DNA from: an uncultured bacterium | GTDB lineage: Bacteria > Bacillota > Clostridia > Lachnospirales > Lachnospiraceae | Assembly (NCBI GenBank): GCA_947063875.1 | Contig: CAMSTY010000006.1 | Span: 1-64,000, forward strand | Direction of reading: 5' to 3' | DNA: 64,000 nucleotides | Part shown: piece after piece, positions 1 to 64,000 of the stretch | Position numbering within the stretch: position 1 is the stretch's first letter | How the letters are laid out: each line of letters begins with the position of its first letter | Notes under the pieces: model-generated | Database searches by the model: none | What the model saw: only the letters and a program-made list of their open reading frames with translations | Told to the model about the DNA's origin: nothing | Made by a program: the position numbers and the translations under genes

Positions 1-29
1 CGAATAGTTGGAATGCCTCTTCAACAATT

Positions 30-1601
30 TTATGCTCCAGGACCATTTACTGGTCCATTACCATGGCCTGGCGCTTCTAATGTTGCATTTGGTTGATGGT
101 CAATGTTTCCGGGTCCGGAATTATTGGCTGGTCCATATTCCCCATCGTCAGGAGTTATATCTGAGCCGCCAGGTCCTGTCACCGGCCCTTGAGAAGGAAT
201 GCCTGGCGTTTCTGCAGCTGCTGGGGAAGATTCTTCCTCATGGATGGTTGTAGGTTCTACAGCTGTATCCTGTGACTCTTCAGTAGGAATTTCACTGGGA
301 ATGTCTGTTTCCGTTTCGCCTGTTTCTGTAGCTGTTTCCTCATTTGAAGATTCCTCCGGCGCTGCCGGCTCGGGAATTGCAGGTTCTGCTGGCGCTGGTA
401 CGTCCAGATTGTTTTGTTGGTTGTTAGTGTTCCCTTCGGCTCCTACATTTTTGCCGGATTCAATGTCTTTTCCAGGCGTGTCAAGTCCACTTGCTTTTGC
501 AATGTGTGCGCTGATATTCTTCACTACTCCGGATGGAACAAATTGTGTATCATCGTATAGGAATTCGTGCAGCTGAATAACATTGCTTTCCAATGTTGTG
601 GGAATCACACAATCTCTTTTCTCGATTTTCACTTCTGTATGGGAAAATGGAAACCCTGTAGTTTGCCCGATATAATATTTTTTTACATCTTTTGCCATTA
701 CCATTAAATCATCAACGCCAATGCTGGTAGAAATTTGTGGAAATACAGTTCCGACTAATACCCGTAAAGTATTGAAATCGGCATTCTTTGCTTTTTCCAT
801 GGCCAGTCCCATTACTTTGCGCTGTCGTTCGGTTCGGTTAAAATCTGTATCCATTAAACGAAGCCGGGCGTAGGCGACGGCCTGTACACCATCCAGATGG
901 TTCATTCCGCTATGCTCCAGATGGACGGAACCAACACCGGTAGAATTGACAGTTTCTGTGATAAATGAATTGATGTAAGCAAACTCCTGATCTGTAATTT
1001 CCAAGTCAATCCCGCCTAAAACATTGATGGCATCGGCAACGGCCTTCCAGTTAAAAGTTGCATAATCCTCAATGTGAAGATCCAGATTTTCCTTTAGGGC
1101 CTCTCCTGCCTGTTCTCTGCCGCCGCGAAAATAAGCTTCGTTGATTTTGTGGTAATTTCCATCCGGATCAATCTTCAGATAGGTGTCACGAAACACGGAA
1201 GCCAGACGAATCTCACCAGTTTTTCGGTTAATACTGCAAAGAATTTGAACATCTGCCAGGGCGCCTTTTCCCAAATTGCCGTCACGGGAATCAACTCCAT
1301 ATATGGCAACAGTCCAATAGCCATTATTTTGTGAACGCTTCCAGAAAATAAATGCAGGCAGTAATAAAATCAGAAGGCATATCCAGAAAATCCATTTTTT
1401 CTTTTTATGTCTTTTATGCCTTTTTGCTGATGCCGTTTTTGCCGAATGGTTCCGACGGGAATTTAAAGAGTCCAGATCTTCAATAAATTCAAAATCATCG
1501 AAATCGTTGTGTTTTTTTGGCGGTGCCTGTTGATGCCTGCGTTGTTTTCTTGCACGCATTCGATCAATTTCGTCTTCATAATGTCTTGTATTGTATTTCA
1601 T
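30..1601 (-). CDS. LytR-CpsA-Psr (LCP) family cell-wall protein
   Basis: This 523-residue membrane protein belongs to the LCP family, whose members transfer undecaprenyl-linked glycopolymers such as teichoic acids or capsule to peptidoglycan outside the cell. A basic cytoplasmic N-terminus (residues 1-68, with many His/Lys/Arg) precedes one membrane segment at about 70-88. The LCP domain follows, with the typical AIYGVDSR, SVFRDTYLKI, HKINEAY and YARLRLMDTDFNRTERQR motifs carrying the conserved Arg and Asp residues. Residues from about 380 to the end form a Pro/Glu/Thr-rich tail ending in a Gly-Pro-rich stretch, longer than in a minimal LCP protein and probably wall-spanning. AAAGGA lies 8 bases before the ATG. 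It starts 15 bp after the NlpC/P60 gene, so the two are likely co-transcribed. Confidence 0.9.
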   Translation of the reverse strand: MKYNTRHYEDEIDRMRARKQRRHQQAPPKKHNDFDDFEFIEDLDSLNSRRNHSAKTASAKRHKRHKKKKWIFWICLLILLLPAFIFWKRSQNNGYWTVAIYGVDSRDGNLGKGALADVQILCSINRKTGEIRLASVFRDTYLKIDPDGNYHKINEAYFRGGREQAGEALKENLDLHIEDYATFNWKAVADAINVLGGIDLEITDQEFAYINSFITETVNSTGVGSVHLEHSGMNHLDGVQAVAYARLRLMDTDFNRTERQRKVMGLAMEKAKNADFNTLRVLVGTVFPQISTSIGVDDLMVMAKDVKKYYIGQTTGFPFSHTEVKIEKRDCVIPTTLESNVIQLHEFLYDDTQFVPSGVVKNISAHIAKASGLDTPGKDIESGKNVGAEGNTNNQQNNLDVPAPAEPAIPEPAAPEESSNEETATETGETETDIPSEIPTEESQDTAVEPTTIHEEESSPAAAETPGIPSQGPVTGPGGSDITPDDGEYGPANNSGPGNIDHQPNATLEAPGHGNGPVNGPGA

Positions 1602-1616
1602 AACAGAAATCCTTTC

Positions 1617-3653
1617 TTATTCAATCAACTTTCTGTAATATGGCCAGTTGGCCTCACGAATTGCCACGGTAACGTTATTGATATTGGCGCTGCTTTCATG
1701 AATGCAGCGTATTTGGCCATCTTCTGTCCATTCTAAAAACATAATGACATGTGCGTCATCTCCGGTACGGAGAATAATATCACCTGGCTGCAGATTATCC
1801 CGGCTGACGGCAGTCCCGCACAAAGCAAGTCCGGATGTGCTTTCATGAGGAAGACGGTTACCAGTTACACTCCAATATACCCAATTGATCCAGCCAGAAC
1901 AGTCTAATCCTTTGAGAATTCTGCCTTTTTCATCCGGAGTAATCGGAGTTCCGAAGCTATTTCCGGAATAATCAGGTGCAGACGCTTTCCCGCCCCAATA
2001 ATAAGGTACCCTTCCCACAGAAGAAAGTGCAAATCGGATGATTTCCCTGCGTGTTTGAGAGAGATCTGCCGGAAGGCGATTGATATACTCGTCAATTTCC
2101 GAATTACTCAAAGGGTTCCGCATGGAAATGGAGGATACGGTAAGGCCATATTTTTGATACCAATCCTGACTGGCTAATATTTTGACAGAATCTACAGCCT
2201 CGGGAGTCCAGCCCTGCCATCCGTTTTCCTCAAAGTTATCAGACAGGTTTCCCGTGGGATCTGCCCGGAAAAGACCATTTTTTTCTTTTATTCCTAAAAT
2301 TTTTATTTGGACAACCAGATCGATATGTCCTGGACATTTGACGTCTTCCCTGTCCATACTCTCCTGCTTGGATACTGTATCAAAATCACCAGAATTTGCA
2401 GGGGTTGCTTCTTTTATTGTCTTAGCAGCTGTGAAATCACTACCTTCTGACGAAATATCAGAAAGTTCAGTGAATGGACTGTTTCCCTCATCCCCGGCTT
2501 CTATTGTGTTTGATCTGTTCTGAATCTCAGATATGTCGGAAGAAATGTGGGAAGAATCTTCATTAGCCTCAGCGTCTGGAACTGCTGTTTCTGAAGCTGA
2601 CGCTTCCGGGACAGACATTCCCGAAACAGATGCTTTTGGAACCGCTGCTTCTGAAGCCGGCATTTCTGGAACAGATGCGTCTGGAACTGCTGTTTCTGAG
2701 GCCGGCCTTTCTGAAACAGATGCGTCTGAAGCCGACGTTTCCGAATCAGATACTTCGGAAGCCAACGTTTTTGAAGCCGACGTTTCTGGACCAGATATTT
2801 CGGAAGCCGATGTTTCCAAAATAGATACTTCCGAAGCCGACGTTTCTGAAACAGATTCCCCAGCTGTACTTTCACCTTCAGAAAATGTTTGCACCATATC
2901 AGGGATATCTTTATAAGAAGCTGCAGCTTCCTGCTCCAGTCGGGCCTTTTCATCTTCCTCACTCAAGCAGCCTTCACAGTAATATACGTCACTCATACTA
3001 AGCGAATAGGAATGGGATTTTTTCCAAAGTGCCATCGCATAGGACAGAAATAAATCATAGTTCCCGGCATCCTTGTAGTAGCAATAGACATTCGCAGCTG
3101 ACATAATTTCGATTACATTAGAGTAAACACTGATTGGTTGTCCATCCCCATTTGTTGCATTTGTGCGAATATTTCGGAATGAATGAATGATCCAGCTATC
3201 CGGATTATCCGGATCATGCAGACTGTCTTTCGGGTTGTAAGTTCCGATTACCTTACTTTTCGGCTGCCCTGTACGGGAAGCAAACTGTTCTGGTGTCATA
3301 TCTGCATGATTATAAATGCTATCGCTCCATTGGGCATCGTGTGTCATTAATGCTGTAAATGCCTTTTGAGCATAGCTTTTGGAAATGTCGCTTTGATCTT
3401 CTCCTTCCGGAAAAAAATGCGCCAGATTCAGTTCTTCCGGGATTGGCTGGAAAATATCGTCAATCTTCTCTTCCTGGGTGATTGGAATGCTCTCTGCTTC
3501 CGAATACAGGGATTGTGGCGCTGGAATTTCTGCAAAAGCTTCGGTTTTCGATATGGCCAAATTAAGCTTCACTAATGGATAGTGATCCGCCGCCATAAAA
3601 ATCCCTCCGCCAATTATAACCATCAAAATGGCTGAAATCCATTGTTTTTTCAT
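1617..3653 (-). CDS. Secreted NlpC/P60-type peptidoglycan hydrolase with Ser/Glu/Ala repeat linker
   Basis: The 678-residue protein begins with a signal peptide or membrane anchor (residues 5-22, hydrophobic after MKKQW). An uncharacterised extracellular region follows, then a low-complexity linker at about residues 262-365 built from degenerate 5-6 residue units of the type ETSAS/EVS/AVPDAS. The C-terminal 150 residues are an NlpC/P60 domain: the catalytic Cys is Cys585 in LDCSGW, with His in DAHVIMF and a second His in CIHESS. Such enzymes cut D-gamma-glutamyl-diamino acid bonds in cell-wall peptides. The ATG has AAGGT about 7 bases upstream. With the downstream LCP gene it forms a two-gene envelope operon. 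Substrate and cleavage site are family inference. Confidence 0.85.
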   Translation of the reverse strand: MKKQWISAILMVIIGGGIFMAADHYPLVKLNLAISKTEAFAEIPAPQSLYSEAESIPITQEEKIDDIFQPIPEELNLAHFFPEGEDQSDISKSYAQKAFTALMTHDAQWSDSIYNHADMTPEQFASRTGQPKSKVIGTYNPKDSLHDPDNPDSWIIHSFRNIRTNATNGDGQPISVYSNVIEIMSAANVYCYYKDAGNYDLFLSYAMALWKKSHSYSLSMSDVYYCEGCLSEEDEKARLEQEAAASYKDIPDMVQTFSEGESTAGESVSETSASEVSILETSASEISGPETSASKTLASEVSDSETSASDASVSERPASETAVPDASVPEMPASEAAVPKASVSGMSVPEASASETAVPDAEANEDSSHISSDISEIQNRSNTIEAGDEGNSPFTELSDISSEGSDFTAAKTIKEATPANSGDFDTVSKQESMDREDVKCPGHIDLVVQIKILGIKEKNGLFRADPTGNLSDNFEENGWQGWTPEAVDSVKILASQDWYQKYGLTVSSISMRNPLSNSEIDEYINRLPADLSQTRREIIRFALSSVGRVPYYWGGKASAPDYSGNSFGTPITPDEKGRILKGLDCSGWINWVYWSVTGNRLPHESTSGLALCGTAVSRDNLQPGDIILRTGDDAHVIMFLEWTEDGQIRCIHESSANINNVTVAIREANWPYYRKLIE
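2560..2870 (-). repeat. Degenerate in-frame repeat encoding a Ser/Glu/Ala/Val linker
   Basis: About 300 bp of imperfect tandem units (variants of GAAGCCGACGTTTCTGAA on the plus strand) encode the linker of the NlpC/P60 protein. The compositional bias keeps other frames open on both strands, so several overlapping open frames here are shadows and not genes. Copy number may vary between strains; that is an inference from the repeat structure. Confidence 0.7.
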
Positions 3654-3715
3654 CTATTTACCTTGTTTTATCGCTTTCCCCAAAATCAATTAATCAATTT
3701 TTACATACGTAGTAT

Positions 3716-3724
3716 ACTATAGCA
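3716..3724 (-). promoter_or_regulatory. Extended -10 promoter for the envelope operon
   Basis: Read on the minus strand, TGCTATAGT gives an extended -10 (TGn plus TATAGT) about 65 bases upstream of the NlpC/P60 start. No good -35 is seen at 17 bases, which fits an extended -10 promoter. Moderate support only. Confidence 0.45.
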
Positions 3725-3791
3725 TAAATCGTCAGGGAAAAATAGTGACAAGTTTTAAAAAATCTTTAAGAAATGGAGAAAAAAGCAGGAA

Positions 3792-3820
3792 TTGACGAAT
3801 GGTGTAACATAAGTTATAAT
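3792..3820 (+). promoter_or_regulatory. Sigma-A promoter of glmS
   Basis: TTGACG (3792-3797), 17 bases, then TATAAT (3815-3820) is nearly a consensus vegetative promoter. Transcription would start near 3827, leaving a leader of only about 24 bases. This fixes the glmS start at 3851 and leaves no room for a glmS ribozyme. Confidence 0.88.
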
Positions 3821-3850
3821 AAATGCAATTTTTTAAAGGAGAAAATGTTT

Positions 3851-5677
3851 ATGTGTGGAATTATTGGATACACAGGTCCCTTGGAAGCGCCTAAAATATT
3901 ATTGGAAGGGTTATCCGCTCTGGAATACCGTGGATATGACAGCGCAGGGATCGCTCTTTGCATGGAGGATTCAAAGATCTGTCTGGCAAAGAAGACAGGA
4001 AAAGTAAAAAATCTTGAAGAATATTGTAAAAAAATGATTTCCGGATCTGCTCACAGCGGGATCGGACATACCAGATGGGCGACTCATGGCGGTGTTACAG
4101 ATGTAAATGCACATCCCCACCGTGCCGGAAAAGTGGTTTTGATCCACAATGGCATCATTGAAAACTATCATGCGCTGACAGATCGTTTTCACTTGCAGGA
4201 TCGCCTGATCTCTCAGACAGACAGTGAAGTTGCGGCACAGACCCTGAATGAGTTGTATACCGGGGACCCCTTGGAGGCTATCCGCAGCCTGATCGGACTG
4301 TTGGAAGGTTCCTACAGTTTCTGTATTATGTTTGAGGATCAGCCAGGGGTTATCTATGCTATCCGCAATATCAGTCCGCTGGTAGCGGCGTCTACCCCAT
4401 CCGGTTCCATGCTTGCCTCCGATCTGACGGCGCTGATACCCTATACGCGCCAGTATTTTGTGGTCCCGGAGCAGCATATTGTAAAACTGACCCCATATAA
4501 AGTTCACGTATATAATTTGGATGATACCTTCAGCAAAGATTATCCGGAGATAATGACTGTCAACTGGAACATGGATGCTGCTATGAAAAACGGCTTTCCG
4601 CATTTTATGCTGAAGGAGATTCATGAACAGCCGGAAGCCATGCGCAATACGATCCTGCCGCGTGTCAGCAAGGGACTGCCCTGCTTTTCAGATGATGGGA
4701 TTCCGGATCATATTTTTGAAAATTGTGACCAGGTGCAGATTATTGCCTGCGGTACTGCTATGTATGCCGGTATGGTTGCCCGTGCCATTATGCAGCCGGT
4801 TCTGAGAATTCCCATTACAGTGTCCATTGCATCAGAATTCCGCTACGAAGAACCATTGATCGACGAAAAGTCCCTGGTAATTATTATTTCACAATCAGGA
4901 GAAACCATAGATACCCTGGCTGCGTTACGTCTGGCTCAGAAATGCGGGTCCACGACCTTGGCTGTGGTCAACGTCAAAGGTTCTACCATTGCCCGTGAAA
5001 GTGATTATGTGTTGTACACCCATGCTGGTCCTGAGATTGCTGTTGCCAGCACAAAGGCATATTCTGTACAGCTAGCCGCCCTGTATATGGTCAGCTGCCG
5101 TATGGCCTTGGTTCGCAAAAAATATACAAAAGAGCAGGCGGCCAATTTCCTGGGTGAACTCTTGGACGTGATTCCTGCCATGGAAAATGTGATTGCACAA
5201 AAGGAGCATATCCGTGATGTGGCATCCCATATTATTCAGAGTCCGGATGTATTTTTTATCGGCCGCGGACTAGATTATGCCTTTTCCCTGGAGGGCGCTT
5301 TGAAACTGAAGGAAATTTCCTATATTCATTCCGAAGCTTATGCGGCAGGCGAATTAAAACATGGTACGATTGCTTTGATTTCCGATCAGGTTCCGGTAAT
5401 AGCGATTGCTACCCAGCAGCATGTTTATTCAAAAACCATATCCAATATTCGTGAGGTAAAGGCACGGGGAGCATATATTATCTTACTGGTGAAGGAAAAT
5501 GCCGTGGTGGATGAGAATCTGGCAGATCTTCAGATACGGATTCCTGATGTGGCAGATCACTTTACTGTATTTCCGATTGCAGCTGCATTGCAGCTGATTG
5601 CCTACTACACCTCTCTTGGCAAACATCTGGATGTTGACCAGCCGCGGAATTTGGCAAAATCAGTCACCGTGGAATAG
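3851..5677 (+). CDS. glmS: Glutamine--fructose-6-phosphate aminotransferase (isomerizing)
   Basis: GlmS makes glucosamine-6-phosphate from fructose-6-phosphate and glutamine, the entry step to UDP-GlcNAc and peptidoglycan. The start at 3851 gives MCGIIGY, placing the Cys nucleophile at position 2 where it becomes N-terminal after Met removal. AAGGAG sits 9 bases upstream. An upstream in-frame ATG at 3773 lies before the promoter and is rejected. The 608-residue product has a class-II glutamine amidotransferase domain (about 1-220, with HTRWATHG) and two SIS sugar-isomerase domains (about 290-425 and 455-595), ending in DQPRNLAKSVTVE, the usual C-terminus. Length matches the family. It is a single-gene unit. 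Confidence 0.97.
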   Translation: MCGIIGYTGPLEAPKILLEGLSALEYRGYDSAGIALCMEDSKICLAKKTGKVKNLEEYCKKMISGSAHSGIGHTRWATHGGVTDVNAHPHRAGKVVLIHNGIIENYHALTDRFHLQDRLISQTDSEVAAQTLNELYTGDPLEAIRSLIGLLEGSYSFCIMFEDQPGVIYAIRNISPLVAASTPSGSMLASDLTALIPYTRQYFVVPEQHIVKLTPYKVHVYNLDDTFSKDYPEIMTVNWNMDAAMKNGFPHFMLKEIHEQPEAMRNTILPRVSKGLPCFSDDGIPDHIFENCDQVQIIACGTAMYAGMVARAIMQPVLRIPITVSIASEFRYEEPLIDEKSLVIIISQSGETIDTLAALRLAQKCGSTTLAVVNVKGSTIARESDYVLYTHAGPEIAVASTKAYSVQLAALYMVSCRMALVRKKYTKEQAANFLGELLDVIPAMENVIAQKEHIRDVASHIIQSPDVFFIGRGLDYAFSLEGALKLKEISYIHSEAYAAGELKHGTIALISDQVPVIAIATQQHVYSKTISNIREVKARGAYIILLVKENAVVDENLADLQIRIPDVADHFTVFPIAAALQLIAYYTSLGKHLDVDQPRNLAKSVTVE

Positions 5678-5695
5678 AGTCATAAAATGGCAAAA

Positions 5696-5742
5696 TGTCC
5701 GTACAGGTAGACATAAAATAATTATATCTACCTGTGCGGACA
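5696..5742. terminator. Hairpin between convergent glmS and rsfS
   Basis: Arms 5696-5711 and 5727-5742 (TGTCCGTACAGGTAGA against TCTACCTGTGCGGACA) form a 16-bp stem with one G-T wobble and a 15-base loop. The minus-strand side is followed by a T-rich stretch, so it may terminate the long housekeeping operon as well as glmS. Confidence 0.6.
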
Positions 5743-5772
5743 TCTAAAGGAAATCAAAGCCTCTGGAAAACA

Positions 5773-6129
5773 CTATGATTGAAATTCTTCCGTCGCAACC
5801 ATCTTGCCGTCTCTCCAGATTCTTTCCAGATCGTAGAATAATCGGTCTTCCCGGCAAAATACATGGACAATGATATCGCCATAGTCCATCAGAATCCAGT
5901 TTGCACTCCGGTAACCTTCAATCTGTCTCGGCTCATATCCCGCTTTCCCCAATACCTCTTCTACATTGTCTGTCATGGCCTGGACTTGATTGGCATTGGA
6001 GCCGCTGGCAATGATAAAGTAGTCTGCCAGAACGGATACTTCCCGAATGTCGATGATACGGATATCTTCTCCTTTTTTATCTTCCAATGCCTTGATGGCT
6101 AACTTGACCATTTCTTTTTCACGTTCCAT
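5773..6129 (-). CDS. rsfS: Ribosomal silencing factor RsfS
   Basis: RsfS (formerly YbeB/Iojap) binds ribosomal protein L14 on the 50S subunit and blocks joining with 30S when nutrients are low. The 118-residue protein carries the family core, including DIRIIDIREVSVLADYFI, the SGSN motif, NWILMDYGDIIVHVF and the RLFYDLERIW end. ATG at 6129 is preferred over a GTG at 6138 because AAAGGAG lies 8 bases before the ATG. It is the last gene of the minus-strand block, 27 bp after yqeK, an order common in Bacillota. Confidence 0.95.
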   Translation of the reverse strand: MEREKEMVKLAIKALEDKKGEDIRIIDIREVSVLADYFIIASGSNANQVQAMTDNVEEVLGKAGYEPRQIEGYRSANWILMDYGDIIVHVFCREDRLFYDLERIWRDGKMVATEEFQS

Positions 6130-6155
6130 TCGCAACACTCCTTTCTTTTTATAAC

Positions 6156-6773
6156 TCAGACAACAGAACCGTCAGTCTTTTTGGGGGATTTTTCGATAAT
6201 TTCTTTGAAATATTCGTACGCCCGTTGTGTCATAGGATCAATATCTATATTTTTCCTTTTCAGAAAAACTAATGTCCCATCCAGAATTTCATACATGGTC
6301 TGATCCAGATCCTGAAATGCCAGATAACGCATCTGTTCCAAATTGGACGCTTTATTCCTTCGCGGTTCGATATAATCTGCAATGTAGAGAATTTTATCCA
6401 GCGTATTCATATCCGGCTTGCCTGTGGTATGACACCGAATGGCTGAGAGAATCTCTGCATCTTGAACTCCGAATTTATGTTCTGCCATCCAGGCGCCATA
6501 CGTGGCATGGATCACGGCAGGCGCCTTTTTTGCACCCTCGGTCAGTTTGATGCCGTGTTTCTGGCATTTGACGATCAGTTCGTTGTCCCCATAACGCTTT
6601 GCACAATCATGCAGCAATCCGGCAAGTTCAGCCCGACGGATATCATATTGGTAGCGCATGGCCAGCGCCATACATGTGTAGGATACGCTCAGAGAGTGCT
6701 CGTAACGCATGGGGTCCAGTTTTGACTTTAGCTGTTTCCGATAGGTAAAGACCTGTTCGTTTGCTGCAATCAT
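6156..6773 (-). CDS. yqeK: YqeK-type HD-domain phosphohydrolase (diadenosine tetraphosphatase family)
   Basis: This 205-residue HD-domain protein has the metal-binding His in YEHSLSV, the HD pair in AGLLHDCAK, and further conserved residues in AVIHATYGAWMAEH and CHTTGKPDMNTLDKILYIADYIEP. YqeK proteins hydrolyse diadenosine tetraphosphate symmetrically into two ADP; the reaction here is inferred from family membership. It sits between nadD and rsfS, 4 bp after nadD, the standard arrangement in Bacillota. Confidence 0.93.
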   Translation of the reverse strand: MIAANEQVFTYRKQLKSKLDPMRYEHSLSVSYTCMALAMRYQYDIRRAELAGLLHDCAKRYGDNELIVKCQKHGIKLTEGAKKAPAVIHATYGAWMAEHKFGVQDAEILSAIRCHTTGKPDMNTLDKILYIADYIEPRRNKASNLEQMRYLAFQDLDQTMYEILDGTLVFLKRKNIDIDPMTQRAYEYFKEIIEKSPKKTDGSVV

Positions 6774-6777
6774 TGTC

Positions 6778-7404
6778 TTACACCTGATTACCCTTTCCTT
6801 TTTGATAAAGTCTGTGTTCCTTAATGTATTTTTCTACACATTTTGGGACATATTGAGTCAGCTTTTTTCCCTGGGATTCCATTCTGCGTAGTTCCGCAGA
6901 GGAAACATCCATCTCATTACAATGCAAAAGGCGGATATCTGCGCCATAGCGCTTTTTGAGACAGGCAATCTGCTCTTCTATCGGACAATGAGCCTGTTCA
7001 TACTCCCGGTCAGCCACAAGCAAAACAGCCTGTGTCATAACCTCATGGGGATGATACCATTTTTCCAGCTGATAAAGAGAGTCCGCCCCGATAATAAAAT
7101 AAAACTGATGTTTCGGATATATTTTGTGGAGCAATTTCAGCGTTTCTGCCGTATAAGTGTTTCCCTGCCGCATGATCTCAAAATCTGAACAAAGAAACCC
7201 TTGGTATGTTTCAATCGCTAACCGGACCATTGCCAACCGGTCTTCTACTGCAGTTACCGCATGATCCTTTTTGTGTGGCGGTGTTCCGGAAGGCATAAAC
7301 CAGACCTCATCCAGCTGATATTCCAAAAGGGCCTGCCTGCCCAACATCAGATGGCCGTTATGAATCGGATCAAAAGTTCCGCCCATAATTCCGATCTCAG
7401 CCAT
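6778..7404 (-). CDS. nadD: Nicotinate-nucleotide adenylyltransferase
   Basis: NadD joins nicotinate mononucleotide to AMP from ATP, giving deamido-NAD, an essential step of NAD synthesis. The 208-residue product shows the nucleotidyltransferase motif GGTFDPIHNGHL near the N-terminus, the PSGTPPHKK loop, FIIGADSLYQLEKWY, and the C-terminal VSSAELRR equivalent of the ISSTxxR motif. ATG at 7404 follows GGGAGG by 10-11 bases; a GTG at 7416 lies inside the ribosome binding site and is rejected. It is in the operon between yhbY and yqeK. Confidence 0.95.
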   Translation of the reverse strand: MAEIGIMGGTFDPIHNGHLMLGRQALLEYQLDEVWFMPSGTPPHKKDHAVTAVEDRLAMVRLAIETYQGFLCSDFEIMRQGNTYTAETLKLLHKIYPKHQFYFIIGADSLYQLEKWYHPHEVMTQAVLLVADREYEQAHCPIEEQIACLKKRYGADIRLLHCNEMDVSSAELRRMESQGKKLTQYVPKCVEKYIKEHRLYQKGKGNQV

Positions 7405-7427
7405 GATCTTTGGCACCTCCCATGGAA

Positions 7428-7727
7428 TTATTTGACTGGCAACACAATTTTACGTTTCTTTTCGTCTTTTGCCTGTCTGTAAAGTACGATTTTTTTGCCA
7501 ATCACCTGAACAACCTCCGCGTGGGTGCGTTCTGCCAATGTTTCTGCTATGGAATTGCCGCTATCGAGACAATTCTTCAACACATGGATTTTAATTAGTT
7601 CGCGTGCTTCCAGTGCTTCTTCTACAGCAGACGTCAACTCCGGGGTCAGGCTTGATTTTCCAATCTGCAGAATCGGTTCGGTAGTCATGGCGATTCCCTT
7701 TAGGTACGATCTCTGCTTACTTGTCAT
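7428..7727 (-). CDS. yhbY: YhbY-type CRM-domain RNA-binding protein
   Basis: The 99-residue protein is a single CRM (KH-like) domain. Visible features are MTSKQRSYLKG at the start, the GKSSLTPEL loop corresponding to the RNA-binding GxxG region, and the VQVIGKKIVLYR strand. Family members associate with pre-50S ribosomal particles. AGGAGG lies 4-5 bases upstream of the ATG. It follows obgE by 11 bp, and both act in large-subunit assembly. Confidence 0.92.
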   Translation of the reverse strand: MTSKQRSYLKGIAMTTEPILQIGKSSLTPELTSAVEEALEARELIKIHVLKNCLDSGNSIAETLAERTHAEVVQVIGKKIVLYRQAKDEKKRKIVLPVK

Positions 7728-7738
7728 GTTCTCCTCCT

Positions 7739-9022
7739 CTACTTATAATAATCAAAAACCAGTCCATACATTCGCACGGTATCGCCTTCCTGTATTCCGG
7801 CTGCTTCCAGATCTTCCAGGATTCCATTTTCTTTGAGGAAATTTTGGAAAAATTGAAATCCCTTTTCGGATTCCAGATTTGTATAACCCAGCATTTTTTC
7901 AATGCGGGGGCCCTCTACCACATATTCACCGTCTTCGTTTAACTCGACTGTGTAAGGAAGATTACGGTCACCGGCGTATTCGATTTCAAATTCTTTTTCA
8001 AAAATAACAGGTTCCTGATTCACGGTTTTTAATAGTTCATATACGGCATACAGCAGAGTTCGGATACCTTGTCCACTGACAGCAGAAATCGGATAGACCG
8101 GAATACCCTCCGGCTCAAATTCTTTGCGCAGCAATTCTGCCGGATCTTCATCTTCAGAGTAGACCGCATCCATCTTATTGGCGGCAATTACGATTGGGCG
8201 TTTTAGCAAATCCGGATTATATTTTTCAAGTTCTGCATGAATGGTGCGGATATCGGATATCGGCTCTCTCCCTTCGGTCCCCGCTGCATCCACCACATGA
8301 ATCAGTACACGTGTTCTTTCAATATGGCGTAAGAAATCATGTCCCAGGCCTACTCCCTGAGAGGCCCCCTCAATCAGTCCGGGGATATCAGCCATGATAA
8401 ATCCGGCTCCGCCGTCTAAATCCACTACACCAAGATGGGGATTAAGCGTAGTAAAATGGTAATTGGCAATCTTTGGCCTGGCATTGGACACCCGGGAAAG
8501 CAAGGTAGATTTCCCCACATTTGGGAACCCCACAAGTCCTACATCAGCTATAACCTTTAATTCCAGCTGCACCCACAATTCATGACCTGGCTGTCCAGGC
8601 TGCGCATATTTGGGCGCCTGCATGGTAGAAGTGGCAAAATTCATATTGCCAAGACCGCCCTTGCCACCTTTTAAAATGACTTCTCTCCGATTTTTTCCGG
8701 ACATATCGGCAATAACTTTACCGGTTTCAAAATCTTTAATCACCGTGCCTTCCGGCACCTTGATCACCAGGTCTTCTGCATTGGCTCCATGACAGCGTTT
8801 TTTGCTGCCTGGAAAACCATCTTTGGCGGCATATTTTCGTATATGCCGAAAATCTGTCAATGTATTCAGTCCCGGATCAACTTCAAAAATAATATCGCCG
8901 CCCCGGCCTCCGTCACCGCCATCCGGACCTCCTGCTGGTACGTACAGTTCCCGGCGAAAACTGACATGGCCGTCTCCTCCTTTGCCGGATTTGATAAATA
9001 TCTTTGCCCTGTCTGCAAACAT
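7739..9022 (-). CDS. obgE: Obg-family GTPase (50S assembly)
   Basis: This 427-residue GTPase acts in 50S ribosome assembly and stress control. The start at 9022 (MFADRAKIFIKSG) matches the family; an in-frame upstream start at 9076 adds 18 unrelated residues. AGGTGA lies just before the ATG. Domain order is the glycine-rich Obg fold (1-158), the G domain with G1 GFPNVGKST, G3 DIPGLIEGA and G4 NKMD, and the C-terminal OCT domain (from about residue 345). It is downstream of rpmA in the common Bacillota order. Confidence 0.97.
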   Translation of the reverse strand: MFADRAKIFIKSGKGGDGHVSFRRELYVPAGGPDGGDGGRGGDIIFEVDPGLNTLTDFRHIRKYAAKDGFPGSKKRCHGANAEDLVIKVPEGTVIKDFETGKVIADMSGKNRREVILKGGKGGLGNMNFATSTMQAPKYAQPGQPGHELWVQLELKVIADVGLVGFPNVGKSTLLSRVSNARPKIANYHFTTLNPHLGVVDLDGGAGFIMADIPGLIEGASQGVGLGHDFLRHIERTRVLIHVVDAAGTEGREPISDIRTIHAELEKYNPDLLKRPIVIAANKMDAVYSEDEDPAELLRKEFEPEGIPVYPISAVSGQGIRTLLYAVYELLKTVNQEPVIFEKEFEIEYAGDRNLPYTVELNEDGEYVVEGPRIEKMLGYTNLESEKGFQFFQNFLKENGILEDLEAAGIQEGDTVRMYGLVFDYYK

Positions 9023-9121
9023 CTGTCTCACCTGTCCTTTCAGCGGCACGACCCCGCATGGTAAAAAAGGCTCCATACCTGGTATCAGTATGAAGCCCGT
9101 CAGTCAAATCAGAAACTCACT

Positions 9122-9412
9122 TTATTCGTTGATGGTTCTCGGATAAACGGAAACCTGCTTTCGGTCTCTGCCCTTCCTCTCAAATCTTACGATACCGTCT
9201 GCCTTCGCAAACAGCGTGTCATCACCGCCGCGGCCTACATTCAACCCCGGATGGATCTTGGTTCCCCGCTGACGATACAGAATATTGCCTGCCAGTACAA
9301 ACTGACCGTCTGCTCTCTTGGCACCCAGTCTCTTGGACTCGGAATCTCTGCCGTTCTTTGTGGAACCTACACCCTTTTTATGAGCAAATAACTGAAGGTT
9401 CATCTTAAACAT
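9122..9412 (-). CDS. rpmA: 50S ribosomal protein L27 with Prp-cleaved extension
   Basis: L27 lies near the peptidyl transferase centre. The 96-residue protein begins [14 protein letters not shown]; in Bacillota the leading peptide up to the Phe-Ala is removed by the protease Prp to expose the functional N-terminus. The body is typical ([37 protein letters not shown]). ATG at 9412 is 8 bases after AAGGAGG, which is itself inside the last codons of prp; a GTG at 9415 is too close to that site. Confidence 0.97.
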
Positions 9413-9415
9413 CAC

Positions 9416-9754
9416 TTACACCTCCTTATAGCGAATTTTGATATATGGTTCTCCATATTCCTCCTCAATATCCGTCAGACCGAATATCAGAGAATTCATA
9501 AGAAGTGTCGCTCCGGCGTCTGCTTTTTCCAAAAAGCGGAAATGAAAGGTACCGCTCTCCTCTTCCATCTCGGCTTCGAATGTGGAATCCGTAAAATGTT
9601 CCACACTGTTTGCCATGTTCAAGGTAAGAGCAGACACTGCTGAACAGACTAACTCTTGTCCTTCATGATGCTGAATGGCATGTCCGGCATGCCCTGACAT
9701 CAGGATTCCGCAATAACAGTTCTCCGAATCGACCAATACAGTTACGTTAATCAT
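9416..9754 (-). CDS. prp: Ribosomal-processing cysteine protease Prp
   Basis: Prp removes the N-terminal extension of L27. The 112-residue protein has the catalytic His in SGHAGHA and Cys in the ELVCSAVSALT motif, about 12 residues later, as in the family. It begins 2 bp after the rplU stop with no clear ribosome binding site of its own, suggesting translational coupling, and its end carries the rpmA ribosome binding site. The order rplU-prp-rpmA is diagnostic for Bacillota and agrees with the cleavable L27 extension next door. Confidence 0.95.
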   Translation of the reverse strand: MINVTVLVDSENCYCGILMSGHAGHAIQHHEGQELVCSAVSALTLNMANSVEHFTDSTFEAEMEEESGTFHFRFLEKADAGATLLMNSLIFGLTDIEEEYGEPYIKIRYKEV

Positions 9755-9756
9755 AA

Positions 9757-10065
9757 TTATGCGTTGATCTTGTCAATCTTGATCTCAGTATAAAGCTGTC
9801 TGTGACCGTTCTTCTTGTGATAGCCACTCTTTCTCTTATACTTGTACACAATAATCTTCTTTGCCTTGCCTTCCTTGACAACGGTTCCGGAAACGGTTGC
9901 TCCCGCTACGGTCGGGCATCCGATGGATAAATCTCCGTTGCTGACAGCCAGAACCTGGTCGAACGTAACAGTTTCACCGGCGTCCACACCAAGTTTTTCT
10001 ACCTTAATGATATCGCCTTCCGCTACCTTGTACTGCTTGCCACCTGTTGCAATAATCGCGTACAT
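9757..10065 (-). CDS. rplU: 50S ribosomal protein L21
   Basis: The 102-residue L21 protein binds 23S rRNA domain I. It starts [18 protein letters not shown] and ends with the conserved basic stretch [21 protein letters not shown] (read in two parts: residues about 68-88) and [14 protein letters not shown] is 6 bases before the ATG. It is the first gene of the ribosomal block and has its own promoter and a leader of roughly 87 bases. Confidence 0.97.
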
Positions 10066-10152
10066 ACGGCACCTCCTATTATCATTACTCGCCAGCTGCG
10101 GTGTACAAAACAGATATCTGTCCGTAACTTTTAACCTCGCTGTGCGGCATAC
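10066..10152 (-). promoter_or_regulatory. rplU leader, possible L21 autoregulatory RNA
   Basis: The transcript from the promoter at 10159-10187 has an untranslated leader of about 87 bases. It contains two related segments, GCCGCACAGCGAG and CACCGCAGCTGGCGAG (minus strand), separated by a short AT-richer stretch. L21 leaders are a known autoregulatory RNA class in Bacillota; membership here is inferred from position and these motifs and was not tested by a covariance model. Confidence 0.5.
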
Positions 10153-10158
10153 TTAAAT

Positions 10159-10187
10159 ATCATAGCATGGTAAAAAAGGAATGTCAA
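10159..10187 (-). promoter_or_regulatory. Sigma-A promoter of the rplU-prp-rpmA operon
   Basis: On the minus strand TTGACA (10187-10182), 17 bases, TATGAT (10164-10159) form a near-consensus vegetative promoter in the expected place. Confidence 0.85.
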
Positions 10188-10204
10188 TCAAAAATTGCTT
10201 AAAA

Positions 10205-11476
10205 TTACTTGCTCCTTTTTTTGCCCACTGCTGTTTTTCTGCTGTCTGTCGACATTTCCGTCAACTGTTCCCAAAGAGGCTTTTTCCCTTTTTTTCGTGT
10301 CAGTTCCACCAAATTTAACTGTGTCATCTCCACAACGGTAGTTTTCACCGGATCAGCGGACGCAAAAACACGCAGCTGCTCCATTAAAAACGCTTTGTCC
10401 TCTTCCTCTTTCATATCAATAAAATCAATCATAATGATCCCGGACAAATTTCTTAAACGAAGCTGCCGGCAGATTTCCTTTGCGGCCTCCAGATTAATCA
10501 TGCGGATCGTATCAGCTTGATTCTTTTTTCCGGAGTATTTTCCGGTGTTTACGTCGACAACAACCATGGCCTCTGTTGGTTCAATGACCAGATACCCTCC
10601 GGATTTTAACCATACCTTCTTCTGACATGCCTGATCCAGAATCGTTTTCAAAGAATACAGATTTGTCAGAGATACGAGAGAATCCTGATAGAGCCGAAGC
10701 TTATCGGAATCCTCTGGCTGATAAAAATTCAGATATTTTTGTATGCGGTCATAAACATCTGCCTGATCGGTCAGAATTTCTTCCAACGTTCCGGTATGAG
10801 TGCTTTTCAGACTTTTTAAATACTCCGGTTCAGCCTGATAAAGAAGACTGCAGCAGGTGCGATAGGCGGCACAGGACAAAATATCCTGATATCTTTCCAG
10901 CAAGATTTGCACCTCATCCAAAAGCGCCTTATCCATCTGATATCCATTGGTTCTGACTATGACGCCGGTTTTTTCACCGATCAGCTTTTCCAGCCTGGGA
11001 CGAAGTTCATCCTTCCATGTCCGATCGTGGATTTTGGAAGAAAAGCTGACCGATTTTTTCCCGGCGGTCAGCACTGCATATTTTCCGGTAAAATTCAGAT
11101 TAGCCGTCAGTACCGGGTCTTTTGTCCGGATTGCTTCTTTTGCCACCTGGACAATGATTTCATCTCCGCCTTTCAGATTCCGGGAAGAAAAAAGATCCGA
11201 ATTTTCCGGTTCTGGTTTTTCCGGCTCCGATAATGCCAAGGCCCGTGATACCGGCAAAGATATCGGATTATCCTCCAAACTATAATATCCGGTGAATCCC
11301 TCTCCAAAATCCACAAATGCCGCGTTCAGATTTTTTACAATCCGGTTAATTCTTCCTATATAGATATTCCCCAGGATAGAAGCTTCTTCTTCCAACCCCA
11401 GTTCCAGAATCTCTTTCCCGGAAAATAATGCTGTCAGAATCCTGCTATTCCATCTGGTAATAATCAGCTTATTCAA
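10205..11476 (-). CDS. rng: Ribonuclease E/G family protein
   Basis: This 423-residue protein is a short RNase E/G, a 5'-monophosphate-sensitive endonuclease acting in rRNA and mRNA processing. The N-terminus carries an S1-like domain (GNIYIGRINRIVKNLNAAFV, FVDFGEGFTGYY), followed by the catalytic core with VVDVNTGKY and IIMIDFIDMKEEED, which supply the catalytic Asp residues. It lacks the long C-terminal scaffold of Escherichia coli RNase E. The start is TTG at 11476, overlapping the upstream gene by 8 bp (ATTGAATAA), with GGGAG before it. It ends the radical-SAM operon. Confidence 0.92.
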   Translation of the reverse strand: MNKLIITRWNSRILTALFSGKEILELGLEEEASILGNIYIGRINRIVKNLNAAFVDFGEGFTGYYSLEDNPISLPVSRALALSEPEKPEPENSDLFSSRNLKGGDEIIVQVAKEAIRTKDPVLTANLNFTGKYAVLTAGKKSVSFSSKIHDRTWKDELRPRLEKLIGEKTGVIVRTNGYQMDKALLDEVQILLERYQDILSCAAYRTCCSLLYQAEPEYLKSLKSTHTGTLEEILTDQADVYDRIQKYLNFYQPEDSDKLRLYQDSLVSLTNLYSLKTILDQACQKKVWLKSGGYLVIEPTEAMVVVDVNTGKYSGKKNQADTIRMINLEAAKEICRQLRLRNLSGIIMIDFIDMKEEEDKAFLMEQLRVFASADPVKTTVVEMTQLNLVELTRKKGKKPLWEQLTEMSTDSRKTAVGKKRSK

Positions 11477-12227
11477 TGTCTTCTCCCAATTGCTCTAAAG
11501 GACAGAAATTCGGTAATTCGGTCTCTGACTGGTTTGCATAGACTTCATCCCGGTGAATTAAAAGGGCAAATTCTCCTAATTTCTGACCACGGCTCTCCAT
11601 ATAAGCCTGCATGACCAGTTCCGGCTTTAAATTGGCAGCGCTTCCTGCTGCTATTCGCATCCGGATATTCCTGTCAGCTTCCTCACCCGATTCATTGCCT
11701 TCGCTGTGGGTTTTCTTGTCACATACCACTTCCAGCTTGTAAATCCATGGCCGGATATCTGTCTCCCGCTCTCCTTTTTTCGTTTTCTTTATCACAAGAA
11801 TCTGTTTCCTCTTCAGAAATTCTTCCCATCCGGAGGCAAAATCATCCCAATCCGAAGGTTCGTATCCCGCCCGGAAACGTACGGTATAATCAGCCGCTGC
11901 CACAAGCGACATAGCAGCTGCCGAAGAATCCGGGAGCTTTTTATAGCTTAATGCCTCCACCCCTTCTGTCAGGGCAGCATTGATTCGCCGCAGCATTTCC
12001 TCAGAGGAATCTGTGGAAAGCACCTCAATATCCACGTATTCGCCCCGACTGGTGATGCCGACCCCCAAAGGAGCGGCAAAGGACATGATCTGATGAGGAC
12101 TGAATCCTTCGCTGTAACGGATATCCACATTAGCCCGGCGCATTACCTTCTGAAAATAGCGCATCATATCAAGATGTCCGATAAATTTCATGGTGCCTTC
12201 TTTAGCAAACTTGATTCTGATCTTCAA
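11469..12227 (-). CDS. DUF2344 (TIGR03936-type) radical-SAM-linked protein
   Basis: The 252-residue protein matches the uncharacterised family always linked to the neighbouring radical SAM gene, and often fused to it. It starts LKIRIKFAKEG and continues MKFIGHLDMMRYFQKVMRRA and YSEGFSPHQ, the family N-terminus. A TTG at 12227 preceded by AAAGGAGG (8 bases) is the likely start; an upstream in-frame start at 12311 lies far inside the radical SAM gene. The two genes overlap by 26 bp. The function is unknown; a tRNA or ribosome modification role has been suggested from its neighbours and is only inference. Confidence 0.85.
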   Translation of the reverse strand: MKIRIKFAKEGTMKFIGHLDMMRYFQKVMRRANVDIRYSEGFSPHQIMSFAAPLGVGITSRGEYVDIEVLSTDSSEEMLRRINAALTEGVEALSYKKLPDSSAAAMSLVAAADYTVRFRAGYEPSDWDDFASGWEEFLKRKQILVIKKTKKGERETDIRPWIYKLEVVCDKKTHSEGNESGEEADRNIRMRIAAGSAANLKPELVMQAYMESRGQKLGEFALLIHRDEVYANQSETELPNFCPLEQLGEDIE

Positions 12228-14079
12228 AGCAGACCCCTCCTTTGAAAACTCGTGCGCCGCATCCGGAACAACGCTGGCGGCAATTGGGAGTGACTTTTTC
12301 ACTGATGGCATTCTGCCACTCCCTCATTAAAAATTCTTTTGTCACACCGGCATCGATAAAATCCCAGGGAAATATCTCATCCAGCGTCCTCTCCCTCGTG
12401 GTGTAAAAATCAATGGATATTCCACAGTCCTCAAAAGCCTGCATCCAGATTTCATTTTTAAAATGTTCTGTCCACGAATCATAGAGAGCCCCCTTTTGAT
12501 ACGCCCTCTCGATCACTTTCGATATTTTCCGGTCTCCGCGGGCAAGAACTCCCTCCAATATCGTCACATCTGCATCATGATAGCTGTATTTAAGACTCTT
12601 TTTGTTCTTCATTTCCTTAAATTTATCTTTTACGATATAAGCCCGCTGTAAAAATTCTTCCTGTGTACACATCTTTGCCCACTGAAACGGAGTAAATGGT
12701 TTTGGGACAAAAAAAGAAGAACTGGCTGTAACCTGTACCTTGCTGCTGCGTTTTTCTTTGGGAACCTCATCATAAAAGGCTTCTGCCACTTTTTCTGCCA
12801 ACAGGGCGATCCCCTCCATATCTTCCTTAGTTTCCGTGGGAAGTCCCAGCATGAAATACAGCTTTACCCGGTTCCAACCGCCCCGGAAGGCTTCCGCCGC
12901 TCCATTCAGGATCGCTTCCTCTGTCAACCCCTTATTGATTACATCACGCAGACGCTGAGTTCCCGCTTCCGGTGCAAAGGTCAGGCTGCTTTTTTTCACA
13001 TCCTGCACCTTGCTCATTACATCCAGAGAAAACGCGTCAATGCGTAATGACGGCAGAGAGATATTCACACCTTTTCCATGAAACTCATCAATCAGAAAAG
13101 TAACCAGCTCTTTCAGCTTGCTATAATCACTGGAACTTAAGGAACTTAAGGAGATTTCCTCATGGCCGGTACTGTTTAACATCTGATAGGCATATTTTTT
13201 TAGGTATTCCAGGGTATGCTCTCGAAGCGGCCGGTAAATATTGCCTGCCTGGCAAAAGCGGCATCCTCGGATGCACCCTCTCTGAATCTCCAGCACCACC
13301 CTGTCCTGAGTCACTTTGATGAATGGTACAATTGGATTTTCAATGTAGGGGGCGTCATCCGGATTCACGACCAGTTCCTTGGCAATCCTTTTCGGAACAC
13401 CATCCCGGTTTGGCTCAAAAGATGCAATAGTGCCATCCTCCTGATAGGCCACATCGTAAAACATCGGTACGTAAATCCCGGGAATCTCTGCAGCCGCCCT
13501 TAGGAAATCCTGGCGGCTGCCGCCATCAGCACGAATCTCTTTGTACAGGTCAAAAATACGGTCGTATTGGGTTTCCCCTTCTCCAATATAAAAAAGATCA
13601 AAGAACGGCGCCAGCGGCTCCGGATTATAGGCACAGGGTCCCCCCCCAATTACAATCGGGTCCTCCTCCGTCCGGTCTTCCCCATGAAAAGGAATCCCGC
13701 TTAAATCCAGAATCTGCAAAATATTGGTGTAACACATTTCATACTGGATGGTAATTCCAAGAAAATCAAAGTCTTTAACCGGGTCCTGGGATTCTAATGC
13801 AAAAAGCGGGAGGTGTTTCTGTCTCATGATCTCATCCAGATCGGTCCATGGCGAAAAAACCCGTTCGCACCAGACATCCTTTCGGCGATTGAACATGTCA
13901 TAAAGAATCTGCATTCCCAGATGGGACATGCCGATCTCATAGACGTCCGGGAAACACATGGCAAAACGGATGGCCACATCTTTCGGGTCCTTGACGCACA
14001 TGTTCACCTCGCCGCCGATGTAGCGGGCGGGCTGCTGGATACTTAGTAAAATTTCATCAGGTAAGGCTAGTTTTCTCAT
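12202..14079 (-). CDS. TIGR03960-type B12-binding radical SAM protein
   Basis: The 625-residue enzyme has an N-terminal cobalamin-binding-like region (FAMCFPDVYEIGMSHLGMQ, FDFLGITIQYE) and a radical SAM core with the [4Fe-4S] motif CIRGCRFCQ near residue 270, followed by SLSSSDYSKL and LTFAPEAGTQRLRDVINKG. Its own C-terminus has a CxxxCSGCG cluster (NCRQRCSGCGARVF). The reaction is unknown. It heads an operon with DUF2344 and RNase G, a conserved arrangement in clostridia. Confidence 0.88.
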   Translation of the reverse strand: MRKLALPDEILLSIQQPARYIGGEVNMCVKDPKDVAIRFAMCFPDVYEIGMSHLGMQILYDMFNRRKDVWCERVFSPWTDLDEIMRQKHLPLFALESQDPVKDFDFLGITIQYEMCYTNILQILDLSGIPFHGEDRTEEDPIVIGGGPCAYNPEPLAPFFDLFYIGEGETQYDRIFDLYKEIRADGGSRQDFLRAAAEIPGIYVPMFYDVAYQEDGTIASFEPNRDGVPKRIAKELVVNPDDAPYIENPIVPFIKVTQDRVVLEIQRGCIRGCRFCQAGNIYRPLREHTLEYLKKYAYQMLNSTGHEEISLSSLSSSDYSKLKELVTFLIDEFHGKGVNISLPSLRIDAFSLDVMSKVQDVKKSSLTFAPEAGTQRLRDVINKGLTEEAILNGAAEAFRGGWNRVKLYFMLGLPTETKEDMEGIALLAEKVAEAFYDEVPKEKRSSKVQVTASSSFFVPKPFTPFQWAKMCTQEEFLQRAYIVKDKFKEMKNKKSLKYSYHDADVTILEGVLARGDRKISKVIERAYQKGALYDSWTEHFKNEIWMQAFEDCGISIDFYTTRERTLDEIFPWDFIDAGVTKEFLMREWQNAISEKVTPNCRQRCSGCGARVFKGGVCFEDQNQVC

Positions 14080-14362
14080 GATTTTTCCTTATATTTTTGT
14101 TTGTATTGCATAAATTTCAGTTATTTTTTGTAGCGTGGAAAATCGGTTGATTTTGAGAAATCTGCTGCAAATAAAGTCCCTGTCAGGTCGACGAATCAGG
14201 CCTTTTTTGAACCGAAAATCGGGTGATTTTCAAAATCTTCAACAATTTTATTTTCACGTACATTCTACCACATACGAAGCTATTCTACCACAGTTTCCTA
14301 TAAAACAGCAACAACTACTTACATGGCAAGGAAAAATTTCATTGGATTTGAATTTTCTTTAA

Positions 14363-14950
14363 TCAATCCTTATAAATATTTGCTAATGTAACATTTCCAG
14401 AAGCAAACATACCGCCATAGCCATAGGCAATAATTGTTCCAAGCATATGTCCGTTTGGTATACGAGCGGCAAACACAATTACAGGCATGACCGCAAAATA
14501 CAAAAACAGACAGTTGAGAATAATCTGAATAAATGTCTGCAATACTGATGTTACAGAAATTCCCGGAAATCCCATCACGAAAACGGCAATTACCGTGAAT
14601 GCCGCACTTACCAGCCCAAAAAACAAAGACAGCAGCGCACATACAAGCAGCTTCCCCCATAACAGGCTGCTATAAGGAACAGGAATAGTCATAATACTTT
14701 TCAGCGTATCGTCTTTCCCTTCCCTTGCTATGATATATCCGGCAATGAGGGCAATGCACATGGGGAAAATCGTTGTGGCATTATTTTTGATTACCTGCTC
14801 TGTAAAAAAGGAAAATGTCCAAACCGTTCCGTCCAATGCAGTTGTGGAAAAAAGCGTTAATACGACGGAAAGCAGCATTAGAAAAACACCTGCCCATATC
14901 ATATGATACCGCTTTAATTTCCATATTTCGGTCTTAACCATGCGAAACAT
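14363..14950 (-). pseudogene. Truncated ABC-2 permease (MutG/EpiG-like)
   Basis: The 195-residue product resembles permease subunits of lantibiotic self-protection or multidrug ABC-2 transporters: KTEIWKLKRYHMIWAG at the start, then about five membrane segments and FASGNVTLANIYKD at the end. Family members usually run to about 240-250 residues with one more membrane segment, so the C-terminus looks lost. GAGAGGGG lies 9 bases before ATG 14950. No ATPase of the same system is nearby. Probably non-functional. Confidence 0.6.
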
Positions 14951-14951
14951 A

Positions 14952-15542
14952 TCATTCATCCCCTCTCTTTTTATACATATAATCAATCACGATTACGGAA
15001 AGCAAAGCGATAACGGCTAAAATAATGATTGTCTGAAATGTAGTCGGAATTAAATATTCCAGCATTCCCACGCCGTCCATAGCGCCATGTGCGGTTAAAT
15101 TTCCTGCGCTCCATAGGGTTGTAAGCGGAATAGGCATCAGCCAGCACATCACTTTGGGCAGTGCGCCAAAAGAGGATTCGGCTGTCAGGCTCAGGACACT
15201 ATAAAAGACACGTAATAAAACAGAAAATACATAGTTCTTACTAAAGAAAACCACAAGAACGACTAACGGCAGCGTTCCGGCTGTAATAAAAATTCCCATT
15301 TCCAACGCAAAAAATAATCGATAAACAATGCTGTTTACTTCTGCGATCAGTCCACCGCACAGGATTGTTATAAGAACCGATGTCAGACTGAAAATAATTT
15401 CAAAAAAGAACAGGACAATTCCCATGACAAACTGAAAATAGTCTGTGTAAGAATAATCATTACGACGCAGGTAATTGGATTCCTTCCCGCTTTTACGATA
15501 CAAGATAAAGCGGAACCACACTTTTATATTGTTTCCCGTCAA
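14952..15542 (-). pseudogene. 5'-truncated ABC-2 permease (MutE/EpiE-like)
   Basis: The open frame codes for a second ABC-2-type permease, recognisable from about residue 38 (MGIVLFFFEIIF) to the end, with 5 or so membrane helices. The usual N-terminus is missing: the frame instead reads backwards into the last 50 bp of the ferric ABC ATPase gene in a different frame. It is adjacent to the truncated partner permease. The pair looks like the remains of a lantibiotic-immunity-type transporter left by a deletion next to the iron operon. Confidence 0.55.
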
Positions 15543-16281
15543 GATGAATATCTTCTATATAAACCTGGACGGAAAATGCGTTCCGCATATTTTTCTCGTT
15601 GATGACCTCTTCTGCTCTTCCAAAGAGATCGCTGCCGTTCTTATTTAAGATCAACGCCTTGTTGGATATCTTTAAAGCATGCTCTGGATAATGGGTATTT
15701 ACCACGGCAGAGATCCCCCTTTTTTCTGAAAGTGCCTTGATGGTTTCCAGAATGATAAGCTGATTTTTAAAATCCAGATTGGATTCCGGTTCATCGAGCA
15801 CCAGCATGGACGGCGAAATGGTCAATGCCCGTGCGATCAGCACCATCTGCAGTTCACCGCCGCTCATCTTGGTACACAGCTTGTCTCGAAGATGCCTGAT
15901 TCCCATATCCTCCATGGCCGCCTCGGCCGCCTCATAATCTTCTTTTCCCGGCTGAGCAAAAGTACCGAGATGGGCACTCCGCCCAAGAGTCACCATATCA
16001 AGGGCCGAATAGCCAAAAGCAGCTCCCCTGGCCTGGGGAACATAGGCAATCTTCTGCCAGAGTTCTCTTGGCTTTATACGGGAAATATCTGTTCCGTCCA
16101 ACATGGAAGTTCCTTTTTTCCATTTCAAAAGTCCCATCATGCATTTCAATAGTGTGGTTTTTCCCACTCCATTGGGACCTAAAACAGAGAGAATCTCCCC
16201 ATCCTCCACCCAAAAGTTAATGTCATCCAGTATCATTTCACTTTGATAGCCGAAAGATCCGCCTTTCACCTCGAATCTCAT
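15493..16281 (-). CDS. FecE/FhuC-type ABC transporter ATPase of the nitrogenase-like operon
   Basis: This 262-residue ATPase energises uptake of a metal chelate, siderophore or corrinoid. It has Walker A GPNGVGKTT, signature MSGGELQ and Walker B MLVLDEPESNLD. The start is ATG 16281, which shares the ATGA overlap with the permease stop and lies 9 bases after AGGAGG. It is the last intact gene of the leftward operon containing nifH-like and nifD/K-like genes. The substrate is not determinable from the ATPase. Confidence 0.92.
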   Translation of the reverse strand: MRFEVKGGSFGYQSEMILDDINFWVEDGEILSVLGPNGVGKTTLLKCMMGLLKWKKGTSMLDGTDISRIKPRELWQKIAYVPQARGAAFGYSALDMVTLGRSAHLGTFAQPGKEDYEAAEAAMEDMGIRHLRDKLCTKMSGGELQMVLIARALTISPSMLVLDEPESNLDFKNQLIILETIKALSEKRGISAVVNTHYPEHALKISNKALILNKNGSDLFGRAEEVINEKNMRNAFSVQVYIEDIHLDGKQYKSVVPLYLVS

Positions 16282-17300
16282 CCCCAAACACCTCCTGTTT
16301 TTCTCAGCAGCATAATGAACACGGGTGCCCCGATAATGGCGGTCAGAATCGAGATGGGAATTTCGGCTGCCGTGGCGCTCCTGGCAAAAGTGTCCATAAT
16401 AATCATGAAAAAAGCGCCCAAAGAGATACCTAACGGAACAACAAAGCGGTTATCATTCCCACCGATCATTCTGGCAATGTGAGGAACCAACAGTCCTACC
16501 CAGCCTACCTGTCCGCACATGGAAACACTGGAAGCCGTTATCATGGAAGCAGCTACGATAATAAGGAGCCGCATCATATGGATGTTCACCCCAAGGGAAC
16601 TGGCCTCGTCATCATTGAGGGACAGGATATTTAAGCGCCATCTCAGAGCAAAGATAATGGCGATCCCGCCAATAATAAAAGGAAGGCCCAGTTTCAGATT
16701 CTTATAACTGGCCCTTGACATACTCCCCATCAGCCAATAGGTGATCACTGGAAGCTGATCCTCCTGGTCGGCAACATATTTAATCAGAGATACCAATGCC
16801 TCAAATACTGCAGATATGACCATCCCTGCCAGCACGATCATAATGATGCCGCTTCTTCCGTTCTTGCGGCTGATGGAATATGTGATATAGCATGACAGAA
16901 GGCCAAAGACCAATGCCGCTATCTGGATACTCAAAAGACTGCCGTTAAACAGCATCATCATCACTGCTCCAAAAGATGCGCCGCTGGCTACTCCCAGGGT
17001 GTCTGGTGTGGCCAGCGGATTGGAGAACAGTCCCTGAAAGGCGGTGCCTGCACAGGAAAGTCCGGCACCCACTGCCCCGGCTAGGAGTATCCTCGGAAGC
17101 CGGATCTGAAAAAGGACTGATAGTTCTTTTGGATCGGCCTGTCTGTCTGTAAAATGCGAAGCCAAAAGTTCAATGGTATCCTTTATGCCGAGAGAATACC
17201 GCCCGATGCCAAGGCATATCACTGCTGCCAGGATAGGCAGAAGAAACAGCAACCCTGACAAAATGCAGATGGGAACTCTTTTTTTACCAGCAATATTCAT
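16278..17300 (-). CDS. FecCD-family permease of a metal-chelate ABC importer
   Basis: The 340-residue permease has about nine or ten membrane helices and the family motifs RIPRILLAGAVGAGLSCAG, FSNPLATPDTLGV and GWVGLLVPHIARMIGG. FecCD proteins form the channel for iron-siderophore, heme or cobalamin uptake. It overlaps the upstream binding-protein gene by ATGA and the downstream ATPase gene by ATGA, which indicates a fixed stoichiometric unit. Confidence 0.94.
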   Translation of the reverse strand: MNIAGKKRVPICILSGLLFLLPILAAVICLGIGRYSLGIKDTIELLASHFTDRQADPKELSVLFQIRLPRILLAGAVGAGLSCAGTAFQGLFSNPLATPDTLGVASGASFGAVMMMLFNGSLLSIQIAALVFGLLSCYITYSISRKNGRSGIIMIVLAGMVISAVFEALVSLIKYVADQEDQLPVITYWLMGSMSRASYKNLKLGLPFIIGGIAIIFALRWRLNILSLNDDEASSLGVNIHMMRLLIIVAASMITASSVSMCGQVGWVGLLVPHIARMIGGNDNRFVVPLGISLGAFFMIIMDTFARSATAAEIPISILTAIIGAPVFIMLLRKTGGVWG

Positions 17301-18532
17301 TGTTTTACTCCGGATGCCTCTCTTGCAGGATGATAGATCGTTTCCAGTTCCTCATCGGACAGTGCCACATGATAATGGGTCTGGTAAAAGTTTTTGATCC
17401 TTGCATCCAGATCCAAATCCGCAAAACGTTCCGGCTGAGTCGTCTTTGCAAGCCACATGAGGACTAACGGAGTATCGGAGGCCGGCGGAAACCAACGGTA
17501 CATTCCCAGGGGGAATTTGTAGACCTGCCCGTTCTTGACTGCGGATACGCCGCTCCAGTCATAACCATCAATGGTGTTATTTAACAGATCCTCCGGCAGA
17601 TAGGGGCTGAAATTAGTGATCAGGATGATATCAGGATCCCATTCATAAACCTGCTCCATATTGATCTCCGCCGTGCCGGTAAGTTCTGCCGCCACATTGT
17701 TGGCTCCTGCCTTATCCAGCCAGTATTCGCTGAAAAAGTGGGAACCTGCCGTGGTCATAGCCCCGTTGGCATAGTTAAATATGATGAGAACGTTGGGCCG
17801 CTCTTCTGACGGAATAGTCTCCGTGATGGCAGAAATCTCTTCTGCGGTCCTTCTTCCATCCTCGATAATCTCATTGGCAGTTTCCTGCTCGCCATAAATC
17901 TCACCGAACAATGCGATCCACTGGGCATATGTCTCCACACAGTCATAGTCAGCGATGGTAGTGGAGAAACCAACACATGGGATGCCCGCCTTGGCAAACA
18001 GTTCCCGTTCTTCCGAATTGGCAGCGCTGTAAAATACCACATCCGGATCTAAAGTAAGGAGCTGTTCGATGTTGATGGAGCCGTTCTCCACAAAACTTGT
18101 ATCTGCATCCAGAATCTCCGGATATACCTTCACAAGGTAGGAATTCTCAGCCGCCGCCATGGAACTTGGATGGATACCCACAATCTCCTTGGCGCTGCCC
18201 CGGAACTGGCAAAATACCGAGGGAAGCGGCAGGATTCCCGAGATGACTACACGGTTAATTTCTGCAGGAAGGACTACTTCATTTCCGTTATGATCGATAA
18301 TGGTTCTTGTGGAACCCTCTGTCCCCGCCGTTTTCTCTTCGGCTTTCTCCCCGCCGTTTTCTGCTTCCTCAGATTTGTCCTCTTCTGCTTCCTCTTTGGC
18401 AGCAGCTTCCGTCTGCGCCGATGTCTTTTGAGGAGCTTTGTCGTTGGAGCTTCCCTGACTGCAGCCGGTCATCACCGCTGCTCCCAAAACACAGCAGGCC
18501 GCAATACACGCAATAAGTTGCTTTTTTCTCAT
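17297..18532 (-). CDS. Metal-chelate ABC importer binding lipoprotein (FecB/FepB family)
   Basis: The protein of about 411 residues begins MRKKQLIACIAACCV and has a lipobox VMTGC, so it is a lipoprotein. A Lys/Glu-rich linker precedes a type-III periplasmic-binding fold that starts RTIIDHNGNEVVLP, as in iron-siderophore binding proteins. The body includes IEQLLTLDPDVVFYSA and NMEQVYEWDPDIILIT. ATG 18532 is preferred to 18544 because the latter directly abuts the AAGGAA site. It sits between the nitrogenase-like genes and the permease. Confidence 0.9.
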   Translation of the reverse strand: MRKKQLIACIAACCVLGAAVMTGCSQGSSNDKAPQKTSAQTEAAAKEEAEEDKSEEAENGGEKAEEKTAGTEGSTRTIIDHNGNEVVLPAEINRVVISGILPLPSVFCQFRGSAKEIVGIHPSSMAAAENSYLVKVYPEILDADTSFVENGSINIEQLLTLDPDVVFYSAANSEERELFAKAGIPCVGFSTTIADYDCVETYAQWIALFGEIYGEQETANEIIEDGRRTAEEISAITETIPSEERPNVLIIFNYANGAMTTAGSHFFSEYWLDKAGANNVAAELTGTAEINMEQVYEWDPDIILITNFSPYLPEDLLNNTIDGYDWSGVSAVKNGQVYKFPLGMYRWFPPASDTPLVLMWLAKTTQPERFADLDLDARIKNFYQTHYHVALSDEELETIYHPAREASGVKQ

Positions 18533-18562
18533 ATTAATCACCATTTCCTTATCATTTATTTT

Positions 18563-19735
18563 TTATCCTTGTTGTCTTTCCTGGGCCGCTAAAACGGCAT
18601 TGCGGATCATGGTTTCCATACTTTCCCCAAGATAGGAGGGATATCTGTCAAGATACAAACGTCCGGAAAGAGCCACATGGGGCAACTCCACAAAGGTCAC
18701 ATTTTCCCTTTTCAGGATACCGCCGATCTCCGGGTCAGCAAGAATCACGGAATATCTTCCGCTGTTTATGGCCTCCCTCACACTCTTTTCCGTGGGGAGG
18801 TCCAGGTCATGTTCCATGGCAATCCGCGTATCCAAACCATACATGCTCCCTACCGTCACAGGGATATCGCTGAAAGAAGCGGCAAGTTCCCTGAGTGAAT
18901 TTGCAAAAATCTGTTCATGGATAATAAGAATTCCTCTTTTGCCTTCCGGCGGTTGTATGACAGGGGACTCTCCTGCCAGCTTTTTTCTAAAGAGACTTCC
19001 GCCTCCAACGGGGACCGTACATATATAAGGAATGCCATACCGTTTTTTCATGTATTCCGCGGCATCCAGTCCGCACCGTGCCGTGACGATATTGATATCT
19101 GCGTTGGCTGCCCTTCGGACTTGCTCCAGTGTAAGTCCCATAGCAAAGCTGGCATTTATGGAAAAGCCGGCTTCCTCAATGCAGGCACAGATCTCTTCTG
19201 CATTTTTTTCGCTGCCCATATCAATGGACAAAAGGCCAAGCACATTCACAAAGCGTTTCCCCTGCCTGTTTGTCTTGATACCCTCTATGGGCTCTGCAAA
19301 ATATCTTAACAGCTTTAAAAATACATCCGATGCACCTCTGTCATAATAATGCTGGCCTGTGGTATTAAAGCCAAAGCACGGGATACCGGAGGCCACCTCC
19401 GTTTCCGCTGCCATTCCCTCCAGGTCAATGCCGATTACCATAGGGACAGGGCTCCCCAGATAGGAGATCATGGTTGGATTCAGGTCTTTTGCCGCCATTA
19501 AGGCTCCGTCAATAAACTTTTTGTCGTTTCCCAGAATCGCATCCATCCGCCTCAGCCCAGAACAGTAAACCGCAGATCGGGAGCCAAACCATCTTGGTTC
19601 ATCAAACCCCGTATAATTTCCTGTACAGCCGGAAGCGTCATGCATGACAACAATACCTCCCAGATCAAACAGCGCGGAGGCCGCCCCCGAATAATCCGGG
19701 GCAACCGGCGGCAAATCGATACAAAGTACACTCAT
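18563..19735 (-). CDS. Nitrogenase component 1-like protein (NifD/NifK fold), first type
   Basis: The 390-residue protein has the nitrogenase component-1 fold. The region VVMHDASGCTGNYTGFD with Cys37 corresponds to the P-cluster-ligand HGPxGC region of NifD/NifK; YCSGLRRMDAILGNDKKF with Cys58 and MISYLGSPVPMVIGIDLEG match the following conserved segments. It is shorter than NifD or NifK (about 480-520 residues) and lacks an obvious FeMo-cofactor-binding C-terminal region. It overlaps its partner gene by ATGA. With the NifH-like protein it should form a two-component reductase; the substrate is unknown. Chlorophyllide-type, F430-type, methylthioalkane-type or a new reductase are all possible. 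Confidence 0.82.
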   Translation of the reverse strand: MSVLCIDLPPVAPDYSGAASALFDLGGIVVMHDASGCTGNYTGFDEPRWFGSRSAVYCSGLRRMDAILGNDKKFIDGALMAAKDLNPTMISYLGSPVPMVIGIDLEGMAAETEVASGIPCFGFNTTGQHYYDRGASDVFLKLLRYFAEPIEGIKTNRQGKRFVNVLGLLSIDMGSEKNAEEICACIEEAGFSINASFAMGLTLEQVRRAANADINIVTARCGLDAAEYMKKRYGIPYICTVPVGGGSLFRKKLAGESPVIQPPEGKRGILIIHEQIFANSLRELAASFSDIPVTVGSMYGLDTRIAMEHDLDLPTEKSVREAINSGRYSVILADPEIGGILKRENVTFVELPHVALSGRLYLDRYPSYLGESMETMIRNAVLAAQERQQG

Positions 19736-21006
19736 ATGATCAGCTTCGCCTCCTTGATCATAGTCTTTACATCCGCATCCCGGACATATGCCTCTCCTAT
19801 CATCTCCATAAGGCGGCAGATCCCGTCATAACCGAAAAACCCTTCATCCTGCATAAGATTTACCACCTTGCCGGACCCGGTCATATATCCGCAGTCAAAA
19901 CCAATGCAGAGATACTGCCTGCCTTCATAGGGAAAAACCACCGCATCATATCTCACGGGATTTGTCATCAGGGTCTGCGGACTGATTTTTAAAAGCTTCT
20001 CATAGTTCTCTCTTTCATGGCCGGCCACCGTATCGGAAGCGATCATACCCACACGAATCCCGTTCTCTGCCAGCATACAGCCCAGAGAATAAGGCTTTAA
20101 CACTGCCTGATAGTCAATGGCTACCGGATATTCTCCGATCTGTTCCCTCAACTTTTTGACTGCATCCAGTGCTTTTTCCCGATAACTGAATGACGGCGTT
20201 TCAAAATCCACCCCAAGAGCCTCTGACAGTTCTCTGTAAAAACTGTCGATTTCCTCCGGATCATAGGTCACAAACCCTTTTATGTAGGGAATATCCAGCC
20301 TTTCCTCCATTTCCTGGGCTGCTTTTAAAGCAATGGGGCCGGCTACGATATTTAAGCATGCGTCCGACATATGGGAAAATTCATCAAAACTCTTACAATC
20401 TGACACATTGCAGAGACGATAGCCTTTTTCCCGAAGGAGTCCTTTCAAATCTCCCGTCTCAGGCAGTGTCACATTGCACCCTAAAATATTGACTATCTTC
20501 TCCTTTTTTTCCGTCTTTTCCAACAAACTGTATATGTTCATATTGAGGGTGATCCCCGGCGGAAGAGAACTGTCCAGAGAGATCGGATTCATCTTACAGT
20601 GCCGGAACAAAACCTCAGGATACATCCCGGAAAGTTCTGCGTTGATGGCATCATGATCCGTACCCAGAAGATCATCCAGACAGGAGGTAAAGATAAATAG
20701 TACCCTTGGCTTTTTCTTCAAAGCCTCAAACAACTCCCCTACACTGTCGATAATCATCTGCTCAAACTCCCCAGACACAATATCCGCTTCCGTGATAAAC
20801 AAATAGGACACCCTGTCCTTAATCCCACATTCCTTGCCGCCTAGGGCCGTATGGCGTCCGCAGGCAAAGGGACATACAAATAAAAGATAGCTCTCCGGCA
20901 CCAGAGCCGCGATCCGGACGATTCCCCATCCCCCATGTGCCGCCGACACATAGTGCATGGTGGAGCACTCCCCTGCCCTTCCTTTTGATAGGCTGCAGTT
21001 TTCCAT
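19732..21006 (-). CDS. Nitrogenase component 1-like protein (NifD/NifK fold), second type
   Basis: The 424-residue protein is a second, different component-1 homologue. It carries HGGWGIVRIAALV, FVCPFACGRHTALGG (Cys45, Cys49) and SYLFITEADIVSGEFEQ, the equivalent of the TEKDIVFGG segment of nitrogenases, then FIFTSCLDDLLGTDHDAI. The Cys arrangement near the N-terminus (4, 14, 45, 49, 60) differs from classical NifD and NifK. It starts 1 bp after the nifH-like stop with GAGGAGG in front and is fused by ATGA to the next component-1 gene, so the two are probably made in equal amounts as a heteromer. Confidence 0.82.
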   Translation of the reverse strand: MENCSLSKGRAGECSTMHYVSAAHGGWGIVRIAALVPESYLLFVCPFACGRHTALGGKECGIKDRVSYLFITEADIVSGEFEQMIIDSVGELFEALKKKPRVLFIFTSCLDDLLGTDHDAINAELSGMYPEVLFRHCKMNPISLDSSLPPGITLNMNIYSLLEKTEKKEKIVNILGCNVTLPETGDLKGLLREKGYRLCNVSDCKSFDEFSHMSDACLNIVAGPIALKAAQEMEERLDIPYIKGFVTYDPEEIDSFYRELSEALGVDFETPSFSYREKALDAVKKLREQIGEYPVAIDYQAVLKPYSLGCMLAENGIRVGMIASDTVAGHERENYEKLLKISPQTLMTNPVRYDAVVFPYEGRQYLCIGFDCGYMTGSGKVVNLMQDEGFFGYDGICRLMEMIGEAYVRDADVKTMIKEAKLII

Positions 21007-21007
21007 G

Positions 21008-21769
21008 TCACACCTCCTCCGTCACTTCCATAACCCTTGCCGCCAATTTTCGATAACATAATGCCATTTCCGAATCCGGCAGCGCCTCGATCACGGTTTT
21101 CCCTCTGTTTTCCGCCTCCTGCACCGCACTGTCACGAGGGATGATAGAAAGGATATCTCCACCGATCTCATCCAGAGTTTTTTGCACCAGCATTTCCTCA
21201 TCCGGTACGTTCCTGGCGTTCAGGATCACACCGGAGTATCTGGCATACCCGCGTTTCCCAAAATTCTCCACTGCACTGACGATATTGGAAGCCGCATAGA
21301 GTGCCATCATCTCCCCGGATGTTACGATAAGGACATTTTTCGCATAGCCGCCACGGATCGGCATAGCAAAACCGCCGCATACCACATCTCCCAGGACATC
21401 GTACAGAATGACATCCGGTTTGCATATCTCATATGCCCCCAACTCTTCCAACTTCTCGAAAGCCGTGATGATCCCTCTGCCCGCACATCCAATCCCTGGT
21501 GTCGGCCCCCCGGCTTCTACACACCACACGCCTCCATAGCCCTGAAACAGCACATCTTCTGCTTTCAAACCTCCCTCCCCTTTTTCCCGAAGAGCATCCA
21601 AAACAGAACTGATCTGCTTTCCTCCTGTCAGGTTTTTTGTCGAATCGGCTTTGGGGTCGCAGCCGATCTGCAGGACACGGTATCCGGCATCGGAAAGCGC
21701 CGCCGCAAGATTTGAAGTTGTAGTGGACTTTCCGATACCTCCTTTTCCATAAATCGCAATTTTTCTCAT
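21008..21769 (-). CDS. NifH-like iron protein of a nitrogenase-like system
   Basis: This 253-residue P-loop ATPase matches nitrogenase iron proteins and their relatives BchL, CfbC and MarH. Visible are the deviant Walker [10 protein letters not shown] at residues 8-16, the [11 protein letters not shown] loop, and the two Cys that ligate the bridging [4Fe-4S] cluster of the dimer, Cys95 (GIGCAGRG) and Cys131 ([10 protein letters not shown]). It is shorter than NifH (about 275-295) at the C-terminus. It would pass electrons with ATP hydrolysis to the two component-1-like proteins encoded directly downstream. It is first in the operon and has a strong promoter. Confidence 0.9.
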
Positions 21770-21789
21770 AGTTCCCCTTTCCTATCATG

Positions 21790-21805
21790 GTTAGATTCCA
21801 CTAAC
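21790..21805. promoter_or_regulatory. Palindrome GTTAG-N6-CTAAC, copy 1
   Basis: GTTAGATTCCACTAAC is an exact inverted repeat of 5 bp arms with a 6-base spacer, 20 bp before the nifH-like start in its leader. The same architecture recurs at 21873-21888 and imperfectly at 22083-22098. A repressor site is likely by inference. Confidence 0.6.
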
Positions 21806-21872
21806 TTCTACCCCAAAAAATATGCCATATCTGAAACAGTATACAGCATATGTTTTCTATGATAATCCATTG

Positions 21873-21888
21873 GTTAGCAAAAACTAAC
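21873..21888. promoter_or_regulatory. Palindrome GTTAG-N6-CTAAC, copy 2
   Basis: GTTAGCAAAAACTAAC, with the same arms and spacer as copy 1, lies 4 bp downstream of the -10 of the nifH-like promoter, over the transcription start, a classic repressor position. Confidence 0.65.
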
Positions 21889-21892
21889 TGAA

Positions 21893-21922
21893 AGTATAAC
21901 ACAAACACTTTTTTCGTGTCAA
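21893..21922 (-). promoter_or_regulatory. Promoter of the nitrogenase-like operon
   Basis: On the minus strand TTGACA (21922-21917), 18 bases, TATACT (21898-21893). The start of transcription would fall within the GTTAG/CTAAC palindrome at 21873-21888. Confidence 0.8.
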
Positions 21923-22044
21923 TTGCTGCTGCCAGGGGTAATCGGTCAATTTTTCTCATTTCTTATCTTACTTTTGTCCCATCATAAACCCCTTCCTCCA
22001 GATCTACTACTCATAGCTGCCGGCTTTATTGAGAAAAAATGTAA

Positions 22045-22075
22045 TTGACATTATCCTACTGCTTTGATAGGATAA
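22045..22075 (+). promoter_or_regulatory. Promoter of the rightward operon with an internal palindrome
   Basis: TTGACA (22045-22050), 17 bases, TAGGAT (22068-22073). The spacer and -10 hold a perfect 8-bp inverted repeat, TTATCCTA (22051-22058) and TAGGATAA (22068-22075), so a protein bound there would block RNA polymerase. It differs from the GTTAG/CTAAC sites. Confidence 0.72.
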
Positions 22076-22082
22076 TCGACGA

Positions 22083-22098
22083 GTTAGCATAACCTAGT
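22083..22098. promoter_or_regulatory. Imperfect GTTAG-N6-CTAAC copy 3
   Basis: GTTAGCATAACCTAGT keeps the left arm and spacing but only 3 of 5 bases of the right arm. Its AGTTAGCATAACCTAG core also resembles the right-hand part of DtxR/IdeR iron boxes (GGTTAGCCTAACCTAA). It lies just downstream of the rightward -10. Confidence 0.45.
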
Positions 22099-22120
22099 CA
22101 ATGATGGGAGGGATATCCTT

Positions 22121-22741
22121 ATGCAGTATATATGGATCAATCCTGTAGTAAAACAAATGTATGATAAGGAAGTCCTGGAGTCTCTGTTAGAACGGCATGG
22201 ATATCAGCAGGTCAGCTGTCGGCAGGATTGGGGTTATTATGTATGTGATTCCTATGGAAGATTGGCGGAAGTATCCGGCGTCCCTGTGGCGGATGTCCGA
22301 TGCCCCTCCGTATCAAAATTGCTGAGAGAAAACTATAAGCAGTCCCCGCTCCTGATTCCAGAGATTGAACCGATTCTCATCCACTGTGCCAGGGAGATCA
22401 GTGAACGAACGGAGTTAAAGGGTAAAAAGAAGCTTATCATCACCCCCTGTCAGGCCCTGGCCCGTATGGGAACTCAATGCCAGCTTCCCGATACTTGCTT
22501 TCTGACTTGGAAACAGTTTCTGATCGAAATAAAAGAACATCCCAAAGCAAAACAGCTGAACGCCAGTCCCATACCTCCCGGATTCTTTCAGTCCCTTAAC
22601 TGCCCTTCAATCAGCATCACAGGGGCCAGCGAAATCTGCACTTATCTGGAAAAAAACAGGTTTAAGAATACAGGTGTCATCGAACTCCTCTGGTGCAGGG
22701 ATGGATGCCATCATGGAGACGGGGTGATCAATCTTGAATAA
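22121..22741 (+). CDS. Cys-rich protein resembling part of the [FeFe]-hydrogenase catalytic domain
   Basis: I do not know a characterised homologue. The 206-residue protein has 11 Cys (33, 42, 61, 89, 110, 120, 126, 161, 173, 192, 196). IITPCQALARMG around Cys110 looks like the second H-cluster motif of [FeFe] hydrogenases (MPCxxKK), and ELLWCRDGCHHGDGV near the C-terminus looks like the third (EVMACPGGCxxGGGQ). The first motif (TSCCPxW) is missing and there are no ferredoxin-type clusters. GGGAGG lies 9 bases before the ATG. It leads the operon with the SsuABC-type importer and is divergent from the nitrogenase-like operon. A redox or Fe-S role is inference. Confidence 0.7.
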   Translation: MQYIWINPVVKQMYDKEVLESLLERHGYQQVSCRQDWGYYVCDSYGRLAEVSGVPVADVRCPSVSKLLRENYKQSPLLIPEIEPILIHCAREISERTELKGKKKLIITPCQALARMGTQCQLPDTCFLTWKQFLIEIKEHPKAKQLNASPIPPGFFQSLNCPSISITGASEICTYLEKNRFKNTGVIELLWCRDGCHHGDGVINLE

Positions 22742-23501
22742 ATGGAAAACATTCCTCATTCCCGCAGCCTGCCTGACAGTGCTCTTTTTTCTCTGGTATG
22801 GGATCTGCAATATGGGGATATTCAGTACCTATGTCCTGCCCTCCCCCGGCAAGGTCTGGGGAAGCTTCCAAAAAATGCTTCTGTCCGGGGAAGTATTCCG
22901 GGATATCATGATCAGTATGGGCAGGGTTTTCAAGGGCTTTGCCATTGCCTTTGTACTGGCTTTCCTTCTGGGGATGATTCGGGCAATGATCCCGGCCTCA
23001 GGAGTTTTTTATGAATATTTAGTACAGTTTTTCCGCAATGTGCCGCCCCTGAGCCTGATCCCGCTTTTGATCCTGTGGTGCGGGATCGGGGAAACCACGA
23101 AAACGGTGATCATTGTTCTGGCTTCCTTTTTCCCCATGTATCTAAATATCGTTAAGGGGTTTACAGGTTGTGACAGGAAGCTTCTGGAAGTAGGCAAGGT
23201 ATTTGGGTATTCCCGGCTGAAACAGTTTGTAAAGATCACTCTTCCCTATGCATCCGCCGATATCCTGGTAGGCATGAGGATCGGCTTGGGATACAGCTGG
23301 CGGGCCATCATCGGGGCTGAGATGGTTGCGGCCTCCTCTGGACTGGGACATATGATCCTGTTTGCCCAGCAGATGTCACGAACCGATAAGGTGATTGTCG
23401 GAATCCTGGTAATCGGCCTTATCGGGTACGGGACAGATCGGATTTTCGGATGGGCCATAAAAAAACTGCTGAAAGGATCCTGTGAAAATGGCTGGAATTG
23501 A
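22734..23501 (+). CDS. SsuC/TauC-type ABC transporter permease
   Basis: The 255-residue permease of the nitrate/sulfonate/taurine family has about six membrane helices, starting with FLIPAACLTVLFFLWYG, and the EAA-like cytoplasmic loop GRKLLEVGKVFGYSRLKQF in a close variant (about residues 145-165). The start is TTG at 22734, overlapping the upstream gene by 8 bp, with GGGGTGAT in front. It forms an importer with the next two genes. Confidence 0.9.
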   Translation: MNKWKTFLIPAACLTVLFFLWYGICNMGIFSTYVLPSPGKVWGSFQKMLLSGEVFRDIMISMGRVFKGFAIAFVLAFLLGMIRAMIPASGVFYEYLVQFFRNVPPLSLIPLLILWCGIGETTKTVIIVLASFFPMYLNIVKGFTGCDRKLLEVGKVFGYSRLKQFVKITLPYASADILVGMRIGLGYSWRAIIGAEMVAASSGLGHMILFAQQMSRTDKVIVGILVIGLIGYGTDRIFGWAIKKLLKGSCENGWN

Positions 23502-24204
23502 ACTGGTAAAACTTGAAAAACACTATGTAGTAGAGGGAAAGACAATACCTGTCTTAACTGGGATCAACCTGCAGATACCGGAGGAACGCATCACAGTGAT
23601 CCTTGGAAAAAGCGGCTGCGGGAAGACCACTCTCCTGCGTCTGGCAGGCGGCCTGGAAGATCCTGACGGCGGCAGTATCCATTATGGCCTCTCCCAAAGA
23701 ACCGCTTTTGTATTCCAGGAACCCAGGTTGATGCCTTGGCTGGATGTAACGGGCAATATCTGTTTCGGGTTGAAAAGACAGGAAATCCATAGGGACGAGA
23801 TCCACTCCATCATTCATACTGTGGGGTTGGATGGTTTTGAAAAAGCCTACCCATCCCAGCTTTCCGGAGGGATGCAGCAGCGGACCGCGATTGCCAGAGC
23901 CCTGGCTTACCATCCATCCTTTATCATGATGGACGAGCCTTTTGCCGCCCTGGACTATTTTACCAGGGAACAGATGCAGAGGGAACTGCTGCGGGTCTGG
24001 AAGAGCCAGAAGGCCAGCATCCTGTTTGTAACCCACAGCATTGATGAGGCCCTTCTCCTGGGGCATAAGATTGTCATCATTGAAAAAGGGGTTGTAAAAA
24101 CCGAATTTGAATTGCCAAAGGCAGGAGATTTTCGAAACCTCCTGGATGACAAATTTATCATGCTAAAACGCGAAATCATTGAAAATCTGAATGTAGCTGT
24201 TTAA
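23488..24204 (+). CDS. SsuB/TauB-type ABC transporter ATPase
   Basis: The 238-residue ATPase carries Walker A GKSGCGKTT, Q-loop FVFQEPRLMPW, signature LSGGMQQR and Walker B FIMMDEPFAALD. Such ATPases power uptake of sulfonates, taurine, nitrate, thiamine precursors or aromatic acids. ATG 23488 is 10 bases after AAAGGA; a GTG at 23482 is an alternative. It overlaps the permease gene by 14 bp. Confidence 0.92.
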   Translation: MAGIELVKLEKHYVVEGKTIPVLTGINLQIPEERITVILGKSGCGKTTLLRLAGGLEDPDGGSIHYGLSQRTAFVFQEPRLMPWLDVTGNICFGLKRQEIHRDEIHSIIHTVGLDGFEKAYPSQLSGGMQQRTAIARALAYHPSFIMMDEPFAALDYFTREQMQRELLRVWKSQKASILFVTHSIDEALLLGHKIVIIEKGVVKTEFELPKAGDFRNLLDDKFIMLKREIIENLNVAV

Positions 24205-24266
24205 GGCTCTTTACCTCGGACAGTTGCTATAAATGAGGTGTACTCAAAAAACAAGGAGGATCAATT

Positions 24267-25319
24267 ATGAGAAAACTTACATCCATGATGCTTGCCCTAT
24301 GTATAAGCACTTCCCTTCTGGTCGGATGTTCCGGCGGGGTAGGTCAGACTGCCACGGAAGCGCCACAAACGGAAGCCGCATCAAAAGAAGAATCTGCAAC
24401 CACAAAAGCAGAGACAGAAAACCAGGATACAAAGACCGGGGAATCTTCCGAATCTGACCTGGACAAGCTTGTATTTACCTATGTAACATCTCCCTTAAAC
24501 GTACCAACCATTGTCGAAAAGGAAAAAGCAATCTTTGCTGATACCTTTGCCGATATGGGAATCTCCATTGAGTACGCAGAGCTGACTTCCGGAGCGGACC
24601 AGACACAGGCCCTGGCTTCCGGCGATGTCCAGGTTCTCTATGCCGTAGGTGCTACTTCCGTCATCCTGTCAGCTGCCAATGGCGCTGATATCAAGGTACT
24701 GAACATGTACAGCCGTTCTCCTAAAGCGTTCTGCCTTTATTCTAAAGATGACAGCCTGACCAGCCCGGAATCTTTAAAAGGTAAAACGGTTGCCGGTCCT
24801 ATGGGTACCAATCTTCACGAACTTCTGGTGGCTTATCTGGCAACTGCCGGCATGACCGTGGAGGATGTGAATTTTGTCAATATGACGATCCCTGATGCCA
24901 ATGCCGGCTTGGAAAACGGCAGTGTTGATGTGGCTATGATTGCAGGCGCTACGGCCTACCAGGCCGAAAAGTCCGGACGCCATCTGGTTACGAATGGAGA
25001 AGGGTTAATCAATGCGATCATTGCAGTGGCAGTAAGGGATGATTTCTACCAGGAACATCCGGAAGTGATCGAAAAGCTTAAGAAAGCTCAGGAATCCATC
25101 TCTGAGTTTATGAATGAGAATCCGGATGAGACCATAGAACTTGTAGCAAAAGCTTTGGATCTGGATACTGAAGCAGTAAAGGATATGGTGCCACTTTATG
25201 ACTTCTCCCTGGAACTTACGGATGCTGACAGGGAAGGATTTCAAAGAACTGCAGATTTTATGCTGGAAACAGATATGATCGAAACTCCGGTAGACGTTAA
25301 TACATTATTTTATGAATAA
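24267..25319 (+). CDS. SsuA/NMT1-like substrate-binding lipoprotein
   Basis: The 350-residue protein has a signal peptide with lipobox LLVGC and a Thr/Glu/Lys-rich linker (to about residue 65), then the type-II binding fold of the sulfonate/nitrate/NMT1 family: TSPLNVPTIVEKEKAIF, SGADQTQALASGDVQVLYA and LKGKTVAGPMGTNLHELL. AAGGAGG lies 7 bases before the ATG. The permease and ATPase genes are directly upstream. The ligand is not known; context links it to the nitrogenase-like locus, where a sulfur or nitrogen compound would make sense. Confidence 0.9.
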   Translation: MRKLTSMMLALCISTSLLVGCSGGVGQTATEAPQTEAASKEESATTKAETENQDTKTGESSESDLDKLVFTYVTSPLNVPTIVEKEKAIFADTFADMGISIEYAELTSGADQTQALASGDVQVLYAVGATSVILSAANGADIKVLNMYSRSPKAFCLYSKDDSLTSPESLKGKTVAGPMGTNLHELLVAYLATAGMTVEDVNFVNMTIPDANAGLENGSVDVAMIAGATAYQAEKSGRHLVTNGEGLINAIIAVAVRDDFYQEHPEVIEKLKKAQESISEFMNENPDETIELVAKALDLDTEAVKDMVPLYDFSLELTDADREGFQRTADFMLETDMIETPVDVNTLFYE

Positions 25320-25344
25320 TCAGCATTGAATCAACAAAAGTATT

Positions 25345-25380
25345 AAAGCCAGAAGGAAACGAAACTCTCCTTCTGGCTTT
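25345..25380. terminator. Bidirectional terminator after the rightward ABC operon
   Basis: Perfect 13-bp arms AAAGCCAGAAGGA (25345-25357) and TCCTTCTGGCTTT (25368-25380) with a 10-base loop, between convergent genes. The T content after each arm is modest. Confidence 0.75.
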
Positions 25381-25393
25381 AATACCCTAACTG

Positions 25394-26719
25394 TTACTGC
25401 TTCCCATACGCCATCAGCATCAGAAGAAATGCCATCACGATGGCCAGCCGCTGGATCAGCGTCTGATAGCGGCCCATATTCCAGGACCTTCCCTGGACGG
25501 CCCGTCTGGCCGCATCCTCATTGACCCCTTCCCACTTCCTGGCATATTCAAAGACGAATGCGGATTCCTCTCTCTCATCCTCTGCCGCCTGAAAGCATTC
25601 CCCGTTGTAGAAGCTGATCCTCCGAATCCTGCTTCCCTTCTCTGATGCTCTCCCGCTGCCGGCTCCACGCGCCCAAAGACTGGCAGAAGCGCTCCTCTGA
25701 TGTTTCCCTTCCAGCCGCCAGCCTTCCACACATTTTAAGTCCCTCCAGTAATAAAAAGCCGCGGGACGCTGGGGAACCACCAGAAAATTCCTGGTTATGG
25801 TGTAGGACGAATTCTTCCACACCGGTTCCTCTACAAAATACTCCCGGCAGAACTGCTCCCTAAGCTGGCGCGGATTCCCCCAGCGCCGGAACTGGTCTAA
25901 AGACTTCATCACCGGCATCAGACTGAAAAGGATCGTGAAAGCCCCACACAAATACAGAAAGACCATGATGGTGACCATCTCCTCTGTCCATCCCTCACGG
26001 CAGAGGGCCATGGTCAGGGGGATCAGGATTCCCAACTCAAATGCCGCAATATTTCTCAGGATGGCATTCTGGAAAAATACATAGTAACAAAACAGGAAAA
26101 CAGACGGACTGATCCCCTCCCGCCACCGGAATATTGTCAGCCGTATGGAATAGAGCTGCACTACTAGATATAAGGCAAACAGCAGGACCTTACAGCACAA
26201 AAAATAAACCGCATACAAATAGAGCCACAATACCCATTCCGGCACGCTCCAAAAGAGGCTTGCCCCGGCTGCTGTGCGGTATATAAAGCAGATACTGATC
26301 ATCAGGACAAAGCAGGCATCCGGGCCGCACGAGAACATCCAGCGGGTCACGTCCTTTTTGTTCCGTCTTCTCTGCAAGGAAAAGCAGGCTGCCCAAAGCA
26401 GCACATAAGCCATAGCAATCAGAAACAAACTGGTACATAGACTCATACTGTCAAGTGCTGTAAAAAACTCTTCCAGATCCCCCAGTTCCGGCACATGTAC
26501 AAACATAGCCGCCAGTGCGGCTCCCATCACAGAAACCGTACCCGGTATCGCCAGCATGGCGGCCGTTTCTGCCTTGGATTTGCGCCGGACCAGATTATAA
26601 AAATCAATCAGGTAAAAGATGGTATTGCCATAGAGAAGGAGCAGCATGAACCATAACGAACTCCCGAGCCAGTACTCATCCTGCAGGTATAATGAAAAAA
26701 ATGAGATCAGTTCCTTCAT
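25394..26719 (-). CDS. Uncharacterised polytopic membrane protein
   Basis: I do not recognise this 441-residue protein. Residues 1-270 hold about seven hydrophobic segments (for example FMLLLLYGNTIFYLIDFY, SLFLIAMAYVLLWAACFSL and TIMVFLYLCGAFTILFSLM); residues 275-415 are a soluble Arg/Glu/Trp-rich region; a final helix lies at about 420-438 (LAIVMAFLLMLMAYG). The early ALDS and FYNLVRRKSKAET region shows no known catalytic motif. It stands alone, convergent with the SsuABC-type operon. Confidence 0.75.
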   Translation of the reverse strand: MKELISFFSLYLQDEYWLGSSLWFMLLLLYGNTIFYLIDFYNLVRRKSKAETAAMLAIPGTVSVMGAALAAMFVHVPELGDLEEFFTALDSMSLCTSLFLIAMAYVLLWAACFSLQRRRNKKDVTRWMFSCGPDACFVLMISICFIYRTAAGASLFWSVPEWVLWLYLYAVYFLCCKVLLFALYLVVQLYSIRLTIFRWREGISPSVFLFCYYVFFQNAILRNIAAFELGILIPLTMALCREGWTEEMVTIMVFLYLCGAFTILFSLMPVMKSLDQFRRWGNPRQLREQFCREYFVEEPVWKNSSYTITRNFLVVPQRPAAFYYWRDLKCVEGWRLEGKHQRSASASLWARGAGSGRASEKGSRIRRISFYNGECFQAAEDEREESAFVFEYARKWEGVNEDAARRAVQGRSWNMGRYQTLIQRLAIVMAFLLMLMAYGKQ

Positions 26720-27043
26720 AGTGGCATCATTCCTCTTTCTCCGGATTCTTTGTGTGTGAAAAAATAAGTTCGATTTTCCATATTATACCTGGTCATTTCC
26801 TTTTAGCCTAAGCAGCACCAATCGCTTCCCTCTATTTTAGACGTTTCAATGAGTAATAGCAATCCTTTTTCATAGCTTTTCAAAATTTTTAGCCTGTCAC
26901 GCTTTTTCTCACGTTCAAAAAGACATTTTCAAAAAAAGCTGACAATAACTTTTATTATTCCGGCAACAGGGGCATAATTAGGATCAGTTCAGATTTTTGT
27001 ATTGTAACAAAAATCCCGGATGAACCGGAAAGGAAGGATGAAC
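26720..27043. other. Intergenic region without a recognised element
   Basis: The region separates divergent genes and is AT-rich. I see only weak promoter-like hexamers (for example CATAAT near 26972-26977) and no repeat, RNA or terminator that I can support. Confidence 0.4.
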
Positions 27044-28978
27044 ATGAGTAATCATTTGAAAAATGCTACAAGTCCCTATTTGCTTCAGCATGCGGAAAAT
27101 CCCGTAGACTGGTATCCCTGGTGCGGGGAAGCTTTTGAGAAAGCCAGGCAGGAGGATAAGCTGGTTTTTTTGAGTATCGGCTACAGCACCTGTCACTGGT
27201 GTCATGTCATGGCCCATGAGAGTTTTGAAGACAAGACAATTGCCGAAATTCTCAACAGATATTTTATCTCCATAAAGGTTGACCGTGAGGAGCGCCCGGA
27301 TGTTGACAGTGTATATATGTCGGTGTGCCAGGCATATACCGGAAGCGGCGGCTGGCCCATGAGTATTTTCATGACCTGGGACAAAAAGCCGTTTTTTGCG
27401 GGTACCTATTTCCCGGCGCGGGCACAGTACGGCAGGCCGGGATTTCTGGATCTGCTAAGCGCGGTGGCGGACCAGTGGAACAGCAGACGCGGGGAACTGC
27501 TGCGTTCGGCCGATGGGATCATCGCCCATCTGAAACATCCGGACAACGGCCACAGGACCATAGACCATGGTGACCTTACCAAAAAAGCGATGGAAAAAAT
27601 TGCCGGAAGCTATGACCGCAGATACGGTGGTTTTGGGGCTGCGCCCAAATTTCCCGTGCCCCATAATCTGCTGTTCCTGACATTGTACGCCAAACAGAAG
27701 GAGGATCCCAGCGCATTGGAAATGGCGGAAAAAACCCTGATACAGATGCAAAAAGGCGGCATCTTTGACCATATCGGCTATGGCTTTTCCAGATATTCCA
27801 CGGATCAATATTTTCTTGTGCCCCACTTTGAAAAAATGCTGTACGACAACGCTCTTCTAATCATAGCCTATGCCGCGGCTTATTGGGTAAACAGGGACCC
27901 AATGTACCTGGAGACAGCCGAAAAGACCGCCTGGTATGTGCTGCGTGAAATGACTTCACCGGACGGAGGCTTTTACAGCGCCCAGGATGCTGACAGTGAG
28001 GGGGTAGAGGGAAAATACTATACCTTCACATTATCCGAAATCCTTGATGTACTGGGGAAGGAAAAGGGAGAAAGGTTTGCGAATGCATTTGATATTACAA
28101 AAAAGGGGAATTTTGAGGGAGTCAATATCCCAAACCTTATAAAAAGCCAGGGCTTACCTGGTGATTTCAGCGAGGAGGCCGAAAAACTCTACAGCTATCG
28201 AAAACGACGTTCCAGCCTGCATCTTGATGACAAGATTCTGACCTCCTGGAATTCCCTGATGATAGCCGCATTGTCTGTACTCTACAGGGTTTCGCATAAT
28301 AAGCGCTTTCTTGAGGCAGCCATACATGCACAAAGATTTATTGAAACAAATCTAATTGAGGGCCTCCGGATATTCACAAGCTGGCGTGACAAAACCCGGT
28401 CGCATAATAGCTTTCTGGATGATTATGCCTTCTATGTGGCGGCACTGACCGAGTTGTATCATTCTACCCTGGACGAAGCCTATCTTGAACGGGCACAGCA
28501 ACTCTGCAGGGAAGGGGTAAAACGGTTTCTTGATAACAAAAATGGAGGATATTATCTTTCACCTTCAGACAATACGGAACTTTTCATGAACCCCAAAGAA
28601 TGCTATGACGGCGCGATTCCAAGTGGAAATTCGGTAATGGCATATAACCTTGTGAGGCTATATCAGCTGACCGAAAAGGAGGATTTCAAGGAACTGGCAG
28701 AGGAGCAGATCCGGTATATGTCTGCCCAGGCCCAGGATTATCCGGCAGGACACTGTATGTTCCTGCTTGCAAAGCTGATCTGGGATAATCCGCCGGAGCA
28801 TATCACGGTTGTCCTGAAAAATGGCTCAGACTTAGAGGAGATAAAAGAGCGGCTTTCGCTGCTGGCTAATGTAATTGTGGTTCCGGAAAGCGGGAAATAT
28901 CCTTTGGTCAATGACAGTACAACCTTTTATATTTGCAGAGACCATACCTGCTTGGCTCCGTGTAATATAAATCTTTGA
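27044..28978 (+). CDS. DUF255/YyaL-type thioredoxin-fold protein
   Basis: The 644-residue protein belongs to the YyaL/SPATA20 family. The N-terminal thioredoxin-like domain has [13 protein letters not shown] and the redox-type motif STCHWCHVM, followed by DREERPDVD and [10 protein letters not shown]. The remainder is an alpha/alpha-barrel like glycoside hydrolases and epimerases ([35 protein letters not shown]). The cellular role is not established. ATG 27044 is 6 bases after AAGGAAGG; in-frame starts at 27020 and 27038 are less well placed. It stands alone. Confidence 0.92.
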
Positions 28979-29128
28979 TTAGATCTTAAAAACGCAGTTT
29001 TATTTCCACTCTCATCTCCTAGAATCAATGGTAGTAAGATTCTACTCATATTTATATCTATTTGATGCAATGAAGTCAACAGGATATAACATTATCTTTT
29101 CACATCATGATAATCCAAGCCTCCGTCT

Positions 29129-29353
29129 TTAATGATATACAACGATATCATTCATGGAAACGCCGAATAACACACTCATTGCCACCATATTGTCAAGAGA
29201 TGGCAGGGATTCTCCATGGAGCCACTTATAAATGGCATTGGTGGTGGCAAACCCAAAATACTCCTTCAGATAAGCCACACTGAATCCCATTTCCTTCCTC
29301 AATGTATTGATCCTGTCGCCGGTGGCCACCGGGTCGATCACAGGGTAACTCAT
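29129..29353 (-). CDS. Small XRE-type helix-turn-helix protein
   Basis: This 74-residue protein is essentially one HTH domain: GDRINTLRKEMGFSVAYLKEY, then FGFATTNAIYKWLHGES, the recognition helix region, and SLDNMVAMSVLFGVSMNDIV. AAAGGAG lies 8 bases before the ATG. No toxin or phage gene is adjacent; the nearest neighbours are two tRNA-Lys genes. The target is unknown. Confidence 0.82.
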   Translation of the reverse strand: MSYPVIDPVATGDRINTLRKEMGFSVAYLKEYFGFATTNAIYKWLHGESLPSLDNMVAMSVLFGVSMNDIVVYH

Positions 29354-29655
29354 GTCATGCTCTCCTTTCTGAATAAACCATCCGCTTCCTTATGGGTGAA
29401 TATTCAGACAGAGACCATTTAAGGACCCTTATATTCCGGATCTCAGACACCATAAGGACATACCAAACAAACGCTTCAGGCAAGCGCTTTTCTGTTTATG
29501 TTTCTCTTGGCGTTTTTGTCTATGTGTTCCTGACATGCCCCTTCCTCCCCTCAGTCATTTCTCCCAATCTGGTCATAATGCTAAAACAGGGATAAACCGG
29601 CTCAAACTTAATTTTTAATACCAGAATCCCCTTCGTTTGACTATACGCAGGTATA
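29354..29655. other. Intergenic region before the tRNA pair
   Basis: No gene is supported. A small inverted repeat CGCTT-caggc-AAGCG near 29480-29495, followed by a few T, is the only structure seen and is weak as a terminator. Confidence 0.35.
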
Positions 29656-29729
29656 TGCGTGTGATGGGACTCGAACCCACAACCTACCGGTTAAAAGCCG
29701 GTTACTCTTCCAGCTTGAGTTACACACGC
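29656..29729 (-). tRNA. tRNA-Lys (anticodon TTT)
   Basis: A full cloverleaf can be drawn: acceptor GCGTGTG/CACACGC, D stem ACTC/GAGT, anticodon stem ACCGG/CCGGT with loop CTTTTAA (anticodon TTT), T arm GTGGG-TTCGAGT-CCCAT with one G-T pair, discriminator A. CCA is not encoded. The acceptor stem differs from the usual bacterial tRNA-Lys stems known to me, so it may be a secondary or acquired isoacceptor. Confidence 0.88.
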
Positions 29730-29733
29730 CCAA

Positions 29734-29806
29734 TGCGCATACAGGGAGTCGAACCCTGAACCTGCCGGTTAAGAGCCGGCTGCTCTGCCAGTTAAGCTAT
29801 ATGCAC
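29734..29806 (-). tRNA. tRNA-Lys (anticodon CTT)
   Basis: Cloverleaf: acceptor GTGCATA/TATGCGC with one T-G pair, D arm AGCTTAACTGGCAGAGC, anticodon stem GCCGG/CCGGC with loop CTCTTAA (anticodon CTT), T arm CAGGG-TTCGACT-CCCTG, discriminator A. CCA is not encoded. It is only 4 bp upstream of the tRNA-Lys(TTT) gene, to which it is similar, so the two are probably one transcript and may have arisen by duplication. Confidence 0.9.
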
Positions 29807-29898
29807 ATATTATGGCGAAATCTGCCCTTTGTGAGCCGCTTCGCTTATATCGAAATCCGTTCGTATCCAGTCTTGCAGCAGCGTACTTTCCTCCATGA

Positions 29899-29931
29899 AA
29901 AAACCGCCTACCCATCACGGATAAGCGGTTT
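29899..29931 (-). terminator. Intrinsic terminator of a short transcription unit
   Basis: On the minus strand AAACCGCTTATCC pairs with GGGTAGGCGGTTT over 13 bp (two G-T pairs) around loop GTGAT, followed by six or more T including the stem end. It ends the transcript started at the promoter at 30125-30153 and insulates the tRNA genes. Confidence 0.82.
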
Positions 29932-29960
29932 ATGGTCCCATAAAATTCAGATTCCGTCTG

Positions 29961-30095
29961 CTATATCCCAGAATCCGGATCTATCTGCCTCATTTTCCTG
30001 CTTATCCATGAACCCATCACAAATGCACGCTTCCCACAGGCGTGTTTCTGCTGCTGCTTTTTGCATTTACTGGTCATGAATGTGGCTGTCATCAT
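29961..30095 (-). CDS. Possible 44-residue basic small protein
   Basis: ATG at 30095, 7 bases after AAAGGA, opens a 44-codon frame: MMTATFMTSKCKKQQQKHAC followed by a Gly-Lys-Arg segment and ending in DPDSGI. It contains two Cys and is basic. It lies inside a unit with a good promoter and a strong terminator, which raises it above chance, but I recognise no family and no conservation can be tested here. The transcript could instead be a regulatory RNA of about 220 bases. Confidence 0.4.
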   Translation of the reverse strand: MMTATFMTSKCKKQQQKHACGKRAFVMGSWISRKMRQIDPDSGI

Positions 30096-30124
30096 TTTTT
30101 CTTCCTTTCTTTTCTGATGCTAAC

Positions 30125-30153
30125 ATTATAGCGCATCCCTTTTGGTTTGTAAA
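30125..30153 (-). promoter_or_regulatory. Promoter of the short unit
   Basis: On the minus strand TTTACA (30153-30148), 17 bases, TATAAT (30130-30125). The transcript would start near 30118 and end at the terminator at 29899-29931. Confidence 0.75.
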
Positions 30154-30319
30154 TCTACTGGCAGTAGATATTTATTCGGGATCGTTCACCTGCACTCCTC
30201 TTTGCCACTCTTCATGTCGGTTCACAGTTGTAGCAGTTCTGCTTGTCTAGAATATTATAAATATATAGGTAAACATAAAAAACCTGACAACATAATCACG
30301 GCAAAGGAGGATTTTATCT

Positions 30320-31672
30320 ATGGAAAATCAACTGATATGGAAAGATGAGTTTAATACAGGGATAAAAGTCATTGATGATGAACACCGAAGGCTTTTTCAA
30401 ATTATCAACAAACTTTTTGTCCTGAAAGCGGAAGAAACAAAAAGCAAACGAGCATGCCAGGAAGGAATTAAGTATTTTAAATCACATGCACTGAAACATT
30501 TTGAGGATGAAGAAAAATACATGGAATTAATCGGCTATGAAGAAATCAAGATGCACAAACGCCTTCATAAAGACTTCAGGGAAAACCTGCTTCCGGCACT
30601 GGAAAAAGAATTGCTTCGGGAAGAATATTCTCCTGCTGCAGTTGAACATTTTCTGTCCGTATGTGTCGGATGGCTTATTGGCCACACCTTGACTGAGGAC
30701 ATGGCGATTGCAGACGGAAAAATCAGCAAGTGGAAAGATCTTTTACCGGAAGAAGAAGTTACCGCCATGAAGGAGGTAATCCTGGAACTTTTAAAAAATA
30801 TGTTCCAGCTGAAGGCACAGGTAATCAGCAATGCCTATGACGGGGAAAAATTCGGCCAGGGAGTATATTACCGCTTGGTTTACGGCAGGGAACAGGATGA
30901 TAAAAAATGGGAAATTCTTTTAGTTTTTGAGGACAGCATTTTAATCAACACGGTAGGGAAACTTATGGGGATCAAATCTGACAAGCTGGATATTATGCTG
31001 CTTAATGCGGTTAGATATACGGCATGTCAGTTTGTAAGGCGTGTTATGAATCATTATCCGTCTATCCATTCCTATGATATGACGGAAGAAAACCTTCTGA
31101 CATATGAACAGTTCCACGAGATTTTTGAGAAGAAAAAACCCCAGATCAGCCTGTTGTTCAGCACAAATGCGGGATATTTTTCTTATTGTGTCTTTGCGTC
31201 CCAGTTGCTTGAAAACAGTTTCTGGGTCCCCCTTGATGCCAGCAATGCCATGGTCGAAGTCGAAAAATATCTTCTGGAAAAGGAAAAAAATACAAAGAAA
31301 AAAATTCTTATTGTAGATGACTCCCTCACCATACGCCAGAGGGTCAGGCAGCTTTTGTCGGAGGATTACGATGTATCAGAGGTCAGTTCCGGAGTATCTG
31401 CAATCCGGTCAATCACCTTAAACCGACCGGATTTGATTCTGTTGGATTATGAAATGCCAATTTGTGACGGTGTCCATGTTCTGGAGATGCTGCATTCAGA
31501 AAAAGAATTTGCAGATATCCCGATTATCTTCCTGACCTGCAAGGATGATAAGGAAAGTGTAAAAAAAGTATTATCCTTAAAGGCAGACGGATATCTGTTA
31601 AAATATTTGAATCCAATGGATGTAAAGAAAAGAATTGATGATTTTTTTATGCGGAAAAAGATTAATTCTTAA
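30320..31672 (+). CDS. Bacteriohemerythrin - CheX-like - response receiver fusion
   Basis: The 450-residue protein joins three parts. Residues 1-140 are a hemerythrin domain with the diiron ligands His22, His60 and Glu64 (HFEDE), His79, His83, His122 and Asp127 (HTLTED), so it should bind O2 or sense oxygen or iron. Residues about 150-320 resemble CheX/CheC-type chemotaxis phosphatase domains (tentative; ILINTVGKLMGI). Residues 329-448 are a receiver domain with ILIVDDS, phospho-acceptor Asp near 376 in LILLDYEMP, and a Thr and Lys further on. No output DNA-binding domain is present. AAAGGAGG is 10 bases before the ATG. It stands alone. Confidence 0.85.
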   Translation: MENQLIWKDEFNTGIKVIDDEHRRLFQIINKLFVLKAEETKSKRACQEGIKYFKSHALKHFEDEEKYMELIGYEEIKMHKRLHKDFRENLLPALEKELLREEYSPAAVEHFLSVCVGWLIGHTLTEDMAIADGKISKWKDLLPEEEVTAMKEVILELLKNMFQLKAQVISNAYDGEKFGQGVYYRLVYGREQDDKKWEILLVFEDSILINTVGKLMGIKSDKLDIMLLNAVRYTACQFVRRVMNHYPSIHSYDMTEENLLTYEQFHEIFEKKKPQISLLFSTNAGYFSYCVFASQLLENSFWVPLDASNAMVEVEKYLLEKEKNTKKKILIVDDSLTIRQRVRQLLSEDYDVSEVSSGVSAIRSITLNRPDLILLDYEMPICDGVHVLEMLHSEKEFADIPIIFLTCKDDKESVKKVLSLKADGYLLKYLNPMDVKKRIDDFFMRKKINS

Positions 31673-31984
31673 TCAAAAAGTTGATGGAGGCTGGGAGGTA
31701 ACCTGCTTAGATATGACGCCCGTTTTTCCCAACCTCCCTTTGCTGCTTTTTGCAGCATCAAACGCTGTGTCTGAGTTATCTCTCCCAATGGACTTCTTCA
31801 AAGATCCTCTGTCTTTGTTATAAGCATATTTTATATCATATGAATCAATACATCTAAATAGTACCTGCTCCATAGCGGATATAATATATTGATTGCAATT
31901 ATAATGATTCCCCAATGAATGCCAGGTAGATTCACCAATAGCCTATTGACGTTTTTAGATTGTCGTGTAAACCTGCTGGGGTTT
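31673..31984. other. Intergenic, possible gene remnants
   Basis: No intact gene is supported. On the minus strand an 80-codon frame (31673-31915) has a Lys/Ser-rich end but no ribosome binding site or recognised domain. It opens a scarred stretch that continues to 33480. Confidence 0.35.
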
Positions 31985-32846
<862 letters not shown>

Positions 32847-33117
32847 CAACTTTAGGTAACGGATAAGGAATATTTCAAGGATTTCACATGCGCCTGCCAG
32901 TTTTTTTAGCCTTGCCCTTTAAATTTCTCCAGAAATTCTTTGCCCGGATATCTTTCAAAGTCAAAATTCATAAATATTTTATTAGGAGCCGGACGAGAAT
33001 TTACCACAAGCGATGAGTTTGTACAGAATGGTATCCGTTAAATCTCTGCTTGCGGAAGCAGAGGATCAATAAGTATTTTGAGTTGCAGGGTGCTAAAGGG
33101 ATGAAAGACCTGATATG

Positions 33118-33156
33118 AAAAGCTGAGAGCCATGATCGCTATGGCTCCCAGCTTTT
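33118..33156. terminator. Hairpin in the scarred region
   Basis: AAAAGCTGAGAGCCAT (33118-33133) pairs with ATGGCTCCCAGCTTTT (33141-33156) with one mismatch and a 7-base loop. It ends in TTTT, as expected for a terminator, but its gene has gone. Confidence 0.6.
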
Positions 33157-33320
33157 CGTGGGACAAAATGATATGTTGCATCTTTTTATACCACGCATAA
33201 TGCGATTTCTTTGTTTTCGCGAAAGTGTACAGGAAAGAAAATCGGATCTGCTATTACCAAATGGAAAAAAATGTCGAAGTATATCATGAATGGGCGGTTA
33301 TTGATCATGAAACTGTGGAA

Positions 33321-33376
33321 AACCTTACCCGGCCATCCAGAGAATCTTGTTTCTCCTGATTTTGCCGGGTAAAGTT
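33321..33376 (+). terminator. Terminator-like hairpin before the DUF1311 lipoprotein
   Basis: AACCTTACCCGGC (33321-33333) pairs with GCCGGGTAAAGTT (33364-33376) over 13 bp with one mismatch; the loop is 30 bases and holds a smaller GAGAA/TTCTC helix. TTGTTCTTC follows. Confidence 0.5.
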
Positions 33377-33480
33377 TTGTTCTTCAATTTAAAAAATGTT
33401 GAAAAGGTAAACAATTGTGAGATTACACTTTGTAATGGATTTTAGACGATCATAAAATGTTTTGAGAGGACTATCTTATT

Positions 33481-34398
33481 ATGAAAAATAATTATTTATT
33501 ATTATGTATATCTTTGGTTATATTTCTCGCTCTTAGCGGGTGCGGGAAAAGCAAAATCCTACAAGAAGACACCACATCTGATCAAAACATACATATTGAT
33601 AACCATGTAGAGGAATCTTCTGATAATCGTACAAATAAGTCTGAAGCCAGCGAAGAAAAAAGTGAAGCCGAAAGTATTCAGGATGAAATCGCAAAGGTAG
33701 AGGAGAAGTCTTGTGAATATGAAAATGCCGATTGGGGCAGCATGGGACAACAGGAAATGAATCAGCTTACTGCACAGTGGTATCAGCTTTGGGATGATGA
33801 ACTCAATTCTTTATGGAGCAGATTAAGTGATGAATTGGATTCCGAAACGAAAGCAAAAGTGCTTGATGAACAACGGGCATGGATTAAAAGAAAAGAAGAA
33901 AATGTAAAAGGCGCTGGCGCGGCGGCTTTTGGCGGAAGCCTTCAGCCGCAATTGGAAAATTCAACCGCCGAAGAAATGACACGGGCAAGGGCATACATAC
34001 TTGCCGGATATTTAGCAGATGCCAGAAACGAATCATTTACGATTCCGTCTGAAATTCAGGAAAGCATAGATATGGCGGATCTAAGCCTGAATGATGTTTT
34101 TGAGAAATTTGAAGGACAGTGGATATTCGATGAGGACCGCGGAGCATGTGTTGGTATTGAAAGGACAGAAACGTGTGCATATGGCGTCGAAGGAAGCAAC
34201 TGGACTGTTTGGGTAACTGGCGGTGATATTATTTCTGATCTTGATGTATATGGCTATACAGGAAATAATATTATATTCAAGATTCCGCATGATGGTTATG
34301 ACGTTTTTTATGAACTTTCCTTTAACATGGCTAATTCGATCAATTTTGCATATGGAACTTCTATGGACGCAATGGAGGAAGTTATCGTTTGTGACTGA
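33481..34398 (+). CDS. Lipoprotein with DUF1311 (LprI-like) domain
   Basis: The 305-residue protein has a signal peptide with lipobox LALSGC, an Asp/Glu/Ser-rich linker, then a DUF1311 domain at about residues 85-185 (QLTAQWYQLWDDELNSLWS, VLDEQRAWIKRKEENV), and a C-terminal beta-rich region. Members include LprI-type lysozyme inhibitors, but many lack tested function. GAGAGGA lies upstream of the ATG. It sits on the edge of the scarred region with no operon partner. Confidence 0.82.
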   Translation: MKNNYLLLCISLVIFLALSGCGKSKILQEDTTSDQNIHIDNHVEESSDNRTNKSEASEEKSEAESIQDEIAKVEEKSCEYENADWGSMGQQEMNQLTAQWYQLWDDELNSLWSRLSDELDSETKAKVLDEQRAWIKRKEENVKGAGAAAFGGSLQPQLENSTAEEMTRARAYILAGYLADARNESFTIPSEIQESIDMADLSLNDVFEKFEGQWIFDEDRGACVGIERTETCAYGVEGSNWTVWVTGGDIISDLDVYGYTGNNIIFKIPHDGYDVFYELSFNMANSINFAYGTSMDAMEEVIVCD

Positions 34399-34456
34399 AA
34401 GCAGGTTTTCTGTTTTTCAGGCGGACCGGCTGCAGGTTTGCCGCTGTCGGAGCAAC

Positions 34457-34795
34457 ATGGGCGGCTTCCAGAATCCGGTGGAGGCCACACTTTTTTTAAT
34501 CGGCGGAAAATATAAGCCGCTCATCCTCTGGTATCTGATCGGGAAACCGCTTCACTACATGGAACTGCAGCGTATGATTTCAAAGGCAATGCCAAAGATG
34601 CTGTCACAGCAGTTGCGCGGCCTGGAGGAATGTGGGATGATGCATCGGGAAGTTATCCCGGATAAACCGCCCAGGACTATATGCTCGCTTACCACATTTG
34701 GCAGGAGCATTATTCCAGTGCTGAATGCCATGTGCAACTGGGGGACAAGTTTTTTAGACAGGCCGGATATCCAGCCGTCCTGCAGGGATGTTTAA
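34457..34795 (+). CDS. HxlR-family transcriptional regulator
   Basis: The 112-residue protein is a winged-helix HxlR regulator: NPVEATLFLIGGKYKPLILW, then ELQRMISKAMPKMLSQQLRGL (recognition helix region) and GMMHREVIPDKPPRTICSLT. HxlR proteins often sense aldehydes or oxidants through Cys. ATG 34457 has GGAG 4-5 bases upstream; a longer in-frame version starts inside the lipoprotein gene and is rejected. Its end overlaps the convergent gene by 42 bp. Confidence 0.85.
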   Translation: MGGFQNPVEATLFLIGGKYKPLILWYLIGKPLHYMELQRMISKAMPKMLSQQLRGLEECGMMHREVIPDKPPRTICSLTTFGRSIIPVLNAMCNWGTSFLDRPDIQPSCRDV

Positions 34796-35095
34796 TACCC
34801 ACCGGCTTTCCGCCTGATAATAAATAAGCTGTGCCCTTATTTCCCGGTTCCAGGCAAACAACGTGCAGTCATATTCCACAGAGGGAATCCCGGCATACAT
34901 TTTTTTCTCCTGGGAATGAACCTTGATCTCCCGGATGGTCTGGATCTGGCCGTCCTCATCTTCTATTTTCAACATCAGAGGCATGATCCTCCCGGTGCTG
35001 GTGAACCAGCATTCACACGCGATTTTCTTTTGTGTTCCCCGGATACCGGTACCTTTGTTTGGCTGCCGGGAAGGAATACCGATTCCAAATGCCAT
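34754..35095 (-). CDS. Uncharacterised small protein linked to dinB
   Basis: I do not recognise a named function for this 113-residue protein. It contains TGRIMPLMLKIEDEDGQI and IKVHSQEKKMYAGIPSVEYDC, a beta-rich pattern. It follows dinB by 15 bp with GGAGGG in front of its ATG, so it is probably co-expressed under SOS control, as is seen for similar small genes beside dinB in other clostridia (from memory). Confidence 0.65.
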   Translation of the reverse strand: MAFGIGIPSRQPNKGTGIRGTQKKIACECWFTSTGRIMPLMLKIEDEDGQIQTIREIKVHSQEKKMYAGIPSVEYDCTLFAWNREIRAQLIYYQAESRWVLNIPAGRLDIRPV

Positions 35096-35110
35096 ACTCC
35101 GCCCTCCTCT

Positions 35111-36373
35111 CTATTGGATCTCTTCCTTTTCATAGTCAACGCTTCTTTTCTCCCTCGATATCCCCCCGCTCATATGGTCGATGGCCTGGCCTAGAAATAC
35201 GGCGCGTTTTACGGCGTCCATGCCAAAGCAGTTCCTTATGTCGTCTATGGTTTCATCCAGCTTGGAAAGCTTGCCATAGTCAGCCTCATCAAAAAGGCTG
35301 CTTTGCCTATATGCCTCCCCGCCGCTTATCCTGGCTGTATGCACTCCTAAGTGCCGGACCGGCTCCCCATTCCATAATTCCCGGAATAATCCGCAGGCTG
35401 CCTTATAGATCTCCACAGTCAGGTTCGTGGCATTGTACAACACCTTCTGATGGGAAACGTGGGAAAGATCCCAATACCGGATTCCCACAGAAACCACCCC
35501 TGCCCTTACCTGGTCCATCCGCAGGCGGGCGGCAACGGTCTCGCAGAGAGCCAGCAGCACCCTGTCCGCTGTTTCCACATCCGTCACATCATAAGGGGTA
35601 GTGGTGCTGTTCCCATATCCCTTGTTCGCCTCAGGCTCCACGGAAACCTGGGAAAAGTCCACCCCATTGGCAAATCCCCAGATCACTTCCCCATGCTTCT
35701 TTAACATTCCTTTGAGCCATTTCGGGTCTGCCGCCGCCAGTTCTCCTATGGTCCGTATTCCTACGGAAGACAGCTTTTTCGCTGTGGCCCTCCCCACAAA
35801 GAACAAGTCTGACACCGGAAGGGGCCACATTTTTTCTTTTATCTCCTCCGGGTACAGCGTATGTACCCGGTCCGGTTTTTGGAAGTCGGAAGCCATTTTT
35901 GCCAAAAGCTTATTGTCAGAAATCCCTACATTCACCGTAAATCCCAGGGTCTCATAAATCCGTTCCTTTATCTGCGCCGCCGCCTCTTCCGGTGTCCCGA
36001 ACAAATGGCAGCTGGCGCTCATGTCCACATAAGCCTCATCAATACTGTACTGCTCCACCATATCAGAATAGTCCCGGAGAATTTCCATAAATGCCGCCGA
36101 ACATCTTTCATACAGCCCATAGTTTGGAGGCACCAGAACCAACCCTGGGCATTTCATCTTAGCCTCCCAGATTGCCTCCCCGGTTTTCACCCCATATCTT
36201 TTTGCGGGAACCGATTTTGCCAGAATGATCCCATGCCGCAGGCTCACATCCCCGCCCACGGCGGAAGCAATCGTTCTTAAGTCCTGCTTTCCCCCTTTAT
36301 GGGCCAGACGATAAACAGCCTCCCAGGAGAGGAAGGCTGAATTCACATCGATATGGAAAATGATCTTATTCAA
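35111..36373 (-). CDS. dinB: Y-family DNA polymerase (Pol IV type)
   Basis: This 420-residue error-prone polymerase copies past DNA damage. Motifs: IDVNSAFLSWEA with the first catalytic Asp and the steric-gate region, SIDEAYVD with the catalytic Asp-Glu pair, FVGRATAKKLSSVGIRTIGEL (helix-hairpin-helix) and a C-terminal little-finger domain. The start is probably TTG 36373, 10 bases after AGGAGG; a GTG at 36385 lies inside that site. Two LexA-type boxes lie in and upstream of the start, so it is likely SOS-induced. Confidence 0.93.
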   Translation of the reverse strand: MNKIIFHIDVNSAFLSWEAVYRLAHKGGKQDLRTIASAVGGDVSLRHGIILAKSVPAKRYGVKTGEAIWEAKMKCPGLVLVPPNYGLYERCSAAFMEILRDYSDMVEQYSIDEAYVDMSASCHLFGTPEEAAAQIKERIYETLGFTVNVGISDNKLLAKMASDFQKPDRVHTLYPEEIKEKMWPLPVSDLFFVGRATAKKLSSVGIRTIGELAAADPKWLKGMLKKHGEVIWGFANGVDFSQVSVEPEANKGYGNSTTTPYDVTDVETADRVLLALCETVAARLRMDQVRAGVVSVGIRYWDLSHVSHQKVLYNATNLTVEIYKAACGLFRELWNGEPVRHLGVHTARISGGEAYRQSSLFDEADYGKLSKLDETIDDIRNCFGMDAVKRAVFLGQAIDHMSGGISREKRSVDYEKEEIQ

Positions 36374-36384
36374 ACGTATGTTCA
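36371..36384. promoter_or_regulatory. LexA/DinR SOS box 1 at the dinB start
   Basis: TGAACATACGTTTG on the minus strand matches the Gram-positive box CGAACATACGTTCG in 12 of 14 bases and overlaps the ribosome binding site and start. Confidence 0.8.
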
Positions 36385-36405
36385 CCTCCTGTGTTTATAT
36401 ACTAG

Positions 36406-36419
36406 CAAACATACGTTCT
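36406..36419. promoter_or_regulatory. LexA/DinR SOS box 2 over the dinB promoter
   Basis: AGAACGTATGTTTG on the minus strand fits GAAC-N4-GTTY. It lies 35 bp from box 1, between a TTGCAA -35-like hexamer and TAGTAT, so LexA bound here would cover the promoter. Confidence 0.78.
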
Positions 36420-36457
36420 TATTGCAACTGGTAAATGATACCATAGGATGCGGCTTT

Positions 36458-37063
36458 CTAAAACAGGGTCAGCTGTTCATAATCGGATCGCCGTTCCAGG
36501 AGGCAGGGGGTTTTACGAAGGATATCTTTTGCCTTTCCCTCATCCAGAATCCACGAAGCGATCTCATTCTCTTCCAGGATTAGCGGCATCCGCTCATGGA
36601 CAGGCTTCATGGATGCATTGGCTTTGGTGGTGAGAATTACGAAACGCGTTCCGTCCTCATATTGCCGGCAGCACCCTGCCATAAACAGAATCCGGGCGCC
36701 CCTTCTGTAAAAGGTGTTCTTTTCTTTGCTACGGTTCCACTCATAAAACCATGTGGCAGGAATCACCATGCGGCCATGGCGGATACTGTCGCAAAACATA
36801 GGCTTTTCCATGACGGATTCACATCTCGCGTTAAAAATCACCTGTTTTCCCTGAAACCCGGGGAATCCCCATCTCTGCCATCCACAGTACAGGGAACTGC
36901 CCTTTCCTGACAGAACAGGAGCCATCTGTGCAGGATAGATGTCCTTTTCTGTAATCTTTTTGACAGCTGCCATGGAATCTTGCCTTAACTTCTGATCCAC
37001 CTGCCGGACCAGTTTTTCGATTTCTCTCGCTGTCTCGTCATCTACATAATATCTGCCACACAT
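36458..37063 (-). CDS. SOS response-associated peptidase (SRAP/HMCES family)
   Basis: The 201-residue protein begins MCGRYYV; after Met removal Cys2 forms a thiazolidine link to abasic sites in single-stranded DNA. Other conserved parts are NARCES, TWFYEWN with the catalytic Glu, and HERMPLIL with the His. It lies upstream of dinB in the same direction, consistent with a DNA-damage role. No LexA box is seen directly in front of it. Confidence 0.93.
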   Translation of the reverse strand: MCGRYYVDDETAREIEKLVRQVDQKLRQDSMAAVKKITEKDIYPAQMAPVLSGKGSSLYCGWQRWGFPGFQGKQVIFNARCESVMEKPMFCDSIRHGRMVIPATWFYEWNRSKEKNTFYRRGARILFMAGCCRQYEDGTRFVILTTKANASMKPVHERMPLILEENEIASWILDEGKAKDILRKTPCLLERRSDYEQLTLF

Positions 37064-37179
37064 AAGTCTCTCCCGAAAGCTTTAGAATATTTTCCGCTTC
37101 TCCGCATACCAAGCCTTATATATTTCCAGCCGCACTGTTTTGACATATCCGGTCAATCCCGCCAGGCAGCAACGGCGCA

Positions 37180-37836
37180 TCATATTTTTACATTTAATGA
37201 CTTTCCTGCTCCCTCGACAGACTCTCTTGTAATGCCGTCCAAGGCGCCTGCCGGTATCGGACTTCCGATCTCCCAGCTGGGATCTGCTTTTCGTGCGGCC
37301 GCTAAAAACGCCTGCCGGTACGCCCGCTCATACTGCTGCATGGTATATCCCGCTGCCAGACGGTCATTTTTTGGCACCTTCCGGTACATATTTGTGTATA
37401 CATCGGACCGCTTTGTCGTATCGCCGTTCAGAACACCATTTTCACGCAGAAATTCCTTTTTGGTCTGTTCAAACATTTCATTCTTGCTGCTCTCCGGAAT
37501 GGAAATAATGCGTTTTTGGCTGGCGGCATTTTCCTCCGTTACCAAAAGGCCGGCCAGGCCTGTGGTCGGATCAATGTAGTCTCCATCCTTATCATAGCCC
37601 TTCATCAGATTTTTAATGGCCTGAACGTTTGTATACATTGCACCGTTTCCGTTTTTCATCATCTCATTCATTACTGCTTTGTACTGCTTGCTATTTGTGT
37701 TAATCCCTGCCGCTTTTAACTGCGCCTGTACAGAGCTGCTGTTCAGTTGTGACAGCTGAAAACTGCCGGTGATATTTCTCTTCGGCATTCCGAACATTTT
37801 CTGAAACAAAAAACTGTAATCGTCAATTCTTGGCAT
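37180..37836 (-). CDS. Uncharacterised protein (possible DUF3879-type)
   Basis: This 218-residue protein has no signal peptide or membrane segment. It contains an EF-hand-like segment YDKDGDYIDPTTGLAG (about residues 75-90), Lys- and Gln-rich helices, and SDVYTNMYRKVPKNDRLAAGY. Similar proteins occur in Lachnospiraceae without known function; the DUF assignment is a weak memory. AAGGAGG is 7 bases before the ATG. Confidence 0.65.
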   Translation of the reverse strand: MPRIDDYSFLFQKMFGMPKRNITGSFQLSQLNSSSVQAQLKAAGINTNSKQYKAVMNEMMKNGNGAMYTNVQAIKNLMKGYDKDGDYIDPTTGLAGLLVTEENAASQKRIISIPESSKNEMFEQTKKEFLRENGVLNGDTTKRSDVYTNMYRKVPKNDRLAAGYTMQQYERAYRQAFLAAARKADPSWEIGSPIPAGALDGITRESVEGAGKSLNVKI

Positions 37837-37881
37837 AACTATTCCTCCTTATCTAGCATTGTCCGAAAAAATCAAAAATCG

Positions 37882-39375
37882 TTACTTAGTTATATCGGCA
37901 GAATTTTCCTGCTTCATAGCCTCATCAAAAATTTCTGCCAATTCCTGCTGTTTCCCATACTCAAACCCGATCCGGCCATCATATGTAAGGGAATCGCAGG
38001 AGTCGGCAGCCACAAACATTTGCAAAGTTTCCCCATCTGCCCGTTCCAGATCCAACACTCCTATATAGGGACATCCGTTCAGGGCCTCATGCCCCCGGAT
38101 AGCGCTGCCTAAAAGCTTTGACAACCGCTCCAGCTTTTCCGTCTCCGTAATGCTCTGCCTGCCGATCTTACGGGCCCATTCTCCCTCTTCCCCCTCTTCC
38201 ATCCTGGGAAATGCCAGAGAAGCCTTTACCAGGCCGCCATCAAACCAGTCCTCTGTAAAATCCCCATAGTCTTTCCCTACAGCCTCCTCAATCCTGCCTA
38301 ACACATAGGAATATATCTGCTCCTCACTCTTCAGCCAGCAAGCCATATCCTCTTTTCTTCCTATCACATATCCTTCGCTTTCTCTGCTTCCCAGCAACTC
38401 ATAGACACAGCCGTCCAGATTTAAACTGGCTCCTGTAGTGCGGGCAGAAGGATTTTCCTTTCTCAGCCATTCCATGGCCTCTCTGTGATTGGAAAATTCC
38501 TGCTTCTGATCCTGGTCTTTTTCCAAAAATGTCCTTATTTTTTCACTTTCTGCCTCATCCAGGCTGATGCAGCAGGAATAGGGCTCCGAACAGAATTCCA
38601 GGGTGTCCTTATCCTGATAATAAAAATCGATACAGTTTTTCCCTTCCTCATGATAAGAAAGGCCGGAATGCTTTCCGATAAAGTCCAGTTTCTTTCTTCC
38701 GCTCTCCTGAAACGCGCTCAGAAACACCTCGTCATCCGATTCGCCCTGGGGAATCAGGCAAAACATATTCAGCGCCTCTTCCCTGTCCATGCAAAGCGTT
38801 ACCAAATAACCGGGAATTTCATAAAGCGTCCTCTCCTCGGCATTCTTATCGTAATACCCGATCTGGCATACTTCCTCTGCCGAACCGGCATAATACACAT
38901 AACCCACGGATAACTCATCAAAATCCTCATACACCGGCGCATCGCTACGCCGTACTGCCATATAATACGCCCGCCCATCCTCCGCTTTCCTTCCTGCCAC
39001 CTCATAATGGCCCGATAGCAGTTTTGTCAGTTCTTCTGCCTGACCGTCTTCAACGGACAGGAAGGAAACATTTTCCATATACTGTTCCACCAAAGACGCA
39101 AACTTATCGCATTCCTCCAGAAGCTTCTCATCTACCATCTTCCGCTCTTTAAACTCAAAAATCGCCTTTTCTGAAGTCATTTCTTCATTCTTCTCTGTCT
39201 CAGCGATGATTTCCTCCATGCCTGCTTCCCCGGCTGCCTGAATAACCCCATTGGTTTCCTTTGAGGCATCCTTTCCGGCTGTGTCTGAACATCCGCCAAT
39301 GCCTATCATAATAGCCAGGGTTCCTGCCGCTATAGCGATTCCTTTCCGCTTGGCAGTTATCCGCTGCCTTTTCAT
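37882..39375 (-). CDS. Uncharacterised secreted lipoprotein
   Basis: The 497-residue protein begins with a basic region and signal peptide (IAIAAGTLAIMIGIGGC, lipobox IGGC) followed by a Glu-rich linker. I recognise no domain in the acidic extracellular part. Short segments such as YYMAVRRSDAPVYEDFDEL and LVTLCMDREEALNMFCLIP suggest an alpha/beta fold. AAGGAGG lies upstream of the ATG. The spacing to the next gene is 45 bp, so the two may be co-transcribed. Confidence 0.7.
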   Translation of the reverse strand: MKRQRITAKRKGIAIAAGTLAIMIGIGGCSDTAGKDASKETNGVIQAAGEAGMEEIIAETEKNEEMTSEKAIFEFKERKMVDEKLLEECDKFASLVEQYMENVSFLSVEDGQAEELTKLLSGHYEVAGRKAEDGRAYYMAVRRSDAPVYEDFDELSVGYVYYAGSAEEVCQIGYYDKNAEERTLYEIPGYLVTLCMDREEALNMFCLIPQGESDDEVFLSAFQESGRKKLDFIGKHSGLSYHEEGKNCIDFYYQDKDTLEFCSEPYSCCISLDEAESEKIRTFLEKDQDQKQEFSNHREAMEWLRKENPSARTTGASLNLDGCVYELLGSRESEGYVIGRKEDMACWLKSEEQIYSYVLGRIEEAVGKDYGDFTEDWFDGGLVKASLAFPRMEEGEEGEWARKIGRQSITETEKLERLSKLLGSAIRGHEALNGCPYIGVLDLERADGETLQMFVAADSCDSLTYDGRIGFEYGKQQELAEIFDEAMKQENSADITK

Positions 39376-39437
39376 ATCTGACTCCTCCTTAAAACTTATC
39401 TCCTGTCATCTCGTATCCAAATCATCTTTGCATCCGC

Positions 39438-39731
39438 CTATTTTTCAGTGTTTTCCGGATACTCTCTGTCCTTCCAGTACCACCATTTCAGCTTTTTTGG
39501 ATCATGTTCCTTGTTCTCCGCATAATACACGGCACAACGATACACATACAATACGCATCGGTCTTCCTGAAATCCCTTTTTTAAGCAGTCCTTATGATAC
39601 AGTTCCTCCGGGTTCTGTCCTACCAGGTCGGCAATGCATTGGATTCCGATATTTTGCAGATGTTTTTCCATATTGGCGCCTACTCCCGGTATTTTTTGCA
39701 GATCGCCCTTTTCATTTTCTAATGTGGCCAT
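39438..39731 (-). CDS. Cdd1-type helix-hairpin-helix protein
   Basis: The 97-residue protein has a helix-hairpin-helix core, LQKIPGVGANMEKHLQNIGI, and the family end LYHKDCLKKGFQEDRCVLYV with CAVYYAENKEHDPKKLKWW. It matches the pathogenicity-locus Cdd1 family, whose role is unknown; the fold suggests DNA binding. AAGGAG precedes the ATG. It follows the GNAT gene by 10 bp. Confidence 0.85.
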   Translation of the reverse strand: MATLENEKGDLQKIPGVGANMEKHLQNIGIQCIADLVGQNPEELYHKDCLKKGFQEDRCVLYVYRCAVYYAENKEHDPKKLKWWYWKDREYPENTEK

Positions 39732-39741
39732 TTTATTCTCC

Positions 39742-40329
39742 TTATGTGTTAGATAGTATCTCCTGATTTGCCGTTTCTCTTTTGTTATTCGTTTTCTCCT
39801 CTATCTGCATATCCTTTTCCCGGATTCCATAAATACATACCTTTCTGCAATATCCTTCTTTCTCCGGATTGCTTTTGTACATATCCTCCTGTTTAAAACC
39901 ACATTTTTCAAATAGCCTTCTGGAAGATATATTATTTTCCAGGATATTGGAATAAATATGCCCGATTCCCATCTCACGGAAAGCATAACCAACCAAAGCC
40001 TTGACAGAATCCTGTCCATAACCCTTTCCCCGGACGGATTTCATAAGCTTGATGTAAATTTCACCGGTTTCACATTCGGAATTCTCATGAGAAAGAATAA
40101 TAATCCCCAAACCATTCCGAGGGTTTTCCCTTTCCGCAATAATCCTGTACAGGCTGCCTGCAGAGTTCTCCATGGAACGGAACCATTTTATCTGATGATC
40201 ATAGGATACAGGAAGAGGATATCCCCCCGTCACCTTTGCCGCCTCCGGATCTTCAATAAGATTCAGCAGCATCTCCTGATCCTGTTCTTCCACTGTTCGG
40301 AGAACCACTTTATTTCCTGTAATATCCAT
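39742..40329 (-). CDS. GNAT-family N-acetyltransferase
   Basis: The 195-residue enzyme resembles RimJ/RimL-type acetyltransferases: VVLRTVEEQDQEMLLNLIED, the acetyl-CoA pyrophosphate-binding stretch KSVRGKGYGQDSVKALVGYA (R/Q-x-x-G-x-G/A) and NNISSRRLFEKCGFKQED. The substrate could be a ribosomal protein, an amine or an antibiotic. The last 20 residues are a charged tail of low complexity. Confidence 0.85.
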   Translation of the reverse strand: MDITGNKVVLRTVEEQDQEMLLNLIEDPEAAKVTGGYPLPVSYDHQIKWFRSMENSAGSLYRIIAERENPRNGLGIIILSHENSECETGEIYIKLMKSVRGKGYGQDSVKALVGYAFREMGIGHIYSNILENNISSRRLFEKCGFKQEDMYKSNPEKEGYCRKVCIYGIREKDMQIEEKTNNKRETANQEILSNT

Positions 40330-40761
40330 ATGACCCTCTTTTAGTAAAATTTTGCTGACGGTTTCACTGTCATATTTCTATTATATACTTGACAAGATAG
40401 GGAAGCAAGGGTTTTTCCTGTTTAAAACAGAATATGCTTTCCCTGATGAGTACACCGCCCAGACACTCTCCAAAGTGCAAAGGCTGGTGTTCTCTGTAGA
40501 TCATCGCACTCTATTTTTATCTGTTTTTTGCAAAATTTTTTCGATTCTGGTTCTCGTCAAACTTATTCATCGGCTACTGTGTTTTCAATACACAAAACAT
40601 TACCGATACGATATGTAAAAAAGGAGCCGCTTTTCACCAAGCGGCTCCCCGTAATTATTTGTAATATGTTATTTTTCTGATGGCATAAACCGAAAGCTGG
40701 TAATAACCAGTTTATGCACATAATCCCGCCTTCTTAGCAAGCCAGTATACTGTCTGTAATA
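40330..40761. other. Intergenic region between pgi and the GNAT gene
   Basis: The terminator at 40615-40648 belongs to pgi. The remaining part is AT-rich with no supported gene; an 88-codon plus-strand frame (40352-40618) has no ribosome binding site or recognisable domain. Confidence 0.45.
40615..40648 (-). terminator. Rho-independent terminator of pgi
   Basis: On the minus strand GGAGCCGCTT pairs with AAGCGGCTCC (10 bp, 6-base loop) followed by seven T. Confidence 0.9.
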
Positions 40762-42342
40762 TCAGATATTCAGCAGATCACTGAACACTTTCAGTGCTCC
40801 GTCTGTCTCATGAGCCAGCACACGTTTGGCCAGGACTTTTCCAAGCTGTACCCCTTCCTGATCAAAGCTGTTCACATTCCATACAAACCCCTGGAACATC
40901 ACTTTATTCTCAAAATGGGCCAGAAGGGCGCCCAGGGTCCTGGGATTGAGCTGGTCGCCGATGATAATGCTGGAGGGTCTTCCTCCCTCAAAATTCTTGT
41001 TCCGGTTCTCATCGGATTTACCGCATGCAAACGCGACAATCTGAGCCGCAACATTGGCACACAGCTTCTGCTGGCTGGTGCTGTCCTGAATCACTACATC
41101 CGTGCCGATCTGATTGTTCCGGAATCCGATAAACTGCAGCGGCACAACAGAGGTCCCCTGATGGAGCAGCTGATAGAACGAATGCTGTCCGTTGGTCCCC
41201 GGTTCGCCAAAGATCACCGGGCCTGTCTGATAATTGACCGGCTCGCCGAAACGGTTCACGCTCTTGCCGTTGGATTCCATATCCAGCTGCTGCAAATGGG
41301 CCGGGAAACGGCTTAAAGCCTGGGAGTACGGGAGAACTGCCGTGCACAGATATCCCAGCACATTACGTTCATAGACGCCGATCAAAGCATCCAGCATGGC
41401 CGGGTTCTCCATCAGATCGTTATTCCTGGCCAGCTTATCCTCTTGTGCGGCCCCTTCCAGAAACTGCGCGAACACCTCCGGTCCGAAGGCCAGAGACAAT
41501 ACGGCGCCGCCCACTGCGGAACTGGAGGAATAGCGGCCTCCGATATAGTCATCCATAAAGAAAGCAGCCAGATAATCGTCACTTTTGGCCAGAGGAGAGG
41601 TCTCACTGGTCACTGCCACCATATGTTTGGATGCATCCAACCCCGCATTCTTTAAAGCATCCTTGACAAAGGACTCATTGGTCAGAGTCTCAAGGGTAGT
41701 TCCGGACTTTGACACAAGAATAAAAAGTGAATGAGCCACATCGATGGAATTTAAGACAGCAGCCGCATCATCCGGGTCCACATTGCTGATGAATTTCGCT
41801 TCCATCTTCAGGGTGTCCTGTTTTTTCGCCCAGTTCTCAAGAGCCAGGTAAATGGCACGGGGGCCCAGGTCACTGCCGCCGATACCGATCTGGACTACCG
41901 TGGTAAATTTCTCACCGGCAGCATTTGTGATCTCGCCGGCGTGTACTTTTTTCGCAAATTCCGCAACCTTCTGCTGCACCCCTGTATAGAAATCACGCTT
42001 ATCAACGCCGTCTGCCACTACGGCTTCGCCTAACTGTCCGCGGGTCATATGGTGAAGCACCAGACGTTTCTCACCGGTATTGATCACTTCTCCATTGTAA
42101 AGGGCTTCAAATTTCTCTGTCAGCTGAGCCTCCTGGGCCAGCTTTTTAAGAATCTCCAGCACTGCGTCGTCCACCTGTTTGGCTGCGTAATTGTATACCA
42201 TGCCCTCTGCCATGGGAACACTGTACTTTTTCACACGCTCTGCGCCGCTCTCCCCATCCATCACCTGAACCAGATTTACCTTTTGGGCATTCAAAAGTTC
42301 CTGATAAGAAGCAAGCGTGTCCATATTGTTCCAGTTGATCAT
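40762..42342 (-). CDS. pgi: Glucose-6-phosphate isomerase
   Basis: Pgi interconverts glucose-6-phosphate and fructose-6-phosphate in glycolysis. The 526-residue product has two SIS domains; the signature GIGGSDLGPRAIYLAL, the SKSGTTLET phosphate loop and GGRYSSSSAVGG are clear, and QQLDMESNGK and GEPGTNGQHSFYQLLHQG carry the catalytic Glu and His. ATG 42342 is 7 bases after AAGGAGG; an in-frame upstream ATG at 42399 has no such site. It has its own terminator. Confidence 0.96.
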   Translation of the reverse strand: MINWNNMDTLASYQELLNAQKVNLVQVMDGESGAERVKKYSVPMAEGMVYNYAAKQVDDAVLEILKKLAQEAQLTEKFEALYNGEVINTGEKRLVLHHMTRGQLGEAVVADGVDKRDFYTGVQQKVAEFAKKVHAGEITNAAGEKFTTVVQIGIGGSDLGPRAIYLALENWAKKQDTLKMEAKFISNVDPDDAAAVLNSIDVAHSLFILVSKSGTTLETLTNESFVKDALKNAGLDASKHMVAVTSETSPLAKSDDYLAAFFMDDYIGGRYSSSSAVGGAVLSLAFGPEVFAQFLEGAAQEDKLARNNDLMENPAMLDALIGVYERNVLGYLCTAVLPYSQALSRFPAHLQQLDMESNGKSVNRFGEPVNYQTGPVIFGEPGTNGQHSFYQLLHQGTSVVPLQFIGFRNNQIGTDVVIQDSTSQQKLCANVAAQIVAFACGKSDENRNKNFEGGRPSSIIIGDQLNPRTLGALLAHFENKVMFQGFVWNVNSFDQEGVQLGKVLAKRVLAHETDGALKVFSDLLNI

Positions 42343-42507
42343 AACATGTCCTCCTTGGATATTAATATATTTAGGCGTTTGATAAACGCTCAAATTCACA
42401 GGTCACAAAACCAGTGGCGGACAGACCGCCGCCAGCTGGAAATATTATACTATTAATCTGGTTTTTATTCAAGCATCTATGGACATGCGTCAGAAATTTT
42501 ATCCCCT

Positions 42508-43440
42508 TTAATCCGCAAACAACGGCGTGGACAGATAGCGGTCGCCGGTGTCCGGCAGCAAAGCTACAATCGTCTTGCCGGCATTTTCCGGCCGCTTGGC
42601 CAGTTCAATCGCCGCCCAGACAGCAGCGCCGGAAGAAATTCCTGCCAGCACACCCTCCGACTTTCCGATCCGTTTCCCGGTGGCAAAGGCATCCTCATTG
42701 GAAACGGCGATAATCTCATCATAAACTTTGGTGTCCAGCACATCCGGGACAAAACCAGCGCCAATTCCCTGAATCTTGTGGGAACCTGCATGGCCTTCGC
42801 TAAGTACAGGAGAATCCTTCGGCTCCACAGCAACCACCTTCACATCCGGGTTCTGTTCTTTTAAATATCCTCCCACACCGGTGATTGTACCGCCGGTGCC
42901 GACGCCTGCCACAAAGATATCTACCTTGCCGTCCGTATCTGCCCAGATTTCAGGGCCTGTGGAAGCCTTGTGAACGGCTGGATTGGCCGGATTGACAAAC
43001 TGCCCGGGAATAAAACTGTCCGGAATCTCTTTTGCCAGTTCCGAAGCTTTGGCGATCGCCCCTTTCATCCCCTGGGAACCATCGGTAAGCACAAGTTCCG
43101 CGCCATAAGCTTTCATCAGCTGACGGCGTTCCACGCTCATGGTCTCCGGCATTACGATAATAATGCGGTAACCACGGGCCGCCGCCACCGAAGCAAGGCC
43201 AATCCCCGTATTGCCGGAAGTCGGTTCAATAATAACCGAATTGGCATTTAAAAGCCCCCTGGCCTCCGCGTCATCAATCATAGCCTTGGCAATACGGTCC
43301 TTGACTGAACCGGCCGGGTTAAAGTACTCCAGCTTTCCCAGCACTTTTGCCGGAAGGTTGTCTTCCCTTTCGATGTGGGTCAGTTCCAGAAGCGGAGTTT
43401 TTCCAATCAGCTGATCGGCAGATGTGTAGATATTGCTCAT
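42508..43440 (-). CDS. cysK: Cysteine synthase A (O-acetylserine sulfhydrylase)
   Basis: CysK makes cysteine from O-acetylserine and sulfide with PLP. The 310-residue enzyme has GKTPLLEL, the PLP-lysine segment [24 protein letters not shown], the phosphate-binding [15 protein letters not shown], and [14 protein letters not shown] 43440 follows GGAGGG by 7 bases; an upstream in-frame start at 43461 is less well placed. A perfect 12-bp palindrome 22 bp upstream suggests control by cysteine status. Confidence 0.96.
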
Positions 43441-43462
43441 AGTCTTTCCCTCCTCAGACATC

Positions 43463-43491
43463 TATAAACCTATATTTCTTATAGGTTTATA
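43463..43491. promoter_or_regulatory. Perfect 12-bp palindrome upstream of cysK
   Basis: TATAAACCTATA (43463-43474), 5 bases, TATAGGTTTATA (43480-43491). Both size and position fit an operator; Rrf2-family cysteine regulators (CymR) are a natural candidate, which is inference. Confidence 0.68.
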
Positions 43492-43722
43492 TGAATTATA
43501 AACACGCCATCTGCCATTGTCAATAGCTTTCTAACAATTCAACGTCGTTTTCCATACAAAAAACGCATGACAGATAACCGGATTTACGCAGTTCTGCCAC
43601 ACGTTCTTTTTCATTATATTTCTTTCATTTTAAGATTGCAAAGGTATTCTTTTACAAAATATATGGAGTTATCTCTTGCATTTTTGATGAAGCGTTTCTC
43701 ATGAGGCAGGAATATTCGCCGT

Positions 43723-46700
43723 CTAAGATCCTAATATCCCCCTCAAAAGTTCCAACAGCTTTGGAATATCAATCGGCTTTGCGATATGCCCGTTCATCCC
43801 GGCATCCAATGCCGCCTTCCGGTCATCATCGAAAGCATTGGCCGTCATCGCAATAATCGGGATATTGGCGATCGCAGGGTCCTCCAACGCCCGTATCTGC
43901 CTCGTAGCCTCATAACCATTCATGATCGGCATCTGAATATCCATAAGGATCAAGTCGTACTGCCCAGGCTCAGAGGCCTTTATCCTTTCCACCACAACAG
44001 CGCCGTCGTCCGCCACGTCTATGACAAATCCGGCCTCTTTTAGAATCTCCACCGCAATCTCCTGATTCAGCTCGTTGTCCTCTACCAGGAATATCCTCCT
44101 GCCTTCAAAGGAAAACTGTTCTTCCAAAGAAGCATCTTCGCCAGAAGCAAACGGCAATTCCAGGATTCCTCTCAGTTCCGACAGGAAAATAGGCTTGGAG
44201 CAGAAAGCGGTGACGCCTGCCTCTCTCGCCTCTTTTTCAATATCCGACCAGTCATAGGCGCTCAGAATGATGATCGGCTTATTCTCCCCGATAATTCCGC
44301 GGATTCTCCGCACTACCTCAATTCCGTTCATATCCGGCATCAGCCAGTCTATGATGTATACGGCATATTCGTCATTCTGTTCTTTTGCCAGCTGGGTGCG
44401 AAGGACCGCCTCTTTGCCGGAGGTTGTCCAATCCGGCCTCATTCCGATAATGGAAAGCATCTTTGTCACGCTGGAACAAGTATTGAAATCATCGTCCACC
44501 ACCAGCGCCCGAAGGCCTTTCAGTTCCGGAATCTCCTCCTGTTTTGCCGAGCCGCAGCAGGTCTTAAACTGCAGGTCTACCATAAAGGTAGTTCCCTTTC
44601 CCTCCTCACTGGTAACGGAAATCGTTCCGCCCATCATATCCACAATATTCTTGGTGATGGCCATGCCAAGGCCGGTCCCCTGAATTCCGCTGACTGTACT
44701 GGTCCGTTCCCGCTCAAAGGGTTCAAAAACATGCTTTAAGAACTCTTTGCTCATGCCGATCCCAGTGTCCTTCACCTGAAATTCATATGAAGCAAAACCC
44801 TCCGGAGCTTCTCCTTTCTGCAAAATGCGAACTCCCACAAGCCCCCCTGGCTTTGTAAACTTCATCGCATTGCTCAGAAGATTCAGAAGGACCTGGTTCA
44901 GCCTCAGCCTGTCGCACAATATATGCTCATTGACCACGTCTGCCGTGTCAATATAAAACTCAAGCTGCCGGGAGGTGACGTCCGACTGGACAATCGTCTT
45001 TAAATCATGCATAATTTCAGGAAGGGAAGTCTCTTTTTCCTCAATCTTTACCTTTCCGCTTTCAATGCGGCTCATATCCAAAACATCATTGATCAGGCTG
45101 AGAAGATGGTTGCTTGAGGTGGTGATCTTGGCAAGGTAGTCCTGAACCTGCTCCCTGTTGTCTATATGCGCCGCGGCAAGAGACGTAAAACCGATAATTG
45201 CATTCATGGGAGTCCGGATATCATGGGACATATTATTGAGAAATGTGGTTTTAGCCTTATTGGCATGCTGGGCGGCGGCCAGGGCATCCTTCAGATCCAG
45301 CTTCTGTTTTTCCAGCAATTCTGCCATCCGTTTCTCATCATCAATATCCACGAAAAGTCCCACAAAAGTAATGGGAGAGCCATCCTCACGTCTGGACAGC
45401 CTGCCCGCCGCATGGAACCACCTCCATCCTTTATGCTTGGTAAGAAGACGATACTCCACATCATAAGTCTTCTCGTTGGTATAGTCCTTTACTGTGTTCC
45501 AGTATTCCTTCAATACCGCTTCTTTATTGTCCTTATGTAACAGATTCGACCAGGATTCCAATTCATTGGGAAAATCCTCCGTATCCGTATATCCCACCAT
45601 TCTCCGGAAAACATCCGACCATGTGCAGGAGGTAATCTCCGCCTTTTCATTAAACTCCATACTCCAGAGTCCGGAATTCATGGCTGCGTGGATATTTTCC
45701 ATGGCTATCTGTTCCCGTTCTATCTGGGCGTAGGCCGCCCTTATCCGGTTTCCGTCTGCCTTTTCCTGGTCCAGAAGAAGGCTTGAGGCTCTCCTGGACT
45801 GATAAATCAGTACGAAGAATACTGCCAGCATGGAAATCATGGTAATCATAATCTGAATAATGCTGCGGCCCATCATATCGGAACCGATGGAACTGATCTG
45901 CTCGCTAATCACATTATCATGAATCAAAATGGTCAGCATCCAATCCGTTCTTTCCACCGGTATATAACACAGGTCTTCCTTAATCCCCCGGTAATGAAAG
46001 GAAACCTGCCCTGCCCTGCCATTGGAAAAATCATCTACCAGCTGCTCATAGCTGGAATTTTCCGCCATATCTGCCTCTTGTAAGGCAGAAAAAAGATTCA
46101 TCCCTGCACTGAGATACCCAAAAGCATCGCCGTTTAAGCTATCACCGTTTCGGTAATACAAATTATAATAGGTCTCGTTGTCACTGGTCTGAAGAACCAG
46201 GGAATTCAGGATTTCATTGATATTCACCAACAGAAAGCAAGCCTTCAGCTTCCTTCCCTGAAAGGAAATCCCCTCTACGGGAATCGCCAGAATCACTTGC
46301 TTATCCGTGTCCCTAGGATTCAGGGTCTGAATCACAGGCTCTTTTAGTTCTTCTAAAATCAGGCCGTATCCGCTCAGGTCCGAGACTGTGTTTTGCTGGG
46401 TATAGACAACTCCGTCTTCGTCTACCAAGGCAAATTCGTCCACATCATGAAGCTTTTTGACCTTTCCCAGAAAACTACGCAGATTTTCCTGAGATTCCAA
46501 ATCAGAAGGATCTAATATATCAAGAGCGTTCTTCATATAACTAAAATGCTTGTTCAGTTCCTCCGAAATCACCACCGATCTGCGGCCGGCCAGCTTCTCC
46601 AGATAAAATCCACTGATCAGGTTTACGGTCTGTCTTGTGCCGACACCCGCACTGTATGATACCCAGATTGTAGAGATAAGAAGCACCGCTGCAATAATAA

Positions 46701-46779
46701 ACCCGCCCCATACAGCAAATGCAACTGCCTGCCTTTTTTGCCTTTTCTTCATTCCCTGCTGTGATTGTTCCATTTCCAA
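43723..46779 (-). CDS. Hybrid sensor histidine kinase with two receiver domains
   Basis: The 1018-residue membrane kinase has helices at about 18-40 and 305-325 flanking an extracellular sensor region of Cache type, then a PAS domain (about 360-480, with [19 protein letters not shown]), a HisKA domain with phospho-acceptor His519 ([16 protein letters not shown]), a HATPase domain ([20 protein letters not shown]) and two receivers (DWLMPDMNG and [13 protein letters not shown]). There is no Hpt domain and no separate response regulator beside it. The signal is unknown. Confidence 0.93.
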
Positions 46780-46877
46780 CTCCCGCTATTTTCATCAACG
46801 ATTTGATTACGGTTAAAGATTCTACCATTTTTTAATCGTTTTTTCAACTGGTGCATAAGATCCTTTTGGATTCTGCC

Positions 46878-47534
46878 TTAAAATGAGGATGATTCCCCTT
46901 TCACCATTTTCTCCGCCAGTCCCCGCAAATGCCGGCACATCCCTTCAATATCCGAGGCCGAAAAGATTGCCGAGACCAGCGCCACCCCATCCACGCCGCT
47001 TCTGGCAAGTTCCAAAATATTCTCTTGGCTGATACCGCCGATGGCCACCACCGGCACATTTACCGCGCCGCAGATTGCCCGCAGATCCTCCTGCGCCATC
47101 CGTCCGGCATCGGTCTTGGTGGAGGTAGAAAAGACGGCCCCCACTCCCAGGTAATCTGCCCCGTCTTCCACCGCTTTCCTGGCCTCCTTCACCGAATGGG
47201 CCGATACTCCCAGAATCATTTTCTCCCCCGCCAGGCGGCGAACCGTCCGGACATCCATGTCCTTTTGCCCCACATGGACGCCGTCTGCCCCGCAGGCAAC
47301 AGCGATCCGCACATTATCGTTGATGATAAGGGGAACGTTATAGCAACTGCACAAAGATTTTAATTCTCTTGCCTCCTGGAGAAACGCTTCTTCCTCCAGA
47401 TTCTTTTCTCTCAGCTGCACACAAGTCACCCCGCCCTTGAGGGCGGCTTCCACTTGCTCATACAAGCTTTGTCTTCCCGTCCAGGTGCGGTCTGTCACTG
47501 CATAGAGCAGCAAGGTTTCCTTAGCACATTTCAT
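46878..47534 (-). CDS. thiE: Thiamine-phosphate synthase
   Basis: ThiE joins HMP-pyrophosphate and hydroxyethylthiazole phosphate to thiamine phosphate. The 218-residue TIM-barrel has LYAVTDR, GGVTCVQLREKN, PLIINDNVRIAVACGADGVH, ILGVSAHS, DYLGVGAVFSTSTKTDA and VPVVAIGGI. Its start overlaps the thiM end by 14 bp, so the genes are coupled. No thiC or thiD is in the window, so salvage of the thiazole moiety is suggested. Confidence 0.95.
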   Translation of the reverse strand: MKCAKETLLLYAVTDRTWTGRQSLYEQVEAALKGGVTCVQLREKNLEEEAFLQEARELKSLCSCYNVPLIINDNVRIAVACGADGVHVGQKDMDVRTVRRLAGEKMILGVSAHSVKEARKAVEDGADYLGVGAVFSTSTKTDAGRMAQEDLRAICGAVNVPVVAIGGISQENILELARSGVDGVALVSAIFSASDIEGMCRHLRGLAEKMVKGESSSF

Positions 47535-48342
47535 AATTCGCCCCTTTCTTTAGTTCTCTTGGCGTCAAACGGTACATGGCGTCTATCATATAATTCCGAT
47601 AGGAGGCATTGCCATCCAGGCTCCCCATCCTTTCATATCCGATCTCCCCACATAACCCCATGGCGCATACAGCCGCCGCTACTGCCTCAAAAGGCGAATC
47701 CGGACTGACAGCCAAAAAGGCAGTTGCCAGCGCCGAAAGCTGGCAGCCGGTTCCCGTGACCCGGTTCATCATAGGATGTCCGTTACGGATGCAGCAGGCC
47801 CTTTCTCCGTCTGTGACCAGATCAATCCCGCCGGTCACCGCCGCCACCAGGCCCATCTTACAGGCAAAGCCTTTGACAAATTCCAGGGTTTCTTCCAGAT
47901 TTTCCTCCGTCACCTTGTCGGCCGCATCTGCCCCCACTCCTTCGGATGAGGCGCCGCCTATGGCCAGCACTCTTATTTCTGAAATATTTCCCCGGATTGC
48001 AGAAAACCGGACTTCCTCCAAAAGCCGGGCAGCGGCCCTTTTGCGCAAACCGGAAACGCCCACTCCCACCGGGTCCAGCACCACCGGATGTCCCAATTCA
48101 TTGGCCCGCCTCCCTGCCGCCACCATGGCAGAGAGTTTCTGAGGATTCAAGGTGCCGATGTTGATATTCAGCCCCTGGCACCCGGATGTGATCTCCGCCG
48201 CCTCTTCCAGGTCATCTGCCATGATGGGGGAAGCGCCGCAGGCCAGAAGCATGTTGGCACAGTCATTCGCCGTGACATAGTTGGTAATATTGTGAATGAC
48301 CGGCGACTGCCGGCGCACTCTCTCAAGAATTTCCCCGAACAT
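47521..48342 (-). CDS. thiM: Hydroxyethylthiazole kinase
   Basis: ThiM phosphorylates 4-methyl-5-hydroxyethylthiazole in thiamine salvage. The 273-residue enzyme has SPVIHNITNYVTANDCANML, GASPIMADD, VVLDPVGVG, VTGGIDLVTDGER and TGTGCQLSAL with the catalytic Cys. ATG 48342 lies 8 bases after AAAGGAG; the longer frame to 48588 covers the leader and is rejected. It is upstream of, and overlaps, thiE. Confidence 0.95.
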   Translation of the reverse strand: MFGEILERVRRQSPVIHNITNYVTANDCANMLLACGASPIMADDLEEAAEITSGCQGLNINIGTLNPQKLSAMVAAGRRANELGHPVVLDPVGVGVSGLRKRAAARLLEEVRFSAIRGNISEIRVLAIGGASSEGVGADAADKVTEENLEETLEFVKGFACKMGLVAAVTGGIDLVTDGERACCIRNGHPMMNRVTGTGCQLSALATAFLAVSPDSPFEAVAAAVCAMGLCGEIGYERMGSLDGNASYRNYMIDAMYRLTPRELKKGANYEMC

Positions 48343-48553
48343 ATTCAATACTCCTTTATCTTCCTTTTGCGTAAAGTGTTTTTGTACCATGGGGAAATCA
48401 ATGAATTTTCTAATGATACAAAAAAATGGGCAGCAGTACAATGATACCCTGCCACCAGAAAAAAATATAAACCAAAAGTAAATGTTCTTGCTCTGCCATC
48501 GCATGCATCGTATAGTTCCGGCGGCCTGTTCCTGCACCGGCTTTGTACTAACC
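48343..48553 (-). promoter_or_regulatory. thiM leader with terminator-like hairpin
   Basis: Transcription from the promoter at 48560-48588 gives a leader of about 210 bases. It has a possible stem GCCGG...CCGGA early and an intrinsic-terminator form near its 3' part. The TPP-riboswitch core segments (CTGAGA and ACCTGATCTGGATAATGCC) are not visible. It is either a leader with attenuation by another signal or an upstream small RNA of about 135 bases. Confidence 0.45.
48420..48452 (-). terminator. Hairpin plus T-run upstream of thiM
   Basis: On the minus strand GGCAG pairs with CTGCC (extended by a GTA/TAC helix across an internal loop), followed by CCA and six T. It lies about 80 bp before the thiM start. 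Confidence 0.6.
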
Positions 48554-48559
48554 GTATTG

Positions 48560-48588
48560 AGTATAACAGCTAATTTTTGTTTTCGCAA
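48560..48588 (-). promoter_or_regulatory. Promoter of the thiM leader
   Basis: On the minus strand TTGCGA (48588-48583), 17 bases, TATACT (48565-48560). Confidence 0.68.
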
Positions 48589-48690
48589 TATTTATCTGGA
48601 GAATTGTAATGAACTGCCATTAAGTGTTGTTAGAATCAAATGGAAAGCAAACTGTGAAAATTTGAATAGACGTAGGACGCTTTGCTGTGA

Positions 48691-48894
48691 TATAATGTAA
48701 ATATTATTAATTTTTGCATATGTAGGGGAAGGTGGTAGATTAAACAGACCGGATCAAAGTTTTTGGCATAAGTGGCTGATATGCCCTCATCTCCTGAGAT
48801 GAGAATCGTTTGATTGCATATGCCCTCTTGAAGTCCTGCAGAATCAGACAAAGCGGAATTGCGGGAACACATTACAGAATTAAGGAGGAATGAG
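48691..48894 (+). promoter_or_regulatory. Promoter and structured leader of the chemoreceptor gene
   Basis: TATAAT at 48691-48696 with TAGACG 18 bases upstream gives a leader of about 190 bases. It holds GGCATA (near 48768) pairing with TATGCC, a second repeat ATATGCCCTC/GCATATGCCCTC, and the palindrome CTCATCTC-ct-GAGATGAG (48786-48803). No known riboswitch consensus is recognised; the structure suggests possible RNA-level control. Confidence 0.45.
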
Positions 48895-50868
48895 ATGAAA
48901 AGTATACGCAAAAAGATCACCGTATGCCTGATGTCAACCGTTTTGATCGCCCTGGTGGCGGTGGGAGCTGCCAGTATTTTTTTGAGTTACCGGAGTACTA
49001 TGGTCACGGTAGATCAGATGATGAGCGAGACTGCCGTGCTGGCGGCGGAACGTATTGAACAGGAATTGACGGCTTATAAAAACGTAGCCATGGACACAGG
49101 CTGCATCTCCCAGCTGACCGATCCGGCTGTGTCGGTTGCTGAGAAGCAGGCCATCATCGATGAACGGGTTAAAATGCATGGATTTCAGCGGGGCAACATT
49201 GTGAATATTGACGGCTACAGTATCTTTGACGGCAATAACTATTCGGACCGGGAATATGTCAAGCAGGCCATGCAGGGCAACGTCTATGTATCCGAACCCC
49301 TGGTCAGCAAGGTGACGGGGGAGCTGTCCATTATGGTGGCGGCGCCTCTCTATGCGAATGGACAGAAGGGTTCCCAGATTGTAGGTGTGGTCTATTTCGT
49401 GCCGCCGGAGACGTTTCTAAATAATATTGTTTCTTCTATTAAGGTTGCCCAGAGCAGCCGGGCCTATATGATCAACAAATCCGGCGATACCATCGCCGAT
49501 GTTACGCTTGACACCATTACTACCCAGAACATTGAGCAGGAGGCCCAGAGCAATTCTTCCTTAAAGGGACTGGCCGCCATCCACAATGCCATGCGGCAGG
49601 GGAAGAATGGCTTCGGAAGCTATCGCGCTTCTGACGGAATCCGTTTTGCTGCCTATGCCCCGGTGGGGAGCACAGACGGCTGGAGCGTTGCTGTCACTGC
49701 CCTGAAGTCTGAGTATCTGGCAGATACCTATTTTGGCATTGTGATTAATATTGTTGTCATTGTGATTTCCATTCTGGCTTCCATTGTCGTGGCCCTGCAG
49801 CTGTCTACCAATATCAGCGCACCTATGCAGGCCTGTGCCAAGCGGATGAAACTGTTAGTGGAAGGTGACCTGACCTCTCCGGTTCCTCAGGCCAGGGGCC
49901 AGGATGAGACGGCTGCCCTGACCCGATCCACGGCAGATATGGTAAAAGGTTTAAATATTATTATCAACGATATCAAATATCTGTTCAGCGAGATGGCGAA
50001 CAAGAATTTTGACATTCAGTCCTCTCATCGGGACGCTTATGTCGGTGAATTCCGGAGCCTTCTGACGTCCATGCGCAGTCTGAAGATGGAACTGAGCAGC
50101 ACTATGCGCCAGATCGGTACTTCCGCCGGCCAGGTATCCTCTGCCAGCAATCAGGTTTCCACTGGCGCCCAGTCCCTGAGCCAGGGTTCTATCGAGCAGG
50201 CAAGTTCCGTGGAAGAACTGGCAGCCACCATCGGTGGTATCTCAGACAGCGCCAGGCAGACTTCCGCTGCCGCCGAAGAGGCTGGAAACTATGTTGGGCA
50301 GGCCGGCGCCCAGCTGGGTACCAGCGTAGAACATGTGAAAGAACTAAACGATGCCATGGAAAAAATCTCCCGCTCTTCCGAAGAGATTTCCAAGATCATT
50401 GCTACCATCGAAAGCATCGCCTTCCAGACCAATATCCTGGCGTTGAATGCCGCTGTGGAGGCTGCCCGGGCAGGTTCCTCGGGCAAGGGTTTTGCCGTAG
50501 TTGCCGACGAGGTCCGCAACCTTGCTTCCAAGTCTGACGAGGCTGCCAAGGCCACCAAGGAACTGATCGAAAGTTCCATCCATTCTGTAGATGAGGGAAG
50601 CCAGGCTGTGAAAAATGTGACGGATGCCTTGGAGCGCACCAGTGTCCTGGCCGGCCATGTGACTGCCCAGATGGATATTGTGGTACATGCGGTGGAGGAT
50701 CAGACCACGGCCCTGGTGCAGGTTACTGAGGGTATTGACCAGATCTCTTCCGTAGTCCAGACGAACAGCGCTACCGCTCAGGAAAGCGCTGCTGCCAGCG
50801 AAGAACTTTCCGCGGAAGCTAACGGCTTAAAGCAGCTGGTAAGCAGCTTTACCCTTGCCAGAGACTGA
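48895..50868 (+). CDS. Methyl-accepting chemotaxis protein
   Basis: The 657-residue receptor has membrane helices at about 12-35 and 285-305 around a periplasmic-type double-Cache sensor ([30 protein letters not shown]), a HAMP domain, and a cytoplasmic signalling domain with the hairpin tip [20 protein letters not shown] (close to invariant) and [17 protein letters not shown] 48895 is 6 bases after AAGGAGG; the frame upstream to 48859 is not used. Cache sensors usually bind amino acids or organic acids. The terminator at 50898-50935 ends the gene. Confidence 0.95.
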
Positions 50869-50897
50869 TTGCTTTTGCAAAGTCCGGCAATTTCAAA

Positions 50898-50935
50898 GGG
50901 TAAGGTTTTGAGATTCAAATCTCAGAACCTTACCC
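50898..50935 (+). terminator. Rho-independent terminator of the chemoreceptor gene
   Basis: GGGTAAGGTTTTGAGAT pairs with ATCTCAGAACCTTACCC over 17 bp (one G-T pair), 4-base loop, then TGTATTTTTTCTTT. Confidence 0.92.
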
Positions 50936-51407
50936 TGTATTTTTTCTTTCAATATCTCCTGCTTCTTCATAATGTTTCCATCCCACTGCACCCGAATCTG
51001 CTTTCCGCCTCGCCTTGGTTGCTGATATATCCCCATATGCGCACTCGCAGAAAATAGAGGGTCAGAAATTTCCAGCAGACGTCTTTGACCACAACATTCA
51101 CGGACTCCCTGCTCTCCATCCTGCCCGTATTTCCCCGCTAACCCCTTTCGGCATTTCCAAATGATTAATTTTAATTTGCTTAATATTTAACATGGAACCG
51201 TCTTTGCTCCTTATCTTCTATTTGCATTATCCGGATAAAGCATTTCTCTTGGAAGCATTCATCCGATTTCCGTCATTATAGCAAATACTTTGGCAGAATG
51301 ATATATAATTTTTTTTGACTTGATTTAATTTTTACAGATAAGACTGACACCGCAAAAACAGAATAAGCATTTTGATTTTTAAGGCATTTTGCGTTATTAT
51401 GAGGGAC

Positions 51408-51436
51408 TTGCAAAAGCACAAAACATGTTGTATAGT
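51408..51436 (+). promoter_or_regulatory. Promoter of sdaAB-sdaAA
   Basis: TTGCAA (51408-51413), 17 bases, TATAGT (51431-51436), about 80 bases before the sdaAB start. Confidence 0.7.
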
Positions 51437-51521
51437 GGGACTATAAAACCGCAAAGGTGAGCGAACCTTTTTTCCGGATCAACTTCCAGATCCCTGTTTA
51501 TTATCACGAAAGGATTTTATC

Positions 51522-52181
51522 ATGAATGTATTCGATATCTTGGGTCCTGTTATGATCGGCCCCTCCAGTTCCCATACTGCCGGAGCCGTCCGAATCGGAC
51601 TGATTACCCGTACCCTTCTGGGAAGCGAACCCCAAAAGGCATCCATCCTCCTTCATGGTTCCTTTGCCAAGACTTACAAAGGCCATGGCACTGACAAGGC
51701 TCTGATCGGAGGTATCCTGGGAATGCAAACCGATGATTCCAGAATCCGCCAGGCGCCGGAAATCGCCAGGCAGCAGGGACTGATAGTGGAAATCCTCACA
51801 GATGATATTGACGGGGCCCACCCCAATACGGCCCGTATCTATTTGTATGACGATTCCGGCCGTATGGTATCTCTTCAGGGAAGCAGTATTGGGGGAGGGA
51901 ACATTCACATTACGGAGGTCAACGATATGCCTGTCTCCATTACCGGCCAGCATCCTACCCTGATCATCTTGCATCGGGATGCTCCCGGAACCATCGCCGC
52001 CGTTACCGAGGTCATGGCTGAATCCGGCATTAATATCTGCAATTTCCGTCTGGCCCGGGATCAGAAAGGCGGCCAGGCTGTTATGACTATTGAAACAGAC
52101 GGCCAGCTGACGGCCAAGCAGAATCGTGCCATTTCCCAGCTGCCCAACATTTTCTCCAGCACAATGCTGCTGCCATTCTAA
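51522..52181 (+). CDS. sdaAB: L-serine dehydratase, iron-sulfur-dependent, beta subunit
   Basis: This 219-residue subunit works with SdaAA to deaminate L-serine to pyruvate and ammonia. The start FDILGPVMIGPSSSHTAGAV is diagnostic. A C-terminal ACT domain (about residues 145-215, TLIILHRDAPGTIAAVTEVM) probably binds serine. AAAGGA lies upstream of the ATG. sdaAA starts 18 bp downstream. Confidence 0.95.
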   Translation: MNVFDILGPVMIGPSSSHTAGAVRIGLITRTLLGSEPQKASILLHGSFAKTYKGHGTDKALIGGILGMQTDDSRIRQAPEIARQQGLIVEILTDDIDGAHPNTARIYLYDDSGRMVSLQGSSIGGGNIHITEVNDMPVSITGQHPTLIILHRDAPGTIAAVTEVMAESGINICNFRLARDQKGGQAVMTIETDGQLTAKQNRAISQLPNIFSSTMLLPF

Positions 52182-52199
52182 ATAAGGAGACCGTCTATT

Positions 52200-53117
52200 A
52201 TGGATTTGCAATTGAACTATCACTCCATCGCTGAACTGACCGCCGCTGCCGAAGAACATCAGACCACAATCTCCCGCCTGGTTCTGAAGCAGCAGGCACA
52301 GCAGATGGAACTGTCAGAGGAAGAGATCTTTTGCCGCATGGCAGAGACTTATCAGGTTATGGCAAGCTGTATTCAGCCTGGCTGTGATCCGGCCCTTAAA
52401 AGCACCAGCGGCCTGACCGGCGGCAGCGCCAGTAAGCTGCGCCGGATATCGGAAGAAGGCCAAAGCCTGACTGGCTCTCTGCTTTCCGGAGCGTTGTACC
52501 GGGCTTTGGCTGTTTCTGAGCTGAATGCCGCCATGGGACGCATCGTAGCCGCGCCTACTGCAGGCAGCTGCGGTATCCTTCCTGCCGCCCTGCTTACTAT
52601 GGAAGCAGAAAAAGGCTGCTCTGTCCATGACTGTGTAATGGCTATGTTCACAGCTTCCGCAGTGGGAATGGTGATTGCCAACAATGCCAGCCTGGCCGGG
52701 GCTCAGGGAGGCTGCCAGGCTGAATGCGGCTCGGCTGCCGCCATGGCCGCGGCTGCCGTCACCGAACTGGCCGGCGGCAGTCCGAAAATGGTCTCCCACG
52801 CCGTAGCCATCACCCTGAAAAACATCCTGGGCCTGGTCTGTGACCCGGTAGCCGGCCTGGTGGAGATTCCCTGCATTAAGCGGAATGCCTCCGGCACTGC
52901 CGGCGCTTTTGTGGCTGCCGAACTGGCATTGGCCGGAATTGAAAGCGCTATTCCTGCGGATGAAGTGATCTGGGCCATGAAAAAGGTGGGGGATTCCATG
53001 TCCTCTGCCTTAAAGGAGACGGCAGAAGGCGGCCTGGCCGCCACCCCTACCGGAAAAAGGCTCCACGAACAGGTGTTTGGCTTGGAGGAAAACTCTAAAA
53101 CAACTTCTGTCCCATAA
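52200..53117 (+). CDS. sdaAA: L-serine dehydratase, iron-sulfur-dependent, alpha subunit
   Basis: The 305-residue catalytic subunit carries the oxygen-labile [4Fe-4S] cluster. Visible motifs are STSGLTGGSASKL, AAPTAGSCGILPAALL with a cluster Cys, GAQGGCQAECGSAAAM with two further Cys, and VCDPVAGLVEIPCIKRNA. AAGGAG lies 11 bases before the ATG. It forms one operon with sdaAB. Separate alpha and beta genes are typical of Gram-positive anaerobes. Confidence 0.95.
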   Translation: MDLQLNYHSIAELTAAAEEHQTTISRLVLKQQAQQMELSEEEIFCRMAETYQVMASCIQPGCDPALKSTSGLTGGSASKLRRISEEGQSLTGSLLSGALYRALAVSELNAAMGRIVAAPTAGSCGILPAALLTMEAEKGCSVHDCVMAMFTASAVGMVIANNASLAGAQGGCQAECGSAAAMAAAAVTELAGGSPKMVSHAVAITLKNILGLVCDPVAGLVEIPCIKRNASGTAGAFVAAELALAGIESAIPADEVIWAMKKVGDSMSSALKETAEGGLAATPTGKRLHEQVFGLEENSKTTSVP

Positions 53118-53169
53118 GGTCAATATCCCTGGCATACAGCTTTTGGAACTGCATCTTCAGACTCATCTT

Positions 53170-54012
53170 TCAAAAGAGCAGTTCCAGAACTGCGCAGGTT
53201 TTCCTTCCCAGTTCATCAGACAGCCGGATGGATTGCGCGTGTTCATCCACTTCTCTGGGAAGCCGATACAGGTCAATGACCTGAAGTCCCTTCCCTTCAT
53301 AATATTTATGCAGATAATCTTTTCCGGCATGGAGGCTGCTGGAAAGGAAATAATTCCGATGCATCTCCCGTTTCACCTGCATTTCCTGCGCAATATAGTC
53401 AATCCAGCTGACAAAGGTTTTCAGGTTATAGTCATTCAGAGAATACCCGACAAATAAAAATACATGATCGATCAGAAGAGATTTCAGAAAAGTCTCCATC
53501 AGACGATGAGTTTGGGAATAATGCAGATAATCATCTTCCTTAAATACCAGTTGTTCCGGATGGCAGATGTCTCCATGAAGCTTGAGAAGATAATGAGCCG
53601 ATATCCCGGTGAGGAGATCCCGGTCCTCCCGGATAATCTCATATCCTCTGGCGACCTGGTCTAACAACGTATCAAAGTTTGTCGTCACAATATGTTTGGG
53701 ATGAAGGGCCACGATCAGTTCGTCGAGCAAATTAGGTTGGATATTCTCTGGTATCATAGACTGGATCAGGGAATAATAAGCGATGTGGTTGCTGCTTTCA
53801 TCCATACAATAATAATACTGGGGAATCCGGATGTATTCTTCTGTAGCCAGACGGCCCTCTGTAGGATAACCGATCTCCTTGGCAAAGGCCTGAACCATCT
53901 GTCCCCAGGTAGGAAGGCCCGAATTTTTTGACACTCCGGCTCCTACAAAAACCACCAGCTTTTCCCGGCGCAGGGCAAGGGACATATCCTTTATCATCTC
54001 ATAAAAAGTCAA
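53170..54012 (-). CDS. SIR2-like NAD-binding protein, stand-alone
   Basis: The 280-residue protein has the SIR2_2 fold seen in bacterial defence NADases: VFVGAGVSKNSGLPTW (NAD loop), TTNFDTLLD, LLKLHGDI with the likely catalytic His, and FVGYSLNDYN. It lacks the zinc-binding Cys of deacetylase sirtuins. No second domain is attached and no partner defence gene is adjacent, unlike Thoeris or Sir2-HerA systems. The start is TTG 54012 after AGGGGG; ATG 53997 is possible. It sits convergent with sdaAA. Confidence 0.82.
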   Translation of the reverse strand: MTFYEMIKDMSLALRREKLVVFVGAGVSKNSGLPTWGQMVQAFAKEIGYPTEGRLATEEYIRIPQYYYCMDESSNHIAYYSLIQSMIPENIQPNLLDELIVALHPKHIVTTNFDTLLDQVARGYEIIREDRDLLTGISAHYLLKLHGDICHPEQLVFKEDDYLHYSQTHRLMETFLKSLLIDHVFLFVGYSLNDYNLKTFVSWIDYIAQEMQVKREMHRNYFLSSSLHAGKDYLHKYYEGKGLQVIDLYRLPREVDEHAQSIRLSDELGRKTCAVLELLF

Positions 54013-54082
54013 GTCACGACCCCCTCTTTTTGCAGTATATCTGTTTCAATGGATGCTCTGCCTTGACCACAAGCCAAAGGCA

Positions 54083-54856
54083 TCAGGTCAGAGAAATCAG
54101 TTCCACCTTTGGCGCCCTCGCCGTCACCGTCTGCTTTCGATCGTACGTCAGAGGCTTTCCCTCAAGATCACCCGTAAAGCCTCCTGCCTCTTCCACCAGA
54201 AGAGCCCCTGCAGCATAATCCCAGGGCGACAGAACCATCTCAAAGAAAAACTCTGCTCTTCCACTGGCTACCATACACAGGTCGATAGCGGCAGAACCGC
54301 TCCTGCGCAGGTCTTCCGCACGGGACACGTAACGATAAGCCACTTCAAAGGATGTTTTCATCAATTCTTTGTTGTATGGGGCCACCCCGAACAATATCAC
54401 GCCTTCTTCAAGAGTCCGCTCCGAGGCATATATCCGTTCCCCGTTTAAATATGCCCCTTTTCCTTTCTCGGCATAGTAGGTCTCCTTTTGGTAAGGATTA
54501 TAAACGACTCCCAACACAGGAATCCCGTTCTTAGCCAGGGCCACACTGATGCAGCTGGCATTGTAACCCCGGATAAAATTGGCTGTCCCATCTATGGGAT
54601 CTACGATAAAAGCATATCCCTTGGAAATATCCGTGTGATCCATCTGGTCTTCTTCCCCAAGGAAAACGGCTTCCGGAACCAGGGCCAGCAGCTTGGCCTT
54701 TAGGGCCGACTGTACTCGGGAATCATAATCGGTTACAAAATTCCCTTTTCCTTCTTTTTGATGAATCTTACGTTCGATATCCGTCGCGCTCAGTATGATG
54801 TCTCCGCATTCATGGACAATTTTAAGAACTTCGGAAAGTATATTTTCTTTTAACAT
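54083..54856 (-). CDS. Inositol monophosphatase family protein
   Basis: The 257-residue enzyme shows the Li-sensitive phosphatase motifs GEEDQ (metal-binding Glu), FIVDPIDGTANFIRGYN (Asp-Pro-Ile-Asp-Gly-Thr) and SPWDYAAGALLVEEAGG. Substrates may be inositol-1-phosphate, fructose-1,6-bisphosphate or 3'-phosphoadenosine phosphates; the sequence does not decide. AAAGGAG lies 5-6 bases upstream of the ATG. The SIR2 gene is 70 bp downstream in the same direction. Confidence 0.93.
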   Translation of the reverse strand: MLKENILSEVLKIVHECGDIILSATDIERKIHQKEGKGNFVTDYDSRVQSALKAKLLALVPEAVFLGEEDQMDHTDISKGYAFIVDPIDGTANFIRGYNASCISVALAKNGIPVLGVVYNPYQKETYYAEKGKGAYLNGERIYASERTLEEGVILFGVAPYNKELMKTSFEVAYRYVSRAEDLRRSGSAAIDLCMVASGRAEFFFEMVLSPWDYAAGALLVEEAGGFTGDLEGKPLTYDRKQTVTARAPKVELISLT

Positions 54857-55192
54857 GATGTCTCCTTTGCTAGTGTACCGACTTATTTACGTTTCGCCAA
54901 ATGAGCCAGTACACCAGTGCCATTTGGTTAAGAACTTTCAAAGGTATGCTATTGATCCATATTTCTTTCTATCTATCTTATTGTACCATGATTCCTCTTC
55001 GATTGCGACCTTCTCCTCTACAAAAATATTGATTTTCCGCCCTTTTATCCCTTTCTTCTGAATAAAACAGAAAATTTCCAAATACCGATTGACGTTCGGC
55101 TTTAAATGTGCTATTTTGTTATAAAATGTATTGTATATGTATATTAAAGAAAGCTGAGGTGCCGTCATTGCTTTGGCAGTGATAAACAGATT
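54857..55192. other. Intergenic region before the MATE gene
   Basis: It contains the inverted repeat CCAAATG/CATTTGG (about 54898-54931) near the suhB-like start, and a plausible rightward promoter TTGACG (55089-55094), 17 bases, TATTTT (55112-55117). A small stem TGCC/GGCA follows near 55160-55183. The MATE start lacks a good ribosome binding site. Confidence 0.45.
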
Positions 55193-56551
55193 ATGAAACG
55201 ACTTAATGATTTAGGACATGATTCCATTCCACGTCTTGTATTGCGGCTGGCGGTTCCTACCATGCTGGCGCAGCTGGTAAACGTACTTTACTCTATTGTT
55301 GACCGCATGTATATCGGCATCGGCGTAGGGAATCTGGCTTTGGCCGGAGTAGGCGTCTGCGGGCCAATCGTTACCCTGCTGTCTTCTGTCTCATCGCTGG
55401 TCGGCCTGGGAGGCTCTCCCATACTGGCCATGCGCATGGGGGCCGGAAAAAAAAGAGAGGCGCAGCAGATTCTTAATCATAGTTTTCTGATGCTGCTGAT
55501 CCTGTCCGTAGCGCTGACGATTCTATTTTTGGTGTCCAAAGACCGGCTTCTTATGTGGTTTGGCGCCAGCCAGTCCACTTTTGAATACGCCGATATTTAT
55601 CTGACCATTTACACCGCAGGGACTTTTTTTGCGCTTATGTCCGCGGGAATGAACAGTTTTCTGATCGCTCAGGGTTTTTCCGGCCTTGGCATGGCCACGG
55701 TAATGATGGGAGCCGCATTCAATATCGTATTGGACCCCATCCTGATCTTTGTTTTTCGCATGGGAGTGGCAGGGGCGGCGACGGCTACCGTGATTTCGCA
55801 AATGGCGTCCTGCGTTTTTGTGCTGCTGTCGCTGTCTCAGAAAAAAATGCCGGTCCGCTTAGGATGGGGGGATTTTCATTGGCCGGTTATCCGTCAGATT
55901 CTCTCTTTTGGATTTTCCCCATTTCTGATCATAGCCAGTGACAGCGTAATCCTTATTGCCTTAAATACCGTTCTCCAAAAATACGGCGGCCCCAACGAAG
56001 GTGATATCCTGATTACCTGCGCCACGATCGTACAGAGTTATCTGCTCCTGATTACGATGCCGTTAGGCGGGATCACGCTTGGCAGCCAGCCGGTAGTCAG
56101 CTTTAACTACGGGGCTGGCAATGTCCGCCGCATCAGGCAGGCATTTATCTGTATCATAGGGCTATGCGTCACCTTCTGTACCCTGATGACGGTTGTGACA
56201 CATTTGTTTTCTCCTATTTATGTGAATCTATTCACAAAAGATGCCGAAATCTTGCACCGTTCCGTGATGTACATAAAAAGGTTTACCGCCATGATCATCC
56301 CGCTGGCCGTCCAATATCCTTTGGTAGACGAGATCACTGCATTAGGGCAGGTTCGGTTAGCTTTATTCTGCTCTGTTTTCCGAAAGTCCGTATTCCTGGT
56401 CAGCCTTCTGCTTCTGCCGGCTCTGTTTTCAGCCGAGGCTACCTTCTTTTCGGAACCGGTTGCCGATCTGATAGCAGCTACGGTAACTACCACCCTGTTT
56501 TTGCATGCCTTTCCCCGTATCATGGCCAAACGGACAAAAGAGGGCCAATAA
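55193..56551 (+). CDS. MATE family efflux transporter
   Basis: The 452-residue transporter has about 12 membrane helices in two halves. Typical sequences are LRLAVPTMLAQLVNVLYSIV, YIGIGVGNLALAGVGV, GAGKKREAQQILNHSF, AAFNIVLDPILIF, and the second-half LGSQPVVSFNYGAGN. MATE pumps export drugs or metabolites with Na+ or H+. No clear Shine-Dalgarno is in front of ATG 55193, so expression may be low or controlled. Confidence 0.93.
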   Translation: MKRLNDLGHDSIPRLVLRLAVPTMLAQLVNVLYSIVDRMYIGIGVGNLALAGVGVCGPIVTLLSSVSSLVGLGGSPILAMRMGAGKKREAQQILNHSFLMLLILSVALTILFLVSKDRLLMWFGASQSTFEYADIYLTIYTAGTFFALMSAGMNSFLIAQGFSGLGMATVMMGAAFNIVLDPILIFVFRMGVAGAATATVISQMASCVFVLLSLSQKKMPVRLGWGDFHWPVIRQILSFGFSPFLIIASDSVILIALNTVLQKYGGPNEGDILITCATIVQSYLLLITMPLGGITLGSQPVVSFNYGAGNVRRIRQAFICIIGLCVTFCTLMTVVTHLFSPIYVNLFTKDAEILHRSVMYIKRFTAMIIPLAVQYPLVDEITALGQVRLALFCSVFRKSVFLVSLLLLPALFSAEATFFSEPVADLIAATVTTTLFLHAFPRIMAKRTKEGQ

Positions 56552-56563
56552 AGAGCAGAGACA

Positions 56564-57484
56564 TCACAGCAAAATCAGCAATGCCCCGGTGATCATCACA
56601 ATGCTGATCACGATAGACAGGGAATTGACCGCGCTGGCCAGTTCCACATCGCCCCCTGTCTTTCCGGTAAATGCCGGGGCCACGGATGAAACCGGTCCCA
56701 GAGCAATAAGCGCAATCGCCTGCCGCACCTCCAGATCAAAAGGCAGGCAAAAGTAAGACAATACGGCAATCGATATCCCCATTCCATAACGCAGAATCAG
56801 AATCTGGAGGATTTTTGCAATTTTCTCCCGTTCCATCCGGATTTCAAACCCGATTCCGATCATCAAAAGAGCCAGAAACGCATTTGCATTCCCAACCGTC
56901 CCGGCATAAGAGGTAAACAGTTCCGGCAGGGAGATCCGGCAGACTGCAAGCACGGTCATAATCAGGTATGCGTCAAACGGAAGCGAGGAAAACAAACTCT
57001 TCAGCACATTTTTTACAGAGGGCCGGTCTCCTGTTCCCGCCGCAATGGAAGCCATCGTATAAGTCACTCCCGTACACATGACGGCGTTCCCCGCGTCAAA
57101 AAGACTGGTTGCCGCAAATCCTACCGGTCCCAGAAAACTCTGAACAAAAGGAAGGGTAAAATTTCCGATATTATACCCGGACAAATTGAGCATGCCAAAA
57201 GCCCGGTCCTGTCGGCTGCCGCGCAGATTCACCACAAATCCGACAGCCACCATCAGCAGATTGACCGCCAATCCGATCACGCACATAAACAGCAGGGAAT
57301 TATCCATGGATATTCTGCTGAAGTTTGAAATAATCGCACAGGGCAGCGTAATGCGAACCACCACTTTGGAAAAAAGGTAAAAATCATCCGGGTGAAAAAA
57401 ACCTTTCTTCTTCAGCACATATCCGGTAACAATAATCAAAACAAAAGCCACTGCCCTTGCCAGTACACTCGCAATCCCAGCCAT
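56564..57484 (-). CDS. AEC family transporter (auxin efflux carrier type)
   Basis: The 306-residue protein has ten predicted helices in two five-helix halves (VLARAVAFVLIIVTGYVLKK, SGYNIGNFTLPFVQSFLG, FLALLMIGIGFEIRMER, IALIALGPVSSVAPAFTGK). AEC proteins carry organic anions such as malate or lactate, or amino-acid-like compounds. AAAGGAG lies 6 bases before ATG 57484. It runs in the same direction as the decarboxylase gene 97 bp upstream, so it may move its substrate or product. Confidence 0.88.
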   Translation of the reverse strand: MAGIASVLARAVAFVLIIVTGYVLKKKGFFHPDDFYLFSKVVVRITLPCAIISNFSRISMDNSLLFMCVIGLAVNLLMVAVGFVVNLRGSRQDRAFGMLNLSGYNIGNFTLPFVQSFLGPVGFAATSLFDAGNAVMCTGVTYTMASIAAGTGDRPSVKNVLKSLFSSLPFDAYLIMTVLAVCRISLPELFTSYAGTVGNANAFLALLMIGIGFEIRMEREKIAKILQILILRYGMGISIAVLSYFCLPFDLEVRQAIALIALGPVSSVAPAFTGKTGGDVELASAVNSLSIVISIVMITGALLILL

Positions 57485-57581
57485 CACTTTCTCCTTTGCA
57501 ATCTGACAGATTTCATTTTATTCAAACACATACGTTTTATACTATCAAATCCTTGTTGAAAGTGCAACTGATTTTTGACAG

Positions 57582-59033
57582 TCAGGCAGTCCTTTTATGG
57601 CAGGAATTATCTTTCAAAATATCGGACGGCTTCAGACTCTTCAGACGGGAAATCGTAAGCAAAATGTCCTCTTTTGTGGTTTCCGGATGGATGGTGCACA
57701 TCCGCAGCACCCTTTTTCCATGAATCTCTGTAGTGAAAACCTGTGCATAACCGCTTTCTGTCATTTGCCTTGCCATTATCTGATTGATCCGGGCCAGTTC
57801 GCTTTCTGATGATACTCCGGCCGGAGCATAGCGGAAATTGACGATTCCCAGCCGCGCCGGGGACACAATCTCCCAGTCCGGATCACTGCCAATCACTTTT
57901 TCGGTGAATTCAGCCATTTCGCAGCCATGATCGATCATCGTTCCCATCTCCTGACTGCCAAACGTCTGTAAAGTAATCCACAATTTCAATGCCCTTGCCG
58001 GCCGGGTAAGTTCCGGCCCCAAATCCCAGAATTCCACACTGTCTTTTGAGCCTTTTGCATCTTTCAGATATTCCGGATGGGCGGCAAAACTGCGCGTCAG
58101 GTTGTTTTGGTCCCGAACCAGAACAACGCTGCACCCGTACGTCTGCATCATCCATTTGTGGGCATCCCAGCTTAAGCTGTCCGAAAGTTCAATTCCCGCC
58201 AGATATTTCCGCTGTTTTTCCGACAACAAGGCAGACGCTCCAAAAGCTCCGTCCACATGCATCCACATATGATATTCCTTGCAAAGCGCCGCAATCTCCG
58301 GCAGCGGGTCTACGCTTCCTGTATTGGTGGTTCCTGCCGTGGCAATGACAGCAAAAGGGATTTTCCCTTTCCCGGCATCTTCCTTGACGGCCTCCTTCAG
58401 CAATGAAATGTCCATCCGGAAATCCCGGTCTGTGGGAATCATCCGGATCTGGTCCTGGAAAAACCCTATGATATGCAGTCCCTTCGCCAAAGAGATATGC
58501 GTCTGATCCGAAAGATAGACAACTGCCTTACCACGTTCTTCCTCCTTTAATCTGGAGTCTCTTGCTGCCGTCAGCGCCGTCAGATTTGCCATAGAACCGC
58601 CGGATACAAACAAACCGCCGCATCCCTGCGGATATCCTGCCAAATCGCACATCCAGTGAATCATTTTTTTCTCAATCAGATCGGCAGCCAAGGCATTCCT
58701 CTTACAGCTGGCATGCGGATTAAAGGCATTTGTCATGATATCCCCCATCCAGGAAACCAGAGAAGCCGTGGAAGGGACACAGGAAAAACTGCGCGGATGC
58801 TGCGCCAGCGATATGCTCATATAGACATCATCCAGCATCTCCTGATACACTTCCTCTAAGGGCCTGCCTTTTACAGGAACCGTCTGCCTGCACAAACGAT
58901 CCCATACTTTTTTGTCTGTGGGACGGCATATCTTCCGTTCTTTCATACCATTATAAAATTCAACAGTCTGGTCCACAAATCCTTTCATCAATTTCCCAAC
59001 CAGAATATTTTGCTTTCTTCTTTCTTTTTCCAT
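57582..59033 (-). CDS. PLP-dependent decarboxylase of the aromatic amino acid type
   Basis: The 483-residue group-II decarboxylase has VSGGSMANLTALTAARD, GTTNTGSVDPLPEI, HVDGAFGASALL and the PLP-lysine in SLSWDAHKWMMQTYG. From memory it closely resembles the tryptophan decarboxylase of Ruminococcus gnavus, including PEYLKD, ELTRPARALKLWITLQ and DWEIVSPA; tyrosine, phenylalanine or other substrates are also possible. Start 59033 has GGGAG upstream at a slightly long distance; an upstream ATG at 59075 has none. A LysR gene diverges from it and an AEC transporter follows it. Confidence 0.88.
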   Translation of the reverse strand: MEKERRKQNILVGKLMKGFVDQTVEFYNGMKERKICRPTDKKVWDRLCRQTVPVKGRPLEEVYQEMLDDVYMSISLAQHPRSFSCVPSTASLVSWMGDIMTNAFNPHASCKRNALAADLIEKKMIHWMCDLAGYPQGCGGLFVSGGSMANLTALTAARDSRLKEEERGKAVVYLSDQTHISLAKGLHIIGFFQDQIRMIPTDRDFRMDISLLKEAVKEDAGKGKIPFAVIATAGTTNTGSVDPLPEIAALCKEYHMWMHVDGAFGASALLSEKQRKYLAGIELSDSLSWDAHKWMMQTYGCSVVLVRDQNNLTRSFAAHPEYLKDAKGSKDSVEFWDLGPELTRPARALKLWITLQTFGSQEMGTMIDHGCEMAEFTEKVIGSDPDWEIVSPARLGIVNFRYAPAGVSSESELARINQIMARQMTESGYAQVFTTEIHGKRVLRMCTIHPETTKEDILLTISRLKSLKPSDILKDNSCHKRTA

Positions 59034-59101
59034 AACACTGCACGCTCCCTGTACTTGATTCTTTCTGATTTCCATGCTATCATAAAATTACCATTTTGTA
59101 A

Positions 59102-59113
59102 AATTCATGAATT
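59102..59113. promoter_or_regulatory. Palindrome AATTCATGAATT in the LysR-decarboxylase divergent region
   Basis: A perfect 12-bp palindrome, next to the imperfect TTACCATTTTGTAA (about 59089-59102), lies between divergent genes. A LysR binding site is a reasonable inference. Confidence 0.45.
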
Positions 59114-59149
59114 TGATAAAAGCATTCAAAAACTTTGATGGGTGATTTG

Positions 59150-60034
59150 ATGGAAATACGGAATTTGATAACTTTTGTGCGGATTGCAGAATTACGGAAT
59201 TTTTCAAAATCTGCCCAGCAGCTTGGCTACTCTCAATCTGCAGTTACCATGCAGATCAAGCAGCTGGAAGAAGAACTGCATACGCCTTTATTTGAACGAA
59301 TTGGGAAACAGGTAAAGCTGACTCAGGCCGGAGAACGGCTGATGCCTTATGCCCTGGAAATCCTTGATGCCATGCGGAAGGCAGAAACGATAACCCAGGA
59401 AGCAGAACCTATCGCCGGAAGGCTTCGCATAGGTACCTGCGAGTCTTATGTGACCAGTGTTTTGCCGCCGATTATCATGGAATTTAATGAACGTTATCCG
59501 TCTGTGGAAATCAGTACTCATACGGCATTTGTGACCGACCTTTTTGATATGCTGCGGCAAAATGATGTGGATCTGCTGTATTTTCTTGATCAGAAGATAT
59601 ATTTCCCGGAATGGGTTAAGATATTTGAACGACCAGAAAAGGTCTATTTTACTGCTTCTGCCGGCTCCTCCCTGGCAGGAAAAACCCGCATTTCCATAGA
59701 ACGCCTACTAAAGGAACCGCTCTATCTGACGGAAAAAGGAATCAGCTACCGTTTTTCCATGGAGCAGTTTTTGGCGGCGAAAGGCTTTTCTTTGCATCCG
59801 GTCCTGGAGGTCGGCAACACAGATGTGATCACCCGGTTTCTGCTCCAAAACAAAGGCATATCCTTTCTCCCGGAATATGTGATCCGGGATTATGTCAAAG
59901 CCGGACAGCTGGTGATCCTGGATACCGAATGTCCGGAATTCTGCATGTGGAGCCAGCTTGTATACCATCGCAACAAGTATGTCACACCGCAGATGGAACG
60001 TTTCATTGAACAGATGAAGAAATACCTCTCCTGA
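59150..60034 (+). CDS. LysR-family transcriptional regulator
   Basis: The 294-residue regulator has the N-terminal winged HTH (NFSKSAQQLGYSQSAVTMQI, QLEEELHTPLFERIGKQVKL) and a C-terminal effector-binding fold (RLRIGTCESYVTSVLPPIIM, LLQNKGISFLPEYVI). ATG 59150 gives the standard start MEIRNLITFVRIAEL; in-frame codons to 59135 are less likely. It is divergent from the decarboxylase, its probable target, and ends 1 bp from the convergent next gene. Confidence 0.92.
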   Translation: MEIRNLITFVRIAELRNFSKSAQQLGYSQSAVTMQIKQLEEELHTPLFERIGKQVKLTQAGERLMPYALEILDAMRKAETITQEAEPIAGRLRIGTCESYVTSVLPPIIMEFNERYPSVEISTHTAFVTDLFDMLRQNDVDLLYFLDQKIYFPEWVKIFERPEKVYFTASAGSSLAGKTRISIERLLKEPLYLTEKGISYRFSMEQFLAAKGFSLHPVLEVGNTDVITRFLLQNKGISFLPEYVIRDYVKAGQLVILDTECPEFCMWSQLVYHRNKYVTPQMERFIEQMKKYLS

Positions 60035-60730
60035 TCACCGGCAGGCATCTACAAATGCCTGGAACAATTTCTGTTGTACCGGCGTTCCTGCCGCCATATG
60101 CTCCGGATGCCACTGTACGGCAAGACAGAAGGGATAATCATCAATCTCCAACGCCTCCGGATAGCCTTCCGGACTATCCGCCGCGATCCAGAGACCCTCC
60201 CCAATCGTATCCGCAGCCTGATGGTGCAGACTGTTTACCGTAACAGCATCGGAACCCAAAACATGTGATACCAGACTGTCCGGGTCCAGTTCAATGGGGT
60301 GGGTGGCCGATGAGCGGTTGGCAAAATCCATGTGAGGATATTCCTGCTTCAGCCTGATATCCTGTATCAAAGTGCCTCCAAAGGCCACATTCAAGAGCTG
60401 CATCCCCCGGCCAATGCAAAACAGCGGTTTCCTGGCCTCTATTGCCAAGCGGAGCAGCTGCAGTTCAAAGGCATCTCTCATCGGCTCCGGCTTCCCGCAG
60501 CCAGGCTGAGGAGTCTGCCCATACAGTTCCGGCCGGATATCCGGCCCGCCAGGAAACAGAAAGCCAGTGCAATGGCTGATGGCATCGGACATGGCCTGGG
60601 CAGAAGTATCTGGCATCAGCAGCTGTATAGAGGCTCTGGCCCGCTGCAACGGACGGGTATATTTGTATTGCAGGTAGCGGTGAAAGAGGCTCTTTCCTAT
60701 GATGGGAACCCCGACAGTTGGATACAGCAT
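60035..60730 (-). CDS. Gamma-glutamyl-gamma-aminobutyrate hydrolase family protein with lost Cys nucleophile
   Basis: The 231-residue protein is a class-I glutamine-amidotransferase-like peptidase C26 (PuuD type): PTVGVPIIG, FLFPGGPDIRPELY, the elbow FCIGRGMQLLNVAFGGTLIQ, HHQAAD and AVQWHPEHM with His and Glu. In normal members the elbow reads GICRGMQ; here residue 107 is Gly (GGC, one base from TGC) and a Cys sits two residues earlier at 105. Hydrolase activity by the usual mechanism is therefore doubtful. AAGGAGG precedes the ATG. Confidence 0.85.
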   Translation of the reverse strand: MLYPTVGVPIIGKSLFHRYLQYKYTRPLQRARASIQLLMPDTSAQAMSDAISHCTGFLFPGGPDIRPELYGQTPQPGCGKPEPMRDAFELQLLRLAIEARKPLFCIGRGMQLLNVAFGGTLIQDIRLKQEYPHMDFANRSSATHPIELDPDSLVSHVLGSDAVTVNSLHHQAADTIGEGLWIAADSPEGYPEALEIDDYPFCLAVQWHPEHMAAGTPVQQKLFQAFVDACR

Positions 60731-60763
60731 AATCTTTCCTCCTTCATTGTTCTCCTGATTTTA

Positions 60764-62227
60764 TCACAGGATTTCCAGAAATTCAATCATATGCTCCACT
60801 ACGGGAACCGGATCTGCCTTCAGAGGCCTGCAGGAACGAAACATTTCATATCCGTCGCCGCCGGCCCGCCGGTAATTGGTAATGCAGAGGGTAAAGCAAT
60901 CTTTTGGACGCACATCCCTGCCTTGAAACTGCAGTTTTGTAATGCGCTGGCCCCGGGGGCGGGCAAAATCCATCCGGTAGTCGATTCCCGCATAAAAATC
61001 AAAATGGAAATAACGGGGTTTCGGCTCCAGGAATCGGCGGCTGATCTGGTATTCCCCATCCTTTAACTCTAAAAATTCCGCTGTCCATTCCAGGGCATGC
61101 CGCAGTGTCCCTGCGCTGCAAAGGACCGTGCAGAGAGTATTGGCGCTGGTATAGGTGCGAAATACGTCTTTCACCCGTACATTGGCTGGCAGGCCGACGG
61201 CAGTGTTAGAAAGACAGGTGGCGGAAAGCTGCGCCCCTGTGACAGAAAGCTGAATCCGGTTAATGAAAGCTGCCAGGGAGGAGCCATGAAGCGCCATCTC
61301 AATCCGGTCTCCCATGGGGATCGGTTTTGGCATACGGCAAAGCAGCCGTCCCTCCCAGCGTCTTAGTTCCAGGGATAGCCCGGTCGGCTGCGGCATCTGC
61401 TCTGTTACCGGAGAATCCACCAGGCGGGAGGAAATCGCCTGCAGACGTCCGTCCCGGAATGTGCCAAAGAGTTCCGCATAGCAGCTGCAAAAACACCCGG
61501 GCTGAAGAGTGTAGGTTTTGCCGATCATTCGCCCAGGTTCCCGCCGGTGCTGATGGCCGGTGAGCAGCACGTCCGGACTCAAGCACCGGCACAGGCGGCA
61601 GGCGATATTTTCGCCGCTGTCATCCAGGATCTCCCCTGTGTCAGGATTCTCCTCATAACCGCCATGATACAGGCACACCGTCAGGTCACATTGCCCGGAA
61701 AGATCTTCCATAACCCGGCGGGCGGCAGAAAGGGGAGGTTCCATGGAAAGTCCTAAAAGAGTCTCCTCCCGCTCCCAGCCTGCCAGGGCATCGGTGCACA
61801 GGCCAAACACGCCAATCCGCAAACCGTTCTCCAAAACGAAAACCTGGCTGTCCCGGATGGGGAGGTTCCCGGCCCGGTCCCGGATATTGGCGCACAGGCA
61901 GCTGGCAGAAAGGGTATTCAGATACTGCCCCAGGCAGGAAATTCCATAATTAAAATCATGATTTCCCAGAGTGACGGCATCGTAGCCAGCCTCATTCAGC
62001 AGGACAGCCGCCGGATGCTCCTGCTCCGACTCCCCATTTTTCATCTGGTGAGCCAGAAAAGTTCCGGCGCTTCCTCCCTGCAGCAGGTCGCCTCCGTCGA
62101 AAATAAGCGTGTTTCCGTCCTTACAAAAATGCCGGCCTGTTCCATCCAACCCGGCCTCCCCGGGCGAGGCGAACAGCCGGCCGTGAATATCACTGGTAAA
62201 TATAATCCGAAACGTTTTTTCTTCCAT
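60764..62227 (-). CDS. 5'-nucleotidase / metallophosphoesterase family protein
   Basis: The 487-residue protein has the calcineurin-type metal motifs IIFTSDIHGR, LIFDGGDLLQGG, VTLGNHDFNYG and LTGHQHR, then a C-terminal 5'-nucleotidase domain (NTAVGLPANVRVKDVFRTYT, CFTLCITNYRRAGGDGYEMF). There is no signal peptide, so it may act inside the cell, unlike the usual UshA type. The gene starts 4 bp after the ABC ATPase stop, so it is coupled to the importer operon. Confidence 0.9.
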   Translation of the reverse strand: MEEKTFRIIFTSDIHGRLFASPGEAGLDGTGRHFCKDGNTLIFDGGDLLQGGSAGTFLAHQMKNGESEQEHPAAVLLNEAGYDAVTLGNHDFNYGISCLGQYLNTLSASCLCANIRDRAGNLPIRDSQVFVLENGLRIGVFGLCTDALAGWEREETLLGLSMEPPLSAARRVMEDLSGQCDLTVCLYHGGYEENPDTGEILDDSGENIACRLCRCLSPDVLLTGHQHRREPGRMIGKTYTLQPGCFCSCYAELFGTFRDGRLQAISSRLVDSPVTEQMPQPTGLSLELRRWEGRLLCRMPKPIPMGDRIEMALHGSSLAAFINRIQLSVTGAQLSATCLSNTAVGLPANVRVKDVFRTYTSANTLCTVLCSAGTLRHALEWTAEFLELKDGEYQISRRFLEPKPRYFHFDFYAGIDYRMDFARPRGQRITKLQFQGRDVRPKDCFTLCITNYRRAGGDGYEMFRSCRPLKADPVPVVEHMIEFLEIL

Positions 62228-62231
62228 CTTC

Positions 62232-62987
62232 TTATGTCTGCAAAAATTCCTTCATGATCTCTCCGCGGATCTCCAAAAATTCCGGGTCTGTCCTCCCTCT
62301 GGGGAAGGGCAGTTCCACCGGCACAATCTTTCTCACGACGCCGGGATTCTTTCCCATAATGACTACCCGGTTGCTCAGATAGATGGCCTCGTCAATATCA
62401 TGGGTAACGATAATCATGGTAGTCTGATCCTGCTCCCAGATCCGCAGCACTTCCTGCTGCATGGTCATACGGGTAAAGGCATCCAGCGCGCCAAATGGCT
62501 CGTCCAGTAAAAGAAGCTGCGGCCTCGTAGCCAACGCACGGGCAATACTGACCCGCTGCTGCATACCGCCGGAAAGCTGGTTCGGTACCGCATTGGTAAA
62601 GTCTGAAAGGCCTACCAGCTTTGTATAATACTCCACCAGTTCCTTCTTCTCACCCTTTGGCATGGTATCCGGGATGACAAATTCGATGTTCTGCTGCACG
62701 CTCAGCCAGGGAAACAGTCTTGCTTCCTGGAAAATCATGCTGCATTTGGGCGAAGGGCCGTTTACCGGCTCCCCATCCAGCAGGATTTCCCCAGAACTGA
62801 CGGACTCCAGTGTGGTAATCAGCTTCAGAAGCGTGCTTTTGCCGCATCCGCTGGCGCCTACGATAGCCACCAGTTCGCCTTTTTTCACATTTAGATTGAC
62901 CCCGGACAAGACTTCGATTTTCTGCCCCCGGATATAGAAATCCTTGTGCAGATCACGTATTTCCAAAATATTTTCCTGATTTTCCAT
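62232..62987 (-). CDS. SsuB/TauB-type ABC transporter ATPase, second system
   Basis: The 251-residue ATPase has GASGCGKSTLL (Walker A), MIFQEARLFPWLSV, LSGGMQQRVSIARAL and LLLLDEPFGALDAFTR. AGGAGG and a run of G precede the ATG. It couples to the permease at 63010. This is a separate system from that at 22734-25319. Confidence 0.93.
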   Translation of the reverse strand: MENQENILEIRDLHKDFYIRGQKIEVLSGVNLNVKKGELVAIVGASGCGKSTLLKLITTLESVSSGEILLDGEPVNGPSPKCSMIFQEARLFPWLSVQQNIEFVIPDTMPKGEKKELVEYYTKLVGLSDFTNAVPNQLSGGMQQRVSIARALATRPQLLLLDEPFGALDAFTRMTMQQEVLRIWEQDQTTMIIVTHDIDEAIYLSNRVVIMGKNPGVVRKIVPVELPFPRGRTDPEFLEIRGEIMKEFLQT

Positions 62988-63009
62988 GGTTACCCCCCCT
63001 CCTTCCTTA

Positions 63010-63807
63010 TCAGTTCTCGGTAATGCCGCGGGTCTTAGCCAGATAATAACGCTCCAGCCGTGTCAGGCCCTTGTCAATTACCAGTCCGATGACACCGATC
63101 ACCAGCACGCACATATACATAACCCTGGCGTTTGCCGTCTCACGGGACAGGGTGATCAGATAACCGATTCCGGTGGAGGACGCGATCATTTCCGCAGCCA
63201 CCACGCTCATCCAGGCATTGCTCATTCCCAGACGCAGTCCTGTCAGAATCGCCGGAATCGAAGAAGGGACAATGATCTTAAAGATCGTCTTCATGGTAGG
63301 AATCCGATAAGTATACGCCACCTCTAAAAGCTTATTATCAACGGTCTGGATTCCATGAATAGTGTTTAACAGCACCGGCCAGAAGGAACCAAAGGCAATG
63401 ATTACCACCTTGGAGGAAAAACCGATGCCAACCAGAAGGATGACGATAGGAATCAGCGCAATGGTCGGGATGGGACGCAGAACGCTGACAATCCCGCTGA
63501 GAGCCGCATTGACCGGTTTAAAAAGTCCCATCAAAAAGCCTGCCGCCACACCGCAGGCCGCGCCGATCACATAGCCACAGGCCACGCGGCCAAAACTTAC
63601 ACTCAGGTTTTTCCAGAGTTTCCCCGATTCGATATAGGAGAGGAAAGTCTTTGCAATAGTCAGGGGCGGCGGCACTAAAGCCGCCTTCACCAGCCCGTGG
63701 GTCGATGCAAACTGCCAGAACAGGAGCACCAGAACCGGAAATATAACAGCGACAATTAACAAGGTCTGATTGTACCTTGTATTTTTAGGGGAATTCCATT
63801 TAAACAT
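63010..63807 (-). CDS. SsuC/TauC-type ABC transporter permease, second system
   Basis: The 265-residue permease has six helices (VAVIFPVLVLLFWQFAS, GYVIGAACGVAAGFLMG, AEMIASSTGIGYLITLS) and the cytoplasmic coupling segment DNKLLEVAYTYRIPTMKTI. AAGGTGG lies upstream of the ATG. The binding-protein gene is just upstream and the ATPase follows. Confidence 0.93.
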   Translation of the reverse strand: MFKWNSPKNTRYNQTLLIVAVIFPVLVLLFWQFASTHGLVKAALVPPPLTIAKTFLSYIESGKLWKNLSVSFGRVACGYVIGAACGVAAGFLMGLFKPVNAALSGIVSVLRPIPTIALIPIVILLVGIGFSSKVVIIAFGSFWPVLLNTIHGIQTVDNKLLEVAYTYRIPTMKTIFKIIVPSSIPAILTGLRLGMSNAWMSVVAAEMIASSTGIGYLITLSRETANARVMYMCVLVIGVIGLVIDKGLTRLERYYLAKTRGITEN

Positions 63808-63862
63808 ATCCGTAAATCCACCTTTCTATAAGTAACCTTCCTGTGCTGGCAGTATCACTCTT

Positions 63863-64000
63863 CTAGCGATATCCGGCAATTTCCAGATAACGCAGCTCCA
63901 GAATATCGTCCATGGTAACGTCCGGATTGGACAAAAGGTCATTATCCTTCATAAATTCCAGGACCTCGCCCAGCACTTTCAAATCCTGCTCGGTCAGATT
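63863..64000 (-). CDS. SsuA-type binding protein, C-terminal fragment (runs out of the window)
   Basis: The last 45 codons in frame to the TAG at 63863 encode NLTEQDLKVLGEVLEFMKDN and LELRYLEIAGYR, typical of the C-terminal helix of NMT1/sulfonate binding proteins. The start lies beyond base 64000. The gene is the first visible member of the importer operon, 55 bp before the permease. Confidence 0.75.
   Translation of the reverse strand, partial: NLTEQDLKVLGEVLEFMKDNDLLSNPDVTMDDILELRYLEIAGYR

Follow-up and report, generated by a model that had tools for sequence, protein, structure and literature searches.

A nitrogenase-like H-K-D operon with a FecBCD-type importer in a Lachnospiraceae genome: a candidate metal-limitation module

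The window analysed here is a 64,000-nt stretch of contig CAMSTY010000006.1, from the genome (92% complete) of an uncultured Lachnospiraceae bacterium. A first-pass annotation, made from the sequence alone, had placed at 15493-25319 a leftward NifH-like protein, two component-1-like proteins and a FecBCD-type importer, and a rightward hydrogenase-like small protein with an SsuABC-type importer. ORF and profile searches confirmed this gene set: all named genes are present at the following positions and match the families assigned to them.

21008..21769, minus strand: H, NifH-like reductase, 253 aa, with intact P-loop and conserved Cys95 and Cys131 (profile match, alignment)
19732..21006, minus strand: K, component-1-like protein, 424 aa, Cys49 and Cys109 (profile match, alignment)
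18563..19735, minus strand: D, component-1-like protein, 390 aa, no family-wide Cys other than Cys37, third cluster position occupied by Ser (profile match, alignment)
17297..18544, minus strand: FecB-like binding lipoprotein, 415 aa, whose closest named PDB relatives bind metals or metal complexes (profile and PDB search)
16278..17300, minus strand: FecCD-type permease, 340 aa (profile match)
15493..16287, minus strand: ABC ATPase, 264 aa, TTG start (profile match)
22121..22741, plus strand: hyp22121, small protein, 206 aa, apparently derived from the [FeFe]-hydrogenase cluster domain, Cys61, 110, 192 and 196 kept (orthologue comparison)
22734..23501, plus strand: SsuC-like permease (profile match)
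23482..24204, plus strand: SsuB-like ATPase (profile match)
24267..25319, plus strand: SsuA-like binding lipoprotein, 165.7 bits against a cut-off of 163.5 (profile match)

H matches Fer4_NifH (319.9 bits), K and D are Oxidored_nitro proteins (98.6 and 80.9 bits), the FecBCD genes match Peripla_BP_2, FecCD and ABC_tran, and the Ssu-type genes match BPD_transp_1, ABC_tran and NMT1/SsuA_fam. The minus-strand genes had been described as joined by ATGA overlaps. This holds for K/D and FecB/FecCD, which overlap by 4 bases, but FecCD and the ATPase overlap by 10 bases, and spacers of 1 and 18 bases separate H from K and D from FecB, respectively. At Rfam gathering scores the window holds two tRNAs and no riboswitch. 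The nearest radical-SAM gene encodes a Radical_SAM_N2 protein at 12202-14079, 1.4 kb beyond the end of the minus-strand operon, and adjoins a protein pair of housekeeping look.

To our knowledge, only a handful of nitrogenase-like enzymes have a known function: DPOR, COR, Cfb, Mar and Isr. The locus had been judged not to be a standard nitrogenase or chlorophyll system, and the comparisons bear this out. H scores 341.8 bits against a NifH cut-off of 394.35, and D and K carry one and two cluster Cys, respectively, versus three in each of NifD and NifK. Since the only Oxidored_nitro (PF00148) genes found in the 92% complete genome are the two in the window, no nifD, nifK, nifE, nifN, bchN or bchB gene is seen there, in line with the absence of nifE and nifN noted at first. 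DPOR and COR can likewise be set aside, as BchL (201.9/345.15 bits), BchX (191.8/331.2) and BchB (46.6/490.35) all remain under their cut-offs. A four-ligand cluster site like that of BchLNB, with three Cys and another ligand, is possible in the window too, although here the three Cys would be split two (K) and one (D). H comes close to CfbC (335 bits) but stays under its cut-off of 402, and K is present, whereas Cfb has no K homologue according to an excerpt of PMC11423573. The best PDB match of K, with a Group IV-like fold, is 9fmg/9d9u (E 5e-5), labelled only 'Nitrogenase', which we take to be methylthio-alkane reductase (Mar). However, the window operon holds no MarB-type gene, and MarD has three cluster Cys (same excerpt) where the window D has one.

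Sequence comparison places the trio in an uncharacterised family of nitrogenase-like proteins. The family is widespread, with at least 580 relatives confirmed among at least 596 pattern matches listed, and we found no function for it in the open-access PMC literature. In clade A the trio is followed by HypF, HypD and HypE, in clade B/C2 it occurs with HydE, HydF or TM1266, and in C1, the group of the window, with FecBCD and no hydrogenase genes. The window D groups with three other loci (L060, L103 and L104; support 100/100) outside clades A and B/C2, while C1 as a whole is a weakly supported grade (87/0). The window order H-K-D-FecB-FecCD-ATPase, with the operator described below, is C1-type. 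FecCD lies beside the trio in 25 of 29 C1 loci, including Oscillospiraceae, Christensenella, Synergistaceae and Treponema records, and a CobW/HypB/UreG-type GTPase lies near three. Hyd or Hyp genes occur near none of the 29 loci, nor within 9000-32000 of the window. Neither of the two outcomes named at first as refuting the interpretation was seen: the neighbourhood is present in related genomes, and no described clade tested holds the trio, in comparisons by profile score, cluster Cys and neighbouring genes rather than in a joint tree with genuine Isr, Mar, Cfb and Nfa proteins. The association of the reductase with FecBCD, part of the original interpretation, holds in relatives; what that interpretation lacked is the link of the sister clades to hydrogenase-maturation operons, which is not visible from the window.

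An alignment of 152 D and 138 K sequences gives one cluster Cys in D and two in K: D Cys37, K Cys49 and K Cys109 are near-universal (98-100% in each clade), and the window D carries Ser95 at the third cluster position. The first-pass annotation was right about D Cys37 and K Cys49, and about Cys95 and Cys131 of H, kept along with its P-loop. K Cys45, which it also listed, is found in 62% of 24 C1 sequences and is not family-wide, D Cys58 is kept in the window's group only (95% of 24), and K Cys109 had been overlooked.

These features recall IsrBHDK with SsuCAB of Rhodobacter capsulatus (excerpt of PMC11423573), in which a NifH-like and two component-1-like proteins also have an Ssu-type importer nearby and IsrD has a single cluster Cys, as the window D has Cys37, with Pro or Ser at the third position. 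We nevertheless regard as very improbable an Isr-type sulfonate reductase, in which H-K-D would cut the C-S bond of isethionate or another sulfonate taken up by SsuABC. The radical-SAM protein IsrB is needed beside H, whereas the window operon has none, starts with H, runs in the order H-K-D and includes FecBCD. Moreover, K has two cluster Cys, not the three described for Isr in that excerpt, and the trio travels with FecBCD rather than with SsuABC.

Among PDB entries, the named relatives of FecB bind iron, nickel or siderophores; the exception is HI_1472, presumably a molybdate/tungstate binder. Corrinoids, haem and molybdate are further cargoes of FecBCD-type importers, and in NCBIfam the permease and the ATPase score best against corrinoid/B12 models, both far under cut-off (226.6/461 and 166.1/537 bits). 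One could therefore imagine that haem, a corrinoid or another tetrapyrrole enters via FecBCD and that its ring is reduced by H-K-D, as known reductases of the same fold (BchLNB, BchXYZ, CfbCD) act on tetrapyrroles. We consider this unlikely: in the PDB search iron/nickel-type binding proteins come closer to FecB than does any named B12 binder, and among gene clusters present in at least three C1 loci no recurrent tetrapyrrole gene was found. Of the options given in the first-pass annotation, metal-chelate import is retained as the best reading.

The window hyp22121 has no Pfam hit. Among the four hyp22121 proteins compared with PF02906, an orthologue 64% identical to it passes (23.7 bits, cut-off 22.1) and two others fall below the cut-off. 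Cys61, Cys110, Cys192 and Cys196 are kept in 8/8 orthologues; we take them, partly from general knowledge and partly from sequence comparison, to be the cluster positions of the [FeFe]-hydrogenase H domain. In the same 8/8 the second Cys of the CC motif, which we assume to serve proton transfer in [FeFe]-hydrogenases, is replaced by Arg60. The 'hydrogenase-like' label is thus supported only through relatives, and not by a Pfam match of the window protein itself; a structure predicted from the single sequence was unusable (mean pLDDT 34.5). With SsuCBA, hyp22121 forms a four-gene module of its own, and in 7/7 other host-family genomes carrying hyp22121 there is no trio beside it. In one genome (G165) the orthologue follows TM1266-HydF-HydE in a single run, and that genome yielded no HydG and no trio. 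According to Table 1 of PMC6311696, both low iron and a fur mutation raise expression of a C. difficile run, ssuA2-ssuB2-ssuC2-'iron hydrogenase-like'. In gene content this run has the four-gene make-up of the window module; the excerpt of PMC6311696 also ties ssuA2-ssuB2-ssuC2 to sulfur control and reports no Fur box.

The region between the two divergent operons carries the following elements.

21893..21922, minus strand: promoter-like TTGACA-18-TATACT of the H operon (consensus match only)
21873..21888, no strand assigned: putative operator GTTAG-N6-CTAAC, just past the -10 box of that promoter (pattern search)
21790..21805, no strand assigned: second operator copy, 21 bases ahead of H (pattern search)
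22045..22073, plus strand: promoter-like TTGACA-17-TAGGAT of the hyp22121 operon (consensus match only)
22083..22098, no strand assigned: degenerate operator copy with 2 mismatches (by eye, no score)

The palindrome, first spotted in the window, occurs upstream of 10 of 27 C1 operons exactly and of 16 at one mismatch, the window being one of the 27, and 11 lack it even at one mismatch. Exact copies precede none of 118 operons of the other clades (A 0/51, with three at one mismatch; B 0/49; C2 0/18), and random stretches gave 18/6000 exact and 37/6000 at one mismatch. With at most one mismatch, it also precedes hyp22121 in 6 of 7 other genomes. The window's own genome has six operator places, versus four for a backwards control pattern. 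One lies between a MerR gene and a DUF3793 gene that heads a ZnuA/ABC-3 metal-importer run, and another is a tandem pair ahead of a cellulase. Beyond H-K-D-FecBCD, C1 loci have no constant partner: a Crp-type regulator cluster is near nine, directly ahead of the trio in seven of these (six genomes), and neither this cluster nor the CobW-type GTPase is constant.

The putative operator, common to both operon types, ties the trio to hyp22121/SsuCBA, and in our preferred reading the two divergent operons would belong to one regulon. The reductase had been described as tied to two ABC importers; for FecBCD the tie is direct, while SsuABC sits in the separate module and is linked through the operator. 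Alternatively, chance alone could have placed a sulfonate importer next to a system that reduces metal chelates, as the solitary hyp22121 modules of the seven other genomes would suggest. This is rather unlikely given that the operator stands before both operon types also where they are apart.

HydG is the enzyme known to make the carbon monoxide and cyanide of the hydrogenase. Among host-family genomes, clades A, B and C2 occur in 37 of 46 HydF+/HydG- but 3 of 173 HydF+/HydG+ genomes, and among 80 genomes tested all 24 with HypD and without [NiFe] hydrogenase carry A or B. Based on these two patterns, the sister clades A and B/C2 may take the place of HydG when the H cluster is assembled. A lenient search for divergent HydG in 80 chosen genomes gave three true HydG, all in controls; other matches, at about 171-192 and 31-85 bits, are read from their scores as ThiH and HydE, respectively, some also with HydF next door. 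C2 loci hold no Hyp genes. In Clostridium ljungdahlii and close relatives, an excerpt of PMC9431212 reports HydE and HydF without a standard HydG, and HypCDEF without HypAB. The C. ljungdahlii locus (L177) reads H-K-D-HypF-HypC-HypD-HypE with a second H-K-D. Among the open-access PMC titles and abstracts listed, none was found to link nitrogenase-like proteins with HydG, HydF, HypF or HypD.

By extension, the window trio itself could be a HydEFG accessory in H-cluster assembly: its sister clades sit in Hyd/Hyp operons, the protein next door is apparently derived from a hydrogenase domain and has an orthologue in the HydF-HydE run mentioned above, and the nearest kin of the trio (L060) is in a HydF+/HydG- genome. 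We hold this to be quite improbable. C1 shows no link to HydG loss (1/46 HydF+/HydG- and 4/173 HydF+/HydG+ genomes, p = 1), 8 of 13 C1 genomes lack both HydF and HydG, C1 loci are free of Hyd/Hyp neighbours, and the window genome already carries HydE, HydF and HydG.

From gene content, conservation, clade and operator distribution, which are read from the sequence, we infer the metal, the electron transfer and the substrate. Our preferred reading, which we put somewhat short of an even chance, takes the minus-strand operon for a metal-limitation module in which an imported metal complex, probably of iron, is reduced in an ATP-driven reaction. Through FecBCD the cell would take up a metal chelate, most likely one of iron, and H, a NifH-like ATPase, would hand low-potential electrons to the K-D pair. 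K-D would hold one Fe-S cluster on split ligands (K Cys49 and Cys109, D Cys37 and a fourth ligand) and reduce the imported compound, so that the metal is freed or transformed. The divergent operon, with its hydrogenase-cluster-domain-derived protein and SsuABC importer, would be a second arm of the regulon. The same ATP-driven chemistry on an iron complex would also explain why sister clades lie in Hyp and Hyd maturation operons, operons that do not hold the window's own clade. On the side of a metal are FecCD in 25/29 loci, the operator in C1 and ahead of hyp22121 in other genomes, the ZnuA-type importer with operator, the PDB kin of FecB, the CobW-type GTPase and the low-iron response of the C. 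difficile run in the PMC6311696 table. On the other side are the operator's absence from 11/27 C1 operons, its six against four control places, the cellulase site, the other cargoes of FecBCD-type importers, and the sulfur control and missing Fur box in the same source; for the second arm, the SsuA-like protein also points to a sulfonate-type solute.

A broader reading, possible though on the unlikely side, makes the whole family an ATP-driven iron-complex reductase. Clade A with HypF-HypC-HypD-HypE, and B/C2 with HydE and HydF, would build the [FeFe] cofactor independently of HydG, with cyanide from Hyp and the CO or iron-carbonyl unit from nitrogenase-like reduction, or in C2 an iron unit via FecBCD; C1 with the small hydrogenase-domain protein would be the uptake branch at iron scarcity.

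If the preferred reading is true, the window would extend anaerobic metal acquisition by a reductase that acts on metal compounds after their import. The sister clades offer a testable answer to the gap described for the C. ljungdahlii group in the excerpt of PMC9431212, and, if the link to maturation is true, there would be a second route of H-cluster assembly in which nitrogenase-like enzymes take part.

The gene content that the first-pass annotation had described at 15493-25319 of the window was confirmed, namely a nitrogenase-like operon on the minus strand, in which H is the NifH-like protein and K and D are the component-1-like proteins, and a second run on the plus strand:

21769-21008, minus strand, H
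21006-19732, minus strand, K
19735-18563, minus strand, D
downstream of D, minus strand, FecB, FecCD and an ATPase, tightly spaced with H, K and D
22121-22741, plus strand, hyp22121, a small hydrogenase-like protein, with SsuC, SsuB and SsuA on the same strand
12202-14079, Radical_SAM_N2 protein, 1.4 kb beyond the end of the minus-strand operon

The ATPase is followed on the same strand by two overlapping ABC-2-type membrane genes (14363-15542; the second is PF12730), which were not seen as constant trio partners in the neighbourhood comparison of the window's group, C1. The window (10205-14079) and its nearest kin, locus L060 (305-4056), share a run of radical-SAM and RNase E/G genes beside the locus, which lies at opposite ends of this run in the two. 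No component-1 genes beyond K and D were found in the window's own genome (92% complete, 111 contigs).

None of the NCBIfam cut-offs was reached by H, K or D of the window and, as far as tested, the trio is none of the described reductases. D Cys37 is kept at 100% across clades (152 D of relatives), as are K Cys49 (98-100%) and K Cys109 (100% per clade; 138 K of relatives), and these are the only cluster-type cysteines retained in every clade. Cys95 and Cys131 are retained in H (121 H of relatives). This set of two cysteines in K and one in D is unlike those of nitrogenase (3+3), Isr (one in D, three in K) and DPOR (three plus Asp), as described in the accessible part of PMC11423573. Isr was a serious candidate on account of its SsuCAB importer; its essential partner IsrB is absent from the window's operon, and this identity is considered unlikely. 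K of clade B/C2 carries a C-terminal conserved Cys pair (89% and 83%), and clade A has extra conserved Cys at K positions 48, 106 and 122 and D position 42 (window numbering). These additional residues may point to different metal sites.

Homologues were taken from 24 genomes of the genus, 397 of the family and, among the matches listed, a named genome collection. Matches occurred in 5/24 genus genomes, the window's own among them. After removal of identical proteins 183/194 D were retained, and a tree was built from a chosen 76. A branch at 100/99 sets clade A (13 rows, all labelled with HypF downstream) apart, and clade B/C2 (32 rows) is also supported at 100/99; B occurs with HydE, HydF or TM1266, and C2 with FecBCD, with or without these genes. 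The window groups with L060, L103 and L104 at 100/100 inside C1, which overall is a weakly supported grade (87/0), and the FecBCD loci L120 and L123, plus L018, fall with clade A. Quick K and H trees recover the same clade A and the same closest relatives of the window. HydE/HydF/TM1266 were found in 45 of 68 A/B loci, 14 of 20 C2 loci and none of 29 C1 loci, and at least two of HypF/D/E in 48, 0 and 0, respectively; these counts are partly circular because group labels derive from gene neighbours, and the independent part of the association is the tree.

A variant, L018 (G016:C35, 1-11201), has the order K-D-H, then a 245-aa [FeFe]-hydrogenase-B1-like protein, with branched-chain-type ABC importer, UroD-like and amidohydrolase-like genes upstream (named by eye). 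L214-L219, from family genomes, hold nitrogenase-like H/D (and K) sets of more remote kinship, also with FecBCD-type importers, and flavodoxin genes lie nearby in L215 and L219.

C1 does not track HydG, the known maker of hydrogenase CO/cyanide ligands, is without hydrogenase genes at its loci and has its own operator. This palindrome, GTTAG-N6-CTAAC, occurs in two copies 5' of H in the window, the inner one directly following the -10 element of a strong consensus promoter match; at one mismatch, at least two matches arose in 17/100 whole-window shuffles. Scanning up to 300 bases upstream and the first 30 of the gene, we found it 5' of 10/27 C1 operons exactly and 16/27 at one mismatch, a set that includes the window, from which the pattern was derived. 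It was absent from B (0/49), C2 (0/18) and A (0/51; 3 at one mismatch), and random stretches of 330 bases drawn from these loci contained it in 18 of 6000 cases (37 when one mismatch was allowed). The operons of more distant FecBCD-linked reductases gave 0/6, the operon walk having overlooked sites 58 bases 5' of H in L215 and 5' of other cluster genes in L218 and L219. Crp-type sites have the same 5-6-5 spacing, and a Crp-type gene lies immediately 5' of the trio in 7 C1 loci (6 genomes). The window's own genome has the exact operator at 6 places, against 4 for a backwards control: two at the window locus, a tandem pair 5' of a GH5 cellulase, one 5' of an ABC exporter, and one flanked by a MerR gene and by DUF3793, which heads a run of ZnuA, ATPase and ABC-3 permease genes. 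CobW/HypB/UreG-type GTPases occur near C1 loci L103 (8404-9096), L114 (15471-16160) and L095 (5232-5936), in the last two close to SBP_bac_6 binding-protein genes.

The second run includes hyp22121, whose sequence suggests a cut-down hydrogenase cluster domain. PF02906 was passed by a 64%-identical orthologue and failed by two others, and hyp22121 of the window gave no match; hhalign against a [FeFe]-B1-like protein gave E 1e-4, probability 58, and a PDB profile search placed hydrogenase CpI first in 18/20 rows, though with E values no better than 0.06. The gene was found in 8/378 genomes searched, the window's included. SsuCBA adjoins it in 6 of the other 7, G197 having an unrelated oxidoreductase-like gene instead; the operator lies 14-81 bases 5' in 6/7 at no more than one mismatch (three exact) and in the seventh with two mismatches. 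The C. difficile run ssuA2-ssuB2-ssuC2-'iron hydrogenase-like', likened to this module only by order and annotation, is up at low iron (log2 2.60, 2.91, 3.53, 2.93) and in a fur mutant (4.39, 4.50, 6.10, 4.38), with no Fur box reported in the accessible part of PMC6311696 (Table 1). The earlier proposal, import of a metal chelate or small organic compound and its reduction, is upheld in part: besides the distinction from described reductases, metal-complex import and ATP-driven reduction under metal limitation is the reading we tentatively favour for the window locus.

The sister clades behave differently from C1 with respect to HydG. A search of the same 397 family genomes (E up to 1e-60) gave 173 with HydF and HydG, 46 with HydF only, 4 with HydG only and 174 with neither; D (best match of at least 198 bits) was present in 8/173, 38/46, 0/4 and 9/174, respectively, 55 genomes in all. 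A/B/C2 accounted for 41 (37 HydF only; G246, G378 and G416 with both; G197 with neither) and C1 for 13 (1 HydF only, 4 both, 8 neither), G284, which is neither, being excluded. Fisher tests, ignoring kinship, gave p = 8e-30 for A/B/C2 and 1.0 for C1. In this split G092, G114, G397 and G405 were assigned through HypD on the contig of the D match, their loci not being fetched, G267 and G334 fell to A/B/C2 by default, with no Hyd/Hyp gene beside D in their fetched loci, and G307 was assigned to C1 by similarity, its locus L206 being script-labelled B. A lenient search of 15 of the 38 HydF-only genomes with D, including single-contig G213, G254 and G341, found no HydG; a HydE-like match was present in 13, weak in G384 and absent in G267. 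G416:C11 (L204), in a HydG genome, also carries a clade-B trio adjoined by a second HydF and aspartate ammonia-lyase.

Eight HydF-only genomes are without such a D (G034, G137, G145, G151, which is 69% complete, G165, G203, G348 and G391). In G165, which yielded no HydG and no close D, L196 (G165:C6, 6681-12747) holds TM1266-HydF-HydE-hyp22121-SsuC-SsuB-SsuA in one run, perhaps another HydG replacement.

Trios in Hyp/Hyd operons were seen in L124, L127, L131, L132, L173, L176, L177 and about 60 other loci, and A and B trios share one locus in 41. L173 reads TM1266-HydF-HydE-H-K-D-H-K-D-HypF-HypD-HypE in a single direction, as does L124 minus a TM1266 call, and a HypC-like frame (MCVG...) lies 5' of HypD in 5/6 loci inspected by eye (no call in L131). 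The Hyp genes of A/B carriers are not associated with a [NiFe] hydrogenase: among 80 genomes tested, HypD was found in 34 and a [NiFe] large subunit in 10, and every one of the 24 that had HypD but lacked a [NiFe] gene carries A/B. Where an A/B carrier does have a [NiFe] gene, as in six genomes, a second HypD is present too, on the [NiFe] contig in all except G405. [FeFe] H-domains occur in 80/80, a count that alone proves nothing because it includes five genomes without HydF, HydG or D (G026, G040, G045, G055 and G062, with strong H-domains).

The accessible part of PMC9431212 lists HydE, HydF and HypCDEF for C. ljungdahlii, without HydG, HypA or HypB, and offers no straightforward explanation; L177 of strain ERI-2 reads H-K-D-HypF-HypC-HypD-HypE-(122 aa)-H-K-D. 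Against a HydG bypass, the same source names candidates for an atypical HydG in every one of its eight acetogens bar C. autoethanogenum, reports a HydG of the standard type from C. autoethanogenum, C. drakei and C. scatologenes, and for C. ljungdahlii lists a [NiFe] gene of group 1a. That H-K-D sits in operons with HypF-HypC-HypD-HypE and with HydE/HydF/TM1266, for the most part where the genome has no HydG, suggests that the [FeFe]-hydrogenase cofactor may be reached without HydG. On this genomic basis, the role of HydG may be taken by two sister clades, in relatives of the window's locus rather than in that locus itself.
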